A stretch of DNA of 64,000 nt. Source: Chloroflexota bacterium. GTDB taxonomy: Bacteria > Chloroflexota > Anaerolineae > Aggregatilineales > J027. Made by a program: the position numbers and the translations under genes. Positions 1 through 64,000 of the stretch are shown here, piece after piece; position 1 is the first letter of the stretch; each line of letters opens with the position of its first letter. The stretch is taken from the NCBI GenBank assembly GCA_024434115.1, contig QMIT01000005.1:186001-250000 (forward strand), given 5' to 3'. The notes below the pieces were generated by a model, which searched no databases, had not been told where the DNA came from, and saw only the letters and a list, made by a program, of their open reading frames with translations.

Positions 1-1
1 A

Positions 2-58
2 TACGGCGATTATGGCATTATCGGAACGACTGAAAATTACACAGGTATACACTTTTGA
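2..58 (+). CDS. possible 3' end of an upstream coding region
   Basis: The second forward frame is open from the window edge to a TGA at 56-58 and gives an 18-residue tail (YGDYGIIGTTENYTGIHF) that reads like protein. The piece is too short to assign to a family and could be chance. Between it and the sigma gene (59-207) I see no other gene. Confidence 0.25.
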   Translation, partial: YGDYGIIGTTENYTGIHF

Positions 59-207
59 CCGACGGGATTTCACCATTTTTCGACCTAAACATAGCGATTA
101 TTTGGAACTGTTGCCATAGGTTTGTGAATGGTTGATGAATTTTTTAAATTTCCAACTTTCTGCAACCCGTTTTGGCTGGCTTTTACGACAAAAGGAACAG
201 CAAGAAA

Positions 208-762
208 ATGAATAACCGAGACGCCAGCGACGAGCAATTGGCAACTCTGGCTCAACAGGGTGATAAAGATGCGTTTATGGCCCTCTATAACCGCTATCTG
301 GCAAAGGTGTTTAATCGGGTCAAAAGCCGAGTGCCACCTCAAGATGCGGAGGACGTGACGCAGGAGGCATTTGTGGCGATGGTGCGCTCACTACCAAAAT
401 TTGAACGGCGAGCCAAATTTAACACATGGCTCTACACCATCGTCAACCGCCAGATTGCCGATTATTACCGCCGACGGGGCAAAGGTGGCAACCCGGGTGG
501 GGAAGTCAGTCTTGAGGATGTTGAGCATACGGCGCGGGCAGGATTATATGAGACGGATTCTTTAGGTGAACGAGGGTTGATTCAAAAAGCGCTGCATACC
601 CTCCCCGAACATTATCAGGAAATCATCATGCTGCGGTTTGCCGATGGCCTGAGTTTCCAAGAAATTGCGGATGAACGGGGACAAACGTTGGATGCAGTCA
701 AGTCGCTGTATCGGCGGGCGATTGAGGCGCTACGGGATCAAGTCGGTGGAACTATACATTAA
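208..762 (+). CDS. RNA polymerase sigma-70 factor, ECF subfamily
   Basis: This 184-residue protein is an alternative sigma factor that would direct RNA polymerase to a stress or surface regulon. Region 2 spans about residues 20-90, with DAEDVTQEAF in the 2.2 segment and FNTWLYTIVNRQIADYYRRR in the DNA-melting/-10 segment. Region 4 spans about 125-178, with LPEHYQEIIMLRF and an HTH around GLSFQEIADERGQTLDAVKS. I chose ATG 208 because AAAGGA lies 11 bases upstream; a TTG at 172 would add 12 unsupported residues. The next gene starts 12 bases after the stop and encodes a membrane protein, the usual sigma/anti-sigma order. A GGAACT at about 104-109 resembles an ECF -35 element, but I cannot place a matching -10. 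Confidence 0.9.
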   Translation: MNNRDASDEQLATLAQQGDKDAFMALYNRYLAKVFNRVKSRVPPQDAEDVTQEAFVAMVRSLPKFERRAKFNTWLYTIVNRQIADYYRRRGKGGNPGGEVSLEDVEHTARAGLYETDSLGERGLIQKALHTLPEHYQEIIMLRFADGLSFQEIADERGQTLDAVKSLYRRAIEALRDQVGGTIH

Positions 763-774
763 AAGAGGTGCGGC

Positions 775-1221
775 GTGACAAACACCGAACGAGACAATGA
801 ACTGGCGGCTCTGACCGATGCCGTATTGGAAGGAAGACCGATGAACGCTTCAACGACTACCCGCGACTTGGAACGGGTGATTATTCAACTACGTGATGTC
901 ATTGACCCCGATACGCCGCCTGACCCCGGTTATAGTATGCGGTTGTCAGGGCGTCTGGGGCAGGAATTTGATTTGCTACAACGCCCTAAAGTGCGCAAAT
1001 GGCCCAATCAACGCATGGTTCAGTTGGTTGGTATGGCAGCGGCGCTGATTGTCGTGATGGGGATTGGCATATTGTTTTCTGGTAGCGACACCAGCAGCGG
1101 CGACGGTGGCCTTTCGGGAACAGCCGTTGGTAATTTGAGTGTCCTTGAGACTATCGTACTGGCTGTGGTTGCCGTCGGACTAGGAAGCGCAGTATTCTTT
1201 TTAATGAAACGGCGACAGTAA
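775..1221 (+). CDS. two-TM membrane protein, candidate anti-sigma partner
   Basis: This 148-residue protein has an acidic, helical cytoplasmic N-terminal half (about residues 1-80), a membrane segment at about 82-102 (QLVGMAAALIVVMGIGILF), a short Ser/Gly-rich loop, and a second membrane segment at about 123-141 followed by KRRQ. The GTG start is preceded by AAGAGG. It lies 12 bases behind the ECF sigma gene, so a role as its membrane-tethered inhibitor is inferred from position. It has no HxxxCxxC zinc motif and no cysteine in the N-terminal part, so it is not a ZAS-type anti-sigma factor. It could be a substrate for the PrsW-like protease encoded downstream. No domain family is recognised from sequence alone. 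Confidence 0.65.
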   Translation: MTNTERDNELAALTDAVLEGRPMNASTTTRDLERVIIQLRDVIDPDTPPDPGYSMRLSGRLGQEFDLLQRPKVRKWPNQRMVQLVGMAAALIVVMGIGILFSGSDTSSGDGGLSGTAVGNLSVLETIVLAVVAVGLGSAVFFLMKRRQ

Positions 1222-1457
1222 TAGGTTCGCCGTAATGACCCCTTTCTGATTTTTCGCGGAATTGGGGTTATTTGATCTCAATCTAGTCATTCAATCACTG
1301 AAACAAGGGAGATAATCCTTTGTTGATTTTTGCCTATATCCACTCTATCCCCCTTCTGTGATAAATCATGGGAAGTTGCGTTCATACCTCATAGACAGCC
1401 AAGCGCTTGGACACGGCTTAAATGATCCTCAAACGCAAATAAAGGAAGGGGGAACGC

Positions 1458-2510
1458 ATGAAATCTCTTGTACGATTCGTCGGGTTAACGATCATCTTCT
1501 CGTTCTTGGTGCTGGGTTTACCAACGGCCCATGCCCAAGATATCCCCGAAATCAAACCAGTCTGTTTTGAGTTTGAACAGTTGCCGCTCGGCGCGACCTA
1601 TCATGTTGGGGATAGCTTTGCCGTAACGGGTGCTACGGTTGAGGCGCAGGAGTTTCAATGGGCTGACGGCACTCTCTTTCCCGATGGCGAGGCCACCGTC
1701 GAAAATGGCGGCATGGCGGGCGGGAGTGGCTATGAAATCCACACCAACAATATCAATTTGCAGTTCAAATTGGATGCCCCCGTTGATGGCCTCATCCTGT
1801 TATACGGCGCGTATGGCGGGAATCTAAACTTGGAGATCAACGGTGATTTCATCAACACTCCAGATTTTCCGAGTCTGCATGGATCGTCGCTTGGGGGTGT
1901 TAACATCTATGTGGATGACATCAATGGCACGCTAGGGCGTCTCATCCTCGAAGGCACGATTGAATATTTTCGCATTGGGGGGCAAGAATTCTGGTTCGAT
2001 GATCCCTGTGGAGATGAACCGCCACCCCCTCCCGGTGAATGTGTCAACTTTGAAAGTCTCGCCCTCGGCAGTCATTTTGTGCTGGGGGACACCTTTAGCG
2101 ATGCTGGCGTGAACATGACCGTCGTGGATTTCTATTGGGCGAGTGGTGTTGCCAGCGGAGGGTTCGCTGAGATAGGTGCTTCTGGTGCGGCAGGGGGCAG
2201 CGGCCAAGAACTGATTGTTAACAATGTCAGTATCGCCTTCGATTTTGGCGGCCCAGTCAGTTTTGTCTCACTCCGGTTCGGCGAATATGGGGGCAATGTG
2301 AATATCGAGATCAATGGGGACTTCCAGAACTTTAACGACTTTGCCGAGATTCATAATAAGGTGATTGGGGGAGTCACCGTCTTGGTCGGTAATGGATTTG
2401 GTAATGACATGGGCATGATTGTCCTCGTGGGGGTGGTCAATACCTTTTCCATTGGGGGGCAGGAATTCTTCATTGATGAGGTATGTTACTGCGCCGACGG
2501 TAAGCGGTAA
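1458..2510 (+). CDS. secreted protein with two tandem copies of a beta-rich domain
   Basis: This 350-residue protein begins with a signal peptide (about residues 1-27, ending AHAQ). The mature part is two homologous domains of about 150 residues, roughly 33-180 and 192-345, joined by DEPPPPPGEC. Both copies contain C-x-(E/N)-FE, LG-x-x-(Y/F)-x-(V/L)-GD-x-F, AGGSG, GGN(L/V)N-(L/I)-EINGDF and end in IGGQEF-(W/F). Each copy begins and ends with cysteines that could form disulfides. The pattern resembles carbohydrate-binding or lectin-like beta sandwiches, but I cannot name the family. Start ATG 1458 has a strong GGAAGGGGG site. It is followed by a hairpin with a T-run and is therefore probably a single-gene unit. 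Confidence 0.8.
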   Translation: MKSLVRFVGLTIIFSFLVLGLPTAHAQDIPEIKPVCFEFEQLPLGATYHVGDSFAVTGATVEAQEFQWADGTLFPDGEATVENGGMAGGSGYEIHTNNINLQFKLDAPVDGLILLYGAYGGNLNLEINGDFINTPDFPSLHGSSLGGVNIYVDDINGTLGRLILEGTIEYFRIGGQEFWFDDPCGDEPPPPPGECVNFESLALGSHFVLGDTFSDAGVNMTVVDFYWASGVASGGFAEIGASGAAGGSGQELIVNNVSIAFDFGGPVSFVSLRFGEYGGNVNIEINGDFQNFNDFAEIHNKVIGGVTVLVGNGFGNDMGMIVLVGVVNTFSIGGQEFFIDEVCYCADGKR

Positions 2511-2558
2511 TAGACCCGCGTGGGCAATGCGCTAAAAATTGCCAAATCAGAAGAGATT

Positions 2559-2628
2559 GTCCACAATAGGGGAGTGAATGTAAATGGCTCCCTTATTTTT
2601 TGGGCATTGACCAAATGTTATTGTGGAC
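2559..2628. repeat. 10-bp perfect inverted repeat nested around the terminator
   Basis: GTCCACAATA at 2559-2568 is the exact reverse complement of TATTGTGGAC at 2619-2628. The arms enclose the terminator hairpin. The right arm covers the potential GTG start at 2623 and ends 12 bases before ATG 2641 of the PrsW gene. It could be a second stem of the terminator or a site controlling access to the downstream start. Confidence 0.6.
2570..2600 (+). terminator. rho-independent terminator after the duplicated-domain protein
   Basis: GGGAG at 2570-2574 pairs with CTCCC at 2588-2592 and is followed by TTATTTTTT. It lies 60 bases after the stop at 2510, on the same strand. Confidence 0.7.
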
Positions 2629-2640
2629 GACTCCCTGATT

Positions 2641-4413
2641 ATGAATACCAATGAACTGATTGCGTACATCATCGCTATCGGCATCCCCGTTTTGGCGATT
2701 TACATGATTGATGCGTTTGACCTTTTCGGCACGGGCAAAATTAGCACTGTGCTGATGTGTATTGGATGGGGGGCGGTGGGGGCGTTTGGCGCGGCCTATT
2801 ACATCAATACCTCGATTGTCGGTGATGTCGGGTTGGATTATCTGGTGCGGTTCGCCGCCCCGGTTATTGAAGAAATCCTCAAATCCCTGATTTTGATCTA
2901 CCTGATACAGCGTCCCACCTTCCGTTATGTCGTAGATGGGGCGACGTATGGTTTTGGCGCGGGCATTGGTTTTGCGGTTGCCGAAAATATCAATTATCTC
3001 TCCGCTACCGAAGCCAGCCTATCACTTGCCATCAGCCGCGTGTTATCGGCCTCATTGATGCACGCCACCGCCAGCGCGATGGTCGGGATTTCATTGGGCC
3101 GTATCCGCCGCTCACATGACCGCGAAAAATTTACATGGCCCATCGTTGGCATCATCACAGCGATTGCTATTCATGTCGTGTTTAACAATGCCGTGCGTTC
3201 GCTGTCTGGCTCCTTGATGCTGCTCGTCGCGGTAGGGATTGGCTTGGGGGGCGGTTTCCTGATTGCCAATCTGATTGGTCAGGGTCTGGCGCAAGAGAAA
3301 AAACGTTTTGCCGAAACATTGGGCTTGAGTGTGGGTGTCACCGCCGCCGAAACCAAAGCCGTGCAAAAACTAGGCAGCCAGCAAATTGAGCAGTTGTTGT
3401 CTGAACTAGGCAAATTTTTTGGCGAGGAAAAGGTCAAACCGATTCGTCGCCTGTTTGTCGCCCAAGCCAATATCGGCATATTGAAAAATAACTTACGAAA
3501 TCCAACCTCTGACCGTCTGCGTGAGGCGTGGGAAGCCGATATTGCAAAACTACGGGAAGAGATTGACGAAATCCGCAACGAACTCGGTGTGTATATCATG
3601 TCGTTTATCCGCAACGTGTTCCCTCCTGAAGATACAGGCATCTGGGATCAGTTAACGGATGGCATTGGCGAATATGACCCCGAACACGTCCACCGCTTTG
3701 ATGTATTTATGAATTTGTCGCAGCGCACCAAGACCATTGACCCGCAGGAATTGGAACGCCGTGCCGAAAGCCTCAAAAAAGTTTCCATTTTTTCGAGTGT
3801 GCCCCTCTCGGAATTGGAAAATCTCAGCCGCGCCCTTGTGCCGCGCCGTTATGTAGATGGTCAGGTGTTGTTCGATCAGGGCGATGAAGGCGACGCCATG
3901 TACCTGATTGAAAAGGGCAACTTGAGTATTTATGCGATTGACAGCGAACGGCGCGAAAAATATATCCGCAGTTTTGAGGCCGGGATGCCATTTGGCGAAT
4001 TGGCCTTGATGGATGGTCAACCCCGTTCGGCTCGTGCGCGTGCCACCAGTAATTTGCAGGTGTTGATGCTGCCGCGCCAGCAGTTTAATATGTTTATCCA
4101 ATCCCGTCCGCCGGTGATTTTGGAAGTGCTGCGTTTCTTAGCAGAGAAAGTGCGTTTTACAACTCGCACCCTTGAAGAAAGCGCAAATTGGGCCAGCCAA
4201 ATTCAGAAAGGGGAATTTGATAAGGCCAATTTATTGGAGCAAGTCCCCGCCGCGAAGGTTGTGCCGCCGAGCGAACTGCCCGACGAAAATGCCGCTGACC
4301 CGATGGCAATGGATGAGGATGCCCCGGCGACCATCAGCGGGATGTTCTTGCGCGTGCAGCAGGCCCTCGAAAAACGCGATGCTGAACGGGCTGCGGAGGA
4401 AAAGAAGGATTAA
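2641..4413 (+). CDS. PrsW-family intramembrane metalloprotease fused to a cyclic-nucleotide-binding domain
   Basis: Residues 1 to about 220 are a multi-pass PrsW domain (Abi/CPBP clan) with EExxK (PVIEEILKSL), FxxxEN (GFAVAENINYL), HATAS and HxxxN (HVVFNN), the expected metal and catalytic residues. PrsW proteases of other bacteria make the first cut in membrane anti-sigma factors. A helical linker (about 230-375) leads to a CNB domain at about 385-505 with the phosphate-binding segment FGELALMDGQPRSARARA, which keeps the Gly-Glu and Arg expected for cAMP/cGMP contact. An acidic tail follows. ATG 2641 is preferred, although a GTG at 2623 is in frame; neither has a clear ribosome site. The fusion and the nearby sigma/anti-sigma-like pair suggest ligand-gated proteolysis, an inference. 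The gene ends 7 bases from a convergent gene. Confidence 0.85.
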   Translation: MNTNELIAYIIAIGIPVLAIYMIDAFDLFGTGKISTVLMCIGWGAVGAFGAAYYINTSIVGDVGLDYLVRFAAPVIEEILKSLILIYLIQRPTFRYVVDGATYGFGAGIGFAVAENINYLSATEASLSLAISRVLSASLMHATASAMVGISLGRIRRSHDREKFTWPIVGIITAIAIHVVFNNAVRSLSGSLMLLVAVGIGLGGGFLIANLIGQGLAQEKKRFAETLGLSVGVTAAETKAVQKLGSQQIEQLLSELGKFFGEEKVKPIRRLFVAQANIGILKNNLRNPTSDRLREAWEADIAKLREEIDEIRNELGVYIMSFIRNVFPPEDTGIWDQLTDGIGEYDPEHVHRFDVFMNLSQRTKTIDPQELERRAESLKKVSIFSSVPLSELENLSRALVPRRYVDGQVLFDQGDEGDAMYLIEKGNLSIYAIDSERREKYIRSFEAGMPFGELALMDGQPRSARARATSNLQVLMLPRQQFNMFIQSRPPVILEVLRFLAEKVRFTTRTLEESANWASQIQKGEFDKANLLEQVPAAKVVPPSELPDENAADPMAMDEDAPATISGMFLRVQQALEKRDAERAAEEKKD

Positions 4414-4420
4414 TGCTGGT

Positions 4421-4864
4421 TTAGTCCAATTCCAAAACCCTGAGACTGAACAATTTTCCCTGTGGCACTTGGAAGAGGATATATAGAGGCGGGATTGGAT
4501 GTTGACGACGGAAATCAACCGCATCAATAAAAACGTCTAGGATTTTGTCAAATGAATCGTGGTCTGTGTCTAGGAGACGGGCATAGTCTGTGTAATATAA
4601 CACAAACCCTTTGCCAGAGAGCCAATCTAAATCGCCCATGCAATCATCAAGAGCATCCAGATTGCGCCCCAAATAGGGAAATTCCATGACTTTTTCGATT
4701 TGGTCATAGAACTCCTCCCTAGATGAGACTTGGCTGCCGTCCAGCCAGAAAAAGCGAAACCCATTCGACTCCACAATGTTTTTTAGCAGCTCCATCTGCG
4801 ACCCACCGAAAATTTGATAGAGGCTGGCGTCGTCTGGATTGGCTAATGCCTCACGGATTTTCAA
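4421..4864 (-). CDS. barstar-family (barnase inhibitor-like) protein
   Basis: This 147-residue protein carries the barstar pattern: a beta strand with FFWLDGSQVSSREEFYDQI followed by FPYLGRNLDALDDCMGDLDW. Barstar family members bind and inhibit barnase-type ribonucleases. The start is a TTG at 4862-4864, because TAGGAG lies 7 bases upstream and is formed by the last bases of the Uma2 gene. A longer frame reaching 4987 only reads the Uma2 sequence out of frame. No barnase-like gene is visible nearby, so it is either an orphan immunity protein or the inhibitor of a distant RNase. The N-terminal 35 residues before the barstar fold are of unknown role. Confidence 0.75.
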   Translation of the reverse strand: MKIREALANPDDASLYQIFGGSQMELLKNIVESNGFRFFWLDGSQVSSREEFYDQIEKVMEFPYLGRNLDALDDCMGDLDWLSGKGFVLYYTDYARLLDTDHDSFDKILDVFIDAVDFRRQHPIPPLYILFQVPQGKLFSLRVLELD

Positions 4865-4874
4865 TACTTGGCTC

Positions 4875-5426
4875 CTACTGCGGGAAAATTTCTTTGACCG
4901 CCAATGTGAATCCCGGCAGGATGTTTCCACCGTCAAGTGTGCCGTTAATGTCGAGCGTTTGCACAGGCTCACCGGGTACATAGACATGCACCTCTTTGTC
5001 CAACGGATACACGACCCAAATTACCGTTTTGGCTGCCAGATAATTGCCGATTTTGAAGGCCAAATCCTTCTCTCTGTCAGACGATGACACGACCTCAACT
5101 GCCAAATCCGGCGATATGGGGCAAAGATGTTCATAATCAAGTTCGGGGAGGTGTGCTTTGGAAATATAGCCGACATCCGGGGCGAAATTATTGCCAAAAA
5201 CCCGATAGATCCCCGCCTCACCTGTGACATGACCAATTGGGTTGGCATCCAAGAATTGGTCAATAAATCGGGCGACGCGCGTGGCAATCCGTGAGGACAG
5301 CAGGTTCGACCCCATTTTTTCCACAATCTCCCCGTCAATCAATTCGAGAATACGATTTGCGTTTTCAGGCAGTGCCGCAATCTGCTCAAATGCTTCGGGG
5401 GTGATGGCCGTTTTGAGCATTTCCAT
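4875..5426 (-). CDS. Uma2-family (DUF820) PD-(D/E)XK endonuclease-like protein
   Basis: The product of about 183 residues shows the Uma2/DUF820 pattern: LELIDGEIVEK near the N-terminus, then APDVGYI, PDLAVEVVSSSD and K-x-x-NYLAA-x-x-V-x-WVVYP, supplying the acidic and lysine residues of the PD-(D/E)XK fold. The biological role of this family is not established; it is expanded in cyanobacteria and Chloroflexota. ATG at 5424-5426 has AGAGG five bases upstream; in-frame GTG and ATG codons up to 5450 are possible. Its stop codon overlaps the ribosome site of the barstar gene, so the two are probably co-translated. Confidence 0.85.
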   Translation of the reverse strand: MEMLKTAITPEAFEQIAALPENANRILELIDGEIVEKMGSNLLSSRIATRVARFIDQFLDANPIGHVTGEAGIYRVFGNNFAPDVGYISKAHLPELDYEHLCPISPDLAVEVVSSSDREKDLAFKIGNYLAAKTVIWVVYPLDKEVHVYVPGEPVQTLDINGTLDGGNILPGFTLAVKEIFPQ

Positions 5427-5589
5427 AACAACCTCTACTTTCATTAACACGTCTTTCTATGATACCTCAAACTATCGAGAGATTTGAAAAAATGAGGCTT
5501 GGTCATGGGGAAGCCGACCTATGCTATACTGAGATTAACGGCGGGGTAACTTATTGGGCAAATAAGTTGATGGGTGGAGATATAATCTG

Positions 5590-6744
5590 ATGTTGACCAA
5601 ACAAAATTCGAAAACTGCCGCTGTCCTGATTTTTGCTGTAATTGCAGCCATCGCAATCGCCATTTTAGTTCCGAGCCTCTTTTCAGATTCATCAAAACCC
5701 AATGACGAAAATATTAAGAGCCACGTTGTTGAATCCGACGATGATGTGGTTGAGCGTATCGGCAATTGGACACTGCAAACAAGCAATTCGGCAAGTGGGG
5801 GTAGTTATTTGTCCAGCAGCGGTAGCCCCGATGATACTCTTATTCTGACTTTTGTGGGTTCACAAGTCGAAGTGGTATCTGTGGCGGAAGAAAATCAAGC
5901 CCCCATAATCCTCGATATTGATGGCAGGGCCGTACAAACCTCAAAAGATCAACAACGCACGGTATTGGATGATTTGGAAGATGGGTTGCACACCATGCGG
6001 GTCTCTGCTCAAGATGGCGGCGTTATTGGAGTAGATGCATTTGAGGTACTAACGGATTCAGAGCAAGTAGTGATTGTCAATGAAAACAAGATTGTAGATG
6101 GCGTGTTTGAGTTAGCACGGACTGAAGGTCGCATATGTGTTGATGTAGTGCTTCAAGACCCGCAGCCAAATCTTGGTCAAATTCCCGGTGAGCGTCGAGA
6201 TATAAAGCTTATTGCGCAAGTGCAGGATGATTTTATGGCAGACATCCAACCGGGGATTTTTGAGGTCTTAATACAATATACCATTGTTCCCGGATTTACA
6301 GGATATGCTGATTTGGACGCAATTATTGAAATACAAAGTAACCCTCTTGTAACGCATATCAACGTCTCGTGTGTACCAATCTATCCTGAATCCGCTTGGA
6401 ATGGACGGCCTCAAGTCTTTATGATTAACAAAGCCAAGCTGTATCCTCGCCAGCTACTTGAGATTGCCCGCAAGCACGGTAAAGTGTGCGTATCAGTAGC
6501 ATTGGCTGAACCCCAACCAATGGATACCCTGCCTCCGGGCCAACTCCCCGACCCTGAGTTGATTCGACAGGTGCAAGATAAGGTATTAGATGGCATCAAA
6601 AATGGTCGTTTTGAATTGACCAATCGGTTAACCGCCGTCGCAGGTTTCGGCGGTTATGCCACTTATGGTGTCCTGCTCGATTTACAGGCAATGCCAGAGG
6701 TGATACGGATTGATATGTGTATGCAGGGACACTTTGAAGCCTAA
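5590..6744 (+). CDS. membrane-anchored extracellular protein with two protease-prodomain-like repeats
   Basis: This 384-residue protein starts with a membrane anchor (about residues 10-32, AVLIFAVIAAIAIAILVPSL). A beta-rich region at about 50-155 follows, with a jelly-roll-like pattern (SNSASGGSYLSSSG, LTFVGSQVEVV). Two repeats of about 95 residues lie at about 178-270 and 283-384. Each runs from GR-(I/V)-CV through QVQD, then G-FEV or G-RFEL, then PGFTGYA or AGFGGYA, ending in a short I-x-I-x-x-C strand. That order resembles the prodomain/inhibitor-I9 fold of subtilases, but no protease domain is attached. ATG 5590 has GGTGGAGA upstream. Function unknown. Confidence 0.75.
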   Translation: MLTKQNSKTAAVLIFAVIAAIAIAILVPSLFSDSSKPNDENIKSHVVESDDDVVERIGNWTLQTSNSASGGSYLSSSGSPDDTLILTFVGSQVEVVSVAEENQAPIILDIDGRAVQTSKDQQRTVLDDLEDGLHTMRVSAQDGGVIGVDAFEVLTDSEQVVIVNENKIVDGVFELARTEGRICVDVVLQDPQPNLGQIPGERRDIKLIAQVQDDFMADIQPGIFEVLIQYTIVPGFTGYADLDAIIEIQSNPLVTHINVSCVPIYPESAWNGRPQVFMINKAKLYPRQLLEIARKHGKVCVSVALAEPQPMDTLPPGQLPDPELIRQVQDKVLDGIKNGRFELTNRLTAVAGFGGYATYGVLLDLQAMPEVIRIDMCMQGHFEA

Positions 6745-6767
6745 TCCTCCCTAAACCTCCTTATCCT

Positions 6768-6811
6768 AAAATCAAAAGCCCCCAACCTGCATACATCGCA
6801 AGTCAGGGGCT
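6768..6811 (-). terminator. terminator of the giant surface-protein gene
   Basis: On the minus strand AGCCCC (6806-6811) pairs with GGGGCT (6777-6782), followed by TTTTGATTTT. It lies about 50 bases past the stop of the minus-strand gene at 6860. A second strong hairpin sits between them at 6821-6855. Confidence 0.65.
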
Positions 6812-6820
6812 AATGGCTAG

Positions 6821-6855
6821 GATGGGCAGAGGGGGTTGATTCCCTCTATCCCATC
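6821..6855 (-). terminator. strong hairpin just past the giant gene's stop
   Basis: GATGGG (6821-6826) and AGAGGG (6828-6833) pair with CCCTCT (6842-6847) and CCCATC (6850-6855). It has no T-run of its own and probably works with the terminator at 6768-6811 or protects the mRNA end. Confidence 0.5.
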
Positions 6856-6859
6856 ATGG

Positions 6860-9800
6860 CTACTTCTCAGCCGAGGGGAGTGACCGCTGACGGCTGGCGT
6901 TTTCTTCCGACGGGGCATTCTGCGGATATTGGTCGGCGTTGGGATCAAAGGTCAGTTGGCTGGCCTCTTCTTCCACCTTGATCGCCGGGGCGTCAATCGG
7001 CAGGGCGTTGGTCGAGAAGATGTTCGGGTCTTCGGTAATGTCGGATGTCCAGACAATCGTCGTGGATTCGCAGTACCAAGTGGGGGCATAGTCGGGAATC
7101 ACGTTGTCGGTCAACAGGCGAGTAATGCCGCTGCTGAACTCGTACACATAGATGTCGAGGTCGCCGTCCACATCGGATTGATAGGCCACCACGCTGTCAT
7201 CGGGCGAGAACACCGGATTGGTGGCGTCGCCAGCGACATCGGAGATGAGTTGGACATCGGTGCCATCGGCGTTCATGACATAGACCGCGCTCGTATCCGA
7301 ACCATCACGGTACGAACGGAACACAATCTTTTCGCCATTGAACGAGTAGGAGGCGTCATGGTCGTAACCCGCGCCATCGCTTAGTTTGACTACTTCACCC
7401 GTCGCAATGGTCAGTTCGTAAATCTGCCACAGGCCGCCTTCACGGTCACTCTGGAAGATCAACTTGCTGCCATCGGGGTGCCAGAAGGCGTTGATGTCGT
7501 TGGCGGCATCATCGGTCAGGCGGGTTTCGACACCCGTCGCCACGTCCACCATGTACAGTTCCCAATTACCGTCGCGGGCGGATTCATACACGATGTACTG
7601 TCCGTCCGGCGACCACATCGGGTCAATGTCAATGGCGTTGGGTGTATTGGTGACGCGCTGTTGGATCAAACCGTCCACCGAGCCGATGTAGATTTCCCAG
7701 TTGCCGTCGCGGTTGGAAGCAAAGGCGATCCACTGGGCATCGGGTGACTTGGTGGGGGCCATGTCGTAGATACGGAAGCCGACACCCTTCGACAGGTTCT
7801 CGTCCGCGTCGGGGTTATCGGGCAGATCACCCAACCGGAAGACTTCCCAGTCACCCGTTTGATTGGTGTGATAGAGTAGCCAGTCGGGGCAGACCGCCGG
7901 GCCAACTTCAATCGGCGTCCATTCCCGTTCACCCTGTTCGTTCGAGCAGAGTTCGGGGTTGGTCATGACGACCACTGGGAAGCCGTTGGTGGTTTCAAGG
8001 GTGTAGCCGCAGACGGGTTCCGGTTCATCCGGTGTGCTGGGTGGGACATCGCCGGGGGTGTCGCAGTAGGTTTGGGCCGTCGCGGAAAGGTCGGCGGTCT
8101 CGAAGATCACCGTTTCACCCGGACGGTTGATGAAGAAGTCTTGGGATGCACCCGCATCCAGATCGAGTGTGCCGCGTTCAAAGATTTGGCCGAACTCGTT
8201 CTTGATGACGTAGTCCACCTGTTGGTTGCCTTCGCTCATATCCCCACCATTGTTGGTGATGCCGAATTGAGCCGAGCCGTCTTCCTTGCAGAAGCCGATG
8301 ACCGACAAAGCAGGCGGTTGATAGCAGGTCGTCTCGACAAAGACTGTGCTGAGGCCTTCACTGGTAAACGTGAGTGTGCCCCAAACATCGGGTACAGGGA
8401 TATTGACGCTTTCGTTTTCAGCGATTTCGAGTGTGCCATCCAGCACCACGTTGCCATTTTCGTCGGTGATTTGATAGGTCTGCTGCTGATTGCCAGAGGT
8501 CATATCGCCGCCACCGTTATAGATGACAAACAGGGCCGAGCCATTTTCAACACACGTACCAACGGCGGAGAGCACAGGCGGTTTGTAACATTCGGTGTTG
8601 GCGGTGACCGGGCTGAGGCCTTCGGACGTGAAGGTCAGCGGGCCATAGACGCCATCCACTGGAATGTCAATGCTGCTGCCTTCGCCAAGTTCCAACGTGC
8701 CCTTGAGTACCTCGTCGCCCTCAAGATCGGTGACGGTGAAGGGTTGCTGCTGATTGCCCAAGCGCATATCGCCGCCGCTGTTGGCAACGGTGAAACGGGC
8801 CGAGCCGTTTTCAAGGCAGACACCCGACGCGGTTAGGGCTGGGGGTTGGTAACACAGCGAACTGATGTGCAGGTGTGGGCCGCCTTCGCTAACGGTGTCG
8901 AAGAAGATTTCACCAAAGTAGTCGGCGACTGTAAAGGTTTGTGATTCACCTTCACCCAGTTCGAGTGTGCCAGTTTCGATCACACCCGTCGCGGAGATAG
9001 CGAAATCTTCACCAATGATCGCCTGCACCCAGCTAATGATGTACTCCACTTGCTGGTTGCCCAAACTCATGTCACCGCCATTGTTGGTGATGACAAACTG
9101 GGTCACACCACCTTCAACGCAGGTCGCTTCGCCAACCAGCGCTGGGGGTTTGTAACATTCGGTATTGGCCGTTAAGGGACTGAGGCCTTCGGAAGTGAAG
9201 GTCAGCGGGCCATAAACGTCGGTGACATCCACCTTTAGTGATTGACGATTGAGTAGTTGGATCGTGCCACTGGCGACTTCATTGCCTTCGCTGTCTGTGA
9301 TGGTGTAGGTCTGGGCGCGTTGTTCGTCCATTGCACCGCCACCATTATAGATATAGAAGGTCGCTGACCCGTCTTCCTTGCAGTAGCCCTCAACGGTCAG
9401 TTCTGGCAGCGGTTGACAGTTGGTTTCCACGAGAACGGTCTCGTTTTCTAACACCAACCGCAGGTGCCCGAATCGGCCCTCGACAAGGATGGTGGTGCTT
9501 TCACCTTCACCCAATGCCAGAGTACCGCTGACAGCAGCCACGTCGCTGTTGTCCAGCACCGCGTAATCAATGGTCTGGTTGCCGAGGTTCATGTCGCCAC
9601 CCGTGTTGGTGACGATGTATTCAGCCGAGCCATTGACCTTGCAGATGCCGACTGCCGACAGTGACGGAGGGTTGTAGCATTCCGTATTGGCGACTGCGCC
9701 TTCTTGTCCGTCTATCCACAATTCAAGCGGGCCATAGGTGCCGACCACCGGGATTTGCAGCGTTTGGTTGTTGCCGAGGGTAATGATACCGCTGGCAACT

Positions 9801-12800
9801 TCATTGCCTTCGCTGTCAAACACCCAATAGAGCAGACTCTGATTACCCAAACTCATGTCGCCGCCCGTGTTGGTGACGGTGAAGCGGGCCTCCCCGTTTT
9901 CCAAACATACGCCTTCATATGTGAGGGTCGGGGGTTCATAACAGGTCGTGGTGATTGAACCTTCAAAGTCGTCCACGCGGAGGGTTAATGTGCCAAAGGT
10001 GTCAGTGATTTCGACAGTCTGGCTTTCGCCTGCCTCAAGGTTGACCTCACCGGAATCTACCTCGGTGTTGCTGCTGTCGGTGACGTAGTAGGTGCTGGGT
10101 TCGGGCATGTCGCCACCTTCATTGGTGATGGTGAACTGGGCATGTCCATTTTCCAAGCAGACCGCTTCATAGGTGAGTTTCGGCGGTTGGGCACATTCGG
10201 TGGTCGTTTCGGCAAAGAGGCCGCCTTGACCCTGTGCATCGGGCGTGCTGTAGCCCGTCCGTAATGTCAGCGAGTCGTACCAACCGGGGACAGTCACGGT
10301 AAAGGATTCGTTGCGACCCAGCGCGGGCACGGTGCCATTTTGGACTTCGGTCATGATGTTGACTACATAGTAGGGCTGCGCGGCAAGCATCGGGTAACCC
10401 GTGTTCGTGATGACAAAGGTCGCCGAGCCATCTTCCGCACAGACAGCCTTGACCGACAGCGCGGCATCGCACGGGCCAGCAGATGAGGCTGAGGCCAGTT
10501 CGATTACGCCTACCGGGACGGAGACATGCACCCGCAGGGTATTGCTGCCTGCGACGGCGGTGGTGGTGATGCGTTGCGTGGAATTGGCTTCGATGGTATT
10601 GCTGCCAATTTCAGTGCTGCCATCCACCGTGTAGCGATAGTTCACCGGGAACGGATTCGGATTGGTCACATCCCACACGCGGGTATTGAGCCAGTCGTCA
10701 TTGCAGACCGAGATGACCCTAAACGGCAGGATGGGCGGTAGACATTCGCCAGTCGAGGCGGAAACAACCAATGTGTTGCCGTCGCGGACGGTCAAAATGG
10801 CGCTTTCATAACCCGCCGGGATCGTTACCGTCAGTGTCGTGCTTTCGTTCGTGCCCAGTTGGAACGTGCCATTTTCGATGTTCTGATTACGGCTGTCGTC
10901 AATCGAGTAATTAAACGAGGTGGGCATGACCCCGCCGGTATTGGTGATCGTGAAAACGACGGTGCTGCTGGTCAGGTCATTCGCCGAGCAGACGCCAGAC
11001 GCTTCGATCTTAGGCGGTTGGGCACATTCACTGCCCGCCGTCAGTTCCAAATCGGGCGCGTTAAAGGTCAAGTTCCCATAGAGACCGGGTAGGAAGACTT
11101 CGAGTGTATTGGCAAAGTTGGGCGCACCCGCCTCGGCCAATAAGAATGTGCCTTCGTTGACGATGTTGCCACCTTCGTCGGTCACGTTGTAGGAGGCAGG
11201 TTGAACCATCGCGCCGCCATTGTTGACGAGGAGGAAGTACGTGCCAGAGAAGCCTTCTTCTTCCTTGCAGCGACCCTCAACCGTTATATCGGGGGCTTCC
11301 ACGCAGTCGGTCTTGGCCGTTAAGGTGATCTTGCCATCAGTCGCCTCAAACGTGACTTCGCCATAGCCATCAGGTACGTCAATGCTGAACGTGTTGTTTT
11401 GGTCGCCGTCGAGTTGGAAGCTGCCCGTGATCGGCGTCGCCAACGAGCCGCCGGAAATGGTATAGCTCATTGGGCCGTCCATTGGGCCGCCGTCCACGTT
11501 CGTAACCATAAACTGGGCGCCGCTGCCATCTTCCAAACAGACACCCTCGGCTTTGAGGTTGGTCGGTTTGCGACATTCGGTGCTCGCGGAAAGTTTGCTG
11601 TCGGTGGTGCTGAAATTCAACACACCGCGAGCATTGACCGTGATGGGCAGGCTTTCATCTTCGCCCAGTTGGAAATCGCCGCTGCGAACGGTGTTGCCGC
11701 TGGCGTCGGTGATGCGATAGGTGTCGGTATTGGGCATCGCGCCGCCTTCATTGTAAATCGTGAAGGTTGCCGAGCCGTCCTCTTTACACACGCCCTCCAC
11801 CCGCAGATTGGGCAGTTCGAGCGAGGTCGAAACATTCACATTGACTTTGCGGACAATGGCGCCGGGGATACCCTGTGCATTGACCAGCATCGTCACGGTG
11901 TATTCTTTGCTCTCGGTGTAGGTATGGCAGGGGTTCAAATCGGTGCTGGTGCTGCCATCGCCAAAGTCCCATGAGGTCAGGGTCGTGCCTGCGCTCAGGT
12001 AGCTGGTAAAGCAGACTTCGCCGCCGGGTTTGACTTCGATGCCAAACGAGGAGTCGGATTCGCTCAGGCCATAGGTGCGGATGCGGTTGGTCGCGCTGGC
12101 TTCCAGACCGAATACGTTCTTGACCTTTAACGTTACGTCAAATGTGCCGATGGTGGTGTAGGTGAAGCACGGATTTTGGGCAGTGCTGTCGGTGTTGCCG
12201 TCGCCATCCAAATCCCATTCCCAACTGTTGATCTGGTCACCTTGACTTTGGTCGGTATAGCAGACCTCCATCGGGGCGACGCCATTCCAGCGGCTGGGGG
12301 TGAATTCGGCGCGAATATTGGTAGCCGAGCCGACCCGCACAATGACGGTGGCTTCCATAGCTCCTAAATCACCATTCCCATGTAACACAATGGTGTATTC
12401 GCCGGGGACGGTAAAGCGGAAGGTCGTATCTTTGGTATAGGCATGACCGCCGCCGGGGAAGTCCCAGACATAGCTGTCGGGATAGATATTGGTGCTAATG
12501 CCTGTGAAGCTGACCGTCAGTGGGGCGATACCCGCGTTCGGGTTGGCATTGGCCGCTAGGGATTGTTCCTTGATTTCAACGGTACGCTGCTTGGCACACG
12601 TCTTGCCATCCGAGGCCGTCGCTTCAAACCTCACGGTGAAGTTGCCTACCGCCGCAAACTGATAAGCCAGATTGATGTCGGTGCCGACTTCTTGCCCATT
12701 CACCAACCAGCGATAAGTGGCGGTGCGATCCGGCACGGCGTTCAAATTGTTGACCGAGCCGCTGTAGTTGGCCGTCGCGTTGAGCATGACCAGTCGTGGC

Positions 12801-15800
12801 CCGCTCCAATCGCAGGAGATGTCGGTATTGACCGGGTTGACTGTCACCGTCTTGCTGGCCGAGCAGGTCACGGTTACGCCCGCGCTGTTGGTCGCACTGA
12901 CCGTTACACTGACCGTTTGTTGTCCGCTCGTGTCAAATACGTAATTGGCGGTACGGGTGGTGACGCCATTTGACCACGCATAGGTGACACCTGTGACGTT
13001 GCCACTGGCTGTCACGCGATAGTTGGAGTTGCCGCCGACGGTAATCGTGCCCGCGCCCTGATCAATCTTGCACGTCAGTTCGTTTTGGCTGACGGTGATC
13101 GTCTTGGTGGCCGAACAGCCCGTCCCATTGGTCGGGGTAATCGTCAATGTCAGCGTATAGGTTCCCGGTAGGGTGAACTGATAGTTCGCAAAGTTCTGGG
13201 TGGTGCTGGTCAGGTCAATCCCGCTGCCAGCTGGCCCAACCAAACGCCACGTATAGGTCAGGGTTTGATTGGCGGGGTTATTGACGCTGCTGTTGTAGCC
13301 GGACGACTGATTGAGCAGCAAACTGCCTGACCCGCTGGAAATCTTGCAGGTATCAATGCCGTTACCGCTGACAGTGATCGTCTTGGTGACTGCCGAGCAG
13401 GATACCCCGTCAATTGTTGCAACGAATGTGACCGTGTAAGGCCCAGCCGTCGTTTGCACGAAGCTGTAATCCTCACTTGTCGCCACTTCTGCGCCATTGA
13501 CTGTCCAGATGTAGGTGACGGTACGCCCGCCGACATTGTTGACCACACCGTCTAGCAAGCTGGCCTGACCCAACAGCAAACCGCTGGGGGCTGTGACCGA
13601 GCAGGTAAAGCTGGCGGTATTGACCGTAACCGTCTTGGTCTTGGAACATTCAGCACCATCGGCGGTCTGGGCATAGAAGGTGACTTGGAATGCACCGGAA
13701 GTCATCCATTGATAGCTGCTCAGATTTTGCGTAGAGGCGACTTCATTGCCGTCAATCGTCCAGCGATAGGTCGTGACGGTGCGCCCTTGCCGATTACTCA
13801 CCGAGCCGCTGTAGGTCACGGTCTGGAGGAGTAGGGGGCTGGTTGTGCCGCTGAAATCGCAGGTGATCGGTTGAAGTTCAACGGTGATGCTGGCTTGGGC
13901 CGCTTCGGATGTTCCACCGGGGCCAGTCACACGCAGCGTGACGATAAAGGTGCCATTGCTGGCATAGACGTGGGTGGGGTTGCGGTCAGTGCTGGTGTTG
14001 CCGTCGCCAAAATCCCATTCCCAATCGGTGATGACACCCGTCGAAGTATCGGTGAAGGTAATCGTATCACCAACGCGGGCGGTCAAGGGGATGGCGGTAA
14101 AGCTGGCAATCGGGGCTACGTCGCCCGATATCACAGGTACGGTCTGGCTGGCGGTTGAACTGGTATTGTCGTCGCCCACCACCTTAAGGGTGACGGTGTA
14201 GCTGCCATCGCTGGCATAGACATGGCAGGGGGCTTGTTCATTGCTGACCGGGCTGCCATCGCCAAAATTCCATTCGTAGCTGGTGATAGTGCCCGTGCTG
14301 GCGTTGTCGAAGCAGACCTGCTTGCCATCGGGTGTGGTGTCACCCAGCCGATAGCTGAAGATCGCCGCGACACGTTCGCCCAATGTTGTTACCAAGACCT
14401 GCTTGGTGCGATTGCTGCCGCCGCCGGGGCCATTGACCGTCAAACTGATGGTATACGTGCCAGCGGTGTCGTAGGTGATGGTATGTGGGCCAGCTTGGTT
14501 GCTGGTCTGACCATTGCCAAAGTTCCATTCATAGGTGGTAACTTCGCCGCCAGTCACGTTCGCCGTAATCGTAACGGTCAAGGGGGCATTGCCTTCTTGG
14601 GGCGTCACGCTGAAATCGGCAATCGGGCGGGCTAGGGCGGTCACGGTTTCGATTGAACCCGTCGCCACTGCCGTCAATGTGCCATTAGAGACAGTCAGCG
14701 TCACATTAAATACACCGACGGTGGTGTATTGATGGGTCGGATTTTGGTCATTACTGACCGGGCTGCCATCGCCAAAATCCCATGCCCATGACACCGCGCC
14801 AACGCTGGTATCGGTAAACTGAACCGTGAGAGGTGCTTCGCCACTGCCGGGGCTGGCGGTGAATCCGGCGCGGAAGGTTTGGCTGCCACCGCCGCTTTGG
14901 GTGGCATTGACCGTGCCATTCGCAACCAGATTCCCACGCGGGCTGATGCAGTCCAACTTAATCGGATAGGAACCGGCCACGCTGTAGGTACGATTGGCGG
15001 GGTTGGCATCGGTACTGGTGGAGTTATCTTCAAACGTCCACAAATAGGAAGCCACATTTTGGCTATTGTTAACAAACTGCACTTCGAGCGGCAGGGTATA
15101 GGGTGGGCCGGATTGTCCAACCACCACAATATTAAACGCGCACGAGATAGGTGGCAGTTGTTCTTCGGTCAATACCACATCGCTGGTTGCGGCAAGGCTA
15201 CGTCCATCGCTGGTGGTCGCCGTCAAGGTTACGGTATAGGTGCCCGCGTTTAAGTAGGTATGGATTGGACTGGTTTCGGTGCTTCCCGCTGAACCATCAC
15301 CAAAATTCCAGCTAAAGCCTGCGAAGGTATCGCCGCTGCTGGTGTTGGTGAACGTTACCGCGCCGTCTACACCAATGGATGCCTCAAAGCCTACATTGAT
15401 AGTCGCCCCGGCCTGACCGCCTTCTTCAGTCGGCACTTCGGTGGGAAGTGCAGCCACTTCGGTTGGAGCGGGTTCAGTCGGGACTTCAGTTGGCACTTCG
15501 GTGGCGACCTCAGTAGCTACTTCAGTGGGTGCTTCAGTCGGTACGGCCTCTTCGGTGGGCACTTCGGTAGGTACGACCTCTTCGGTGGGGGCTTCGGTAG
15601 GCACAACTTCAGTCGGCACTTCGGTGGGGACATCCGTTGGCACTACATTGTCGTCAGGATTGCAGGGGTCGCCGATGCCGTCATTGGCTAGATTGGGACA
15701 TGCATCGTCCACATCAAGTACCCCATCGCCATCTTCATCGTGGTTGCAGGGGTCGCCCACTGCGTCATTCGGATCGGCAGGACAGGCGTCATCAATATCC

Positions 15801-16036
15801 GGGACGCCATCGCTATCCCCATCGGGACAGCCTGCCAAATTGGGATCGCCTGCGTCATCCGGGCAGCGATCCGATTCGTCCGCAACCGTATCGTTATCTC
15901 GGTCTTGGATACCCGCTGTGCCTTGTAGATCGTCATCACCCCCGAAAATGAGCAGGGCACCGACGATAATCAAGACCAGCGCGGCGGCCATGATGCCGAT
16001 TTGTTGGTTGCGAGTTAATTTCCTCCATCGTTCCAT
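6860..16036 (-). CDS. giant membrane-anchored surface protein: TSP3, PTEV linker, PKD/Ig-like repeats, Cys-paired repeats, C-terminal beta-propeller
   Basis: This 3058-residue protein has a short basic N-terminus and one membrane segment (about residues 13-32), so the rest should lie outside the cell. In order follow thrombospondin type-3-like Ca-binding repeats (about 45-110, DxDxDGVxDxxDxCP), a PTEVPTE-rich linker (about 115-210), about 14 PKD or Ig-like domains (about 213-1405, WNFGDGS and WDFGDGS cores, several with degenerate cores), 14 repeats of about 90 residues starting (C)-(K/L)-E-(D/N)-GSA and containing TN-x-GGDM (about 1405-2670), and a TolB/PD40-type propeller (about 2673-3058; SPDGQYIVYESARDGNWEL). 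The C-terminus has no sorting signal. Adhesion or polymer binding is likely but unproven. The propeller and N-terminus closely match the protein at 27875-31756. Confidence 0.9.
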   Translation of the reverse strand: MERWRKLTRNQQIGIMAAALVLIIVGALLIFGGDDDLQGTAGIQDRDNDTVADESDRCPDDAGDPNLAGCPDGDSDGVPDIDDACPADPNDAVGDPCNHDEDGDGVLDVDDACPNLANDGIGDPCNPDDNVVPTDVPTEVPTEVVPTEAPTEEVVPTEVPTEEAVPTEAPTEVATEVATEVPTEVPTEPAPTEVAALPTEVPTEEGGQAGATINVGFEASIGVDGAVTFTNTSSGDTFAGFSWNFGDGSAGSTETSPIHTYLNAGTYTVTLTATTSDGRSLAATSDVVLTEEQLPPISCAFNIVVVGQSGPPYTLPLEVQFVNNSQNVASYLWTFEDNSTSTDANPANRTYSVAGSYPIKLDCISPRGNLVANGTVNATQSGGGSQTFRAGFTASPGSGEAPLTVQFTDTSVGAVSWAWDFGDGSPVSNDQNPTHQYTTVGVFNVTLTVSNGTLTAVATGSIETVTALARPIADFSVTPQEGNAPLTVTITANVTGGEVTTYEWNFGNGQTSNQAGPHTITYDTAGTYTISLTVNGPGGGSNRTKQVLVTTLGERVAAIFSYRLGDTTPDGKQVCFDNASTGTITSYEWNFGDGSPVSNEQAPCHVYASDGSYTVTLKVVGDDNTSSTASQTVPVISGDVAPIASFTAIPLTARVGDTITFTDTSTGVITDWEWDFGDGNTSTDRNPTHVYASNGTFIVTLRVTGPGGTSEAAQASITVELQPITCDFSGTTSPLLLQTVTYSGSVSNRQGRTVTTYRWTIDGNEVASTQNLSSYQWMTSGAFQVTFYAQTADGAECSKTKTVTVNTASFTCSVTAPSGLLLGQASLLDGVVNNVGGRTVTYIWTVNGAEVATSEDYSFVQTTAGPYTVTFVATIDGVSCSAVTKTITVSGNGIDTCKISSGSGSLLLNQSSGYNSSVNNPANQTLTYTWRLVGPAGSGIDLTSTTQNFANYQFTLPGTYTLTLTITPTNGTGCSATKTITVSQNELTCKIDQGAGTITVGGNSNYRVTASGNVTGVTYAWSNGVTTRTANYVFDTSGQQTVSVTVSATNSAGVTVTCSASKTVTVNPVNTDISCDWSGPRLVMLNATANYSGSVNNLNAVPDRTATYRWLVNGQEVGTDINLAYQFAAVGNFTVRFEATASDGKTCAKQRTVEIKEQSLAANANPNAGIAPLTVSFTGISTNIYPDSYVWDFPGGGHAYTKDTTFRFTVPGEYTIVLHGNGDLGAMEATVIVRVGSATNIRAEFTPSRWNGVAPMEVCYTDQSQGDQINSWEWDLDGDGNTDSTAQNPCFTYTTIGTFDVTLKVKNVFGLEASATNRIRTYGLSESDSSFGIEVKPGGEVCFTSYLSAGTTLTSWDFGDGSTSTDLNPCHTYTESKEYTVTMLVNAQGIPGAIVRKVNVNVSTSLELPNLRVEGVCKEDGSATFTIYNEGGAMPNTDTYRITDASGNTVRSGDFQLGEDESLPITVNARGVLNFSTTDSKLSASTECRKPTNLKAEGVCLEDGSGAQFMVTNVDGGPMDGPMSYTISGGSLATPITGSFQLDGDQNNTFSIDVPDGYGEVTFEATDGKITLTAKTDCVEAPDITVEGRCKEEEGFSGTYFLLVNNGGAMVQPASYNVTDEGGNIVNEGTFLLAEAGAPNFANTLEVFLPGLYGNLTFNAPDLELTAGSECAQPPKIEASGVCSANDLTSSTVVFTITNTGGVMPTSFNYSIDDSRNQNIENGTFQLGTNESTTLTVTIPAGYESAILTVRDGNTLVVSASTGECLPPILPFRVISVCNDDWLNTRVWDVTNPNPFPVNYRYTVDGSTEIGSNTIEANSTQRITTTAVAGSNTLRVHVSVPVGVIELASASSAGPCDAALSVKAVCAEDGSATFVITNTGYPMLAAQPYYVVNIMTEVQNGTVPALGRNESFTVTVPGWYDSLTLRTGYSTPDAQGQGGLFAETTTECAQPPKLTYEAVCLENGHAQFTITNEGGDMPEPSTYYVTDSSNTEVDSGEVNLEAGESQTVEITDTFGTLTLRVDDFEGSITTTCYEPPTLTYEGVCLENGEARFTVTNTGGDMSLGNQSLLYWVFDSEGNEVASGIITLGNNQTLQIPVVGTYGPLELWIDGQEGAVANTECYNPPSLSAVGICKVNGSAEYIVTNTGGDMNLGNQTIDYAVLDNSDVAAVSGTLALGEGESTTILVEGRFGHLRLVLENETVLVETNCQPLPELTVEGYCKEDGSATFYIYNGGGAMDEQRAQTYTITDSEGNEVASGTIQLLNRQSLKVDVTDVYGPLTFTSEGLSPLTANTECYKPPALVGEATCVEGGVTQFVITNNGGDMSLGNQQVEYIISWVQAIIGEDFAISATGVIETGTLELGEGESQTFTVADYFGEIFFDTVSEGGPHLHISSLCYQPPALTASGVCLENGSARFTVANSGGDMRLGNQQQPFTVTDLEGDEVLKGTLELGEGSSIDIPVDGVYGPLTFTSEGLSPVTANTECYKPPVLSAVGTCVENGSALFVIYNGGGDMTSGNQQQTYQITDENGNVVLDGTLEIAENESVNIPVPDVWGTLTFTSEGLSTVFVETTCYQPPALSVIGFCKEDGSAQFGITNNGGDMSEGNQQVDYVIKNEFGQIFERGTLDLDAGASQDFFINRPGETVIFETADLSATAQTYCDTPGDVPPSTPDEPEPVCGYTLETTNGFPVVVMTNPELCSNEQGEREWTPIEVGPAVCPDWLLYHTNQTGDWEVFRLGDLPDNPDADENLSKGVGFRIYDMAPTKSPDAQWIAFASNRDGNWEIYIGSVDGLIQQRVTNTPNAIDIDPMWSPDGQYIVYESARDGNWELYMVDVATGVETRLTDDAANDINAFWHPDGSKLIFQSDREGGLWQIYELTIATGEVVKLSDGAGYDHDASYSFNGEKIVFRSYRDGSDTSAVYVMNADGTDVQLISDVAGDATNPVFSPDDSVVAYQSDVDGDLDIYVYEFSSGITRLLTDNVIPDYAPTWYCESTTIVWTSDITEDPNIFSTNALPIDAPAIKVEEEASQLTFDPNADQYPQNAPSEENASRQRSLPSAEK

Positions 16037-16195
16037 ATAAATTCTCCCTAATTTTCAGGTAGTTGAGAGGTAATCGCAAAAACAATGAGGGTTATTGGAT
16101 AGGCCATTCCTCCTTCTAGCGATTCACATGGGGTGTAAAGGTGTCAAGCGGTTCAAAAGGAATAACCGACACGACATCCATTGTGTCGTCTCGGC

Positions 16196-16246
16196 GATTA
16201 AAAAAGCGTTGGGCATTTTGTTAAAATCTTGTTCATGCTCAACGCT
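16196..16246 (-). terminator. terminator between the small anchored protein and the giant gene
   Basis: AGCGTTG (16205-16211) pairs with CAACGCT (16240-16246), with an A-run on the left and a T-run on the right. On the minus strand it follows the stop at 16263 by 17 bases. The rest of 16037-16262 should hold the promoter of the giant gene, but no clear -35/-10 pair was recognised. Confidence 0.65.
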
Positions 16247-16262
16247 TTTTACATTTTTCGTT

Positions 16263-16889
16263 TTATTGGGCCTCGACGTTCGGGAAGCAGCCCATGTCTA
16301 TCCAGAGTATGTCGTTCTCGGCGGGCTTCTGGAGCTTCAGGTCTTCCCATTCCTTCGGCAGTTCCAGCTTCTTGGCCTCTTCGTTGGTCACTTTTAGGTA
16401 CAGGTACATGCCAGCTTCCATGGGGTCGTCATATAGACCGAGGCAGGTGCTGATGCCTTCATTAATGTCGAGTTGGCTGATTTCATCCAGCTTGTCGGCC
16501 TCGACTCCCGTCAGCGCAGCATAGAAGTCATCCAAAACGTTGCTGGTGGTGTTTTCGCTGATGTCCAGTCGCAGCACGTCCGCATCGGTAAAGAAATCAG
16601 CGGAGGTGGGCAGGGCATCAATCTTGGCGAAGGCGGTTGTCCATTCCTGCTGCTTTTCTTCGCTCAGTTCAGGATATTTCTCACCCAGCCATGCCTGTGC
16701 TTCGGTTAGGGGTACACGATAGTACAGCACGGAAGATTTGTCATCTTTGTTTTGGCCGGAACTGCCACTGCCACCCGCTGTACCAAACAGGGCGAGGTCT
16801 TCATCGAGGCTGACCATCACCATGCCCAACAGCAATCCTACAATAAGGCCAGAGATCAGGACAGTTACTTCACGACGGTTGAGTTTCAT
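16263..16889 (-). CDS. single-pass membrane-anchored protein of unknown function
   Basis: This 208-residue protein has a basic start (MKLNRREV), one membrane segment (about residues 9-28, VLISGLIVGLLLGMVMVSL) and a Gly/Ser-rich spacer. An acidic extracellular domain follows, with two cysteines near the end (ISTCLGLYDD and DMGCFPN) that may pair. I recognise no family. It lies upstream of the giant protein on the same strand, and both share the layout of a short basic tail, an anchor and a GTAG-type spacer (FGTAGGSGS here; LQGTAG in the giant protein). It may belong to the same surface programme, but a terminator separates the two genes. Confidence 0.7.
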   Translation of the reverse strand: MKLNRREVTVLISGLIVGLLLGMVMVSLDEDLALFGTAGGSGSSGQNKDDKSSVLYYRVPLTEAQAWLGEKYPELSEEKQQEWTTAFAKIDALPTSADFFTDADVLRLDISENTTSNVLDDFYAALTGVEADKLDEISQLDINEGISTCLGLYDDPMEAGMYLYLKVTNEEAKKLELPKEWEDLKLQKPAENDILWIDMGCFPNVEAQ

Positions 16890-17001
16890 CGGTTAATTCC
16901 TTTCCGCTTGTTGGCTTGCTTAAGTTCTTCATATCTTGTGTCGTGAGGACAGAGCAAAAAGGGTTACGGCAATTTTTTTGTCCTCTTAATAAAGATGGGT
17001 G

Positions 17002-17742
17002 CTATTCGTCCCCCTCTCCCTGTGTGCTGGGCAGGTCTTGGGTATCACGCAGACGGTGCGCGGTATCGGTCAATTCCTCAAAATAGGGGGTTTCGCTGAT
17101 GGCCTTGACCTGTTGATCACGGGCCGAGTCGTCGAGTTCGATCCGCATGACTTCGGACTCGTCTTGCGCCGCGATTTCGTTTTCCCGCGCTTGCACACTA
17201 TGAACCATCGTCAAAAACGAGGTGATAAGGTTTTCAATATCACATTCGCTGGCGGCAATATCATTGATGGCGGCCTCATATTCGCCTTTGGAAAGCCGAT
17301 GCACCCACTCCATGACTTTAGTGAGATAGTCGGTGGTATAACGCACGCGCGACGCCAGCGAACGCATCATCGAAAGGCCGACGCCGGGGCGTTCATAGAC
17401 AAACGCCAAGAGTTGGTCTCGACTCAGCACCATGACTTCCGTTGGTTCGGCTGCCGATGCCGAAGCGGAACGGGGCTGTTGATCGAGTGGGGAGAGTTCG
17501 CCAAAAATCTCACCCGACCCATAATGGCGCAGGGTGAGGGGGTTATGATATTCATCGTAGGTAAAAATGCGAATCAGGCCCGACAAAATGATGAACATTT
17601 CGGTGCCGGGGTCGCCGCGCTCGAAAATGATTGTGCCGTTGGGATAGGAACGGCGTTCCATTTTGCCAATCAGCAGTTCGATTTCGGCCTTGTCTACGCC
17701 TTTTAATACATGGGTTTTTTGAAGCTGCTCAATGAGTTCCAT
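17002..17742 (-). CDS. stand-alone cyclic-nucleotide-binding (cNMP-sensor) protein without DNA-binding domain
   Basis: This protein of about 246 residues has a CNB domain at about 10-130, including GTIIFERGDPGTEMFIILSG and the phosphate-binding segment FGELSPLDQQPRSASASA with Gly-Glu and Arg retained. The C-terminal part is helical and acidic, with no helix-turn-helix, so it is not a Crp-type regulator. The stretch after the CNB core (TDYLTKVMEWVHRLSKGEYE) resembles the tail of the PrsW-CNB protein (TRTLEESANWASQIQKGEFD), so the two CNB units are probably related. ATG at 17742 has AGGAA 7 bases upstream; a TTG six bases further up is less likely. Confidence 0.8.
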   Translation of the reverse strand: MELIEQLQKTHVLKGVDKAEIELLIGKMERRSYPNGTIIFERGDPGTEMFIILSGLIRIFTYDEYHNPLTLRHYGSGEIFGELSPLDQQPRSASASAAEPTEVMVLSRDQLLAFVYERPGVGLSMMRSLASRVRYTTDYLTKVMEWVHRLSKGEYEAAINDIAASECDIENLITSFLTMVHSVQARENEIAAQDESEVMRIELDDSARDQQVKAISETPYFEELTDTAHRLRDTQDLPSTQGEGDE

Positions 17743-18126
17743 GACCAATTTCCTGCGGAGAAGGAGTGCGTTCCGCCACGCTTAAGAACAGGTGTAACCC
17801 TGCTTTTACACCATGCAGCCGCAAATAGCAAATAGTATTGGGAGGGGGAAGTATCAAGAAAATAATGAGTCGCGCAAAATCAAAACCCCCACCGAATTAC
17901 TTACCCCGGCCTCATCTCAATAAATTTGTTTATCTATGTCGGGATACTACTCACTTACAGTTTACAATGAATTGAAATTACCCACAAGTAGGCCATCAAA
18001 ACTCATTCTATCTAAATGCGACCAAAAAAGAAACGCCATACGGGGTATGGTCGTCTCTTTCTCGAAAATGGATATGAGGACGATGCAAGGGTGAGGCACT
18101 GCCAGCACCCCTACATCAGTACAGAG
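17743..18126. other. intergenic region with no gene recognised
   Basis: This 384-base gap lies between two minus-strand genes. Its right part holds the terminator of the modular protein (18021-18050); the remainder should contain the promoter of the CNB gene. A long plus-strand open frame starting at 18016 is antisense to the modular protein and is not supported. Confidence 0.5.
18021..18050 (-). terminator. terminator of the secreted modular protein
   Basis: CCATAC (18036-18041) pairs with GTATGG (18045-18050) around a 3-base loop. Read on the minus strand the hairpin is followed by CGTTTCTTTTTT. It lies 77 bases after the stop at 18127. Confidence 0.6.
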
Positions 18127-19899
18127 TTATCGGGAACAATCAATCGTGGCTTGGGGATCACTGTTGCCGGGATGCCCGATTTGTTGGTTGGCATACAGCG
18201 TAACCTGTCCGCCGCCTGTCCACTCGACGGTCATGCTGGTGCCGCCGTCCAAGAGCACAGAACCAGAGGTCAAGAGGTTGCCGTCAGCGTCTATAATCCA
18301 CCATGGGGTGGGTTGCACCATATTGCCTTCACCGGGGTCGCCCGAATTGCTGATGGTGAATACCGCTGTCCCATCCGCCGTGCAAACCGCCGTGACATTG
18401 AGGCTAGAGCAGTCGAGACGGTCAGGGTTGTTCTTCTGGCAGCCATAGACAATCGTGCCAGTGGGTTCGGGGGTGGGGGTATTGGTCGGCTCTTCCGTCG
18501 GTGTGTCGGTTGGTTTGGGCGTCGGCGTCTCAGTCGGCGTCTCAGTCGGCGTCTCAGTGGGTGTTTCCGTCGGTGGCTCGGTGGGGGTATCCGTTGGCGT
18601 CACCGTTGGGGTTTCCGTCGGTGGCTCAGTCGGCGTTTCAGTGGGGGTCGGTGTCTCAGTGGGCGCGGTGCACAGATCGGTGGTCAGCGTCCAGACAACC
18701 CCTTGATATTCCACGGTCAGCGTCACCGGCTCGAACACACCCGACAGGTAAATTTCGAGGCCAGCAAAGCCAGCGCCGGAAGCGTCGAACTGGAAAGTAT
18801 CTTGCTCCAAGATGTTGCCAAGTGAATCGGTGACGGTGTAGGTCGCCAGTTCCGTCATCGCGCCGCCGAAGTTGTAGATATAGAGATAGGTGCCACCCAT
18901 ACCGTCGTTATACCAGCAGAGGCTGTCCAATTCCAGAATGGGATCATTGGGGACATCGGTTGGGGTCTCGGTGACGACCACACCACAAGTTGCCGCATAT
19001 TCGTAGGTGAAGCCATGATATTCCAGATACAGGGTATGGGTGCCCGTCGCAAAAGTGTCAATTTGAACGACGGCATCCGGGCTGCCCGACGGGCCGAGGA
19101 CAAACGTACCCGAGGTGACGACATCACCATTCTCATTCACGACGGTGTAGCCAAAGGTGTCGGTTGTAGTATCCCCCAAGTTCCAGACCAAGAAATAGGT
19201 GCCCGGTTGCTCGGTTAAGCACACGCTCAACACATCCCACGTGGGCGGCTGAGGGGTTTCAGTGGGTGTCTCAGTCGGTGTTTCAGTGGGCGTACTGGTG
19301 GGTGTCTCAGTGGGTGTTTCAGTTGGGACATCCGTCGGTGTTTCAGTCGGTGTCTCGGTGGGTTTCTCAGTGGGGGTCTCGGTTGGTGTTTCGGTTTCGC
19401 TGGGCACACAGGACAACGTACCCTGCGGCTGACTGCTGCCGGGGTGACCGATTTGTTGATCGGCATACAGGGTCACGCTGCCGCCCCCTGACCACTCAAC
19501 GGTCATGCTTTCGCCGCCTTTGAGCAGAATGGGGCCACTAGCGAGGACGTTGCCATCCTGATCTACAATGCGCCATTCAGTCGCCAGCAGCATGTCGCCA
19601 TTGCCCGGTTCGCCCGTGTTGGTGATGGTGAAAACAGCCACGCCGTCTTCGGCCCGACACACCGCCTTGACCTCAAGACTCGAACAATCCACTCGATCAG
19701 GGTTGTTCTTTTGGCAGGCCAGACTGTTGTTTCGATCTTTTTCTTGGATCCGATTGAGGGTGGTGCGGTTGGTGTCGTCGCGCTGGGCGGCCTCACCGAC
19801 TCCCCATGTACTGCCTAAAACTAAGGTGGTGACTACTATAAAAACCAGTGCGAGATTAAGACCAAATACTCGCTTCCGGTTGACCCGATAAAAATTCAT
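18127..19899 (-). CDS. secreted modular protein with PTET linkers and Cys-containing beta modules
   Basis: This protein of about 590 residues starts with a signal/anchor segment (about residues 12-36). It has two copies of a module of about 95 residues at the ends of the mature chain. These begin NNPDR-(V/L)-DCSSL, contain [12 protein letters not shown] or [12 protein letters not shown], and end [11 protein letters not shown] or [11 protein letters not shown]. Between them are two other beta modules ([17 protein letters not shown] and [20 protein letters not shown]), all separated by PTETPTE linkers. ATG 19899 follows AGGAGAGG; a longer frame to 19947 lacks support. The first module type recurs in the 1293-residue protein and the second is related to the Cys-paired repeats of the giant protein. 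It is likely extracellular, possibly a matrix or adhesion component. Confidence 0.8.
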
Positions 19900-20129
19900 A
19901 ATACCTCTCCTTGTGATGATTGATTTTGCTGCTTGATGGCGCGGCAATATAAAGCACCATCAAGACAGCAACTCCTCTGTCACTCGGTATACCGTCAAAA
20001 AATGATGAACATTACGGGTGGTTATAGGATTTTAACGAAACCTCAATGCTTTAGTACCGGGGTCGTATTAGGAGCGCTATAACGGAGACCTATGAAAATT
20101 GGCGAACAAAGCAGGCAATCTGGCTTTAT

Positions 20130-20561
20130 TTAGCGCTGAATGACGGTGCCCTGCATGACGGCCACCACCTTATTTACATCTTTGGAATATGCGGTTACTT
20201 CGGCAGCACAAACGGTCAGGGTACGTCCAGCGCGAATCACCCGACCCACTGCGATCAGTTTGTCACCGACTGCCGGGGACAACAAATTCACCTTAAATTC
20301 GACGGCCAGCACATCTTGATTGGAGGGAACCAGCGTCGAGGCGGCGTACCCACAGGCACTGTCGGCGATCATCGTCACCACTCCGCCGTGCAAAAAGCCA
20401 TTTTGCTGACACAGGTCGGCGCGAAACGGCAGTTCAATCGCCACCAGCCCCGGCTCGATACGCATCATCCTTGCCCCAATGGTGTGCATCATCGTCTGGC
20501 GGTTGAAATTCTCACGCACACGGGTTTCAAAGTCGGGGTCTTGGGGGATGAAATCGGTCAT
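20130..20561 (-). CDS. PaaI-family hotdog-fold thioesterase
   Basis: This 143-residue protein is the usual length for the family and has the hotdog signature NGFLHGGVVTMIADSACGYA, where the HGG segment and following Asp form the thioester active site. The family hydrolyses acyl- or phenylacyl-CoA in the cytoplasm; the substrate here is unknown. It starts 5 bases after the stop of the DinB-like gene and is the last of three closely spaced minus-strand genes (aminotransferase, DinB-like, thioesterase). Confidence 0.85.
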   Translation of the reverse strand: MTDFIPQDPDFETRVRENFNRQTMMHTIGARMMRIEPGLVAIELPFRADLCQQNGFLHGGVVTMIADSACGYAASTLVPSNQDVLAVEFKVNLLSPAVGDKLIAVGRVIRAGRTLTVCAAEVTAYSKDVNKVVAVMQGTVIQR

Positions 20562-20566
20562 CCCAC

Positions 20567-21067
20567 TTATTCCGGGTGATAGGGATAGGCACTGATATTG
20601 CCCACGAAACCGGGCAAGTCATCATGCCCCAATAATTGACGAATGGCCTGCGACTCCCCCAGATGATACCAGTAATGGTAAATCATCCGCAGCAAGCGCG
20701 TGCCGATGTTTTCACCCGTTGGGGCGTTGGGGGCTGTCCATGTCCCCTGCAAAAGTTCGGGGGTCAAGGTATCCAGATAGGCATCGGCGGCGAGGGTTAC
20801 GGTGTACCATGCCTGCCACATGGCATCGAGGGGTGGGGTACTTTGCGGCGCACCATATCCATAGTGATGCAGGTCGGGGATGAGGACTTTGTTCTGGGAA
20901 CGTTCCAGCCAATACAACTGCTCATGCCAAGCCAGATGCCCGACGATCCAACTGAGGGAATTCATCGGGCCAAAATGACGACTGGCATCCTCCGCTGAGA
21001 CACCTTCATAGGCCCGCACCAATTCATTGCGGGTAAAACGGAGTTGGGCAACCAATAAATGAGGCAT
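20567..21067 (-). CDS. DinB-family four-helix-bundle protein
   Basis: This 166-residue protein has the DinB/YfiT pattern: histidines at the expected positions in HLAWHEQLYWL and in YHYWYHLGESQAI, which would bind a metal in the four-helix bundle. Many members are thiol-dependent transferases, but the reaction here is unknown. It sits 11 bases after the aminotransferase gene and 5 bases before the thioesterase gene, probably in one operon. Confidence 0.8.
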   Translation of the reverse strand: MPHLLVAQLRFTRNELVRAYEGVSAEDASRHFGPMNSLSWIVGHLAWHEQLYWLERSQNKVLIPDLHHYGYGAPQSTPPLDAMWQAWYTVTLAADAYLDTLTPELLQGTWTAPNAPTGENIGTRLLRMIYHYWYHLGESQAIRQLLGHDDLPGFVGNISAYPYHPE

Positions 21068-21078
21068 GACCGGGTATC

Positions 21079-22314
21079 CTATCGCAGAATCGAGGCCAAA
21101 CGCCGTATCCCTTCTTTGATACGGTCTTCGGGTTGATTGGAGAAATTCAAGCGCAGGGTGTTGGGTTGTTTCTCAACGGCAAAGAAGCCATTACCCGGCA
21201 CATAGGCCACCTGATTTTCCAACGCGACAGGCAGCAGGCTTTCGGTGTTCATGCCCGCTGGCAGCTTGACCCACAGGAACAACCCACCATCCGGTACCGC
21301 CCATTCCGCCCGCCCCGCAAAATGTTCATTCAAGGCCGCGTCCATGACATCGCGCCGCCGATGATAAAGGGAGATCAAATTGGGTAGGTTGCGTTCAATC
21401 GTCTTTTCGGTGATAAGCCGCTCCACGATCATCTGATTCAGCATCGAAGTGTGCAGATCGAAGCCCTGTTTGGCAATCACCATCGCCCGGATCACTGGGG
21501 CAGGGGCAATGGCATAACCAACCCGCAAACCCGGCATCAAGGTTTTGGAGAATGTGCCGAGATGGATGACCCGTCCGCGATGATTCCATTCACTACCGAG
21601 CATCTGGCCTTCGATTTCAATCAATCCGGGGATGTCTTGACCCGTATACCGTAAAGCGCGGTAGGGGTCGTCTTCAATCAAGGCCATATCCAGCCGATGC
21701 GCTGTCTCGATCAGGGCTTCTCGGCGATCACGGGCGAGGGTGACACCTGTCGGGTTTTGGAAATTGACCACCGAATAGGCGAATTTGGCTGAACCATGCC
21801 GTTCGGTGAGGTCATCCACGCTTTCAACAATCAAGCCATCATGATCCATTGGCAGGGTCAAATAATGCGGTAGGCAGCCAAACCACGCCGACATCGCGCC
21901 AACGTAGGTGGGGGATTCGACCATCACGCGGTCATGCGGCTCCAAAAAGATCCGCCCAATCAAATCCAAGCCTTGCTGTGCCCCGCTGGTAATCAGGATA
22001 TTTTCGACGCCGATGTTGACCCCGCGTGCCTGCCACTGGGCGATAAGGGCTTCACGCAGAGGGCGGTAGCCTTCGGTTGGGCCATATTGCAGCGCCGAAC
22101 GGCCCTCGGTTGCCAAAATGTCATCAGCAGCGACGGCGGCCTCTTCGACAGCAAACACTTCCGGGGCGGGGAGACCACCGGCAAATGAAATCGTCTGGCT
22201 GCCAATCACCGAGAGTAAATCGCGGATGGCACTGCCTTTGTTCTGGCGGGTACTTTCGGCAAAACGCAGCGACCAATCAGGGGTGTGCAAATCAAGGGCT
22301 GGAATGGTGGACAC
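21079..22314 (-). CDS. PLP-dependent class I/II aminotransferase (2-aminoadipate aminotransferase-like)
   Basis: This 411-residue cytoplasmic enzyme has the fold-type I aminotransferase motifs: TISFAGGLPAPEVF near the start, YGPTEGYRPLREAL, ILITSGAQQGLDLIG, NFQNPTGV, DDPYRALRY, the PLP lysine in LGTFSKTLMPGLRVGY, and a C-terminal Arg in NTLRLNFSNQ. This set is typical of the LysN/2-aminoadipate and aromatic aminotransferase group; the exact substrate cannot be read from sequence. It is first in a three-gene minus-strand run and divergent from the VOC gene. Confidence 0.88.
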   Translation of the reverse strand: MSTIPALDLHTPDWSLRFAESTRQNKGSAIRDLLSVIGSQTISFAGGLPAPEVFAVEEAAVAADDILATEGRSALQYGPTEGYRPLREALIAQWQARGVNIGVENILITSGAQQGLDLIGRIFLEPHDRVMVESPTYVGAMSAWFGCLPHYLTLPMDHDGLIVESVDDLTERHGSAKFAYSVVNFQNPTGVTLARDRREALIETAHRLDMALIEDDPYRALRYTGQDIPGLIEIEGQMLGSEWNHRGRVIHLGTFSKTLMPGLRVGYAIAPAPVIRAMVIAKQGFDLHTSMLNQMIVERLITEKTIERNLPNLISLYHRRRDVMDAALNEHFAGRAEWAVPDGGLFLWVKLPAGMNTESLLPVALENQVAYVPGNGFFAVEKQPNTLRLNFSNQPEDRIKEGIRRLASILR

Positions 22315-22510
22315 CGCAAAATTCCTCTACATGAATTATGGATGGGAAAGATAGTAGAGTAGCGCACTTGCCCCGATTGGTCAAAGACTACTGGGAAATT
22401 TGCTAGAGGTTTGCGGCAATTTTGAACCGGGCCAATCACTGCTGACATAATGTTGTCACACGCCTCCTGTATCCTAAAAATGAACCGATCAACCAACAGG
22501 AGAGCAGAAC

Positions 22511-22879
22511 ATGAACCTCGGATTTGTGGTGTTGTACGTGCGGGATATGGCGAAATCCAAAACCTTCTATACCGAGGTCTTGGGCATGTCGGTCATCGAG
22601 GCAATTTCCAGCCCAACCTTTGTCTCTCTCCGGCCCAGCGGCGGCTCGATTGTGGCCCTGCAAGACAAGGCGGCGGCGAAATTCCCTCCACGTTTTGAAG
22701 AACACCCCGGCACGATAGAACTCAGTTTCGAGGCGGATGACGTAGATGGCACGTGGGCGCGGTGGAAGGAACAGGGCGTCGAAATCATCGCCGACCCGGT
22801 AGATTTACCATTCGGGCGCTATTTCATGGCGAAAGACCCCGACGGTCACTATCTCTCCGTGTATCGCTTCAATCAGTAA
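22511..22879 (+). CDS. VOC-family (glyoxalase/bleomycin-resistance-like) protein
   Basis: This 122-residue protein has the length and paired beta-alpha-beta-beta-beta layout of single-domain VOC proteins. It starts LGFVVLYVRDMAKSKTFYTE and ends DPDGHYLSVYRF, with FGRYFMAKDPDGH near the second metal-ligand strand. It is cytoplasmic with unknown substrate. ATG 22511 has AGGAGAG upstream. It is a single-gene unit divergent from the aminotransferase. Confidence 0.8.
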   Translation: MNLGFVVLYVRDMAKSKTFYTEVLGMSVIEAISSPTFVSLRPSGGSIVALQDKAAAKFPPRFEEHPGTIELSFEADDVDGTWARWKEQGVEIIADPVDLPFGRYFMAKDPDGHYLSVYRFNQ

Positions 22880-22912
22880 ACACAATCCACGCCAAACAAA
22901 ACCGCCAACTAG

Positions 22913-22965
22913 GGTCATATTTCGTAGGGGATGGCCCAGTGCCATCCCGCATTTCAAATATGACC
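22913..22965. repeat. nested inverted repeat (REP/MITE-like intergenic element)
   Basis: GGTCATATTT (22913-22922) pairs with AAATATGACC (22956-22965), enclosing GGGATGGC (22928-22935) pairing with GCCATCCC (22941-22948). A CGTAGGGG core lies beside it, and a related fragment reading AGTCGCC...CCCCTAC follows at about 22975-23000. It sits between convergent genes and may double as a terminator. Confidence 0.6.
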
Positions 22966-23001
22966 AAGCGAGCACGGCGACTCGCCCCTACCAAACCCAT
23001 C

Positions 23002-23946
23002 TCATGCGGCGAATTTCAGACGACCCGCCTGCTGCAAAATCCGCGCGGCCTGAAGCGAGACCCACCGATGAATCTCCTCTGCATCGCCCAATTGTTTATA
23101 GGTACGCTGGCGATAGGGATTATGTCCATGCCAATGGCCGTCCTCGCGGCGGAGTTGTTCCAGCCAATCAAGTGCGGGTTGTGCGCCGGCGTGGTTCAAT
23201 GCGCCCAAATCCCCTAGCACCCGTAGCGTAAACAAAACATCCACCTGATAGAAGAGCGGGAAATTCAGATCAAACCACAGGGGATGTATTTTGCCATTTT
23301 CAGGAGCGGGATAATTGGCCTCGACCAGTGCATGGTTATCCAGCAAAAATGTGACGCCCGCTTCAATTGCTTGGGTGATTTCGGGCGTTCTTTGGGTCAG
23401 GGGGATTGCTCCTAGTCCCCATAGGCTTCGCACAATCCCCCATGCACAGGGTAATCCGCCGTTATGGTTACACACCCCGCGTCGTGTCGTGACTTCCTGA
23501 ATCAGAAATTGGATGACGGCTTGAAGTTCATCAAACCTTCCTGCATAGGCTACATAATGCAACATATCGCCCCAAAAACAGGCAAGGCCGGGGCGCTCCT
23601 TTTGCAGCCATGATGGGGATTTGGTTTCCGTTGCATTCAACATATGCTCCGCCCCGCGCTGAAAACGGGGATTGCTTGACTCAACACGCAGTTCATCCAG
23701 CAGCAGCATACTCCAATGCGAACTGATGTATTTGGGTGTGTAGAAACTTTTATCAATCTTCCAATGACCTGCCTCGGTTTGACGGCCCAAAATCATTGGC
23801 ACAGGGCCAGTTTCCATAATGGCGTGTTTGGCTTGGATAACATCGGGGTGATCTTCGGGGAGGCCCATCAAGTGGGTATAGGCTTGATACCGAATGGACG
23901 GAATCGAGGACTCCAATAACCAACTCATGAACGCCTGATTGACCAT
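23002..23946 (-). CDS. alpha/alpha-toroid (terpene cyclase/prenyltransferase-fold) protein
   Basis: This 314-residue protein has repeated helical pairs and two QW-like motifs, GRQTEAGHWKID and LEQLRREDGHWHG, as in squalene-cyclase and prenyltransferase toroids. The region with GVCNHNGGLPCAWG carries Cys and His residues. There is no DxDD or complete catalytic set that would assign it as a cyclase, so it may be a scaffold of this fold. Related proteins are often annotated as hypothetical or as squalene-cyclase-like; I infer no specific reaction. It starts with GTG or ATG near 23946, after the terminator of the SDR gene. Confidence 0.6.
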   Translation of the reverse strand: MVNQAFMSWLLESSIPSIRYQAYTHLMGLPEDHPDVIQAKHAIMETGPVPMILGRQTEAGHWKIDKSFYTPKYISSHWSMLLLDELRVESSNPRFQRGAEHMLNATETKSPSWLQKERPGLACFWGDMLHYVAYAGRFDELQAVIQFLIQEVTTRRGVCNHNGGLPCAWGIVRSLWGLGAIPLTQRTPEITQAIEAGVTFLLDNHALVEANYPAPENGKIHPLWFDLNFPLFYQVDVLFTLRVLGDLGALNHAGAQPALDWLEQLRREDGHWHGHNPYRQRTYKQLGDAEEIHRWVSLQAARILQQAGRLKFAA

Positions 23947-24012
23947 CGCTGCATCATCTCCTCGCTCATTTGTTCGATGATTGGATTATAAATCCATCTC
24001 TCAATTGGGGAA

Positions 24013-24049
24013 ATGCCTTTTGGTAGCGGTTATGAGTTCCAAAAGGCAT
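24013..24049 (-). terminator. terminator after the SDR gene
   Basis: ATGCCTTTTGG (24013-24023) and CCAAAAGGCAT (24039-24049) form a perfect 11-bp stem with a 15-base loop, 11 bases beyond the stop of the minus-strand SDR gene. Confidence 0.7.
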
Positions 24050-24060
24050 CTCTTTATACT

Positions 24061-24897
24061 CTACGCAGTTTCCAATGTCAGCGGGATGGGTTGTTTGCCA
24101 TCAGTATCGGTGAACCCATAATCCAGCGCCAATTGAGCAATCACCAAGACCTGCCCGGTTTTCGCCATGATGTCGGGGTCAGCCGCCAGATGTGCCACTG
24201 CTCGCCCCGCAAACTGTGGCGACTCCGAGTTGCTAAGATCGAAATACTGCGCCGCCCCCATCACGCTTTCCGTCCGCACCAAGCCGGGATAGAGGCAAAC
24301 AGCGGCTATGTTGTGGGGTTGAAGTTGATGGGCCATGTCGCGGGCCATGCGATCCGTCGCGGTCTTGGCGACCCCATAGCTGACGTTGTTCATAAATTTC
24401 TGCCCCGCCCAATACGAGATATTGACGATCAGGCCGTTTTTTTGCTCAATCATCACCCGCGCCGCATGTTGACTGGCGGTGTAATGGGCACGCACCCCGG
24501 ATGCAAACATTTTGTCCCACATCTCGATAGGCTGTGTCCAAAACGGGCCAAACCATAACTCCCCACCGTTGGGTTGCCCAAAAATCTCATAGCCGCCCCA
24601 CACATTATTGACCAGCACGTCTATCCGGCCCTGTTCGCGCATTACCTGTTCAAATAAGACCGCGACCTGCTTATCATCGGTGTGGTCACACTGCACCGCG
24701 ATACACGTCCCGGCAAGTTCATTGGCCTCCTTTGCCGCTTGGTGAAGATTACCCGGTAGCCAATGCGTGCCCTCGACGACGGTGCGGCCAGTAATGTAGA
24801 CCGTCGCGCCAGCCTCACTCAGGCCCCATGCAATCCCCTTGCCAACCCCGCGACTTGCCCCGGTGACAACTGCTACCTTGCCCTTCAAATCTGGCAT
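24061..24897 (-). CDS. short-chain dehydrogenase/reductase (SDR)
   Basis: This NAD(P)-dependent oxidoreductase of about 278 residues has TGASRGVGKGIAWGL (dinucleotide binding, TGxxxGxG), a D-H segment VQCDHTDD, NNVWGG, and the catalytic pair in SYGVAKTATDRM (YxxxK). ATG 24897 has AAGGAGAGC upstream; the frame continues to 24984 without a ribosome site. The substrate is unknown. Confidence 0.88.
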   Translation of the reverse strand: MPDLKGKVAVVTGASRGVGKGIAWGLSEAGATVYITGRTVVEGTHWLPGNLHQAAKEANELAGTCIAVQCDHTDDKQVAVLFEQVMREQGRIDVLVNNVWGGYEIFGQPNGGELWFGPFWTQPIEMWDKMFASGVRAHYTASQHAARVMIEQKNGLIVNISYWAGQKFMNNVSYGVAKTATDRMARDMAHQLQPHNIAAVCLYPGLVRTESVMGAAQYFDLSNSESPQFAGRAVAHLAADPDIMAKTGQVLVIAQLALDYGFTDTDGKQPIPLTLETA

Positions 24898-25162
24898 CGC
24901 TGCTCTCCTTATATATATTATTGCGCCAGTGATGACCCCAGCATACGTCAAAGTCCTGTCCAAAAAATCCCCACTTGTTGGCATGTTTAAAGGGCTTGCG
25001 GTAGAATATTCTTATCGTTAAATAAGGGATTTCGCGCCGCCCTCTCCCCTACAGCCTTTTCGTAATATAACCCTCCTCCATACATTTTCTCAGAATTTCT
25101 TACGAACCTTTGTCCGCCGCGCCTGTTATTTTGGGTGGATACATTATCAAGGAGTCAAAACA

Positions 25163-26068
25163 ATGTTTCGTAGGACACTTTTGGGATTGAGTGTATGTGT
25201 TACCGTATTGGCCGGGGCAGTGTGGTCGAGCCGCACCCATGCCCAGTCACCGGAGGAACGCCAAGCCGGGGAGACGCGGGTGGATGAATTTGGCATCGAA
25301 CAAGTATGGGTTCCGGCGGGTTGTTTTATGCGTGGCACAACCGAAGAAGCCGCCGAAGCGATGGATCGTCCATTTTGGGCCGCGCGTGAATTTCGCAGCG
25401 AACGCCCCGCCCATGAAGTTTGTCTGAGTCAGGGCTATTGGATTGATAAAACCGAAGTCACCAACGCCGCCTTTGATGCCTTTGTCGAGGCAGGCGGTTA
25501 TGAAAATGAGGCCTTGTGGTCAACCGAAGGACTGGCATGGCTCACCCACCCACTGACCGAAACCTCTCTGCCACTGGCCTGTGATGGTGAGCAGACGCCC
25601 GAACAGCCGCGCACCTGCATTACGTGGTATGAAGCCGAAGCCTACGCGACATGGCGGGGTGGACGCCTGCCCACCGAGGCCGAATGGGAATATGCCGCGC
25701 GTGGGCCGGAATCGCTAACTTATCCTTGGGGCAACGAATTTGATGAAACCTTGCTGAATATGGTTGGGGCTACCAATTCCGTCGCGGTGGGTAACTATCC
25801 CGAAGGTGCAAGCTGGGTTGGGGCGCTCGATATGGCCGGGAACGCGATGGAGTGGGTGCAGGATTGGCTAGACTTTAAATATTATGACTTGATGGAGCGC
25901 GATGACCCCCAAGGCCCGGAAAACGGCGACATTAAAATTGAAAAAGGTGGCTGGTGGGGCGCTGATCCCTTTACCGCCCGCAGCGCCTATCGCCATTTTG
26001 AAGACCCGCCCCACTATGAAGATCATCACATCGGCTTCCGCATGGTGTCATTGGATTCCACCGAATAG
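25163..26068 (+). CDS. secreted FGE/SUMF1-fold (sulfatase-modifying factor-like) protein, catalytic cysteines missing
   Basis: This 301-residue protein has a signal peptide (about residues 1-28, ending THAQ) and the FGE-sulfatase fold: VPAGCFMRGT, YWIDKTEVTNAAFDAFV, ISWYEA-type region (ITWYEAEAYATWRGGRLPTEAEWEYAARG), YPWGN, NAMEWVQDW and a C-terminal HHIGFRMV. The segment that carries the copper/catalytic cysteines in true formylglycine-generating enzymes here reads GGWWGADPFTARSAYRHF, without cysteine. It is therefore probably a binding or structural member rather than an active formylglycine generator. Start ATG 25163 has AAGGAG upstream. Confidence 0.85.
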   Translation: MFRRTLLGLSVCVTVLAGAVWSSRTHAQSPEERQAGETRVDEFGIEQVWVPAGCFMRGTTEEAAEAMDRPFWAAREFRSERPAHEVCLSQGYWIDKTEVTNAAFDAFVEAGGYENEALWSTEGLAWLTHPLTETSLPLACDGEQTPEQPRTCITWYEAEAYATWRGGRLPTEAEWEYAARGPESLTYPWGNEFDETLLNMVGATNSVAVGNYPEGASWVGALDMAGNAMEWVQDWLDFKYYDLMERDDPQGPENGDIKIEKGGWWGADPFTARSAYRHFEDPPHYEDHHIGFRMVSLDSTE

Positions 26069-26103
26069 CCATAGGGGACATGGCTTGCCGGAGGGGTGGG
26101 GGA

Positions 26104-26487
26104 TTATGCCTCTGCCCCTTCTTCAATCTCGGTGTTCTCATGTTGGGTCTGTTCCCGCCGTGCCAAGACCTCTTGAATATACTGGTCGCCCCAATCACGC
26201 ATCAACATAATAATCGGCTTGAGGCTGGCCCCAAATTCGGTCAGTGAATATTCGACTTTCGGTGGCACTTCGGCGTACACCTTTCGATGAATGACCCCAT
26301 CGCGCTCCAATTCGCGTAATTGATTGGTCAACATGCGATGGGTAATGCTGGGCATCAAGCGTTTTAACTCCCCAAAACGGCGCGTCTGCCCCAATAAATA
26401 AAATAGAATTGTGCCTTTCCACTTGCCGCCAATCACATCCATCGTCGCTTCGACGCTACAGCTAAACACCCCATAAGTGGATGTCAT
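26104..26487 (-). CDS. HxlR-family winged-helix transcriptional regulator
   Basis: This protein of about 127 residues has the HxlR pattern: CSVEATMDVIGGKWKGTILF, RFGELKRLMPSITHRMLTNQ, LRELERDGVIHRKVYAEVPP and KVEYSLTEFG. HxlR regulators often sense electrophiles through a cysteine near the N-terminus, and a cysteine is present there (FSCSVEA). ATG 26487 has GGAGGGGGG upstream, rather than the frame start at 26532. It is divergent from the zinc-less MDR oxidoreductase at 26611, which it probably controls. Confidence 0.88.
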   Translation of the reverse strand: MTSTYGVFSCSVEATMDVIGGKWKGTILFYLLGQTRRFGELKRLMPSITHRMLTNQLRELERDGVIHRKVYAEVPPKVEYSLTEFGASLKPIIMLMRDWGDQYIQEVLARREQTQHENTEIEEGAEA

Positions 26488-26610
26488 ATCCCCCCCTCCG
26501 TCCAATAGTATCATTCTCGATACTATATACAAAAAATGTGCATACTTTTAATGATAGCGCATATTGCCTACAATGAAAGTCAGATAATCGAAATTTAGGG
26601 AGGCCGTAGT

Positions 26611-27555
26611 ATGCAGACCATGAAAGCAATCCAGTATCATCAATTTGGCGACCCCGATGTCTTGGTTTATGAGGATGCGCCGAAGCCTGTTCCAGCCGAA
26701 GGGGAGGCGCTGGTTCGGGTTCACGCCGCCGGGGTTAATCCTGCCGATTGGAAACGCCGCCGAGGTCGCACACCGCCTGAACATGCCATTTTCCCGATGA
26801 TACCCGGTTGGGATATGTCGGGGGTGATCGAGGCAATCAACGCGCCACAATCCGAATTTAAAGTGGGTGATGCGGTCTATGGGATGATTCGTTTTCCCAC
26901 GCCGGGACTGACCTATGCCGAATACGTTGCAGCACCCCTAGAAGACTTGGTATTGAAACCGCACAACTTGACCCATATTGAAGCGGCAGCCGTTCCATTG
27001 GCAGCCCTCACCGTCTGGCAGGCGTTGTTTGATGTGGCGGGGTTACAGGCAGGCCAGCGCGTGTTGATTCAAGCGGCGGCGGGTGGTGTGGGTCATCTGG
27101 CGGTACAGATCGCCAAGCAGCATGGTGCATACGTCATCGGGACGGCCTCAGCACATAACACCGATTTTGTGCGTCAATTGGGGGCGGATGAGGTGATTGA
27201 TTACAATGCCAGCCCGCTCCATGAAGCTGTACGTGGGGTGGATGTCATTTTGGATTCGCTTGGGGGGGCAACCTTAGCCGATTCGCTGGGGCTATTGAAA
27301 CCGGGTGGTATCGCCGTCTCGATTGTGGACTGGAATCCCCCTGTCGAATTAGCCCAACAGATGGGGGTGCGTGTCCAGTCGCATTTGGTGAAATTGCATC
27401 AAGCCCAGTTGATCGAAATCACCCGGCTGATTGAAACAGGCAAGCTAACCCCACACGTAAGTACGGTGCTGCCTTTAGCCCAAGCACGCCAGTCGCACGA
27501 GATGATTGAAGGCAAACACACACGCGGCAAAATCATCTTGGATACCCTCGCCTAA
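26611..27555 (+). CDS. NADP-dependent quinone-oxidoreductase-like MDR protein
   Basis: This 314-residue medium-chain reductase lacks the structural zinc cysteines. It has the N-terminal GroES-like domain (MKAIQYHQFG, AAGVNPADWK) and the Rossmann motif in AAAGGVGHLAVQIAKQHGA, then a YxxK-type region. It reduces quinones or enones with NADPH. GGGAGG lies 6-8 bases before ATG 26611; ATG 26620 is also possible. The divergent HxlR gene 123 bases upstream makes an electrophile- or quinone-induced pair likely. Confidence 0.87.
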   Translation: MQTMKAIQYHQFGDPDVLVYEDAPKPVPAEGEALVRVHAAGVNPADWKRRRGRTPPEHAIFPMIPGWDMSGVIEAINAPQSEFKVGDAVYGMIRFPTPGLTYAEYVAAPLEDLVLKPHNLTHIEAAAVPLAALTVWQALFDVAGLQAGQRVLIQAAAGGVGHLAVQIAKQHGAYVIGTASAHNTDFVRQLGADEVIDYNASPLHEAVRGVDVILDSLGGATLADSLGLLKPGGIAVSIVDWNPPVELAQQMGVRVQSHLVKLHQAQLIEITRLIETGKLTPHVSTVLPLAQARQSHEMIEGKHTRGKIILDTLA

Positions 27556-27581
27556 TCGCCTCTGTTTTCAACCTAAAAACG

Positions 27582-27616
27582 TACAAGGTCAGCAGTCTGT
27601 TGGCCTTGTATTTATG
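27582..27616 (+). terminator. terminator of the oxidoreductase gene
   Basis: TACAAGG (27582-27588) pairs with CCTTGTA (27604-27610), extended by one more pair, followed by TTTATG. It lies 27 bases after the stop at 27555. Confidence 0.65.
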
Positions 27617-27874
27617 AATTTTGTAGAAATTCCTGAAACAAAAAACCTAATGCGTGACTTTTTTTGCGCAATTACGGTTTTCCACTATGATGGATATGGG
27701 GGGCTGAACCAACCCCAAAAAATATTCACCCCGCACGACACTCTTTAACACACAAATGCGACAAAAAAGAAGACCTAATGGTGCAATCGTTGTCGTAGCA
27801 AAGGAGTATGTGCTATTGAGGACGGGCGGAAGTGACCCATTTACGTATATTTTTAGCCGAAGGAGTCTAGTTCA
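27617..27874. other. upstream region of the 1293-residue surface protein, no gene recognised
   Basis: This 258-base region holds the promoter and leader of the downstream gene; AAGGAG stands about 10 bases before ATG 27875. A 47-codon frame from an ATG at about 27757 runs into the next gene out of frame and is not supported as a gene. I found no recognisable riboswitch or operator. Confidence 0.45.
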
Positions 27875-30800
27875 ATGGAGCAATGGAAGAAGTTAAGCCA
27901 ACAGCAGCAAATTGCCATTATCGCAGTGGCATTGGTGCTGATCGTGGTTGGCGCACTGCTGATTTTCAGCGGCGGCGACGACGACCTCTCTGGCACTGCT
28001 GGTGGCAGTGACCGAGATAGTGACGGAATTGTAGACGATCAGGACGCCTGCCCGGATGAAGCCGGTGCGGAATCGGCGCAAGGCTGCCCTGATGCGGATG
28101 GTGATGGTGTTAAAGACGCTGATGATGCGTGTCCTGCCGTTGCCAATTATGAACCCGATGCCATTGGTGATCCCTGCAATCCCGATGACAATGCCCAACC
28201 CACTGAAGCCGTGCCGACTGAAGAGGGCGGTGGTCAGGGTGGTGAACCTACCGAAGCTGCCCCTACTGAGGCAGTCCCAACCGAAGTCGTAACTGAGGCC
28301 GTACCCACCGAAGTGGTAACCGAAGCCGTGCCGACTGAAGAGGGCGGTGGTGGTCAGGGTGGTCAAGAAACTGAAGCTGCACCCACTGAAGCCGTACCTA
28401 CTGAAGAGGGTGGTGGTCAGGGTCAGCCCAATGATGGACGCCCGGATCGTTCTAGCCTCGAAGTAACAGGTCAATGCGTGGACGGCATTGCGCGTTTCCG
28501 CATCTATAACACGGGCGAACCCGGCAATGGCGATATGGTATCCCCAACGGCCTATCGTCTAATTGACGTAGCAACGGGTAATGTCCTCCAAAGCGGCCCC
28601 GTTCAACTGCTTGGCAACGGTGAGATGATTATCGAATGGTCGGGCGGCGGTGAAGTCCGTTTGGAAGCCGATCAACAGGTTGGACACCCCGGCAATAGTC
28701 GACCCAACACTGTTTTGAACTGCGGTTCGCCAACAGAGGTGCCCACTGAGGCTCCTACCGAAGTCCCAACCGAACAACCCACTGAAGTTCCAACTGAAGA
28801 GCCTACCGAAGAGCCAACTGAGGAACCCACTGAAATTCCTACGGAAGAACCCACTGAGGTTCCAACCGAGGAGCCTACCGAAGTCCCAACTGAGGTTCCA
28901 ACCGAAGTTCCGACGGAAGAACCCACCGAAGAACCCACCGAGCCGCCCACCGAAGTGAACCTGTTCCTAAGCGGTCACTGCAAGTATGGTGACGAAGGCT
29001 ACGAGAACTTCTTTGGTTCCTACTTCCTTATCGTCAACAACAGCCAAGTGGACGTTGATGTTGACTATCTGGTGACGAATGCCAGCAACACGATGATTGC
29101 TTCTGGTCGTGCCTACATTTTGGCGGTGGGTGCTCCCAATTTCGGCAACACCTTCGAAATCTTCCTCGCCAATATCTATGGCCCGTTGACCCTGACAGTG
29201 GATGGTGGACGCTACAGCTATTCTGAAAATTGCCAGCCGCCCGAACAACCCACTGAAGAACCGACGGAAGAACCCACCGAAGTCCCCACTGAGGTTCCAA
29301 CTGAAGAACCTACCGAACAACCCACCGAACCCCCATTGAGTTGCCAAACCAACAATCCAGATCGCCTCGACTGCTCCAGCTTGGAAGTGACGGGTGTCTG
29401 CGAAGCCAATGAAGCCGTCTTCACAATTACCAACACAGGTGAACCGGGTGATGGCGATATGCGTGCCCCAACTCAATGGCGCTTGATTGATGTGGCGACC
29501 AATACCATTATCTGGACGGGTGAAGTCAACCTCCCCGGTGGCGGTACCATGGAAATTCGCTGGCCCGGTGGTGGTGAAGTTCGCTTGGAAGCCGATCAAC
29601 AGATTGGTCATCCCGGCAGCAGCAATCCTAATGCGGTATTAAGCTGCGGTGAACCCACCGAAATACCCACTGAAGAGCCAACCGAAGAACCCACCGAAGC
29701 CCCAACCGAGGTTCCAACCGAAGTCCCCACTGAAGAACCGACTGAAGAACCCGAAGAGCCAGTCCTCACAGCGGACGGCTATTGCAAGGAAGAAGAAAAC
29801 TTCACGGGTGCGTACTTCATCATCACCAATCTCGGTGGCCCCATGACAACCGTGTCCACGTATATCGTCACCGATGGCGATGGCAACGTGCTGCAAACAG
29901 GTCCCGTGTTCTTGGGTGAGGCGGGTTCGCCCAACTTCGGCAACACGCTGGAAATCCATATCCCGAATTTCTATGGTGAAATCACCCTTGAGATTCCCGA
30001 CGCTGAGATAGAAATCACCTATACCTGCGTTGAACCCACCGAAGAGCCTACTGAAGAGCCAACGGAAGAACCCACCGAAGAACCGACTGAAGAGCCAACC
30101 GAACAACCCACTGAAGAACCCAATCCGCCTCAAATTGAAGCCGTTGGGTTGTGCAAGGAAGATGGTTCTGGTGTCTACTTCCAGATCACCAACAATGGTG
30201 GTGATATGCCCAAACCTTTGGCCTACACGGTCTCTAGCGACTTCCTCGGCTCCAATGTTGACCAGAGTCAGTTCCAACTGGGTGCGGGTGGTTCACTACC
30301 GCTCTACTATCCCTATGTACCCGGTACGCTGACCCTCACCATCGGCGATAATGAAGTCGTGGTGACTTCGATCTGCATCGAGCCAACCGAAGAGCCTACT
30401 GAAGAGCCTACTGAAGTGCCGACTGAAGTCCCCACCGAGGTTCCAACCGAAGTGCCGACTGAAATCCCAACAGAGGTTCCAACCGAAGAACCCACCGAAG
30501 AACCGACTGAAGTCCCCACCGAAACGCCAGCACCGACTGAGCCTCCAACTGAGGTTCCAACCGAAGTGCCCACTGAAATCCCGACTGAGGAACCCAAGCC
30601 TGAGTGCGGTTACACCATCGAAGATGCCAACGGCTTCCCGATTGTGGTGATGACCAATCCTGAAATGTGCTCCAACGAAGAACTGCCCAAGAACTGGACA
30701 CCACTGGAAAATACTCCGGCGGTCTGCCCTGACTGGCTGGTCTATCACACCAATCAAACGGGTGACTGGGAAGTGTTCCGTCTCGGTGAACTGCCCGACA

Positions 30801-31756
30801 GCCCCGGCGCTGATCCAAACCTGTCGAAGGGTGTTGGCCCACGTGTTTATGACATGGCCCCAACCCGCTCACCCAATGCCAAGTACATTGCCTTTGCCTC
30901 CAACCGCGATGGCAACTGGGAAATCTATGTCGGCACGGCGGATGGCACGTTCCAACAGCGTGTGACCTATACGCCCAACGCGATTGATGTTGACCCGATG
31001 TGGTCGCCCGATGGTGGCAGCATCGTCTATGAATCCGCGCGTGATGGCAATTGGGAACTGTACGTGGTGGATATTGCGACAGGTGTGGAAACGCGCTTGA
31101 CCGATAACCCCGCCAACGACATCAACGCCTTCTGGCATCCTGATGGCAGCAAGGTTCTTTTCCAGAGTGACCGCGATGGTGGCATTTGGCAGCTTTATGA
31201 ATTAACCCTTGCGACAGGGGATGTCGTGAAGTTGAGCGATGGCCTCGGCTACGACCATGATGCCTCCTACTCCTTCGATGGCACCAAGATCGTATTCCGC
31301 TCATATCGTGACGGTGCCCAAACCAGCGCGGTTTACATGATGAATGCTGACGGCACCAACGTCCAACTGATTTCGGATGTGGCGGGCGACGCGACCAATG
31401 CCGTGTTCTCACCCGGCGACGAAGTGATCGCTTACCAATCCGACGTGGATGGCGACCTTGACATCTACATCTATGAACTCAGCAGCGGCAAGACCCGCCT
31501 GTTGACCGACAATGCCATTCCAGACTATGCCCCCACGTGGTATTGCGAATCCACCACCATCGTCTGGACATCCGATGTGACGGGCGACCCGAACATCTTC
31601 TCAGTGGAAGCCCTGCCGATTGACGCACCCGCCCTCAAGGTGGAAACGGAAGCCGCGCAGTTGACCACCGACCCGAACGCCGATCAGTATCCGCAAAACG
31701 CCCCGGCAGAAGAAAATGCCAGCCGTCAGCGGTCACTCCCCTCGGCAGAGAAATAG
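27875..31756 (+). CDS. membrane-anchored modular surface protein, paralogue of the giant protein, with C-terminal beta-propeller
   Basis: This 1293-residue protein shares the layout of the giant protein at 6860-16036: basic tail, one membrane segment (about 13-32), TSP3-like Ca-binding repeats (about 44-105), and PTEVPTEE linkers. Five beta modules of about 90 residues alternate with such linkers. Two are of the type ending VGHPGNS or IGHPGSS and containing TGEPG(N/D)GDM; three are of the type of the giant protein's Cys-paired repeats (SGHCKYGDEG, ADGYCKEEEN, AVGLCKEDGS). A TolB/PD40-type propeller (about 908-1293) closes the chain. Its nucleotide sequence is very close to the giant gene's propeller, and both proteins end RQRSLPSAEK. 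It has no PKD repeats. Function is unknown; adhesion or cell-surface recognition is likely. Confidence 0.9.
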   Translation: MEQWKKLSQQQQIAIIAVALVLIVVGALLIFSGGDDDLSGTAGGSDRDSDGIVDDQDACPDEAGAESAQGCPDADGDGVKDADDACPAVANYEPDAIGDPCNPDDNAQPTEAVPTEEGGGQGGEPTEAAPTEAVPTEVVTEAVPTEVVTEAVPTEEGGGGQGGQETEAAPTEAVPTEEGGGQGQPNDGRPDRSSLEVTGQCVDGIARFRIYNTGEPGNGDMVSPTAYRLIDVATGNVLQSGPVQLLGNGEMIIEWSGGGEVRLEADQQVGHPGNSRPNTVLNCGSPTEVPTEAPTEVPTEQPTEVPTEEPTEEPTEEPTEIPTEEPTEVPTEEPTEVPTEVPTEVPTEEPTEEPTEPPTEVNLFLSGHCKYGDEGYENFFGSYFLIVNNSQVDVDVDYLVTNASNTMIASGRAYILAVGAPNFGNTFEIFLANIYGPLTLTVDGGRYSYSENCQPPEQPTEEPTEEPTEVPTEVPTEEPTEQPTEPPLSCQTNNPDRLDCSSLEVTGVCEANEAVFTITNTGEPGDGDMRAPTQWRLIDVATNTIIWTGEVNLPGGGTMEIRWPGGGEVRLEADQQIGHPGSSNPNAVLSCGEPTEIPTEEPTEEPTEAPTEVPTEVPTEEPTEEPEEPVLTADGYCKEEENFTGAYFIITNLGGPMTTVSTYIVTDGDGNVLQTGPVFLGEAGSPNFGNTLEIHIPNFYGEITLEIPDAEIEITYTCVEPTEEPTEEPTEEPTEEPTEEPTEQPTEEPNPPQIEAVGLCKEDGSGVYFQITNNGGDMPKPLAYTVSSDFLGSNVDQSQFQLGAGGSLPLYYPYVPGTLTLTIGDNEVVVTSICIEPTEEPTEEPTEVPTEVPTEVPTEVPTEIPTEVPTEEPTEEPTEVPTETPAPTEPPTEVPTEVPTEIPTEEPKPECGYTIEDANGFPIVVMTNPEMCSNEELPKNWTPLENTPAVCPDWLVYHTNQTGDWEVFRLGELPDSPGADPNLSKGVGPRVYDMAPTRSPNAKYIAFASNRDGNWEIYVGTADGTFQQRVTYTPNAIDVDPMWSPDGGSIVYESARDGNWELYVVDIATGVETRLTDNPANDINAFWHPDGSKVLFQSDRDGGIWQLYELTLATGDVVKLSDGLGYDHDASYSFDGTKIVFRSYRDGAQTSAVYMMNADGTNVQLISDVAGDATNAVFSPGDEVIAYQSDVDGDLDIYIYELSSGKTRLLTDNAIPDYAPTWYCESTTIVWTSDVTGDPNIFSVEALPIDAPALKVETEAAQLTTDPNADQYPQNAPAEENASRQRSLPSAEK

Positions 31757-31822
31757 TCTATCTCGCTAGGGTGGGGGGATGAACAATCCCTCCGCCTCTA
31801 TCGAAATACTGCGAAATTCACA

Positions 31823-31856
31823 GGCCGTCCTTGACAAACTCAGGGGCGGCTTTTTG
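31823..31856 (+). terminator. terminator of the 1293-residue protein gene
   Basis: GGCCGTCC (31823-31830) pairs with GGGGCGGC (31843-31850) with one internal mismatch, followed by TTTTTGCTTT. It lies about 65 bases after the stop at 31756. Confidence 0.75.
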
Positions 31857-31872
31857 CTTTGAAGACGCGATT

Positions 31873-32295
31873 TTAGTCAGGCCTCGGAGGAGGGTGGTTG
31901 TCTGCTTCAATCCAATTGCTTCTCGCCCTAATCAGGCGTTCTTGGTTCATCTTCAATCGTTCAATGGTTGCGCGTCCGATGGGGGTTTTGCCTAGAAGGA
32001 TCAGCCCATTGTCAGACCACTCGAAATGCTCGTACCAATGATGAATGCGTGGATTAAATAAGGGGACAACAGTGTCTGTTTCAGGGTCTTTTGCGCTGGT
32101 GGCGACTGCTTTGCTCAGATTACAACTTGAACAGGATAGACATAGATTATCGAGGTCATCCCCGCCATGTGGGTCAATGTGCTCAATGTGCATCGGTTGA
32201 CCTGTGTTATCTTCACAGGTTTGGCAATACTCACAGCACCCTTTTGCCCGCTCGAAAACCAACTGTTTGGTGGCTCTCCATGATGCTCTACTCAC
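31873..32295 (-). CDS. HNH endonuclease, partner of the small protein upstream
   Basis: This 140-residue protein is an HNH nuclease: CCEYCQTCEDN supplies zinc cysteines, and HIEHIDPHGGDDLDNLCLSC and CSSCNLSKA provide the His-Asn-Asn/His motif. After the core come LFNPRIHHWYEHF and GRATIERLKMNQ, which are standard for this subfamily. It overlaps the preceding small gene by 8 bases, so the two are co-translated. A second pair of the same design is at 61145-61824. Confidence 0.88.
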   Translation of the reverse strand: MSRASWRATKQLVFERAKGCCEYCQTCEDNTGQPMHIEHIDPHGGDDLDNLCLSCSSCNLSKAVATSAKDPETDTVVPLFNPRIHHWYEHFEWSDNGLILLGKTPIGRATIERLKMNQERLIRARSNWIEADNHPPPRPD

Positions 32296-32698
32296 GCTTT
32301 GCCAAATCCTTTGGCGAAACTTTATAACCCCGTCGGGTCAAAATCGCCGCCGCTTCGGATTTCCGCAGCATTAATCGCTGACCTCGATCAACCAGCCCTT
32401 CTAAGGCGATATATTCATCAGGGCTGATCGTGCCCAATGAGTTTTTGCCCATCAAGGCCTGCATCTGTGTTTGCTGCTCGTCCGGCATTTGTTCGCGGGC
32501 GATTGTCCAAAGAGCATCGTTGGACAAATGGTGGAGCGCTTGGAGTTCGGCTTCTTCGTCAGGCGGCAGTTGTGGCAGGGGCAGGGCGCTCTTAAGCCGA
32601 CTGAGCAAGACTACCTCAAGTGGTTGGGATGTGGTCTCGGCAATTTGCTGTGCTGCTTTGACCATTTCATCGGGAACCGTCAATGTAAAACTACTCAT
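32288..32698 (-). CDS. small partner protein of the HNH endonuclease
   Basis: This protein of about 136 residues starts with SSFTLTVPDEMVKAAQQIAE, a ribbon-helix-helix-like N-terminus that may bind DNA. The second half (LSNDALWTIAREQMPDEQQ to LRKSEAAAILTRRGYKV) matches a family seen next to HNH nucleases in cyanobacteria and Chloroflexota. Start at ATG 32698, seven bases after GGGAGG. By analogy with antitoxin or accessory pairs it could control or guide the nuclease; this is an inference. The stop overlaps the HNH start by 8 bases. Confidence 0.7.
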   Translation of the reverse strand: MSSFTLTVPDEMVKAAQQIAETTSQPLEVVLLSRLKSALPLPQLPPDEEAELQALHHLSNDALWTIAREQMPDEQQTQMQALMGKNSLGTISPDEYIALEGLVDRGQRLMLRKSEAAAILTRRGYKVSPKDLAKRE

Positions 32699-32934
32699 CA
32701 TGCATCCTCCCAGCAACTTTTCTTTTACTATGATACACAATTGTAGTCCATTTGTCCTACCGCTGGCCCATACCCTCCGAATCTGCCCACAGTGCGATTA
32801 GAATAGAAAAACTCAATTCATCGTGTCCGAATAACACCTGTCTAGCTGAAACTGCTAGGTTTTCTCAACCTCCTCTTGATTATTGGCATCCTAACGATGG
32901 TGCAAATTGGCGAGATTTTTATGGATACCCATTC

Positions 32935-32969
32935 GAAAAAACCCTCCTCAATGGATTTTGGGGAGGGTT
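32935..32969 (-). terminator. terminator of the peroxiredoxin gene
   Basis: AACCCTCC (32940-32947) pairs with GGAGGGTT (32962-32969). Read on the minus strand the stem is followed by TTTTTTCG. It lies 11 bases after the stop at 32980. Confidence 0.75.
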
Positions 32970-32979
32970 CTGCAACACT

Positions 32980-33549
32980 TTAACCGCGCAAATATTTTTC
33001 AATCGCCTCGAACGCCAAATGCTGACCGATGAGATCACTGTAGAAGGCCTCCACGATTTTGCCATCCGGCCCGATCAGAAAATCAGCGGGCATTCGGTAG
33101 AAATTGCTACCCGCTTCAGGCGTTAACTTGAATCCACGCTCGGCGGCCTCTTGGATACGCTGCTGTCCCAATGGATCGGCCATTGTTGCGTTGACCTTTT
33201 CCTCTGAAACCTCTACCCCATACAATTGATAGAGAGCCGCTGTCGGATCGGCGATAATGGGAAACGGGGCATCTTGTTTGGCAACATATTCCAAGATGCT
33301 GCTGCGTGGCGATTCAAACACCGCCAGCATTTCCAAACCCCGCGCATGATAGGTCGGATACTTCTCGATCAATTGATGCATACGCAGATTGCACAGCGCA
33401 CACGCCCCGTTGCGAAAAAAGGATAGCAGCAGAGGCTTACCACGATAGTGCTTGAGGCCAATCATTTCGCCAGTGGCAGTCTCGGCCTCAAAATCGGGGG
33501 CGCTGCTGCCAACCGTGAGGCGTGTGTTGATTTCGGGTACAATGGTCAT
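32980..33549 (-). CDS. AhpC/TSA-family peroxiredoxin-like thiol peroxidase
   Basis: This 189-residue cytoplasmic thioredoxin-fold protein has SAPDFEAETATGEMIGLKHYRG, the catalytic region SFFRNGACALCNLRMHQL with Cys50 and Cys53, and PAALYQLYGVE- and PADFLIGPDGKI-type segments. The second cysteine two residues away is an unusual CxxC for a peroxiredoxin. It reduces peroxides or hydroperoxides. It is divergent from a MarR-type regulator 89 bases away, an arrangement typical of organic-hydroperoxide-responsive pairs. Confidence 0.85.
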   Translation of the reverse strand: MTIVPEINTRLTVGSSAPDFEAETATGEMIGLKHYRGKPLLLSFFRNGACALCNLRMHQLIEKYPTYHARGLEMLAVFESPRSSILEYVAKQDAPFPIIADPTAALYQLYGVEVSEEKVNATMADPLGQQRIQEAAERGFKLTPEAGSNFYRMPADFLIGPDGKIVEAFYSDLIGQHLAFEAIEKYLRG

Positions 33550-33578
33550 AATCGGTCTCCCATAATTAGTCAGGTAAC

Positions 33579-33594
33579 TTGTCTATCTCGACAA
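33579..33594. promoter_or_regulatory. candidate MarR operator in the divergent peroxiredoxin/MarR region
   Basis: TTGTC-TATCTC-GACAA is a 16-base inverted repeat with perfect 5-base arms, centred between the two divergent genes. A related sequence with TTGTC (33617-33621) lies nearer the MarR gene. MarR proteins usually bind such short dyads over promoters. Confidence 0.5.
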
Positions 33595-33638
33595 TAGTAA
33601 GCCTACCTGTCTAAATTGTCAACTAGGAAAATGCTGCC

Positions 33639-34106
33639 ATGCCACCCAGCCAAAGTGAAATTCAGGAAGCCCGTAACACCAACATTGGCCGCCTATTCAT
33701 TCGTGCCCACCGCGATTTTCAACTCCGCAGCATCGAAAAATTGCAGGCCCTCGGTTATCACGACATCTCCACCACCCACGCGACGGTGCTGATGTATATT
33801 GACCTCAAAGGCACACGCATTATCACGCTTGCAGAACGGGCTGGCATGACCAAACAGTCTATGGGGCAGTTGGTGGGGGAGTTGGAAGGGGGGGGCTATG
33901 TCCAACGGACGCCCGACCCCGACGATAAACGGGCCGTCTTGGTACAGTTTACGGAAGCGGGCCGACAATTTTTGCAGGATGCCTATCATATCAAGCAGGC
34001 AATTGAGGCCGAATATATTGCCTTGCTGGGCGAGGATGGCTTTCGGATACTGCGTGAATTGTTGGCTCGCCTGCTTGAAACCAGTGTGCGTGAGCCAATA
34101 GAATAA
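33639..34106 (+). CDS. MarR-family transcriptional regulator
   Basis: This 155-residue protein has the MarR winged helix: RIITLAERAGMTKQSMGQLV (recognition region), LEGGGYVQRTPDPDDKRAVL (wing with DPDDKRA). It has no cysteine, so it is not a thiol-sensing OhrR type. It lies divergent from the peroxiredoxin gene with a candidate operator between them, so control of that gene and itself is likely. Confidence 0.87.
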   Translation: MPPSQSEIQEARNTNIGRLFIRAHRDFQLRSIEKLQALGYHDISTTHATVLMYIDLKGTRIITLAERAGMTKQSMGQLVGELEGGGYVQRTPDPDDKRAVLVQFTEAGRQFLQDAYHIKQAIEAEYIALLGEDGFRILRELLARLLETSVREPIE

Positions 34107-34238
34107 TTACCCCTGCTGCACCCAACTAGGTCGTCCTCAAAGACAGATCGTTCCACCGAAACAGGGGGACTTTTCCTCTAGGCGTCTTAGAATATAATCT
34201 GTTAGAAGTGTGAATCTTATTGGATAGGCAAGGGTGCG

Positions 34239-36002
34239 ATGTACACATCAATCAAACGCTTCGACATCCGGGTAAGCATGGTGTACGCGACCATCGCAAC
34301 GTTGTGGATTATCTTATCGGATAGCTTCTTAGCCCTCTTTTTGAACGGCAATGTCACCGAATTGGCGGGATTCAGCATTTTGAAGGGTTTGGGCTTTGTC
34401 GGGGTGACGGCGACGGCGCTGTATGGCGTGCTGCACACCGAACTTCTCAAACGCGACAGGATAGATCGGGCGCTCCAAGAAGACATCTTGGAACGGAACA
34501 AGACGCTAGATGCCCTGCGCCAATCGGAAAGCCGTTTTAGTACCATCTTTCATCGCAGCCCGGTGCCAATTGTTATCACCCATCTTGAAGATGCAGCCAT
34601 TGTGGATGCTAACGACGCCTTAGCCAAGCTGCTGGGCTACGAACGACATGACCTGATTGCAAGAACGACCCCCGAAGTCGGTTTGTGGGTCAATCCTGAG
34701 AAACGTGCCGAGGCGGTAGCGTCCATCTTGAAGGCAGGCAATTTGTACAATCATGAACTTCATGGCCGTACTCGATCCGGTAAACCGCTTGTTCTATTGG
34801 TCTCGGCAGAGTTAATTGCTTTTGGGGATGTGCCGCACATCGTGAGTATCCTTTACGACATCACCGATCAGCGCCACTTGGAAGCACAAACCCGCTATCA
34901 GGCGATGCTGCTGGCCCATGTCTCAGATGCGGTTATCTCCACCGACCTTGATTTTAAAATTCGCAGTTGGAATCCAGCCGCCGAACTGATTTACGGGTGG
35001 CGAGCCGATGAAGTTATTGGCAAGCCCGTCGAGGAAATCGTGCAAGGCAACTATTCAAATACCCCACGCGAGGTATTGGTTGAACAGCTTTACCGAGCAG
35101 GGTCATGGCGCGGTGAGGCTACCCATCGGCGCAAAGATGGCAGCCCTGTACATTTATTGGCCTCTACTTCCTATATCACCGACAGTGCTGGCAATCGGAC
35201 GGGTGCTGTCACCGTTAACCGCGACATTACCGAGCGCATGAAAGCACAGGAAGAACTGCGCGAGGCCGAACGTCAGCGCACTGAGATCGAAAAAGAACGT
35301 GAACTCCTCCAACTGAAGGAGCGTTTTGTTTCGGTGGTATCCCACGAATTTCGGACGCCGCTGGCCGTGATTTATACCGCCGCTGAGATGATGCACCGCT
35401 ACTATGAACGCCTGACGCCTGACCGCCTGTTTAAGCAGATTCATGAGATTTTGGGGCAGGCCGATTATATGGTGGGATTGCTAGATGATGTGTTGACGGT
35501 GAACAAGGCGCGGGCAGGCCGACTTGAATTTAATCCGGCTCCCCTTGACCTCCTCGCGTTTTGTCAGGCCACCATCGAGCGCATCCAAGCGGTAGATGAT
35601 GGCAAACACACCATCAATTTTGCCTCGGACGGTCATCTGCGAGAAGTCGTGCTCGATTCAAAACTTTTGCAGCATATTTTGGTGAATCTGCTCTCGAACG
35701 CCGTCAAGTATTCGCCGGATGGGGGTGAGGTACGTTTAGAGGTTCAGCGCAGCAACGGCACGGTCACTTTTAGGGTCAGCGATCAAGGGATTGGGATTCC
35801 GCCCGATGGTCTAGCCCATTTGTATGACCCCTTCTATCGCGCCAGCAATAGCCGCAATATCAAGGGGACGGGGTTGGGGTTAACCATTGTCAAGGAAAGC
35901 GTGGATCTACACAACGGCACGATCCGTTGTGAGAGTGAGGAGGGGATTGGCACAATCTTCACCGTCCAACTCCCCATCCCAAACCCTTCCCCATCGCAAT
36001 AG
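34239..36002 (+). CDS. membrane-bound PAS-domain sensor histidine kinase
   Basis: This 587-residue kinase has two membrane helices (about residues 15-35 and 44-64), two PAS domains (about 95-210 and 215-335; the first starting ALRQSESRFSTIFHRSPVPI), a HisKA domain with the phosphorylated His369 in VVSHEFRTPLAV, and a HATPase domain (about 465-580) with LLSNAVKYSPDGG, DQGIGIP and GTGLGLTIV. No response regulator is adjacent. The last residues (PIPNPSPSQ) and the stop are read from an intergenic repeat copy, so the natural C-terminus may have been replaced. A -10-like TATAAT lies at 34193-34198. Confidence 0.9.
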   Translation: MYTSIKRFDIRVSMVYATIATLWIILSDSFLALFLNGNVTELAGFSILKGLGFVGVTATALYGVLHTELLKRDRIDRALQEDILERNKTLDALRQSESRFSTIFHRSPVPIVITHLEDAAIVDANDALAKLLGYERHDLIARTTPEVGLWVNPEKRAEAVASILKAGNLYNHELHGRTRSGKPLVLLVSAELIAFGDVPHIVSILYDITDQRHLEAQTRYQAMLLAHVSDAVISTDLDFKIRSWNPAAELIYGWRADEVIGKPVEEIVQGNYSNTPREVLVEQLYRAGSWRGEATHRRKDGSPVHLLASTSYITDSAGNRTGAVTVNRDITERMKAQEELREAERQRTEIEKERELLQLKERFVSVVSHEFRTPLAVIYTAAEMMHRYYERLTPDRLFKQIHEILGQADYMVGLLDDVLTVNKARAGRLEFNPAPLDLLAFCQATIERIQAVDDGKHTINFASDGHLREVVLDSKLLQHILVNLLSNAVKYSPDGGEVRLEVQRSNGTVTFRVSDQGIGIPPDGLAHLYDPFYRASNSRNIKGTGLGLTIVKESVDLHNGTIRCESEEGIGTIFTVQLPIPNPSPSQ

Positions 36003-36111
36003 GGAAGGGCTTGAAATCCGGTCTTGACTCCCCTCCCTAACGCTTTGGGGAGGGGTCGGGGGTGGGGATTGTGATTACCGAAGTAATATGTTAAACGTTA
36101 TCAGCCCCGTG
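35971..36111. repeat. intergenic G-rich repeat, copy A (left end in the kinase gene)
   Basis: Starts TCCCCATCCCAAACCCTTCC, contains the hairpin CCCTCCCTAACGCTTTGGGGAGGGG and ends GTTAAACG...AGCCCCGTG. It matches copy C at 49381-49562 at its right end but lacks that copy's left flank, because it begins inside the kinase coding region. Confidence 0.7.
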
Positions 36112-36143
36112 TCATAAAAAGAACAATCTGCTTGAAAACCGCT

Positions 36144-37118
36144 CTACACAGGCTGACGCAGCAGTTCATCAATCTGGCGCATCTGGTCGGCGGTCAGCGG
36201 GCCAAACTGCATGGCTCCGGCGTTTTCTTCTGCTTGCGCAACGGTGCGAATCCCCGGAATCGGCACGGTTTTTTCACTGCGTGCCCAAATCCATGCGAGT
36301 GCCCCTTGTACCAACGAACGTCCATTGCTAGTCAGGACATCGCGCAGGGCGTCCAAGCGGGCCAGCGTTGGGGCAAAAAACGTCTCCATTGACCACTGAT
36401 CCTGTCGAACATCCGTCGCGCCAAAGGTCGTGTCTTTGGTATATTTGCCACTCAGTGCTCCCCGTGCCAAAGGACTGCGATTGACGCTGGCGAGATTGAG
36501 TTGTTGGCACAGGGCCAGCATCTCCGGCGCATCCTTGACTACATTCAAATCGTGCTGGATGGCGACACAGTGTTCGCCTTTGGCAAACAGGCGTGCCCCC
36601 TCGACTGAATCCGTGCTCCAACCGTAGGTGCGAATTTTGCCGTCCTTGACCAATGCTTCCAATTCATTGAGCAAGGCCGGGATGTGTTCCACCGGATAAT
36701 CCCAAACATGCAACTGATAGAGGTCAATCGTCTCCATGTTGAGGCGGCGCAGGCTGGCTTCGCATTCGGCCTGCACACTTTTGACCACTTCTTCGGGGTG
36801 GTCATAGTGTGTGACGTGTTTGGCGGGCGCGTTGACATTAAAACCGAACTTCGTGGCGATGACCACCTGATCGCGCTTGCCCGCAAACGCCTTCCCAACA
36901 AGGCTTTCGCTGTGACCCGTGCCATAGTTGGCCGCGGTGTCAAAGAAATTGATGCCTTTATCCAAAGCGACCTGTAACGCGCGGAGGGATTCGGCATCAT
37001 CCGTTTCACCCCATCCGGCCTGAATATCGAGAAACTGCCAAATGCCGCCGATGGCCCAACAGCCCATGCCCAACGGTGAAACTTCGATACCGGATCGGCC
37101 CAAAGTACGCTTGTTCAT
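36144..37118 (-). CDS. aldo/keto reductase
   Basis: This 324-residue NADPH-dependent reductase has the AKR motifs: FFDTAANYGTGHSESLVGKA (catalytic Asp and Tyr), VVIATKFGFN (catalytic Lys), IDLYQLHVWDYP (catalytic His) and IPGIRTVAQAEENAGA near the end (NADP contact). It reduces aldehydes or ketones; substrate unknown. AAGGAG precedes the ATG at 37118. It is a single-gene unit. Confidence 0.87.
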   Translation of the reverse strand: MNKRTLGRSGIEVSPLGMGCWAIGGIWQFLDIQAGWGETDDAESLRALQVALDKGINFFDTAANYGTGHSESLVGKAFAGKRDQVVIATKFGFNVNAPAKHVTHYDHPEEVVKSVQAECEASLRRLNMETIDLYQLHVWDYPVEHIPALLNELEALVKDGKIRTYGWSTDSVEGARLFAKGEHCVAIQHDLNVVKDAPEMLALCQQLNLASVNRSPLARGALSGKYTKDTTFGATDVRQDQWSMETFFAPTLARLDALRDVLTSNGRSLVQGALAWIWARSEKTVPIPGIRTVAQAEENAGAMQFGPLTADQMRQIDELLRQPV

Positions 37119-37256
37119 TTTGATTTACTGCTCCTTCGTGCATATTTCACCCAACAAAAAACAGTATAGAACCTAGAGTACACTAGAGGTCAAGGGGTTG
37201 GTGGAGGAAATTCGGAATTCTTGTGTTGGATGGTGTGGTTTTTGAGCATTCGCGCA

Positions 37257-37277
37257 CACGGGGCTAAAGCCGCCGTG
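37257..37277. repeat. 21-bp palindrome CACGGGGCT-AA-AGCCgCCGTG, uninterrupted copy
   Basis: The two halves are inverted with one indel. The same halves flank the insertion sequence (37368-38492) and the repeat at 49381-49562, so this is the empty form of a repeated insertion site. Confidence 0.6.
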
Positions 37278-37367
37278 CTCAATCTAGGCTGTTTCCGGGT
37301 TGTACCGCGTGAGAATCGTCCCTGTGGTGCGTGCAGCGTGATGACTGGTGATCCATCCTAATTTCAG

Positions 37368-38492
37368 CACGGCGGCTAAAAGGCGTGTCCGGTAAATCAT
37401 CAACATAAAAGGGTGGCAAAAGCGAAGGGTGGTCGCCCTAAGAGATGATTGAGCCACAGACCAAGGTTGAAAGCGGCGATTTTGGCAGCGATGCGGGTCA
37501 GTTGCCCCCAACGGGAATGGGCACGCAGGCGCTTGAGATGAAACACTTCGGTGAGTATGGCAAAGGTGGTTTCAACGACTTGACGATGGTGGTTGAGCCA
37601 GTGTTTTTCAGCAGGTGTCCAAGCGGGCGAGGACATGTTATCAGGGGGAATGGTAAAGACAGTCGCCTGATAGTGGGTTTGCCAATGCTCAGCCCAACGC
37701 GGGCCATTGAAGCCACGATCGGCCAGATAAGGTAAACCCGTCGCCCGACCTACCGCTGCCCAGCCGCCGATAAAGCCAATCGGCGGTTTGGCATACTCGG
37801 CGTGACTGCGGTGGGGTGGACGCGGCGGTCCCATCAGACAGGTTGTCCCGGCGCGCGTGCTGACAAAGGCTTCCAGTAGCCAACGGTCATTGAGGTGAGC
37901 CGCACCCACTAACCACCCCGTCACCGCTCCATTCGATTGCACCGCAACCAAAAGATGGTCGCCCCAAAACCACTGTCCACTCCCTCGCCCAATGGTACTG
38001 TCCATCAGCCAATGCCGCCTTGCTCGACTATATTGTCCCCCGCTTCCAGCTGGAATGGGCAAGCAATCCACACACTCATAGAGCACCTGTACTTCCCGTA
38101 AGCGCTCACTCAATTCCTGTTGCAACTCCACCAATACCCCATACAATCGTCGCACGCGTTCGTTAAACGCACTTCGCTGCGGCAGATGCGGAAACATCGC
38201 TTTGTAATGACTGTGCATATAGCGGATCAGCCCGCGCTCTGAATCCCACGGCACACCCTTGCCCCATGCCCCCACCACGGCTATGGTCAAGGCTTCGCTA
38301 TCACTGAATTGCGCTGGTCGCCCGCGCCTTGATTTCTGTGGGGCGATTTTCGCCTCATACCACTCTTCAACAATTACATATATCATGGTGAGTAAGGTTT
38401 CCAAATCCATCGGCTTGACTCCTTAGGTGACACTTGAGAGTCTACCCAATTTGGAAACCCCTCATTTACCGGACACGCCTTTTAGCCCCGTG
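37368..38492. mobile_element. IS982-like insertion sequence with 24-bp terminal inverted repeats
   Basis: GGCTAAAAGGCGTGTCCGGTAAAT (left, 37374-37397) is exactly inverted at 38464-38487; with one indel the symmetry extends to CACGG at both ends (37368 and 38492). It contains one intact transposase gene on the minus strand. The outer bases equal the two halves of the 21-bp palindrome seen intact at 37257, so the element sits in the middle of a copy of that palindrome. No clear target duplication can be read beyond the palindrome. Confidence 0.85.
37400..38410 (-). CDS. IS982-family transposase
   Basis: This 336-residue DDE-type transposase has the family N-terminus (MDLETLLTMIYVIVEEWY), ARRHWLMDSTIGRG followed by a catalytic D region, LPYLADRGFNGPRWAEH and a C-terminal RQVVETTFAILTEVFHLKR (a K/R-rich E-x-x-F segment). 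It would cut and join the element's ends. The reading frame is complete and undamaged, with AAGGAG upstream of ATG 38410, so it may still be active. Confidence 0.88.
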   Translation of the reverse strand: MDLETLLTMIYVIVEEWYEAKIAPQKSRRGRPAQFSDSEALTIAVVGAWGKGVPWDSERGLIRYMHSHYKAMFPHLPQRSAFNERVRRLYGVLVELQQELSERLREVQVLYECVDCLPIPAGSGGQYSRARRHWLMDSTIGRGSGQWFWGDHLLVAVQSNGAVTGWLVGAAHLNDRWLLEAFVSTRAGTTCLMGPPRPPHRSHAEYAKPPIGFIGGWAAVGRATGLPYLADRGFNGPRWAEHWQTHYQATVFTIPPDNMSSPAWTPAEKHWLNHHRQVVETTFAILTEVFHLKRLRAHSRWGQLTRIAAKIAAFNLGLWLNHLLGRPPFAFATLLC

Positions 38493-38495
38493 TCT

Positions 38496-40136
38496 TTATT
38501 TAGCCCCGCCCCGTCGCGCCTTTCGCTCCCGAATCAACCGCTTATAAAAGTCCAGCAGTTCGGCGTTTTGCTCATCGCCCCACAGCATCGGCGTGCGGCT
38601 GATGTGGAAACCCATGCCATCATGAATCCCCTTCGATTGGGTCAGCCCGACCTCTGTCCCATAAAAAATGATCGGCATCCCGCGCAGGCTCATTTGCACC
38701 TCGGCGGCGCGGCGCAGCATCTCGATATCCCCTTTGGCGATATACAAAAACCGATCCATGTCGTGGCTGTCCAAAAACGTCGGCATCAGGTAATCGGCGG
38801 GGAAATAATTTAGGTGATGTTCGGCGAAGCGCTTCAAATCGGCTTCCGACCATGTTTGCCAGCCATAGGTGCGGCGAATGGCATCGCTCAGATGGAAATC
38901 CAGACAGCCGTCTAGCCGTCCGATATAACTGTGAATGACATCTGGTGCGTCAATCACCTCGCCAAACATAAAACAATCGGCGTTGACCTGTTTGCAGGCG
39001 GCCCGGAAATCCGACCAAAAATCGGGCACAGGCCCATTTGCGTAATCCAACCGATAGCCATCCACCTTGTATTCGCGTAGCCAATACGTCGCAATATCAA
39101 TCATCCATTGGCGGGCGGCGGGATGCGACAAATTGACCTGTGGCATGGTCGCCACCCCAAAAAAGGTGCGATAGCCAACCTCGGAATCATCAAAATTAAA
39201 CCACTCACGATAGCAACTGTTCGGAGAGCTTATCGCGTCCACAAAAATCGGGTGCTCGTTCGAGATATGATTGCACACAAGATCAAGCAAAATACGGATG
39301 CCGCGTTGATGGGCCGCTTCGACAAGGGCGTGCATGGCCTCATCCCCACCCATGCGTGGCTCCACGTGGTCGTAATCCGTCGCGTCGTAGCCGTGATGTG
39401 AATCGCTGACCCATGTTGGGCTGAGCCAGATACAATTCACGCCTAGCTCGGTGATATAGTCGAGTTTGTCAATGATGCCCCACAGCGTTCCCCCGCAGAT
39501 GCCGTTCAAATCTTCGGTTTGCAGCCAGTCTTTGCCATCGCCGGGATAAAAACGATCTACAAAAATCTGGTAGATAATGGCGTCTTTGGCCCAAGTGGGT
39601 GCGGCGAGGGTATCCACATGAAAGGCGAAGGTATCACCAACCGCCGAGTTACCGGGGCGAAAATCTTCGGGCAGTGGCTCACCCGCAAAAAACGCGCTGG
39701 CGGCTTTTTCGGCAGTGGCAGTCACATTCGGCCAATCACCGAAAATTTCGGGCTGACCGGGTTGATTCGAGTCCCATGCACCGATTTTGTAGCGCACAAT
39801 CGTGCCAGCGGGTTGGGGGGGCAGGGTGGCTTCATAATGGGTGACATAACCCCACACGAGGGTTTCCCACACGGTTGCGACAGGCTGTAGCATCACGACT
39901 TGCCCATTGCTGGCCTGACCACAACTTCCAACAGGCAGTGAACCATCGAGGGTGTAATAACAGGCCACATGGTCAATGGTTATATCCGGCCCAACTTGCA
40001 CTTTTAGGGTGATGGGGTCGCCGGGGCCGGGGTCACGCGGGCTAAGTTGATAGCGATGTTGGATACCCCGTCGGTTGGCGCGATGATGCACCAATTTGAG
40101 GTCATCCGTCGCCAGCGTGCCGAAGATAAAGTCCAT
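38496..40136 (-). CDS. GH13-family alpha-amylase/neopullulanase-like enzyme, C-terminal domain missing
   Basis: This 546-residue enzyme has an N-terminal beta domain (about 1-180, CBM34-like) and a GH13 TIM barrel. It carries LDLVCNHISNEH, the nucleophile in VDGYRLDYANG, the acid in CFMFGEVIDAP, and LDSHDMDRF with the third Asp; the set is complete. GH13 enzymes normally continue with a C-terminal beta sandwich, but this frame stops at about ERKARRGGAK, with the stop in the repeat that borders the insertion sequence. It lacks a signal peptide. It is the last gene of the maltose operon and would break down imported maltodextrins in the cytoplasm. Confidence 0.85.
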   Translation of the reverse strand: MDFIFGTLATDDLKLVHHRANRRGIQHRYQLSPRDPGPGDPITLKVQVGPDITIDHVACYYTLDGSLPVGSCGQASNGQVVMLQPVATVWETLVWGYVTHYEATLPPQPAGTIVRYKIGAWDSNQPGQPEIFGDWPNVTATAEKAASAFFAGEPLPEDFRPGNSAVGDTFAFHVDTLAAPTWAKDAIIYQIFVDRFYPGDGKDWLQTEDLNGICGGTLWGIIDKLDYITELGVNCIWLSPTWVSDSHHGYDATDYDHVEPRMGGDEAMHALVEAAHQRGIRILLDLVCNHISNEHPIFVDAISSPNSCYREWFNFDDSEVGYRTFFGVATMPQVNLSHPAARQWMIDIATYWLREYKVDGYRLDYANGPVPDFWSDFRAACKQVNADCFMFGEVIDAPDVIHSYIGRLDGCLDFHLSDAIRRTYGWQTWSEADLKRFAEHHLNYFPADYLMPTFLDSHDMDRFLYIAKGDIEMLRRAAEVQMSLRGMPIIFYGTEVGLTQSKGIHDGMGFHISRTPMLWGDEQNAELLDFYKRLIRERKARRGGAK

Positions 40137-40179
40137 GAGAATGTGACCCCTTGAAGATGCTGCCCGAAATAAATTGCTG

Positions 40180-40291
40180 TCCCCATCCCCTACCCCCTAC
40201 TCCATCGCAATAAGGAAGGGGATGACTCGAACACGGGATTTACGCCCCTCCCTAATGCTTTGGGGAGGGGATGGGGGTGGGGAGGATTGAA
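40180..40291. repeat. intergenic G-rich repeat, copy B, inside the maltose operon
   Basis: It starts TCCCCATCCC, contains CCCTCCCTAATGCTTTGGGGAGGGG and ends GGGGGTGGGGAGG. It lies between malG-like and GH13 genes, in the same orientation as copies A and C, and may reduce expression of the GH13 gene. Confidence 0.65.
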
Positions 40292-41257
40292 TTACCCCTT
40301 TACCGCGCCGACGGTCAAGCCGCCGACGATAAAGCGCTGTAATGCCAAATACAGTACGACAATCGGAATGGCCGCGATGAGTGACCCCGCCGCGAATACC
40401 CCCCAATCCGTCGAAAACTCGCCGCCCTCCACAAAACTGAACATGCCCACCATCAGCGTCCAGTTATCGCGGTCAGTTAGGATGATACGGGCCAACAAAA
40501 AGTCATTAAATGGCCCCACGAATCCGAGTAACCCCACCACCGCCAAAATCGGCCTCACCAGCGGGAAGATGAGATACCAGAACGTTTGCATATGCGTTGC
40601 GCCATCTACTTGGGCTGACTCGTCAATATCGCGTGGGATGGTGTCAAAATAGCCTTTCATCAACCAGATGTTGGTTGCCATGCCTCCGCCGATATACACC
40701 ATAATCAAGCCGCCATAGGTGTTGATACCCAATGGTGGAATATATTTGCCGATTTGCACCAGCATCAGATAGAGCGCGACCATCGCCAGCAGCGAGGGGA
40801 ACACCTGCACCAAGAAGATCATCAGCAGAACGTTCCGCCGTCCGGTAAAGCGAAAGCGCGAAAAAGCATAGGCCGAAAGCGAGGTCACGGTCAAAATCAG
40901 GATGGTGGTGATGGAGGAGACAAAAATCGAGTTGCCAATCCACCGCCAGAACGGGATTTGGGGGTCGTCAAACAGCCGCCGGAAGTTGACCAGCACATCG
41001 CTGATGGACTCGGCATTTTTGGGGATGAGAGTCTGGGTACTCATCGAACCCGTCGGGTTAAATGAGGCCGAGATAATCCAGATCACCGGAAACAGCGCAA
41101 AAAACAGGGCACAGGTGATCACGAAAAAGCGGGCCAGATTGCCGATGAGACTCCCGCGTGTTGGAGACTGCTTGGTCCCCAAGAATGAGAGCCATTTAGC
41201 GATTTGCGAGACGGGAGTGGTATCGGTGCTGGTGTGGGTTGTGGTATCGCTAGACAT
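40292..41257 (-). CDS. maltose/maltodextrin ABC transporter permease, MalG-type
   Basis: This protein of about 321 residues has a basic N-terminus, a long first extracellular loop and the MalG EAA loop IDESAQVDGATHMQTFWYLI, which contacts the ATPase. The frame start at 41266 (TTG) has no spacing for the GGGAGGAG site, so ATG 41257 is preferred; this overlaps the malF-like stop by 8 bases. It works with the MalF-like permease and the binding protein. No ATPase is encoded in the operon, so it must use one made elsewhere. Confidence 0.88.
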   Translation of the reverse strand: MSSDTTTHTSTDTTPVSQIAKWLSFLGTKQSPTRGSLIGNLARFFVITCALFFALFPVIWIISASFNPTGSMSTQTLIPKNAESISDVLVNFRRLFDDPQIPFWRWIGNSIFVSSITTILILTVTSLSAYAFSRFRFTGRRNVLLMIFLVQVFPSLLAMVALYLMLVQIGKYIPPLGINTYGGLIMVYIGGGMATNIWLMKGYFDTIPRDIDESAQVDGATHMQTFWYLIFPLVRPILAVVGLLGFVGPFNDFLLARIILTDRDNWTLMVGMFSFVEGGEFSTDWGVFAAGSLIAAIPIVVLYLALQRFIVGGLTVGAVKG

Positions 41258-42869
41258 TTTCGCCAATCTCCTCCCAACGGCGGGTCAAACGGAACTGGGC
41301 CAGTGTTAACAGGGCTACAATGAAAAAGATGACCACTGCGATGGCAGACGCTAACCCAAAGTCGCGTGTGCCCCCGCTGGCAAAGGCATAACGATAGGTA
41401 TACGTAATGAGGTTATCGGTGTGGCCGACTGGCGGCACATTCGCCCCTTTCATGGGTGGCCCGCCTCCATTCAAGGCTTCCAACAACAGGTAGTTATTAA
41501 AATTGAAAATAAACGACGCAATCAGCAGTGGCCCCAAGGAGACCAGAATTAGGGGAAGGGTCAGGTCACGGAACTGCCGCCAACTACTGGCCCCGTCCAC
41601 CCGTGCGGCCTCATAAATGCTAGAGGGGATGGACTGCATCGCCCCGCTGGAAATCAGCATAAAATAGGGATAGGCGAACCATAGATTCACCAGCAAAATG
41701 GCGATCTTGGCCCATGTCGGGTCGGTAAAAAACGCGGGTGTCCAGCCAAATAGATCATCCAGTGTCTTGGGGATGATGCCGCTGACCTCGGTGATCTGAC
41801 TTGCACCTTGCAGCATCCCACGCCAAATCAAAATACTAATCATGCCGGGGATGGCCCAAGGAATCAGCAGCAGCGAACGTACCACTCGGATGCCGCGCCA
41901 CTTGACATCCAGCATAATCGCCATGAACAGGCCCATCGCAAACGAGGTCAACACCCCGCCAAACGCATAGCCGATTGTCCACAGGAATACGCGCAGCAGT
42001 GGCCCCTCCGTCAGCGAACTACTGAAAATCTCTTCAAAATTATCGAAGCCGATCACCACCCAATAGCCAATCGGAGCGCGGGAGCCATCGGCGGCCACAA
42101 AATCACCGGTGTCGTCGTTGGCCTTGTATTCAATGCCCGCCTGTTTATCGGTCAGGACATTGCGGCCTTCATCAAATACCCAGCGCTGCTGAAAGTTCCC
42201 CGCTTCACTGCGATTGAGGATGCCAATGGGGTTCTCGCTGGTGCCAAATTCCATTTCCTGCAATTCGGCCAGCGCCCTAAAACGATCTCCACCCGTCAAT
42301 AACGTGTAGCCATCAATCGTCGTGGGTATGCCATCATCGTCATATGGCCCACTGCCGGATTCGTTGGGGGTGACTTCCTGCAAATCCTCGCCGGGAGCGG
42401 TCAAAAAGGTGTTGCCTTCTTGGTCGGTCAACCACAGCGCATAGTCACCCGCCTCGTTGCGGAACGGCACCCAACTGTAATTGACCACGCCTTCGGGTAG
42501 GAATTTGCGGTCTGCGATGAGGTCAAGGGCCTCGTGTTTGGTATAGCGATGACCGTCGCTGTAATTGGTGAAGGAGACATAAACCGTGTACAGAAGGGGA
42601 TAGAAGGCCACCAATATCAACAGGGCAATCGCGGGCGACATCCAGCGCATCGGCCACAGGCCCGGCACCAGATTAATGATGTTGACAATAACCGTCGTCA
42701 AAATGATAGCGATAGCAAGAAACCAATTGCCATCGTTACCAATGGCGAGCGCTAAGAGTAGGGCAAAAACGTCTACAATGCCTAAAAGAACCACTCTTAT
42801 CAAATATTTTAAGGTTGAAGAAAGGGCTGGCAGCCCTTTTCGACTGCCAGCTTCTGCTACTGTACTCAT
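41250..42869 (-). CDS. maltose/maltodextrin ABC transporter permease, MalF-type
   Basis: This 539-residue permease has several N-terminal membrane helices, a large extracellular insert of about 160 residues (about 105-275) like the P2 loop of E. coli MalF, and the EAA loop IYEAARVDGASSWRQFRDLT near the C-terminus. It forms the channel with the MalG-type protein. A hairpin lies in codons 6-14. It starts at ATG 42869, 27 bases after the binding-protein stop. Confidence 0.88.
   Translation of the reverse strand: MSTVAEAGSRKGLPALSSTLKYLIRVVLLGIVDVFALLLALAIGNDGNWFLAIAIILTTVIVNIINLVPGLWPMRWMSPAIALLILVAFYPLLYTVYVSFTNYSDGHRYTKHEALDLIADRKFLPEGVVNYSWVPFRNEAGDYALWLTDQEGNTFLTAPGEDLQEVTPNESGSGPYDDDGIPTTIDGYTLLTGGDRFRALAELQEMEFGTSENPIGILNRSEAGNFQQRWVFDEGRNVLTDKQAGIEYKANDDTGDFVAADGSRAPIGYWVVIGFDNFEEIFSSSLTEGPLLRVFLWTIGYAFGGVLTSFAMGLFMAIMLDVKWRGIRVVRSLLLIPWAIPGMISILIWRGMLQGASQITEVSGIIPKTLDDLFGWTPAFFTDPTWAKIAILLVNLWFAYPYFMLISSGAMQSIPSSIYEAARVDGASSWRQFRDLTLPLILVSLGPLLIASFIFNFNNYLLLEALNGGGPPMKGANVPPVGHTDNLITYTYRYAFASGGTRDFGLASAIAVVIFFIVALLTLAQFRLTRRWEEIGENV
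42826..42851 (-). promoter_or_regulatory. intra-operonic hairpin at the start of the malF-like gene
   Basis: GCTGGCAG (42826-42833) and CTGCCAGC (42844-42851) form a perfect 8-bp stem with a 10-base loop in codons 6-14 of the MalF-type gene. In other maltose operons a stem-loop between malE and malF protects the binding-protein mRNA; a similar effect is possible here. Confidence 0.4.
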
Positions 42870-42895
42870 GCGTAGCTCACTATTCTATCTATTGT

Positions 42896-44761
42896 TTAGC
42901 TGCCTACCGTGACGGTAAGCACGTTCGTGGCGCTGTCAAAGGAGAAGGTGACAGGCGTGTTGTCGGCAGGGACATTGAAGGGGATGTTGGCGCCATCGCG
43001 GGCGGCATCCGCACCATAGTTCACTTCCCACGTCTGATTGATGGCGGCCTTCACTTCATAGTCGCCAGCGGGCAGTTTGTCAGTGGTCATCTCATAAATG
43101 CCATCAGCATCGGCGTCTTGCAGCCATGACAGCAAGCAGTCCGGTGCCCAATCGCCGGGGCAGCCCAACGCGGCCTGATAACTACCGGGGGCGGAGACGA
43201 TCAAAGAATTCACGCTGTCCGTGACCCAATGGCTGACCGGGTCATACAAGAACACAACGGTGGTGGCTTCGGCAAGGCTAAACGTGATGTTGTCGCCGCC
43301 GGGGATTGCACCCGCGCCATAGTTTTCATCCCATGTACCGTTCAACGCGACTTTATATTCATAATCGCCGGGTTGCAGTTCAAACGCGGCGGCCCAAATG
43401 CCGTCATCTTCACCAACGGCCATCAGTGTGTTTTCGCATTCGGGTGCCCAATCATTGGCGCAACCCAGTTGGGCTTGGAAGGTACCGGGCAGCCCAACGA
43501 TTTCACCGCCCTCACCAGTGGTTTCGCCACCCGTAGGCACACCAGAACTAGCAATCAGTTCACGGATTTGAGCGCTGGCTTCCGTAAAAGCTACCGGGCC
43601 ATCTTGTTCTTGGCGGATGGTCAATTGTAGGGCGGTTTGCCACGAACCCCACACGGAGGTCATTTCGGGGATAGAGGGTTGCGGCACGCCCGCCAGACCT
43701 GCTTGTTGGAAGGCGACCAAATCGGGGTCGTTCAAGGTATCCAGCAAGGGGATGAAGGCTGGGGGACGCGGATCGGCGTCATACATCGCCTTCATGGGTT
43801 CTTCGGCGGTCATGAAGTCCAGCAAGAACGCTTCCGCCAACAGTTGATTTTCGCTAAAGGCGCTAATCATAAAGCCCTGTCCACCAATGAAGGGCGCACC
43901 GGGGCCAGCCGGGCCAGCCGGAATGTCGCTGATGGCATAGGGCACGCCCGATTCACGGATACGCGGCAGTGCCCATGGGCCCGTGATAAACATGGCGGCT
44001 TCACCCGTTTCAAACAGGGTGTGGATTTGGTCATAGTTCATTTCAGGCACGAAGTAACCAGCGGCGGCCATTTCTGAAATCCAAGAGGCAGCGGCCAGTG
44101 CGCCTTCACTGTCCAAACCAACATCGCCAGCGTTATAGTTGCCGTTTTCATCGAGGCCAAATACATAACCACCAAAAGCGCTGATGATTGGATAGGAATG
44201 ATAGGCGTCTTCGTCACGCATCATAAACCCATACGACGACTGCCCGGAGGAGACCAGTTCTTCGGTGATCGCCTTCACATCATCAAACGTCGCGGGGGCG
44301 TCCGGCACGAGTTCAGGGTTGCGGAAGAAGGCCACGTTTTCAACCGCATACGGCACACCATACAGTTCGCCATTATAGGTGAACAGTTTCTTGGAGGCTT
44401 CGGTATAGAGGTCGGCTTTGTCGCCGAGGTTAATTGGCACAACCGCGCCGTTCAACACCAATTCGCCAATCCAGTCATGGGCGGCGATGATGATGTCCGG
44501 GCCAGTGCCAACCGCGCCAGCAACGGGCAGTTGAGCGCGAATTTCGCCCATCGCCACTTCTTGCACGGTCACTTCAATGCCATATTCTTCAGTAAATTGT
44601 GCAGCCAGTTCGGTTAATGGGGGGGTGCGGGTGGAGTCGGCCCAAATCAAGAGGCTTTCGTCTTGCGCTTTGGCGGGTTTGACACTGGCAGAATTGGTGT
44701 GGGGCACCAGCGTCACGACCACTACTACCAACAACAATAGTGATGTTAATACACGCTTCAT
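42896..44761 (-). CDS. maltose/maltodextrin-binding protein with two C-terminal pullulanase-X25-like domains
   Basis: This 621-residue secreted protein starts with a signal peptide (about 1-25). Residues about 40-405 are the MalE-type solute-binding fold (DIIIAAHDWIGELVLNG, TGEAAMFITGPWALPRIRES). Two homologous domains follow at about 418-515 and 522-621. Each has G-(T/S)-(F/Y)-QA-(Q/A)-LGC, (N/G)-DWAP-(E/D)-C, (Y)-EYKVA or YEVKAA and (E)-NYGA; this pattern is that of the X25/SusF-like domain in pullulanases, which binds alpha-glucan. The fusion suggests capture of maltodextrin polymers at the cell surface. There is no lipobox cysteine, so it is anchored in another way or released. Confidence 0.85.
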   Translation of the reverse strand: MKRVLTSLLLLVVVVVTLVPHTNSASVKPAKAQDESLLIWADSTRTPPLTELAAQFTEEYGIEVTVQEVAMGEIRAQLPVAGAVGTGPDIIIAAHDWIGELVLNGAVVPINLGDKADLYTEASKKLFTYNGELYGVPYAVENVAFFRNPELVPDAPATFDDVKAITEELVSSGQSSYGFMMRDEDAYHSYPIISAFGGYVFGLDENGNYNAGDVGLDSEGALAAASWISEMAAAGYFVPEMNYDQIHTLFETGEAAMFITGPWALPRIRESGVPYAISDIPAGPAGPGAPFIGGQGFMISAFSENQLLAEAFLLDFMTAEEPMKAMYDADPRPPAFIPLLDTLNDPDLVAFQQAGLAGVPQPSIPEMTSVWGSWQTALQLTIRQEQDGPVAFTEASAQIRELIASSGVPTGGETTGEGGEIVGLPGTFQAQLGCANDWAPECENTLMAVGEDDGIWAAAFELQPGDYEYKVALNGTWDENYGAGAIPGGDNITFSLAEATTVVFLYDPVSHWVTDSVNSLIVSAPGSYQAALGCPGDWAPDCLLSWLQDADADGIYEMTTDKLPAGDYEVKAAINQTWEVNYGADAARDGANIPFNVPADNTPVTFSFDSATNVLTVTVGS

Positions 44762-44842
44762 TTTTCCTAAAACTCCCTCTTTTGTAGCTAAACAAAATGA
44801 TTCGAGACTAAGGATTTGAGTTTTACGCGCGGAATTATCCTC

Positions 44843-45328
44843 CTACTTTTTTTGACTGTCGTTTTCGATAATGCGGTTCCGCAGGGCGGCTCGCATTCGC
44901 AAAAAAAAATCTATCAGGCGTTGTTGGTCGCGTTCTCCCAACACACCCATCCGGTCTTCAATAGAATGTTCATGAGCAGCATAGGCTTGGTTGCGCAGCG
45001 CCAACCCCATTGGCGTGAGGGCGACATGTTGAGCACGGCGGTCAGACGGGTCATCTATGCGATGGACCCAGCCGGCGTCTTCCATTTGGTCAATGAGGCG
45101 GGTAATGGTGCTGCGGGCGACCAAGAGACGGTCACTGAGGGTGATGAGGCGCTGCCCATAATTGGCATCGAGCAATACAAGCACGCGATATTGGGATGGG
45201 GTCAATCCAAATGGCTCCAAGACATCACGGTCTCCCGCGTCTATCACCACATACAAGTCATGAATCAGGCGATAGAGCCGATGCGCATTGCTAGGAATGT
45301 GATCCAAATCAAAATCATCAAATGACAT
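44843..45328 (-). CDS. MarR-family regulator, probable controller of the maltose operon
   Basis: This 161-residue winged-helix protein has LITLSDRLLVARSTITRLID (recognition helix), AGWVHRIDDPSDRRAQHVAL (wing), and a helical C-terminus. It is 81 bases before the binding-protein gene on the same strand and so is likely to head the operon. MarR regulators are unusual for maltose genes, which are more often controlled by LacI or MalT types. A 16-base palindrome lies about 80 bases upstream. Confidence 0.83.
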   Translation of the reverse strand: MSFDDFDLDHIPSNAHRLYRLIHDLYVVIDAGDRDVLEPFGLTPSQYRVLVLLDANYGQRLITLSDRLLVARSTITRLIDQMEDAGWVHRIDDPSDRRAQHVALTPMGLALRNQAYAAHEHSIEDRMGVLGERDQQRLIDFFLRMRAALRNRIIENDSQKK

Positions 45329-45407
45329 GATGTTTTAAACTCTAGCGAAATCGTAAAGCCTAAAAAAGAACCATCCCAAAAGTGTAAATTTTTGTTGCGC
45401 CCCGAAC

Positions 45408-45423
45408 TGTTGCGAACGCAACA
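45408..45423. promoter_or_regulatory. candidate operator of the MarR-type regulator
   Basis: TGTTGCG-AA-CGCAACA is a perfect palindrome of 7-base arms; a further TGTTGCG half lies at 45393-45399, 15 bases to the left. It is located between the regulator gene and the divergent CPBP gene, overlapping TACTATAA (45424-45431), so it could control both. Confidence 0.5.
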
Positions 45424-45563
45424 ATACTATAACGCCCCCGCGCAAAGTTTGCAAGTATGGATTGAGAAAATTTCTCAAAGATCAAACCACGTGGCGAAAC
45501 CTATCTACCTGTGCCCACGTATCAATTTTTGAAGGCCGACCCATCAACGAGGAAATAAAACGA

Positions 45564-46430
45564 GTGGCCGAGCAAAAAATACCCACTGAAGCCCGCTGGC
45601 TGCTGCCTAGCTCCAATCGTGAACGCCGCCTAAGCCTATTCTGGCGAATGGCCCTTGTCTGGGTCGCGGCCACAATCGTCTGGTTCTGTATTCGTCTAGG
45701 GGTCAATGCGGCGTTTGGGTCGGATTACAGCCGCTCCTCACATATCATCCGGGCCGTACTCACCTCATGGGTGATTATTCCGCTGATCCTATTCGCCCGC
45801 CGTTGCCTTGATCGTCGCTCTTGGCATGGGCTGACACTCTCCCCTTTGCCGATGGGCTGGCGACCTCTGCTGATCGGGATGATCTGTTGGTTAATTCCCG
45901 CCTTCATCGGTTTGGCACTCTGTTTAGTTTTGGGGTGGACATCCATCACCCCACGCGAGCCTATGGGTAACATCCTACTTGTTACGCTTGGTTTGATCTT
46001 CTTGGTGTTTATCTATGAAGCCCTACCGGAAGAATTGATTTTTCGCGGCTACTTTTACCGTAATCTTGCCGCCCAATTTCCGCGCTGGTTGGCGGTATTA
46101 ATTCAGGCCATCCTCTTTGTGTTGTGGGGACTCGCCAATGGTGGCCCTATTTCATCGGACAGAAGCCTGCTATTTTTTGTGGCGGCGCTCATTTTGGGGG
46201 TGTTCCGGGTTATGACGGGTTCGGTCTGGGCCAGTATTGGTTTTCATCTCGCCTTCCAAACGGTGGCACAGCTATTTGGCTCTGTCGGGGATCAGTTTGA
46301 CATTACCCATTCGTCAACCCTCACCCTATTGGCTTTTGGGATTCTGCCGTTCGTATTCAGCCCCATCCTGCTCAAGCGGTTTTATACCACGCCTCCCAAT
46401 TGGTGGGAACGGGAACCGGATGACTTGTAG
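45564..46430 (+). CDS. CPBP-family intramembrane metalloprotease
   Basis: This membrane protein of about 288 residues has seven or so hydrophobic segments and the CPBP/Abi motifs: PEELIFRGYFYRNLA (EExxxR), FHLAFQTV (HxxxQ/N). Such proteins cleave prenylated or membrane peptides, and some act in bacteriocin immunity. GTG 45564 is chosen because GAGGAA lies 11 bases before it; the frame is open from a TTG at 45462, which has no ribosome site. It is divergent from the MarR gene. Confidence 0.8.
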   Translation: MAEQKIPTEARWLLPSSNRERRLSLFWRMALVWVAATIVWFCIRLGVNAAFGSDYSRSSHIIRAVLTSWVIIPLILFARRCLDRRSWHGLTLSPLPMGWRPLLIGMICWLIPAFIGLALCLVLGWTSITPREPMGNILLVTLGLIFLVFIYEALPEELIFRGYFYRNLAAQFPRWLAVLIQAILFVLWGLANGGPISSDRSLLFFVAALILGVFRVMTGSVWASIGFHLAFQTVAQLFGSVGDQFDITHSSTLTLLAFGILPFVFSPILLKRFYTTPPNWWEREPDDL

Positions 46431-46445
46431 CAGACCGTTTGCCCG

Positions 46446-46477
46446 ATAAAAATACCCACCCCAAAAGCTTAGGTGGG
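46446..46477 (-). terminator. terminator between convergent CPBP and S41 protease genes
   Basis: CCCACC (46455-46460) pairs with GGTGGG (46472-46477). On the minus strand the stem is followed by TATTTTTATC. It is 24 bases after the stop at 46501. Confidence 0.65.
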
Positions 46478-46500
46478 CATCACGATGATAGGGATATAGG

Positions 46501-47739
46501 CTATTTGCAGCCATACTCCGAATCCAGCCATGTAAGGGCGGCTTGGATCACCGGGTCGCTCTCCGTGCCATAGTTGGCCCAATCAATAGCTACCAATTCA
46601 TCCGGGTCAATCGGGCCGTCATAGATGTTGCCGTTGCGATCCATCATGAATACTTGGGCTAGGTTCAAAAACGCCCCATCGCTCAATTCGATCCCATTGT
46701 TGCCAGTGGTCAATCCGGCGGAAGGCTCACCAAATCGTCGTGTATTGGGTCGCCCCACAAATGCGACCAAAACCATCTCGCCCGCACTGCCTGTGAATGA
46801 ACTCGTCAAAACCGCAACGGGCAAGTTCGGCATGGGGTCGAGTGGATAGAAGGTGTTCTCAATCGGAATGCCATTGAGCAGCGCCTGACCCTCTGCATAA
46901 ACCCAAGTCGTCATATTGCCTTTGTTATCAACAAAACCACCCACTTCACCTTCGCCTAGAATCGGGCCAACGCCCACCAACATCGGCCAGCTATTGCCGC
47001 CAGAGTTTTGACGCAAATCCACAATCCATCCACAGACGGGTGGCTCATTGGCATTGCGAATGGCATGTTTGGCATCATTCGGGAATAACTCGTAGTGATT
47101 CTGGCCGATTAACTCAAACCATGCCGTATACCCCACGCTTTCGCCAAAACGTTGGCTCTGGGGCGGGCGATATACATCCACCATTGCGGGGGCAAGGGAT
47201 ACCTCAAAAACCTCGTTATTCCTTTGAATCGTGAACGTCGCAGGGTGATCCACTTCCACGTTGGCAAAAGCGCTTTCATTCGATTGCTCCAATGGCTCAC
47301 CATCAATTGCCAGCAAGACATCCCCTTGCTGTATACCTGAAGAGGCCGCCGGGCTATCGGGTAGAACTGCGATGACGATGTTGCCATCGGCCACCACGAT
47401 TAACCCGATGGTTTCACCTTGACCCGCGTTGACCATGTCCGATAGTTCAGCCGACAACAAACTGCTGTGGTGATCGCCAAGTTGCTCGATCACGTGCCGA
47501 ATGGCGGGATAGGTTTCTTGGGTAGTGGTCGCGTCCTCAATCATGACAAAGGCTTCGGCCCGCAGCGCCTCCCAATCGTCAATACGATCCGTGTAGATCG
47601 AATTTTCCTGAATGTAATCAAGGGCGATTTCGAGATATTCTCGCGGGGTTTGGCCCATATCTTCTTGGGCACGCACGGGCGCGATGACTGCTCCGACGAG
47701 ACTCACTACCAGCAAAAAACCACACACTTGGGTACGCAT
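46501..47739 (-). CDS. secreted S41-family (C-terminal processing type) peptidase with PDZ domain
   Basis: This enzyme of about 412 residues has a signal peptide (about 1-24, VIAPVRAQ), a PDZ domain at about 150-215 (VIAVLPDSPAASSGIQQGDV) and the catalytic core with the nucleophile in TSSFTGSAGEMVLVAF and FGEPSAGLTTGN after it. Peptidases of this group degrade or process extracellular proteins. ATG 47739 has AGAGGAAAT upstream; the frame to 47775 lacks support. It is convergent with the CPBP gene. Confidence 0.85.
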   Translation of the reverse strand: MRTQVCGFLLVVSLVGAVIAPVRAQEDMGQTPREYLEIALDYIQENSIYTDRIDDWEALRAEAFVMIEDATTTQETYPAIRHVIEQLGDHHSSLLSAELSDMVNAGQGETIGLIVVADGNIVIAVLPDSPAASSGIQQGDVLLAIDGEPLEQSNESAFANVEVDHPATFTIQRNNEVFEVSLAPAMVDVYRPPQSQRFGESVGYTAWFELIGQNHYELFPNDAKHAIRNANEPPVCGWIVDLRQNSGGNSWPMLVGVGPILGEGEVGGFVDNKGNMTTWVYAEGQALLNGIPIENTFYPLDPMPNLPVAVLTSSFTGSAGEMVLVAFVGRPNTRRFGEPSAGLTTGNNGIELSDGAFLNLAQVFMMDRNGNIYDGPIDPDELVAIDWANYGTESDPVIQAALTWLDSEYGCK

Positions 47740-47845
47740 GATTTCCTCTCTTTGGTATAGTTGACTCTCACACAACCTAAGAACCCGGTGTTATGAACGG
47801 CGATTCCCCCCAAATTTCAGGGGGTCACTATTGAGGGCGGATGGC

Positions 47846-48781
47846 ATGACCTTTGAACCCACGCGAGAAATCATTCAACATATCTGGCAGGCCCATCATT
47901 TGGGGCAGGTGGAATCTATCGCCAAACCCAAACGCGGTTGGGCCAATAAGGTGCTGTTTGTGAACGATTCACATGTCATTCGCTTTGATGTGGTGGACAG
48001 CGAGGGCATATCCCGTTGGGAAAGTGAACGTATCGCCTATGATCTGCTCCGCGCCGATGGCATCCCCGTGCCGACGATTGTGGCGCTGGATACCTCGAAA
48101 TCCATCGTCCCGTATTATTATCTGATTGTGAACCGCCTCCCCGGAACCCCAATTATTGATAGCTGGACGGATTTGGATGACCAACAGCGCGAACGGGTAG
48201 CGCATCGGGCCGGGGAGATTTTGGCGGTGATTCATGGACATACCTTCCCGCGCTACGGCAGTTTATGGGAGTTGGCGACAGGTGGACACGCGACATGGGC
48301 GGGGCATGTTCATCAGTATTATGCCGAATATCACACCCTTGCGGTTCAGCATCATGCCTTATCGCCTGACCAACTCACTCGGCTTGAAAAAATCGTGGAA
48401 AAATTCGATCCCCTCCTGCGCGATGTACACCGCCCCGCCTTTGTCCACTGGGACTATCACTTTGAAAATATCTTGCAGCAAGACGGCGAGATTACCGGAA
48501 TTTTGGACTTTGAATGGGCCATCGCGGGCGATCCGGCGTGGGATTTTAAACAGGATTTGCAGTGGTCAGAAACCTGCCCCGGCAGCAATGCGCCATTATA
48601 TGCGGGGTATCAAACCATCCGTCCCTTGCCGGAGTATCATCAACAGCGGGCCACCTTTTATTCGTTGCTGAGTCATCTCGATGCCGTCGCGCTTGCCAAA
48701 GCTAACGGTGTTCAGCGCGAATATGAAGATGGGCTACCCTATTTTTTCCGACAGCTTGAGTGGCTAGAAGAAAACTTGTGA
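47846..48781 (+). CDS. aminoglycoside-phosphotransferase-like (APH) kinase-fold protein
   Basis: This protein of about 311 residues has the APH fold: NKVLFVNDSHVIRF (nucleotide-binding strand), LPGTPI, HWDYHFENILQQDGEIT (catalytic loop HxDxxxxN) and GILDFEWAIAGDPAWD (metal-binding DFE). The family phosphorylates small molecules; the substrate is unknown. ATG 47846 is preferred over TTG 47831. Its stop codon lies in the Crp-type palindrome at 48777-48792. Confidence 0.82.
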   Translation: MTFEPTREIIQHIWQAHHLGQVESIAKPKRGWANKVLFVNDSHVIRFDVVDSEGISRWESERIAYDLLRADGIPVPTIVALDTSKSIVPYYYLIVNRLPGTPIIDSWTDLDDQQRERVAHRAGEILAVIHGHTFPRYGSLWELATGGHATWAGHVHQYYAEYHTLAVQHHALSPDQLTRLEKIVEKFDPLLRDVHRPAFVHWDYHFENILQQDGEITGILDFEWAIAGDPAWDFKQDLQWSETCPGSNAPLYAGYQTIRPLPEYHQQRATFYSLLSHLDAVALAKANGVQREYEDGLPYFFRQLEWLEENL

Positions 48782-48792
48782 CATTTGTCACA
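48777..48792. promoter_or_regulatory. Crp/Fnr-type operator, site 1 (TGTGACATTTGTCACA)
   Basis: Perfect 6-base arms TGTGAC and GTCACA around 4 bases. A TATAAT at 48816-48821 is centred 34 bases downstream, the spacing of a class-II activated promoter for the DinB-like gene at 48866. Two more copies with identical arms lie at 50731 and 52319. Confidence 0.75.
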
Positions 48793-48865
48793 ATGACAAT
48801 CGAACAGATGAGCTATATAATCAAAAATATGATTCTAATCCAAGAATGAACCGAGGGGAAAACTG

Positions 48866-49336
48866 ATGAACAGCCTTGTCACGCGATTTTCAGATGTGCT
48901 GCACATGACCCACGCCCTGCGATCCCAAATGTTCGACCTCCTCACCGACGCTGATTTAACTTATGCTCTGCCGAACAATATGACACTGGGGGCGCTCTGC
49001 CGCGAGATGGGCGAAGTGCAGGTCGCCTATATCAATTCCTTTAAGACCTTTAAGCTGGATTTTAGCTACCGCCACCCTGACAAAACGGTTGAAACCAGTC
49101 TGGCCCAGTTAAAAGCGTGGTTCGCCAAACTGGATGCCGAATTGGATACGACCTTAGCCGCATTGAGTGAGGCCGACTTGCAGAAACCCATTGATCGCGG
49201 TGGCTGGAAACCACCCGCCGAGGTCAATTTCCACACCTACCGCGAAGCCCTGCTCATCTTTTACGCGAAGGCCGATGTTTATCTGAAAGCCATGCAAAAG
49301 CCCCTGCCGGAACAATGGCAGGCATGGATGGGCTAA
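48866..49336 (+). CDS. DinB-family-like protein
   Basis: This 156-residue protein has the helical layout of the DinB/YfiT family, with a conserved MGEVQVAYINSFK segment and a Trp-rich C-terminus (PEQWQAWMG). The expected metal histidines are largely replaced, so a catalytic role is uncertain. GAGGGG precedes ATG 48866. It lies downstream of a Crp-type site and -10, so it is probably a member of the same regulon as the nitrite-reductase-like gene. Confidence 0.7.
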   Translation: MNSLVTRFSDVLHMTHALRSQMFDLLTDADLTYALPNNMTLGALCREMGEVQVAYINSFKTFKLDFSYRHPDKTVETSLAQLKAWFAKLDAELDTTLAALSEADLQKPIDRGGWKPPAEVNFHTYREALLIFYAKADVYLKAMQKPLPEQWQAWMG

Positions 49337-49380
49337 AGCGGTTTTCATATTGACTGACCCGCTTTGCACCCTAGCTTCAG

Positions 49381-49562
49381 CACGGTGGCTTATGACGTTT
49401 AACTTTTAAATGCGGTAAGGTGTCCCCATCCCAAACCCTTCCCCATCGCAATAGGGAAGCGGCTCTAATACGGCATTTCCTCCCCTCCCTAATGCTTTGG
49501 GGAGGGGCTGGGGGTGGGGATGTGATTACCCGAATAAATAGTTAAACGTCATTAGCCCCGTG
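49381..49562. repeat. intergenic G-rich repeat, copy C, inserted in the 21-bp palindrome
   Basis: The outer ends CACGGTGGCT (49381-49390) and AGCCCCGTG (49554-49562) are the two halves of the palindrome at 37257. Inside are imperfect terminal repeats TATGACGTTTAAC and GTTAAACGTCATTA, then TCCCCATCCC...GGGGGTGGGGA with the CCCTCCC/GGGGAGGGG hairpin. It has the structure of a MITE of about 160 bases with no coding capacity. Confidence 0.7.
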
Positions 49563-49590
49563 TTTTAATGGCTCAACCAATAGAGGGATT

Positions 49591-49625
49591 GTGGGGGGTA
49601 GGTGGGAGGAACGCCTAACCCCCAC
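49591..49625 (-). terminator. hairpin after the nitrite-reductase-like gene
   Basis: GTGGGGGGTAGG (49591-49602) pairs with CCTAACCCCCAC (49614-49625) with one mismatch. It lies 19 bases after the stop at 49644; no T-run follows, so termination is likely but not certain. Confidence 0.5.
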
Positions 49626-49643
49626 GTCAAATAGACAGTGGGA

Positions 49644-50666
49644 TTAATGCCCGCCTGACATTTGAGTCGTTTCGGGCATGGTGGGATTGCCGACCTTGAT
49701 AATCCCCAACGCGCCGCGCCCAGTATAAGCAAAACTGTGGGTCACAAAGGGATAGAAGCCTTCGTCGGGAATCCGCATTTCAACCGTGTAGCCGCCGCCG
49801 GGGGGAATCGTAACCGTCTGCATCCCAACCTGCTTATTGAGTGGATTGCCATCGGCATAGGCCGCTTCAAAAATCGCCCCAATCACATGGAAGGCGCTCC
49901 ACACCGTCGGCCCACAATTGCACACATGCAGTCGAATCAATTCACCGGGGTCAGCCACCAGCGGATTGGCCTGATATTGATTGAGATAGCCGTTAAATAC
50001 GACCATATCGGGTGTGCCAGCCGTCATTTTTTGCGTGTTGCCGCGCCGCACGCCGTCCGCTTCGGGGTCGCCCAGATACCACTCACTTTGTACCAAGACA
50101 TATTCGCGGGCGGGTTCGGGCCAGCCATCTTTGGGTTGAACGACAATTGCGCCGTGCATCCCGTTGCCGATATGTGCCAACACCGGGGGTGTGCCGCAGT
50201 GATACATAAACACACCGGGGAAATTGGGTGTCCAATCAAAGGCGTGTGTCTCACCGGGGTTGACCGCCTGATAATACTTTTCCCATGCCAACTGTGCCGC
50301 GTGAAAGTCAATGCTGTGCTGCATATGGTCGTCGGGATTGGTCATGCTAAATTTGACCAGTTCACCCTCTTTGACATGCAGATGCGGGCCGGGGCCTGTG
50401 CCGTTAAATGACCACAATTCATACGCCACACCGGGGGCAATTTCTCGAATGTTGTGCGGGGTTTCGAGAGTGATTTCCTGTGAGACAGGGGGCAGTTCCG
50501 CGCCCATCATGTTCGCTGGATACGTGCCTGCTTGGGCATAGGCTTTTTTCGGATCGCCAACGATTCTTCCCAAAACCTCGTCGGTATGCCCTTGTAAACT
50601 CATCAGCGCGGCGGCTCCAACCACTCCGGCTGTACCTTTCAAAAATCCGCGTCGTGTCGTGTTCAT
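49644..50666 (-). CDS. Tat-exported two-domain cupredoxin, copper nitrite reductase (NirK)-like
   Basis: This 340-residue protein has a Tat signal (TTRRGFLKG) and two cupredoxin domains. The NirK ligand set is complete: type-1 His117, Cys157, His165 and Met170; type-2 His122, His156 and His310; and catalytic Asp120 and His260 (HSIDFHAA, MYHCGTPP, AHIGNGMHG, SAFHVIG, THSFAYTG). NirK reduces nitrite to nitric oxide outside the cytoplasm. A related two-domain multicopper oxidase is the alternative, as the loop sequences differ from classical NirK. A Crp/Fnr-type operator sits 65 bases before the start with TATAAT-like TAGTAT between, and two regulators of that family lie next to it. Confidence 0.8.
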   Translation of the reverse strand: MNTTRRGFLKGTAGVVGAAALMSLQGHTDEVLGRIVGDPKKAYAQAGTYPANMMGAELPPVSQEITLETPHNIREIAPGVAYELWSFNGTGPGPHLHVKEGELVKFSMTNPDDHMQHSIDFHAAQLAWEKYYQAVNPGETHAFDWTPNFPGVFMYHCGTPPVLAHIGNGMHGAIVVQPKDGWPEPAREYVLVQSEWYLGDPEADGVRRGNTQKMTAGTPDMVVFNGYLNQYQANPLVADPGELIRLHVCNCGPTVWSAFHVIGAIFEAAYADGNPLNKQVGMQTVTIPPGGGYTVEMRIPDEGFYPFVTHSFAYTGRGALGIIKVGNPTMPETTQMSGGH

Positions 50667-50730
50667 GATGTGATCTGCTCCTTATGACGACTGATATGCT
50701 CTAAGGATACTACCACCCAAAAACAAAAAA

Positions 50731-50746
50731 TGTGACCCAAGTCACA
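50731..50746. promoter_or_regulatory. Crp/Fnr-type operator, site 2 (TGTGACCCAAGTCACA)
   Basis: Same 6-base arms as site 1, centred 72 bases before the ATG of the NirK-like gene. On the minus strand TAGTAT (rc of 50707-50712) follows at a distance fitting activation from about position -40. Confidence 0.75.
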
Positions 50747-50909
50747 TTCCTACCACACATACTTTGGATTAACGGTCACTGCCGCCCTATCTCATATAAC
50801 CCACCTCCATAAATCCGTAACCGTGGTTACGAATTCAACTTCGGCCCATATAAGCGACACTAATAGAATATGCGTTCTGTAAGGTTTTGCCGAATCTTTG
50901 AAGGGAAAA

Positions 50910-51590
50910 TCAGCACTCTTGATCGGCCAAGCGCAGCAAACGACCCGCGTCCAGCACGATGTATTCGTGGGGCAGAATGCGAATCAGGCCATCTTGCTCG
51001 AATTTTTTGAGGGTGCGATAGACCACTTCGCGGGCTGTGCCAACATTCGCGGCCAAATCTTGTTGGGAAAGGATACGCGGAATGGTGATACCCTTCGATG
51101 TTTCCATCCATTCCTGCTGTAACAAGACCTCGGCCAAACGGGTGGGCACATCTCGAAAGGCAAGGCTGTGAACCAGAGTGGTAAATTGACGCAGTTTTTG
51201 CGAGATGACTTCCAAAAAGATCATCATGAAATCGGCTTGGCTCTCAAGTAAGGCCATCAACGTATCGGCGGGGATCATCAGGGCACTGCCAGCCGTCAAT
51301 GCTTGGGCGGTGCAGGGGCAGGGGGTATGCGCGAAGAGCGTCTCGGCCCCAAACGTTCCGCCGCCGTGTACCACCGCCAAAATCTGGATTTTGTCACCCG
51401 ACTGGCGGAATAACTTGACATGGCCCGTCTGTACCAGATGCAACGCGCTGAAATCTTCGCCCTGTTGGAAAAAGACTTCACCCGCCCGAAAGGTGATCGG
51501 CACCGCCGCCGCGCTGATTTTGAGACAGCTTTCTTCGCTAAGGCCTTTGGATAGGCCAAATCCCCGGACGACCTCAGTTGGGACAGGCAT
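50910..51590 (-). CDS. Crp/Fnr-family transcriptional regulator, downstream of a pair
   Basis: This protein of about 226 residues has a CNB-fold sensor (about 20-135), a coupling helix and an HTH with LSQQDLAANVGTAREVVYRTLKK; the recognition helix R-E-x-x-x-R fits TGTGA half-sites. The cNMP-binding Gly-Glu/Arg set is absent (GTFGAETLFAHTPCPC), so it senses something other than cAMP. Clustered cysteines (two in TPCPC) could bind a metal, heme or Fe-S cofactor. ATG 51590 has GAGGAA upstream. It is 12 bases after the other regulator's stop and is probably translated from the same mRNA. Confidence 0.85.
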   Translation of the reverse strand: MPVPTEVVRGFGLSKGLSEESCLKISAAAVPITFRAGEVFFQQGEDFSALHLVQTGHVKLFRQSGDKIQILAVVHGGGTFGAETLFAHTPCPCTAQALTAGSALMIPADTLMALLESQADFMMIFLEVISQKLRQFTTLVHSLAFRDVPTRLAEVLLQQEWMETSKGITIPRILSQQDLAANVGTAREVVYRTLKKFEQDGLIRILPHEYIVLDAGRLLRLADQEC

Positions 51591-51602
51591 GATGTTCCTC
51601 AA

Positions 51603-52262
51603 TCACTGAAGCTGCAATTCGTTGGGTTGGATAATGTAGAGATAGCCACTGTGTAGTTCGACCACCCCATGTTCGGCTAATTTTTCAAGGTGACGTGAGG
51701 CCACTTCGCGCACCGTCCCGGCCAATTCTGCCAATTTCTCGTGGGTCAGATGGACGACGGGATAGGGTGACTCTGGTACAGCATGATTCATGAGGCAGTC
51801 ATTCAGTCGGTGGGCCACTGTCCACATCGCCAGACATTCGCTCAGACGGGCCAATTGATCGAGCCGCTCGCTATAAAGTTGCAGCAGTGTCTTGACCAAA
51901 CAGGGATTTTCCTGCATCAACGTGATAGTTTGTTCGTCGGGCAAAACCAGCAATGTCACCTCATCGAGGGCTTGGGCGCTGGCTGGGTTGCTTTCCGTAG
52001 AAAATAGTGGGCATGTGCCAAAGCATTTACCCGACTGAGCGATACACAGGGCTTGGCTGCGGCCCGTCATCGAGTGTTTCAAAATCCGCACGCGCCCGCT
52101 TAGGACAAACCAAATTCCCAGCGCCTGCTCCCCTTCGATAAAAATCATTTCGCCGGGGGCAAAGGTGCGACGTACCATCACTTCGGCCAGACCGCGTTGG
52201 CAGTCTTCCGACAGGTGGCGTAGAGCCGTAACCGTCCGAATTTCTTCCAATCGTATACTCAT
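51603..52262 (-). CDS. Crp/Fnr-family transcriptional regulator, upstream of a pair
   Basis: This protein of about 219 residues has a CNB-fold sensor (about 20-130; MIFIEGEQALGIWFVLSG) and an HTH with LTHEKLAELAGTVREVASRHLEKLAEHG. Its recognition helix has R-E-x-x-S-R, so it can read TGTGA or FNR-type sites. The ligand-contact residues of Crp are missing (CFGTCPLFSTESNPAS). ATG 52262 is the likely start; ATG 52271 is also possible. A TGTGAC-N4-GTCACA site lies about 65 bases before it, so autoregulation is likely. Confidence 0.85.
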   Translation of the reverse strand: MSIRLEEIRTVTALRHLSEDCQRGLAEVMVRRTFAPGEMIFIEGEQALGIWFVLSGRVRILKHSMTGRSQALCIAQSGKCFGTCPLFSTESNPASAQALDEVTLLVLPDEQTITLMQENPCLVKTLLQLYSERLDQLARLSECLAMWTVAHRLNDCLMNHAVPESPYPVVHLTHEKLAELAGTVREVASRHLEKLAEHGVVELHSGYLYIIQPNELQLQ

Positions 52263-52318
52263 GTCTCTCATTGTATGGATTCTGGCGCGACAGAGTAATG
52301 CCAATCGGAACTATTCGT

Positions 52319-52334
52319 TGTGACCAATGTCACA
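52319..52334. promoter_or_regulatory. Crp/Fnr-type operator, site 3 (TGTGACCAATGTCACA)
   Basis: Identical arms to sites 1 and 2. It lies between the stop of the BLUF gene and the start of the first Crp/Fnr regulator, on the side from which that regulator is transcribed. Confidence 0.72.
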
Positions 52335-52363
52335 TTTATCAAATGGCAATGGAAAACGTGTCT

Positions 52364-52783
52364 TTAACGCATGTAATCACGGAAGATACGCAGCAAGCGG
52401 TGGGCAAAGGTCGGGTTATTAGAGAAGGTCTCGCCGGTAAATTTGACGTTCAAATATTCGCTGTATCCCGGCACATCTTCTGGTTTGACCGACTGAAGAT
52501 TGACGAAGGCCATTTTCCATTCCGCAAAATTACGTTCAGTCACGGCGCGTTCACCAATCAGCAACACCCCTTTGTGGCGTTGGTCTTGCCGGATCACCTT
52601 ATAAAGCTCCCGCACGGTTTCGTCTTCCCCTTCCAAGACCTGCAAAAAATTACCACCACGATAGAGCAGCATCCCGGTGATGCCCAAACGTGCATTTTTC
52701 TCGCGGGCTTTTTCCAAAATCTCGAGCAGGGCGGGTTCGGTCAGCATTTCTGTGGCAGAACTGGCATAAATCAGATTAATCAC
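52364..52783 (-). CDS. BLUF-domain blue-light sensor
   Basis: This 139-residue protein consists of a BLUF domain: the Tyr in INLIYASSAT, the flavin-contact Gln in GNFLQVLEG and the Trp/Met segment FAEWKMAFVNLQ. BLUF proteins bind FAD and signal blue light through a change of hydrogen bonding. A short C-terminal helix follows (FAHRLLRIFRDYM), with no output domain, so it must act by protein contact. It lies upstream of the Crp/Fnr pair on the same strand. Confidence 0.88.
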   Translation of the reverse strand: MINLIYASSATEMLTEPALLEILEKAREKNARLGITGMLLYRGGNFLQVLEGEDETVRELYKVIRQDQRHKGVLLIGERAVTERNFAEWKMAFVNLQSVKPEDVPGYSEYLNVKFTGETFSNNPTFAHRLLRIFRDYMR

Positions 52784-52967
52784 AGCGGGTTACTCCTACA
52801 TGGAATGAATAGATGCGCTGTCAAGGATTTTGGCAAACCAAGTCTAGTGTTATCTTGGGAGAAGCTAAATAAATGATGAGTGATATAGAATTCAGTTATT
52901 TCATGGTTTTTCGGAACGATGATGCTTCCTCGAAAATGGAAAATTTAGACAGCAAGCGGTGGGTTGA

Positions 52968-53165
52968 CTGCCGATTACCCCCATTGACCATCTGAATACA
53001 CCCTATTGGTTGGGGTTGTGGTTCGGCGTTTTCCCAACGTGGCAGGGCATTGGGTTTCAAATTGGTGCAGTGGCCTTTGTGGTGGGAAGTTACTATGCGG
53101 CGGAACTGTTAAAACATCGCAAACGCAGCTATCGCGTGGCAGCACCCCAGCGCGGCATGGCCTAA
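52968..53165 (+). pseudogene. 3' remnant of a membrane-permease gene (FTR1-like ending)
   Basis: A 65-codon frame after a TGA at 52965-52967 reads LPITPIDHLNTPYWLGLWFG and, further on, GAVAFVVGSYYAAELLKHRKR before a TAA. The hydrophobic and basic pattern matches the end of a multi-pass transporter, possibly an FTR1-type iron permease, but the rest of the gene is absent. No ribosome site or start codon is present. Confidence 0.5.
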
Positions 53166-53257
53166 AAAATCGGCCTTTGGACTGAGGAGAACAAGGGCGA
53201 GTTGTTTTATAATAGAACGACATCGCCCTTTTCTTTGCAGCTTCAAGGATGATTTGG

Positions 53258-53950
53258 ATGGCCCTTGCGACGTGGTGGAAAAACGATCCCCTTCCGCTGT
53301 TACGCCCCCTCGCCAATTTCACAACCGGATTGGCAAACAACCATTTGCTGATGGCACGGCTCAACCGGCTGCCGATTGATGAGGTTCGTCAGCGGCTCCA
53401 AGCGGGGCATCGGCCCTATATTGGCTATTGGGAAGGCCAACCCGTCGCCTATGGATGGGTAGCAACCGAATCCGCCTCAATTGGTGAACTCGACCTCGAA
53501 TTTGCGCTGCCGTCTGGAGATCGTTATCTGTGGGATTTTGCGACACTGCCGGAATTTCAAGGACGTGGTATCTATCCCCATCTGTTGCAAGGCATTATGC
53601 ATACGGAGTCACGCGAGGCCGAGCGTTTTTGGATTTTGTATGCCCCCGAAAATTTGCCCTCCGGTGCGGGCATGGGCAAAGCGGGTTTGCTGCCAGTTGG
53701 TCAATTGTCGTTTCAAGCGGATGGTCGGGTGGGTCTAACCATCTTTAATGACTCAGATCGCGCCGCTGAGGGGGCGAAGGTGTTTGGTGTACCGCTTGTC
53801 CAAACGATATTGGCTCCGTGTTGGCACTGTGGCATGTTGATGGAACAGACCCTCACCGATGAACAGCAGCTCTGTTGGCCGCCATCCTCTATGCGTGCGA
53901 CCAACACCACCCGCTGCACCTGCGCCATCGAAATCCGACCCTCAGTGTAA
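53258..53950 (+). CDS. GNAT-family N-acetyltransferase
   Basis: This protein of about 230 residues has the acetyl-CoA-binding motif in FATLPEFQGRGIYPHLLQGI (Q-x-R-G-x-x-x-x-L-L) and ends with a cysteine-rich tail of CWHCGMLMEQ and RCTCAIE that may bind zinc. The acceptor is unknown. ATG 53258 has AAGGA 8 bases upstream; ATG 53249 directly abuts this sequence and is unlikely. Confidence 0.8.
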   Translation: MALATWWKNDPLPLLRPLANFTTGLANNHLLMARLNRLPIDEVRQRLQAGHRPYIGYWEGQPVAYGWVATESASIGELDLEFALPSGDRYLWDFATLPEFQGRGIYPHLLQGIMHTESREAERFWILYAPENLPSGAGMGKAGLLPVGQLSFQADGRVGLTIFNDSDRAAEGAKVFGVPLVQTILAPCWHCGMLMEQTLTDEQQLCWPPSSMRATNTTRCTCAIEIRPSV

Positions 53951-53966
53951 TTTTTCTGAGTGAACT

Positions 53967-54060
53967 TCACCCCTAACCCTTTTCTGAAACAGGCAATGGG
54001 ACTTAACGGTTGCTTTACTCCCCCTCTCTGAAAGCGTTCGGAGAGGGGGTTGGGGGGTGA
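53967..54060. repeat. intergenic repeat, copy D (diverged)
   Basis: Starts TCACCCCTAACCC, contains CCCCCTCTCTGAAAGCG... paired with GAGAGGGGG and ends GGGTTGGGGGGTGA. It has the same layout as copies A-C but a different core sequence, so it may belong to a sister family. It lies between convergent genes. Confidence 0.5.
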
Positions 54061-54068
54061 GGTCAATT

Positions 54069-55145
54069 TCATGGACAGTCTGCCATCGCTTCGGTGATTA
54101 AATGCACCATTTCAAGGCCCCCGCTCGCATTATTTTCGCGTGCATTGCGTGAGCTTTGTACCGCCACCACACGCGGCCCTTTTTCACCCTCCCACCAACC
54201 AAAAAACGGCCCGCCGGATTGACTGGGCCACACGTCGCCGCGATGCGCCATTGATTCGTGGCTGTCCTCCTGCCAATCCATGCCGTCCAGCGCGATGCCC
54301 GCTTGATAGGTGGGGCGATTACTGCCTGTCGTGTGACCCGGATAGCCGATATGTGACCAATAGGGCTTGCCATCCCATTCGTCGGTATAGGCGCGTGACC
54401 CCATCCAACCCGTTAAATCGCCAATACGCCGATCCAACACGACCACCGCGTAATCATAGCGCCCTTCGATTTCGTCAATCATTGGCCCGCGCACCTGATA
54501 TTTGTAATAGACCTGCACACCCCACGCCTCGCCAAACGGAGTGCTGCCATTAAAATAGGCCGGACGAAAACGCACCCACGCCGTCGAACCATCACGTTTC
54601 CAATAGATGACGTGGGCGGCGGTCAACAAATGACGTGGCCCGACCATGACCCCGCTGGCAATCCCGACAGGCGTATCTACCCGCCCAACCGTGCCCCAAG
54701 GATAGCTGGTATCACAAAACACGCGCCGATTATCGGGGGAGAATACGGTGGTGGCTTGATTTTCATCGTCAACGTCCGGCAATGGTTCATCAAGATCATC
54801 CCCTATCGTTTTGGGAATCAGGCGCAAGGGCAGGTGATCGGGGAGGTGTGGTTCGGTTTCGGCTACCTGACCCGTTGCCCCAATCATGGGAATCTGTTTG
54901 GCTTTTGACCCGGCTGGGAACACATGCTGCCCCACCTGAAAATTCCGCACGCGCAGCTTGAGTTCAACGCCGTTATTACCTTCAACATGTTTATCGCCCG
55001 CCTCAATCACTTCAAACTGGGGCGCATCGGTCACGGGCACAAACAGGCGTAGGTCAATTTCGGCTTCTACCAAGCGCGTCAAGGGGGCACGCGGCATGAT
55101 GGTTTGTGGGACATCTTGCGCCAAAAGGGGGGTAGAGGATTTCAT
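54069..55145 (-). CDS. trypsin/V8-like serine protease
   Basis: This protein of about 358 residues has the S1 catalytic triad: His in LLTAAHVIYW, Asp in RYDYAVVVLDRR and Ser in PSQSGGPFFGWW. An N-terminal part of about 120 residues has no signal peptide that I can see. V8-like enzymes cleave after acidic residues. ATG 55145 with AAAGG upstream is preferred to the frame start at 55229. It is divergent from the GNAT gene at 55251. Confidence 0.82.
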   Translation of the reverse strand: MKSSTPLLAQDVPQTIMPRAPLTRLVEAEIDLRLFVPVTDAPQFEVIEAGDKHVEGNNGVELKLRVRNFQVGQHVFPAGSKAKQIPMIGATGQVAETEPHLPDHLPLRLIPKTIGDDLDEPLPDVDDENQATTVFSPDNRRVFCDTSYPWGTVGRVDTPVGIASGVMVGPRHLLTAAHVIYWKRDGSTAWVRFRPAYFNGSTPFGEAWGVQVYYKYQVRGPMIDEIEGRYDYAVVVLDRRIGDLTGWMGSRAYTDEWDGKPYWSHIGYPGHTTGSNRPTYQAGIALDGMDWQEDSHESMAHRGDVWPSQSGGPFFGWWEGEKGPRVVAVQSSRNARENNASGGLEMVHLITEAMADCP

Positions 55146-55250
55146 AAGACAACCTTTAATAAATTTTGGATACCTAAATCCATTATAATGAAACCACATA
55201 CCTTTGGAGTCGGCCCAGTGCCAAAACACCTCAATTTTTGGGAGCTATCC

Positions 55251-55739
55251 GTGAAGATTGTGCCGTTCAAACCCGATTACACCGAACAAGTGGTAGATGT
55301 GATTTTGACCATCCAGAACACCGAATTTGATATTCCGATTACCCGTGCCCAACAGCCCGATTTGGACAACATCCCCGGCTACTATCAGCAGGGGGCAGGT
55401 AATTTTTGGGTCGCGTTGGAGGGTGAAAAAGTCGTTGGCACGATCAGCCTGCTCGATATTGGCAATGGGCAGGGGGCGCTGCGCAAAATGTTTGTGCATC
55501 GGGAGTATCGGGGTGGGGCACGCGGCGTGGCCCGTCAACTCCTGCAAACGCTCTTGGATTGGGCACGCACCCACCACTACACCGAGATTTTCTTGGGCAC
55601 CACTGATAAATTTCTAGCAGCGCATCGTTTTTATGAAAAAAGCGGCTTTGTCGAAGTCACCGCCGACGATTTGCCGCCTGCTTTCCCGAAAATGGCGGTG
55701 GATAACAAATTCTATATGTATGAGATAATGAGAGACTGA
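55251..55739 (+). CDS. GNAT-family N-acetyltransferase
   Basis: This protein of about 162 residues has the GNAT motif A region LRKMFVHREYRGGARGVARQL and a strand FVEVTADDLPP after FYEKSGF. It acetylates an unknown amine acceptor. GTG 55251 has GGGAGC upstream; the open frame from 55104 lacks support. The stop TGA overlaps the start of the HicB-like gene in TGATG, so the two are coupled. Confidence 0.82.
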   Translation: MKIVPFKPDYTEQVVDVILTIQNTEFDIPITRAQQPDLDNIPGYYQQGAGNFWVALEGEKVVGTISLLDIGNGQGALRKMFVHREYRGGARGVARQLLQTLLDWARTHHYTEIFLGTTDKFLAAHRFYEKSGFVEVTADDLPPAFPKMAVDNKFYMYEIMRD

Positions 55740-55954
55740 TGGAAACAAAACCAATGGGCGATTACCTAGCCCAACCTTACCGGGTGATTTTGCAGATCGA
55801 AGAGGACGGGTGGAGTGCTTCTATTCCTGATCTTCCTGGTTGCATTGGAGCGGGGGACACGATTACTGAGGCGCTTGCCATGCTGGAAGATGCGAAAAGC
55901 AGTTGGATTGAAGCCTCACTGAAAAAGAACCTACCGATTCCAGAGCCGCATTAG
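55739..55954 (+). CDS. HicB-like antitoxin domain protein
   Basis: This 71-residue protein has the HicB fold signature: YRVILQIEEDGWSASIPDLP, followed by GCIGAGDTITEALAMLEDAK. HicB proteins neutralise HicA RNases, but no hicA gene is adjacent and there is no C-terminal DNA-binding domain. It begins within the stop of the GNAT gene. Confidence 0.75.
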   Translation: METKPMGDYLAQPYRVILQIEEDGWSASIPDLPGCIGAGDTITEALAMLEDAKSSWIEASLKKNLPIPEPH

Positions 55955-56016
55955 GAGTTCTGGTGACTTGGTTTCTCTCCCAATCGTTGTTAACCATTGT
56001 TGCTGGGAGACTCGTC

Positions 56017-56820
56017 ATGAAAGCCACGACCTTCCGTGTCGGTACATTTTTAGCCCCCAACATGCTGCCCGTCTATCAGAGCCTTGTGCGTTATATCGGC
56101 GATCAATTGGGCCTGCCAACCGAACTGGTAGTCGGCACGGCCTATGATGAACTGTTCGATTACGACGCCTGTTTCATCTGTGGCCTGCCCTATATTTTGT
56201 ATACTCAGCCACGCCGTCCATCCTCGGCCCTAGAAGCCATCGCCGCCCCCATTTTGCAGGGCGAACGTTATCAAAATCGGCCTATCTATTTTTCGGATGT
56301 CATTGTCCGCCACGACAGCCCCTATCAAACGTTTGTGGATTTGCGTGGTTGCTCGTGGGCCTATAATGAGCCGCTGTCCCAATCGGGTTATGGCATTACC
56401 CGTTATACCTTAGTCAAGCGGGGCGAGACGAGGGGGTATTTTGGAAAAGTGGCCGAAGCGGGTTTTCATCAAAAGGCGATTGCGCTCGTCAGTCATGGCG
56501 AGATGGATGCCGCCGCGATTGACTCCCATGTGCTGGCGATTGCACTGCGCGATCATCCTGATCTGTGGCATCAAGTGCGGGTGATTGATACGTTTGGCCC
56601 CTCAACGATCCAGCCTTTTGCTGTCGCCAGCCGCCTGCCGACCAGCCTCAAATCCGATATTCAGGCTGTCCTAGTCCATGCCCATACCAATCCAGCGATG
56701 CAAGTGATCTTGGCGCGGGGGCTTATCGAGCGATTTGTGGCGGTGCAGGATGCTGATTATGACGACATCCGCCAGATGTTGTCGGCGTGTGAACAAGCCG
56801 ATTTCATGGTGCTCCGCTAG
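56017..56820 (+). CDS. PhnD-like phosphate/phosphonate-type substrate-binding protein, no signal peptide
   Basis: This protein of about 267 residues has the fold of PhnD-type solute-binding proteins: FRVGTFLAPNMLPVYQSLVR, DELFDYDACFICGLPYI, SDVIVRHDSPY, GCSWAYNEPLSQSGY and AIDSHVLAIAL. No signal peptide or anchor is visible, so it may work in the cytoplasm as an enzyme or sensor. ATG 56017 with GGGAGA upstream is preferred over the frame start at 55963. No permease or ATPase is nearby. Confidence 0.78.
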   Translation: MKATTFRVGTFLAPNMLPVYQSLVRYIGDQLGLPTELVVGTAYDELFDYDACFICGLPYILYTQPRRPSSALEAIAAPILQGERYQNRPIYFSDVIVRHDSPYQTFVDLRGCSWAYNEPLSQSGYGITRYTLVKRGETRGYFGKVAEAGFHQKAIALVSHGEMDAAAIDSHVLAIALRDHPDLWHQVRVIDTFGPSTIQPFAVASRLPTSLKSDIQAVLVHAHTNPAMQVILARGLIERFVAVQDADYDDIRQMLSACEQADFMVLR

Positions 56821-56864
56821 ACAGTCCCCCGCTGACGTATCCCCCATAGGGTCATTGGGGTGAA

Positions 56865-56887
56865 CACCCCATGCCGAAAATGGGGTG
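56865..56887. terminator. hairpin after the PhnD-like gene
   Basis: CACCCCAT (56865-56872) pairs with ATGGGGTG (56880-56887) around a 7-base loop, 45 bases past the stop. No T-run follows, so its role as terminator is uncertain. Confidence 0.45.
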
Positions 56888-56987
56888 CTTGCCGAATGTA
56901 GCTCTCCCCCCGGATTTGGTATCCTGTAATCAAGAAAACAAAACAGGACACGAAATTACACCAGAAAATAACTGGTAGGAGGCTAAG

Positions 56988-57155
56988 ATGGACGGATTGT
57001 TATTGACACTCAGCGTAATCGGGTTGTTTCTGCTGCGCGTTGGAGTTCCAGTGGTACTGCTCATCATCGTGGGGATGCTGGTTGAGCGTTGGCAGCGTCA
57101 TCGTGAAGCCGAAGTCAAACAATATATTGCAACGCACCCCCCCGTTAAACACTAG
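56988..57155 (+). CDS. small membrane protein of 55 residues
   Basis: The frame MDGLLLTLSVIGLFLLRVGV... to VKH has a strong TAGGAGG site 8 bases before its ATG. It encodes one or two hydrophobic segments (about residues 3-32) and a short basic C-terminal tail (RWQRHREAEVKQYI). No family is recognised. The gene is too short for a long-ORF filter but is well supported by the ribosome site and protein-like composition. Confidence 0.6.
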   Translation: MDGLLLTLSVIGLFLLRVGVPVVLLIIVGMLVERWQRHREAEVKQYIATHPPVKH

Positions 57156-57270
57156 GATGAGTTAGACACCGACCATTATCCGTCGCACCAATCTAATCTC
57201 CTAGCCGATGAAGTCCAGTGTATGGGCCTGTTGGAAAAATCTTCGACAGGCTTTTTTACTGTATCTATCA

Positions 57271-57657
57271 TCAGCTACCTGTCTCATCTTTGTCCAACAC
57301 ATCCAACTCCATAAACACCAATTTTTTGAATGGGCCTTGCCCAGAACGATAATTCCAAGTGCTTTCCAGAGGCCCCGGCTCATGTCCGCTTGGTATGACA
57401 AGCAGCAGGGTGTAATTGTTCTTGACATGATAGCCTTTGACGCCAACGTCAATAACCCAATGAAAATGTGTTTCATCAAAATAGAGGCGCTCTACTGCAT
57501 TTTCGATATCAAGCAATACCACACGTGCCGCCCCGCCTTTATGTAGTAAGCGTATGCGGACATTACGGGGCAGGGTCAATTGATGATATTCCTCTGCCAT
57601 CTGAATCGCTTCTTCAATGATCTGTTCAAAGAGGGCCTGAAACTCATCTCTAGTCAC
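57271..57657 (-). CDS. conserved-looking hypothetical protein
   Basis: This 128-residue protein begins with an acidic helix (DEFQALFEQIIEEAIQMAEEY), then has a beta-rich part with ARVVLLDIENAVERLYFDE and HFHWVIDVGVKG. I recognise no family. It starts one base after the stop of the PMT-type glycosyltransferase (TAGTGTG) and so should be co-translated with it. Confidence 0.6.
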   Translation of the reverse strand: MTRDEFQALFEQIIEEAIQMAEEYHQLTLPRNVRIRLLHKGGAARVVLLDIENAVERLYFDETHFHWVIDVGVKGYHVKNNYTLLLVIPSGHEPGPLESTWNYRSGQGPFKKLVFMELDVLDKDETGS

Positions 57658-57658
57658 A

Positions 57659-59872
57659 CTACTCTTGCTTCTCCCTATTCGGTGTCACCCGATAATAATA
57701 GGTGCGCTGTTGCGGGTCGCGGATTGGCTCAACCGTCAGTGGGCCAAACACCCGCCGCAAACCCGCCAGCCACTCATCAAAATAGACCAATTCGGCATTC
57801 ATCAAAATACGATAGGGGGCATGGGCATAATTTTGGATATAGGGGAGCGTTACCCCGGGATCACGAGCCTCTAAGAATCGGAAACGGGCAATATCTTGAT
57901 CGTCGCCGCGCAGCACCGTTGCAAGGTTGAAGTCGTAGCCCCGTGTCGTGATATACCAGAATTCTATGTCGGCGGGGGCGTCCTGATATTCGCGCACCAT
58001 CATAGCTTCAGGCGTCTGTGCTGAATTTTCTTTGGATAGTACATAAAACTGATAGAAGTTGAGCGCAATAATCGCCACACACAGCCCGACGAAGATGACC
58101 CGTTTGGCCCACTGTTGCCATGCTGCTTGGGTCAACCCTCCAAACAAAAAGTCAAAGCCGAAGGCTGCAAACAAGGCGTAAAACACCACCAGAAAATAGG
58201 TTCGGGTGTGAACGGGATAGGGATAGGGCACCAATGCCCCGACGATAAATGCCGCAAACAAAAAAGCCAATATCCCAAACAGGGCAATACGTTTGCGTGC
58301 GACTCGACTGAGCAACCACCCCATGCCGACCAACATCAAACACGAACTGACGATGTCCAGATGCGGGCCGTACACATAGTGGTCATCAAGGGAATCACTG
58401 AAGGAATGCGTCAGGGTGTACAGATAATTGGGCAACACCTGATCACGTAGGTGGTTGTCGCTGTTGACCTCGCTGTTATAGACCGACTTATCTGCAATAC
58501 TGTCCACCCAAAGAGTCTCCATCACGCGGGGATAGAACACTACGAAGAAGCCGAGCACAAAAATCGCCAATTGCGGCATCATGGCATACAAGTTGTGCAG
58601 CCAACGTTTGGGTTTTTCAATCGTTGTGATGATGAGCAGCAACGGCGGTAAGATAATAAATGGCAGGGCCAGTGAGAAGGTATAAAAAGCGAGTGTGCTG
58701 ACGACCCCCGCCAGATAAATCCCTAACCAGTTCTGGCGTTTGATTGCCAAGCCCATTAAGCCCAGTGCCGTCAGCACGACAGGTAGGGCTTGTAGATTGT
58801 TATAACCGATTTTGGCAATCGCCATGACTACATGCGAGGTCAGATAGACCACCACTGCCAGAAGTGCCCCATACTCACTGACAAACAGCCGCATCAATCC
58901 ATACAATGCGGGAACAGCCAGCACAACCATCAACACTTCTGAGATGCGCCATCCGTAAATGCTGATCCCATAGGTTCGCATGGTGGTGACGTGGATGTAG
59001 GTTGAAAACGTCGAAAAGTGATTGTATACCCCCTGATCCGATAGGGGGTGGGGTGGCGTGGGAGAATCAATATAGTCACGCGCAGTTTCGTAAAAGGCGT
59101 ATTCGTCCCCAATAAACGAATACTCCCACCGATCAAGGCGATAGGTATAAACCGCTATGCCTGCAACGGCCAGAAATGCCAAGATGCACACCGGGAGTGG
59201 CAGAATCTTGTGATACCAGAGCAGTACCAAAACATAAACCGCCCCGCCGCTAATGACGACACGTCCCTGCATATTATCGGTGGGGAAGCTGCCAAAGAGA
59301 TGCCCCAAACCAAACAGCAGCAGTAGATAACACACCAGCCATATCACTTCGCGGCGGCTCAAGAGACTTGGATTCCCGGCTGCCCGATCTCGACAATAAA
59401 CCACAACCCCCACCAGCAAAATATTCAGCGCCCATTCTTTCAAATCGGGTAACGTTTTATCGCTTATGGCGGGGTACATCACACGCAGGCTGTAGAGCAG
59501 GGTGATGATAGCGGTCACAAAATAGACGACACGCCAGCGCGAGGGGGTGAGGTGCAATTTCCATTCGACCGGACGAGGCAGGTCATCAAACATACTGGCG
59601 GTGGGTTTGCCCGCAATGGTCAGCAAGATGCCAACGGCCATGACCAGCAGCACATTCCCCAGATGGAACGGAACATGGGGATACCGGCACAGCGATAATT
59701 TTTCGCAGTTGTCGGGCATCAGGCGAATGAGGGTGTCAGAGGTTAATTCGGGCCACAATTCGTAGGCTTGGAGACGGATATGGGCAGCGATGATGAGGGC
59801 GAGGCCTATAACCAACAGCGGCAGCCGAATCAGCCACGCATAGCGGAATTTGGGGTGTTCAATGGGGTTCAA
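57659..59872 (-). CDS. PMT/GT39-type membrane glycosyltransferase
   Basis: This 737-residue protein has a dozen hydrophobic helices and the GT39/PMT layout, with the acidic motif in the first outer loop near EYSFIGDEYAFYETARDYI. These enzymes transfer a sugar from a polyprenyl-phosphate donor at the membrane. The C-terminal outer domain is about 130 residues. A function in surface-protein or cell-envelope glycosylation would fit the nearby surface genes, but this is inference. Confidence 0.82.
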   Translation of the reverse strand: MNPIEHPKFRYAWLIRLPLLVIGLALIIAAHIRLQAYELWPELTSDTLIRLMPDNCEKLSLCRYPHVPFHLGNVLLVMAVGILLTIAGKPTASMFDDLPRPVEWKLHLTPSRWRVVYFVTAIITLLYSLRVMYPAISDKTLPDLKEWALNILLVGVVVYCRDRAAGNPSLLSRREVIWLVCYLLLLFGLGHLFGSFPTDNMQGRVVISGGAVYVLVLLWYHKILPLPVCILAFLAVAGIAVYTYRLDRWEYSFIGDEYAFYETARDYIDSPTPPHPLSDQGVYNHFSTFSTYIHVTTMRTYGISIYGWRISEVLMVVLAVPALYGLMRLFVSEYGALLAVVVYLTSHVVMAIAKIGYNNLQALPVVLTALGLMGLAIKRQNWLGIYLAGVVSTLAFYTFSLALPFIILPPLLLIITTIEKPKRWLHNLYAMMPQLAIFVLGFFVVFYPRVMETLWVDSIADKSVYNSEVNSDNHLRDQVLPNYLYTLTHSFSDSLDDHYVYGPHLDIVSSCLMLVGMGWLLSRVARKRIALFGILAFLFAAFIVGALVPYPYPVHTRTYFLVVFYALFAAFGFDFLFGGLTQAAWQQWAKRVIFVGLCVAIIALNFYQFYVLSKENSAQTPEAMMVREYQDAPADIEFWYITTRGYDFNLATVLRGDDQDIARFRFLEARDPGVTLPYIQNYAHAPYRILMNAELVYFDEWLAGLRRVFGPLTVEPIRDPQQRTYYYRVTPNREKQE

Positions 59873-59956
59873 ATGAGTCTCCCTCGTCAGATGAATCTCG
59901 CCCCATGATACCCGTCCCTCAATCTTATGTGCAATTTTCGCTCAAATAGGTTTGCG

Positions 59957-61021
59957 TTAAATACTCCACGTCTTTCGCAGCACCCGTGCCCAATTTTCAT
60001 AGGCGATGCGACGCAAATCGCTATCGCCATACCCCGCCTGTCGCAGGGCATTAATGATTCGGGGCAAGCCTGTGATGTCCTGAATCACATCCGGCATCGG
60101 CACATCAATCGGCCCGAAATCCGACCCAAAGCCGACATGCTCAATCCCCATGCGATTAATCAGATAGTCAAAGTGCCGCACAATCGTTTCCATCGCCACA
60201 TCGGTGCGGTCACTGGCGTCGGCATTGAGAAAGGCCGTCACCAGATTCACCCCCACCATGCCACCCGATTCTTTGATGGCATCCAATTGGGCATCGGTCA
60301 AATTGCGGGTAATCGGCACAAGCGCATAGGCGTTGGAGTGGGTAGCGACCAGTGGGGCACGCGAAATCCGTGCCACATCCCAGAACCCTTTTTCGTTAAG
60401 ATGGGAGAGGTCAATCAGAATCCCCATATGGTTGCACGCCCTGACCAGCGCCTTGCCCAAATCCGTCAGGCCGGGGCCAGTATCGGGGCTATGATTCACC
60501 ATAAATGGCACACCTTCGCCAAACAGAGTCGGGCGACTCCACACAATCCCCAATGAACGGAGGCCCGCCTGATAGTAGACTTCTAGCTCATCCAAATCCG
60601 ACCCGATGGGTTCAGCGCCCTCAAAATGCAGCACCGCCGCTACTACCCCTGTCCGCAAACACTCATCGAGTTCGTTGGCCGTCCGCACCACTTTCATTTG
60701 CCCATTGGAGAGTTTGGCGATGCGGTGAAAATTGGCGACCATCCGCATGGTAGCCTGTTGAGCAGTGGCAAAATCAAGCGCGGTTGCCTCAATCTTGGCC
60801 CCTTGTGACAAATTATTCAGGTTTTGCAGCAGGGCCATTGAAGAGGCATCTTCGATAAAAACGGCAAATATGCCCCCGCCGAAATGCCCATCTTTGGCGC
60901 GTGGCAGATCAAAATGTCGGTCTGTGTTGCGCTGGAAAAATGTGCCAATGGGTTGGGAATAGGGGGGTGCAAAACTCATCAACACATCATTATGACCATC
61001 GAAAATGGGGAAGTTGCGCAT
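59957..61021 (-). CDS. membrane dipeptidase (peptidase M19)
   Basis: This 354-residue enzyme has the renal dipeptidase motifs: FDGHNDVLMSF (His/Asp zinc ligands), VLHFEGAEPIGSD (bridging Glu), IDLSHLNEKGFWDV and PLVATHSNAYAL (zinc histidines), and HVGFGSDFGP. It hydrolyses dipeptides, often including D-amino acid ends. The N-terminus has no signal peptide. An ATTATAAT at about 61057-61064 can act as a -10 for this gene or for the divergent HNH unit. Confidence 0.87.
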   Translation of the reverse strand: MRNFPIFDGHNDVLMSFAPPYSQPIGTFFQRNTDRHFDLPRAKDGHFGGGIFAVFIEDASSMALLQNLNNLSQGAKIEATALDFATAQQATMRMVANFHRIAKLSNGQMKVVRTANELDECLRTGVVAAVLHFEGAEPIGSDLDELEVYYQAGLRSLGIVWSRPTLFGEGVPFMVNHSPDTGPGLTDLGKALVRACNHMGILIDLSHLNEKGFWDVARISRAPLVATHSNAYALVPITRNLTDAQLDAIKESGGMVGVNLVTAFLNADASDRTDVAMETIVRHFDYLINRMGIEHVGFGSDFGPIDVPMPDVIQDITGLPRIINALRQAGYGDSDLRRIAYENWARVLRKTWSI

Positions 61022-61097
61022 GAGATACTCCTTTGGACGATAGAGACCTATTTAGGATTATAATGAGTCTGAATCCTGCCATACATCCCAAATATGT

Positions 61098-61129
61098 GGG
61101 GAGGTGACGTGTTATGGAAGTGATGAAAT
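61098..61129 (+). repeat. 32-bp direct repeat, left copy
   Basis: GGGGAGGTGACGTGTTATGG followed by AAG-T-GATGAAAT. The right copy at 61828-61859 differs at one base. The repeat includes the ribosome site and start of a vapB gene. Confidence 0.8.
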
Positions 61130-61164
61130 ATGAAAGGGAATGTTATGGAAATTGCACGACCTAA
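61114..61164 (+). pseudogene. vapB 5' remnant (16 codons) before the HNH pair
   Basis: ATG at 61114 opens a frame MEVMKYERECYGNCTT. Its first residues match the VapB start at 61844 (MEAMKFR), after which the sequences diverge. It overlaps the small-protein gene starting at 61145, so it may only act as a leader. Confidence 0.5.
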
Positions 61165-61399
61165 CACCTTGTTTGATGAGATTGTGGAGTTTCTTACTTC
61201 TGAACCGAGCAACGAACAACTCCTTGCTTTTCAGCCATCAGAGGCCCTAAAGCAGCGTTCGCTTTATCTCCTAGAGCAAAATCGCAATGGCAGTCTGACC
61301 GATGTCGAGCAGCTAGAATTAGACGAATTTCGTCGCATGAATCACCTAGTCAATATGCTCAAAATTCGGGCACGGCAAAAGTTGGCGGCACACGAATGA
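61145..61399 (+). CDS. small partner protein of the second HNH endonuclease
   Basis: This protein of about 84 residues has PSNEQLLAFQPSEALKQRSL and LEQNRNGSLTDVEQLELDEF, then MLKIRARQKLA. It matches the second half of the partner protein at 32288-32698 in layout. ATG 61145 has AAAGGGA upstream; ATG 61130 is an alternative. Its stop overlaps the HNH start in ATGA, so the two are coupled. It lacks the RHH-like N-terminus of the first copy. Confidence 0.7.
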   Translation: MEIARPNTLFDEIVEFLTSEPSNEQLLAFQPSEALKQRSLYLLEQNRNGSLTDVEQLELDEFRRMNHLVNMLKIRARQKLAAHE

Positions 61400-61824
61400 C
61401 TTATATCAAGGCATCACTGCGACGCTTGGTTATTGCAAGGGCAGGCGGATGTTGTGAGTATTGTCTATTGGGGGAGGAAGATAACTTCTTGCCATTTGCA
61501 ATTGACCATATTAGGCCGGAAAAGCATGGCGGGCCTACAGAGGAACAGAATCTATGTTTGAGTTGTTATGATTGCAATAGCTACAAAAGCAGTGATGTCG
61601 GTTCTTTTGATCCTCTGACAGATGAGTTCACATTTTTCTATAATCCACGCAAGCATACATGGTCGGAGCATTTTCGCGTGGATAATGGCGTGATTGAACC
61701 CCTCACCGCCGAAGCACGGGTAACCGTTCTAATCTTTCGCATCAATCTGCCAGAGCACGTTGATGAGCGTTTGGGGTTGATTAAAATCGGACGGTATCCA
61801 TGTCAGAAAAACCAACAATCTTAA
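61396..61824 (+). CDS. HNH endonuclease, second copy of the small-protein/HNH pair
   Basis: This 142-residue protein has CCEYCLLGEEDN, AIDHIRPEKHGGPTEEQNLC, CYDCNSYKSSDVG and FYNPRKHTWSEHF. The order and spacing are those of the HNH protein at 31873-32295. The C-terminus (VLIFRINLPEHVDERLGLIK) is also alike. It overlaps the small gene by 4 bases. The unit ends 3 bases before the right copy of the direct repeat. Confidence 0.88.
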   Translation: MTYIKASLRRLVIARAGGCCEYCLLGEEDNFLPFAIDHIRPEKHGGPTEEQNLCLSCYDCNSYKSSDVGSFDPLTDEFTFFYNPRKHTWSEHFRVDNGVIEPLTAEARVTVLIFRINLPEHVDERLGLIKIGRYPCQKNQQS

Positions 61825-61827
61825 TGC

Positions 61828-61859
61828 GGGGAGGTGACGTGTTATGGAAGCGATGAAAT
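61828..61859 (+). repeat. 32-bp direct repeat, right copy
   Basis: It matches the left copy at 61098-61129 at 31 of 32 positions. It includes the ribosome site and first codons of the vapB gene, so it has a natural function here, whereas the left copy seems to be the duplicate. Confidence 0.8.
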
Positions 61860-62089
61860 TTCGGACGCGGGTCGGGCAGGATGGCATTCTGCAATTGGAG
61901 ATGCCGGATGAATTATGGGGCCAAGAAGTCGAGGCGATTGTGGTTTTGCAGCCCCTACCCGCGCCCCAGCCTGAGATGAGTCGAGCAGAATGGCTCAAAT
62001 TTATTGATGAAACATCTGGCAGCCTAGCCGATGACCCGATTGAACGCGGCGATCAGGGTGAGCATGAAATTCGGGATGAGATTGTATGA
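61844..62089 (+). CDS. VapB-type antitoxin
   Basis: This 81-residue protein has a beta-rich N-terminus (KFRTRVGQDGILQLEMPDEL, AbrB-like) and ends with the VapC-binding tail that includes PIERGDQGEHEIRDEIV. GGGGAGG precedes the ATG. Its stop overlaps the toxin start by 4 bases. Confidence 0.82.
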   Translation: MEAMKFRTRVGQDGILQLEMPDELWGQEVEAIVVLQPLPAPQPEMSRAEWLKFIDETSGSLADDPIERGDQGEHEIRDEIV

Positions 62090-62484
62090 TCTATCTACTA
62101 GATACCAATACCATCATTCGCCATCTAAATCGGCGTTCACAAAAGATCACAAACAGACTGGCGTCAGTTAACCCTCAAGATATTGCCGTTTGCTCGATTG
62201 TAAAAGCGGAGTTGTTTTATGGGGCTGCGAGGAGTGACTATCCTGAAAAGACGTTGGCAAAGCAACAACGTTTTTTAGATCAATTTGTCTCGTTGCCCTT
62301 TGACGATAAGGCAGCAGCTATCTATGGACCAATGCGAGCCAAATTACAATCACTTGGCACGCCCATTGGCCCACTAGATATGCTGATTGCGGCAATTGCG
62401 CTGGCAAACAACCTAGTTCTCGTGACCCACAACACGGCGGAGTTTGGTCGTGTGGATGGCCTCAAATTGGAAGATTGGGAGTAA
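62086..62484 (+). CDS. VapC-type PIN-domain toxin
   Basis: This 132-residue PIN-domain RNase has MIYLLDTNTIIRHL (first Asp), VKAELFYGAARS (Glu), PIGPLDMLIAAIAL (third Asp) and LVTHNTAEFGRVDGL (fourth acidic position). It cleaves RNA unless bound by VapB. The unit is complete. Confidence 0.88.
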   Translation: MIYLLDTNTIIRHLNRRSQKITNRLASVNPQDIAVCSIVKAELFYGAARSDYPEKTLAKQQRFLDQFVSLPFDDKAAAIYGPMRAKLQSLGTPIGPLDMLIAAIALANNLVLVTHNTAEFGRVDGLKLEDWE

Positions 62485-62489
62485 TCCGG

Positions 62490-63023
62490 CTATTTCTGCA
62501 TCACTTGGCGTTTAAGGCCGTCCTCGATTTTTTCAATATCAAGGGGTTTGAGCATAAAATCCAAATCGTCTTTCACTGGACATTCGATATCGAGTTTTTC
62601 AAGGATGGCATTGACCATCGAAGCTAGGCGCGTAATCTCGTATTCCATGATAATATCCATCTGCACATCCACTTCCTCGCGCAGTTCCGACACCGCCGCA
62701 CTGCGATTTTCAGAGATCAGCACAAAAATCGAGAGAAAGATCGCCTCAAGCGACACGGTCATCGTCAAAAAGCTGAAGGGGTAGGCGTCGAAAGGCTTGA
62801 GACCGGGAATCACCTCGATATTGAGAATGATCCAGATGGCAAACCACAGAAAATTCGCAATGGCAAAGCGCATATTGCCAAACAGACGGGCAGCGTTGTC
62901 AGCAAATCGTTCAACGGGCGTGCGTTCTCGATCTAGTTTGGCTTTGAGGCTTTCAACCAAACCATCTTGCCGCTGAATGACTTCGGGAATAGGGGAATTG
63001 GCCGTATTGTTCGGGTGATTCAT
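62490..63023 (-). CDS. DUF1003 membrane protein
   Basis: This protein of about 177 residues has the DUF1003 core: NAARLFGNMRFAIANFLWFA followed by PFDAYPFSFLTMTVSLEAIF and LISENR, with two membrane helices. An acidic helical C-terminus follows. The function is unknown. ATG 63023 with GGGAGT upstream is preferred to the open start at 63155. It is convergent with vapC. Confidence 0.8.
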   Translation of the reverse strand: MNHPNNTANSPIPEVIQRQDGLVESLKAKLDRERTPVERFADNAARLFGNMRFAIANFLWFAIWIILNIEVIPGLKPFDAYPFSFLTMTVSLEAIFLSIFVLISENRSAAVSELREEVDVQMDIIMEYEITRLASMVNAILEKLDIECPVKDDLDFMLKPLDIEKIEDGLKRQVMQK

Positions 63024-63168
63024 GTTGGACTCCCATGTTGATTTTTGGCACCATTTTCTGGTGCATGTTCCCATTCCACATGTTAGCACACTCCCCACTA
63101 CCCGCGCCGCCAATAATCTATATAATGGGGAACGCAATTGTTGACCTAACCACAAAGGGTTTGAACTC

Positions 63169-64000
63169 GTGTTGGTAGATGCCTTCCTGAATGCTGCTGC
63201 GATTCTCTATGTCGCCTCTGCCGTTTTCCTGACGATTTTTGTCAGCAGTTTTGGTGTGTTGCTGGTGATTTACTACTTCACCAAACACAAGCACCCCATT
63301 CGCCCCGATGTCAGTGACGATGAACTGCTCTCCATCACTATCCAACTGCCGATCTATAACGAGTCCCACGTCATTGACCGCCTCATGGATGCCTGCGTTG
63401 GCCTCGATTACCCGCGTGAAAAGTTATTTATTCAAGTCTTGGACGATTCCACCGACGAAACCACTGAGGTTGTCCAAGCCAAAATTGCCGAATGGGAGGC
63501 CAAGGGCTTCAAAAATATCACCCTTGTGCGCCGTCCCAATCGCAAAGGCTATAAGGCCGGGGCGTTGGCCTATGCCATGCAGTACACCCAAACTGACTGT
63601 GTAGCGGTATTTGATGCCGATTTTGTCCCGCCTACTGACTTTTTGCGCCGTACCATGCCCTATTTCAGCCGTGACCAAAAATTAGCGCTGATTCAAACCC
63701 GTTGGGAGCATCTCAACCTCGATTACAACTGGCTGACCCGCGCCCAAGCCCTCAACATTGACGGTCATTTTGCCATCGAGCAGGTGGCCCGCAGTCGGGG
63801 ACGCTTGCCCATGTCTATGAATGGCACCGGCGGGATTTGGCGGATTCAGGCCATTAATGATGCGGGTGGTTGGTCATCCTCGACCCTGACGGAAGACCTT
63901 GACCTGTCCTATCGCGCCCTGATGAAAGGCTGGGATTTCCTCTATCTGGTGGATGTCGCGGTTCCCGGTGAACTGCCGCCGCAGGTGCAAGCCTATAAGA
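63169..64000 (+). CDS. processive family-2 glycosyltransferase (cellulose-synthase-like), 3' end beyond the window
   Basis: The partial protein (277 codons in view) starts with a membrane segment (about 5-32), then has LPIYNESHVIDRLMDA, VLDDSTDETTE (first acidic site), RPNRKGYKAGALAYAM, VAVFDADFVPP (DxD) and TEDLDLSYRALMKGW (TED). This is the GT2 set of processive enzymes; the Q-x-x-R-W motif would lie past the window end. GTG 63169 has AAAGGG upstream; a TATAAT lies at 63121-63126. Confidence 0.88.
   Translation, partial: MLVDAFLNAAAILYVASAVFLTIFVSSFGVLLVIYYFTKHKHPIRPDVSDDELLSITIQLPIYNESHVIDRLMDACVGLDYPREKLFIQVLDDSTDETTEVVQAKIAEWEAKGFKNITLVRRPNRKGYKAGALAYAMQYTQTDCVAVFDADFVPPTDFLRRTMPYFSRDQKLALIQTRWEHLNLDYNWLTRAQALNIDGHFAIEQVARSRGRLPMSMNGTGGIWRIQAINDAGGWSSSTLTEDLDLSYRALMKGWDFLYLVDVAVPGELPPQVQAYK

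Follow-up and report, generated by a model that had tools for sequence, protein, structure and literature searches.

A PrsW protease fused to a cyclic-nucleotide-binding domain in a conserved ECF sigma factor neighbourhood of Anaerolineae

Comparison of gene order shows that, in Anaerolineae, an ECF sigma factor gene, the gene for a membrane partner, a PrsW-family protease and a cyclic-nucleotide-binding (CNB) domain belong to one conserved unit. Bacteria of this type form a large, widespread class that is mostly uncultured and little studied. The unit considered here lies in the window, that is, the whole stretch of 64,000 nucleotides that was analysed, which is part of contig C19 in a 5.28-Mb genome. 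A reading that we consider somewhat better than evenly balanced, judging from the sequence comparisons, is that the CNB-gated PrsW cuts the partner, a presumed anti-sigma factor, and recognises a tag that the partner has in common with the surface proteins of the regulon.

The sigma factor locus and its protease

The ECF sigma gene runs on the forward strand from an ATG at 208 to a stop at 762, and its product consists of sigma-70 regions 2 and 4 only, both of which score above the Pfam cut-offs (PF04542, 64 bits; PF08281, 47 bits). Exactly 12 bases behind it begins, with a GTG, the gene for the partner, which has two TM helices (775–1221, forward strand). Further downstream, a single reading frame on the same strand, which is open from 2623, starts at an ATG at 2641 and ends at 4413, encodes a PrsW domain (PF13367, 94.8 bits against a Pfam cut-off of 23.5), a helical middle domain and a CNB domain (PF00027, 76.6 bits against 27.5). 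The sigma gene, the partner at this spacing and the joining of PrsW to CNB had all been claimed in an earlier sequence-only reading of this DNA and are borne out. Absent from that reading were a genus-specific, untagged, secreted two-repeat protein of 350 aa (1458–2510, forward strand), which separates the partner from PrsW, and features related to the locus that reach about 32 kb into the window. A stand-alone CNB protein with a coil tail is encoded at 17002–17748 on the reverse strand and is the counterpart of the CNB gene that adjoins PrsW in relatives; its interpretation as a CRP-type transcription factor was rejected, as no HTH match was found.

The catalytic motifs of PrsW (2869–3186, forward strand) comprise EExxK (E77, E78 and K81), FxxxEN (F111, E115 and N116), H141 and HxxxN (H178 and N182). 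The three motifs named beforehand are therefore present and, in 15 relatives, EExxK, FxxxE, the His and HxxxN/D are invariant or nearly so in the TM region. Similarly, the Gly-Glu and Arg that had been assigned to phosphate contact are found in the CNB domain, whose phosphate-binding cassette, GELALMDGQPRSA, lies at 3994–4032 on the forward strand; the cassette FGELALMDGQPRSARA retains G452, E453 and R462. Across 20 fused relatives, the G, R, S and A of this cassette are invariant and the E position is occupied by E or D. The solved structures closest to the CNB part by sequence are cAMP-binding PKA regulatory subunits, and a model of the whole protein (mean pLDDT 71.3) matches CRP and PKA folds in this part. 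For the PrsW profile, a comparison with PDB sequences gave no credible match. By its profile scores, the protease is a family relative and not an equivalog of B. subtilis PrsW, since it reaches 48 bits against the equivalog NF033739 (NCBIfam), for which the cut-off is 225. The number of helices and the positive loops suggest that the CNB domain is cytoplasmic and that the active-site residues of PrsW are in the outer half of the membrane. The genome has about ten genes for class III cyclases (12 matches), so that the cell would be able to produce a cyclic nucleotide, and it also encodes several homologues of M50 site-2 proteases.

The partner is considered to be an anti-sigma factor from the position of its gene and its general build, rather than from a recognised domain. 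It has no Pfam match, its profile gave chance-level matches only against Pfam and PDB sequences, and a fold search with its model matched nothing; the model itself is weak, with three helices before TM1 (pLDDT 68, pTM 0.24), where the N-terminal domain of class I anti-sigma factors has a three-helix bundle and a fourth helix. In agreement with the claim that it is not of the zinc type, the zinc motif Hx3Cx2C, which is not required of the class I anti-sigma factors (ASDI), is absent from its sequence. In effect, about 44% of ASDI proteins are devoid of this motif (PMC7406223). The gene lies directly behind the ECF gene, as in the ASDI class, and this placement 3′ of the ECF gene is kept in relatives, which form a family of about 20–30% identity (alignment A3). 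Other ECF genes (in L091 and L095) also have neighbours whose products are related to the partner in their N-terminal part but end in different tails.

Conservation of the neighbourhood in Anaerolineae

Two class-wide searches over 298 genomes, one with PrsW-CNB and the other with the partner, matched adjacent genes in distant families. The partner gave a match with E<0.001 in 12 genomes of this sample, and PrsW was found in 12 of these 12. The recurring order is ECF gene, partner, often an exported PD40 beta-propeller protein, PrsW, CNB, a MinD/ParA-like ATPase and a small protein, with a PrsW that has the same helical middle domain as the window protein; eighty further named loci confirm this order. 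Counts were made on the 47 loci whose sequence extends 5 kb or more upstream and 3 kb or more downstream of PrsW. The ECF gene and partner are directly upstream on the same strand in 24 of the 47, CNB is fused or adjacent to PrsW in 36, and the MinD/ParA-like ATPase is near PrsW in 32. The genes for PrsW, tagged protein, sigma factor and partner are also present in a cultivated relative, Longilinea arvoryzae (L132).

On a quick tree of 87 PrsW sequences, whose individual branches are uncertain, sigma linkage is clustered, with 10 changes against 23.8 when shuffled. The PrsW-CNB fusion requires at least three changes on the same tree, and two of them fall inside a clade where CNB is usually the next gene. 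Since neighbours have been fused repeatedly, there is good evidence that PrsW and CNB function jointly. This repeated fusion, together with the conserved gene order, supports the functional link between sigma factor, partner, PrsW and CNB that had been proposed from the sequence.

Nevertheless, sigma control cannot be deduced from the fusion by itself, as there are PrsW-CNB paralogues and clades that are free of sigma genes. Two such paralogues are encoded in the same genome (on C16 and C14); the one on C14 has the cassette FGDMEILDGECSTV and has therefore lost the phosphate-contact Glu and Arg. About 40% of the scored PrsW relatives, and some clades related to the window protein, have no local sigma genes. 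The sigma-type promoter described below was sought upstream of the C16 and C14 paralogues and of the related sigma-free clades, and is missing there. These cases led us to discard the view that sigma linkage is a property of all PrsW-CNB proteins. Homologues without any link to sigma genes had been named in the sequence-only reading as the case that would speak against it, and this is borne out in part: such homologues exist in this genome and in clades elsewhere, whereas the window PrsW-CNB belongs, by its gene neighbourhood, to a conserved sigma-linked set.

Loop motif, promoter and candidate regulon

The short extracytoplasmic loop of the partner carries the tag LSGTAVG (1111–1131, forward strand), in which G115, T116 and A117 are the conserved residues of the loop in this divergent family. 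Of 42 distinct partner loops, 24 contain GTA and 35 contain [GA][TSA]A, where shuffling leads one to expect 1.9 and 9.0, respectively. The earlier expectation that the partner would be recognised in a different manner from RsiW stands in so far as LxG[TSA]A provides a candidate recognition motif.

PD40 proteins and other exports encoded at these loci have a similar motif, LxG[TSAG][AG]G, which immediately follows the membrane anchor on its outer side or, in lipoproteins, stands behind the lipobox cysteine. In the window, a giant anchored protein of 3058 aa with PKD repeats and a PD40 beta-propeller (6860–16036, reverse strand) has the tag LQGTAG at 15911–15928, and an anchored protein of 208 aa (16263–16889, reverse strand), homologues of which adjoin PrsW in L109, L119 and L120, has LFGTAG at about 16773–16790. 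The third is a second giant anchored PD40 protein, of 1293 aa (27875–31756, forward strand), with LSGTAG from 27986. A pattern search of the whole genome gave 33 sites that could encode [LF]xGTAG; among the 31 that were inspected (the other two are on C21), there are three clear cases beside an N-terminal anchor, all of them in the window. One frame of 75 codons passed the hydrophobicity cut and looks spurious, and LKGTAG in a Tat signal peptide (49644–50666) was not counted as a tag, as it precedes the hydrophobic stretch. A sample of about 0.8 Mb from this genome contained 146 other anchored proteins, of which none has LxG[TSAG]AG beside the anchor; it is likewise found in none of 67 anchored proteins in 400 kb of a genome of the same order in which this PrsW family gave no match. 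Across families the motif is loose (GSA, GAA, ASA and GAG), and its exact limits are provisional because it was found by inspection.

The ECF gene is directly preceded by a sigma-type promoter, AACCCGTTT-N13-CGAC (164–189, forward strand), as expected for autoregulation, and AACCCNTTT-N13-CGAC is found upstream of ECF genes in many relatives. There are three exact copies in the 5.28 Mb: that of the sigma gene, one 5′ of the 208-aa tagged gene (16940–16965, reverse strand) and one on C6. Allowing one mismatch gives 30 sites in the genome, a number that does not exceed that of a control pattern, and most of these sites are intragenic. Few of the intergenic ones precede a start codon, and among these is the site 5′ of the 3058-aa giant (16185–16210, reverse strand). 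The pattern is not over-represented in the genome overall, and only its placement is informative. In the window, matches with up to two mismatches occur at 3 of 52 genes only, and these predicted promoters precede the sigma gene and two genes for tagged surface proteins; the second giant, of 1293 aa, is tagged and has no such promoter. In other loci, matches with up to two mismatches were observed at 10 of 32 genes for tagged anchored proteins versus 12 of 159 others (Fisher p=0.0007). As matches are enriched at tagged genes, some tagged proteins are probably in the sigma regulon. Some of the 12 carriers classed as untagged have variants of the tag, for instance GPGTAG in L136 and L144.

Proposed mechanism, alternatives and known systems

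The locus may be understood as an ECF sigma circuit under regulated proteolysis. Binding of a cyclic nucleotide to the CNB domain in the cytoplasm would alter the activity of PrsW, as the fusion suggests, and PrsW would cut the partner in its outer loop, at or near LxG[TSA]A. By analogy with RsiW (PMC3498285), a site-2 protease of the M50 type would then complete the cleavage and release the sigma factor, which would raise the expression of its own gene, its own operon and the exported PD40/PKD surface proteins. The same PrsW probably also processes the exported proteins, because a similar motif stands just outside their anchor. If PrsW does recognise LxG[TSA]A, as the motif suggests, the anti-sigma factor and the surface proteins would depend on a single protease and may be competitors for it, and the partner may mimic cargo and so signal the extent to which the protease is occupied. 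Such competition is the most novel and the least certain part of the mechanism. An appealing but rather doubtful extension is that the anti-sigma factor, by its likeness to the export tag of the surface proteins made under its sigma factor, competes with cargo for one CNB-gated PrsW, and that sigma activity in this way reports the processing load.

The motif also admits explanations that do not involve its recognition by PrsW. Signal peptidase I cuts where small residues are found at −3 and −1, a rule that G-T-A before the cut fits, as does [GA][TSA]A. Thus, PrsW-CNB could cut the partner to control sigma while the motif is a signal peptidase I site that releases the exports, with signal peptidase making the first cut in the partner. 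A precedent is reported from Bacillus thuringiensis, where the site-1 cut in the anti-sigma factor RsiP is made by signal peptidase (PMC8844934). This explanation is unlikely, as only proteins of this locus were found to carry the motif, both in the sample of 146 anchored proteins and in the whole-genome scan, and in lipoproteins it sits behind the lipobox cysteine, where signal peptidase I is not expected. This distribution argues for a dedicated enzyme.

The motif might also serve in binding rather than cleavage, since conservation alone cannot tell the two apart and the motif is loose. It would then be a docking or assembly element by which the tagged surface proteins and the partner attach to one shared component of the membrane, which may or may not be PrsW, with proteolysis taking place elsewhere. 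We find this improbable to a greater degree, given that the protease is a conserved neighbour of tagged genes even in the sigma-free loci L136, L137 and L144. Finally, the genes may be neighbours without direct regulation, so that PrsW-CNB serves a separate signalling role and the sigma factor and partner are regulated otherwise, for instance by exported PD40 proteins. The direct upstream position kept across distant families, the loop motif common to partner and exports, and the co-occurrence of partner and PrsW make this very unlikely, even though it would accommodate the sigma-free PrsW-CNB paralogues of this genome and the sigma-free clades. Cleavage of the partner by a tag-recognising PrsW-CNB is the reading that we favour.

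In this form, the system resembles SigW/RsiW/PrsW/RasP of B. subtilis, in which there are also an ECF sigma factor, a membrane anti-sigma factor and a PrsW-family protease with the same catalytic motifs (PMC3498285). In contrast to that system, PrsW here has a CNB sensor, either as a fused domain or as a neighbour, and is located with the sigma genes. The partner differs from RsiW in that it has two TM helices and an outer loop that is very short, is devoid of a zinc-type domain and has a loop motif in common with regulon proteins. Fusions of PrsW to CNB, PilZ, FHA and Zn-ribbon domains were noted in passing in 2012 as probable signalling peptidases (PMC3482391); the domain combination is the same, but sigma and anti-sigma genes, tagged proteins and a promoter are not described in the accessible part of that report. 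Similarly, the PrsW-PilZ protein LIC_20173 of Leptospira, proposed to act on an anti-sigma factor, joins PrsW to a domain for a cyclic-nucleotide second messenger; there, the domain is of the c-di-GMP type, and the available text describes no sigma locus (PMC12943098). The myxosortase MrtX, of the CPBP family that is related to PrsW, is an intramembrane protease for surface proteins with a short tag near a TM helix, MYXO-CTERM (PMC11980579). That tag is C-terminal and has a Cys, and neither a sigma factor nor an anti-sigma mimic is involved, whereas the window tag adjoins an N-terminal anchor and has no Cys. The C-terminal arrangement of tripartite tag, TM helix and basic tail that defines MYXO-CTERM and LPXTG proteins is not what is seen in the exported proteins, where the tag follows the N-terminal anchor; unlike theirs, the tag of the partner lies between two TM helices. 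Our literature search found no paper joining Anaerolineae, ECF sigma and anti-sigma factors, and none joining a CNB-gated PrsW, an ECF/anti-sigma pair and a tag common to the anti-sigma factor and regulon proteins. In the literature searched, the PrsW-CNB fusion and the PrsW/ECF type of regulated proteolysis are thus already known, and their joining with a shared tag is new.

To our knowledge, very few anti-sigma substrates of PrsW have been described. If the proposal is true, PrsW would gain a substrate motif that can be specified and a switch within the protein that responds to a second messenger, and the activity of the sigma factor would track the load of a dedicated PrsW system that processes surface proteins with an N-terminal LxG[TSA]AG tag. 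The processing of surface proteins would then be tied to the transcription of the same proteins, and motif, promoter and protease would together give predictions that can be tested across Anaerolineae.

Paralogues of the fused protease away from sigma genes

A second clade of PrsW proteases fused to a cyclic-nucleotide-binding (CNB) domain occurs without sigma genes at the loci L007 (6380-7918), L060 and L094 (same genus), L062, L064 and L082. In the genus of the window, these genes adjoin one for phosphoenolpyruvate carboxylase. The copy in the window's own genome has lost the CNB phosphate contacts, and its cassette reads FGDMEILDGECSTV. The cassette is intact in another paralogue, found on contig C16 of this genome (L006:5953-7764) and at L101, L102, L104 and L105. 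Its neighbours are xanthine dehydrogenase-like and peptidase genes, and neither sigma genes nor a tagged protein lie nearby.

Also on C16 (L296; G000:C16:466921), an intergenic sequence that nearly matches the sigma-type promoter is located 128 nt upstream of a gene for a 93-aa peptide, which carries a double-glycine-like leader and looks Nif11-like.

Genes around PrsW and CNB

In the window, overlapping barstar-like and Uma2-family genes in different frames directly follow PrsW-CNB (4421-5450, minus strand), and two CRP/FNR-like genes lie side by side at 50910-52304 (minus strand). Behind CNB, many loci (L068, L081, L138 and others) encode a MinD/ParA-like ATPase, whose P-loop reads HSFRGGTGKSN, as well as a 120-160-aa protein of no recognised family.

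Arrangement of the tagged-protein block

In the relatives L109, L115 and L119, PrsW is directly followed by CNB, a tagged protein of about 200 aa and a giant PD40 protein. The record of L119 (JAHHHY010000001.1) is titled Pleurocapsa minor, but its locus is clearly of the Anaerolineae type, and the assembly is probably mistitled. In the window, by contrast, the block from CNB to giant PD40 is inverted (17748-6860, minus strand) and lies about 2.4 kb downstream of PrsW, which suggests a rearrangement.
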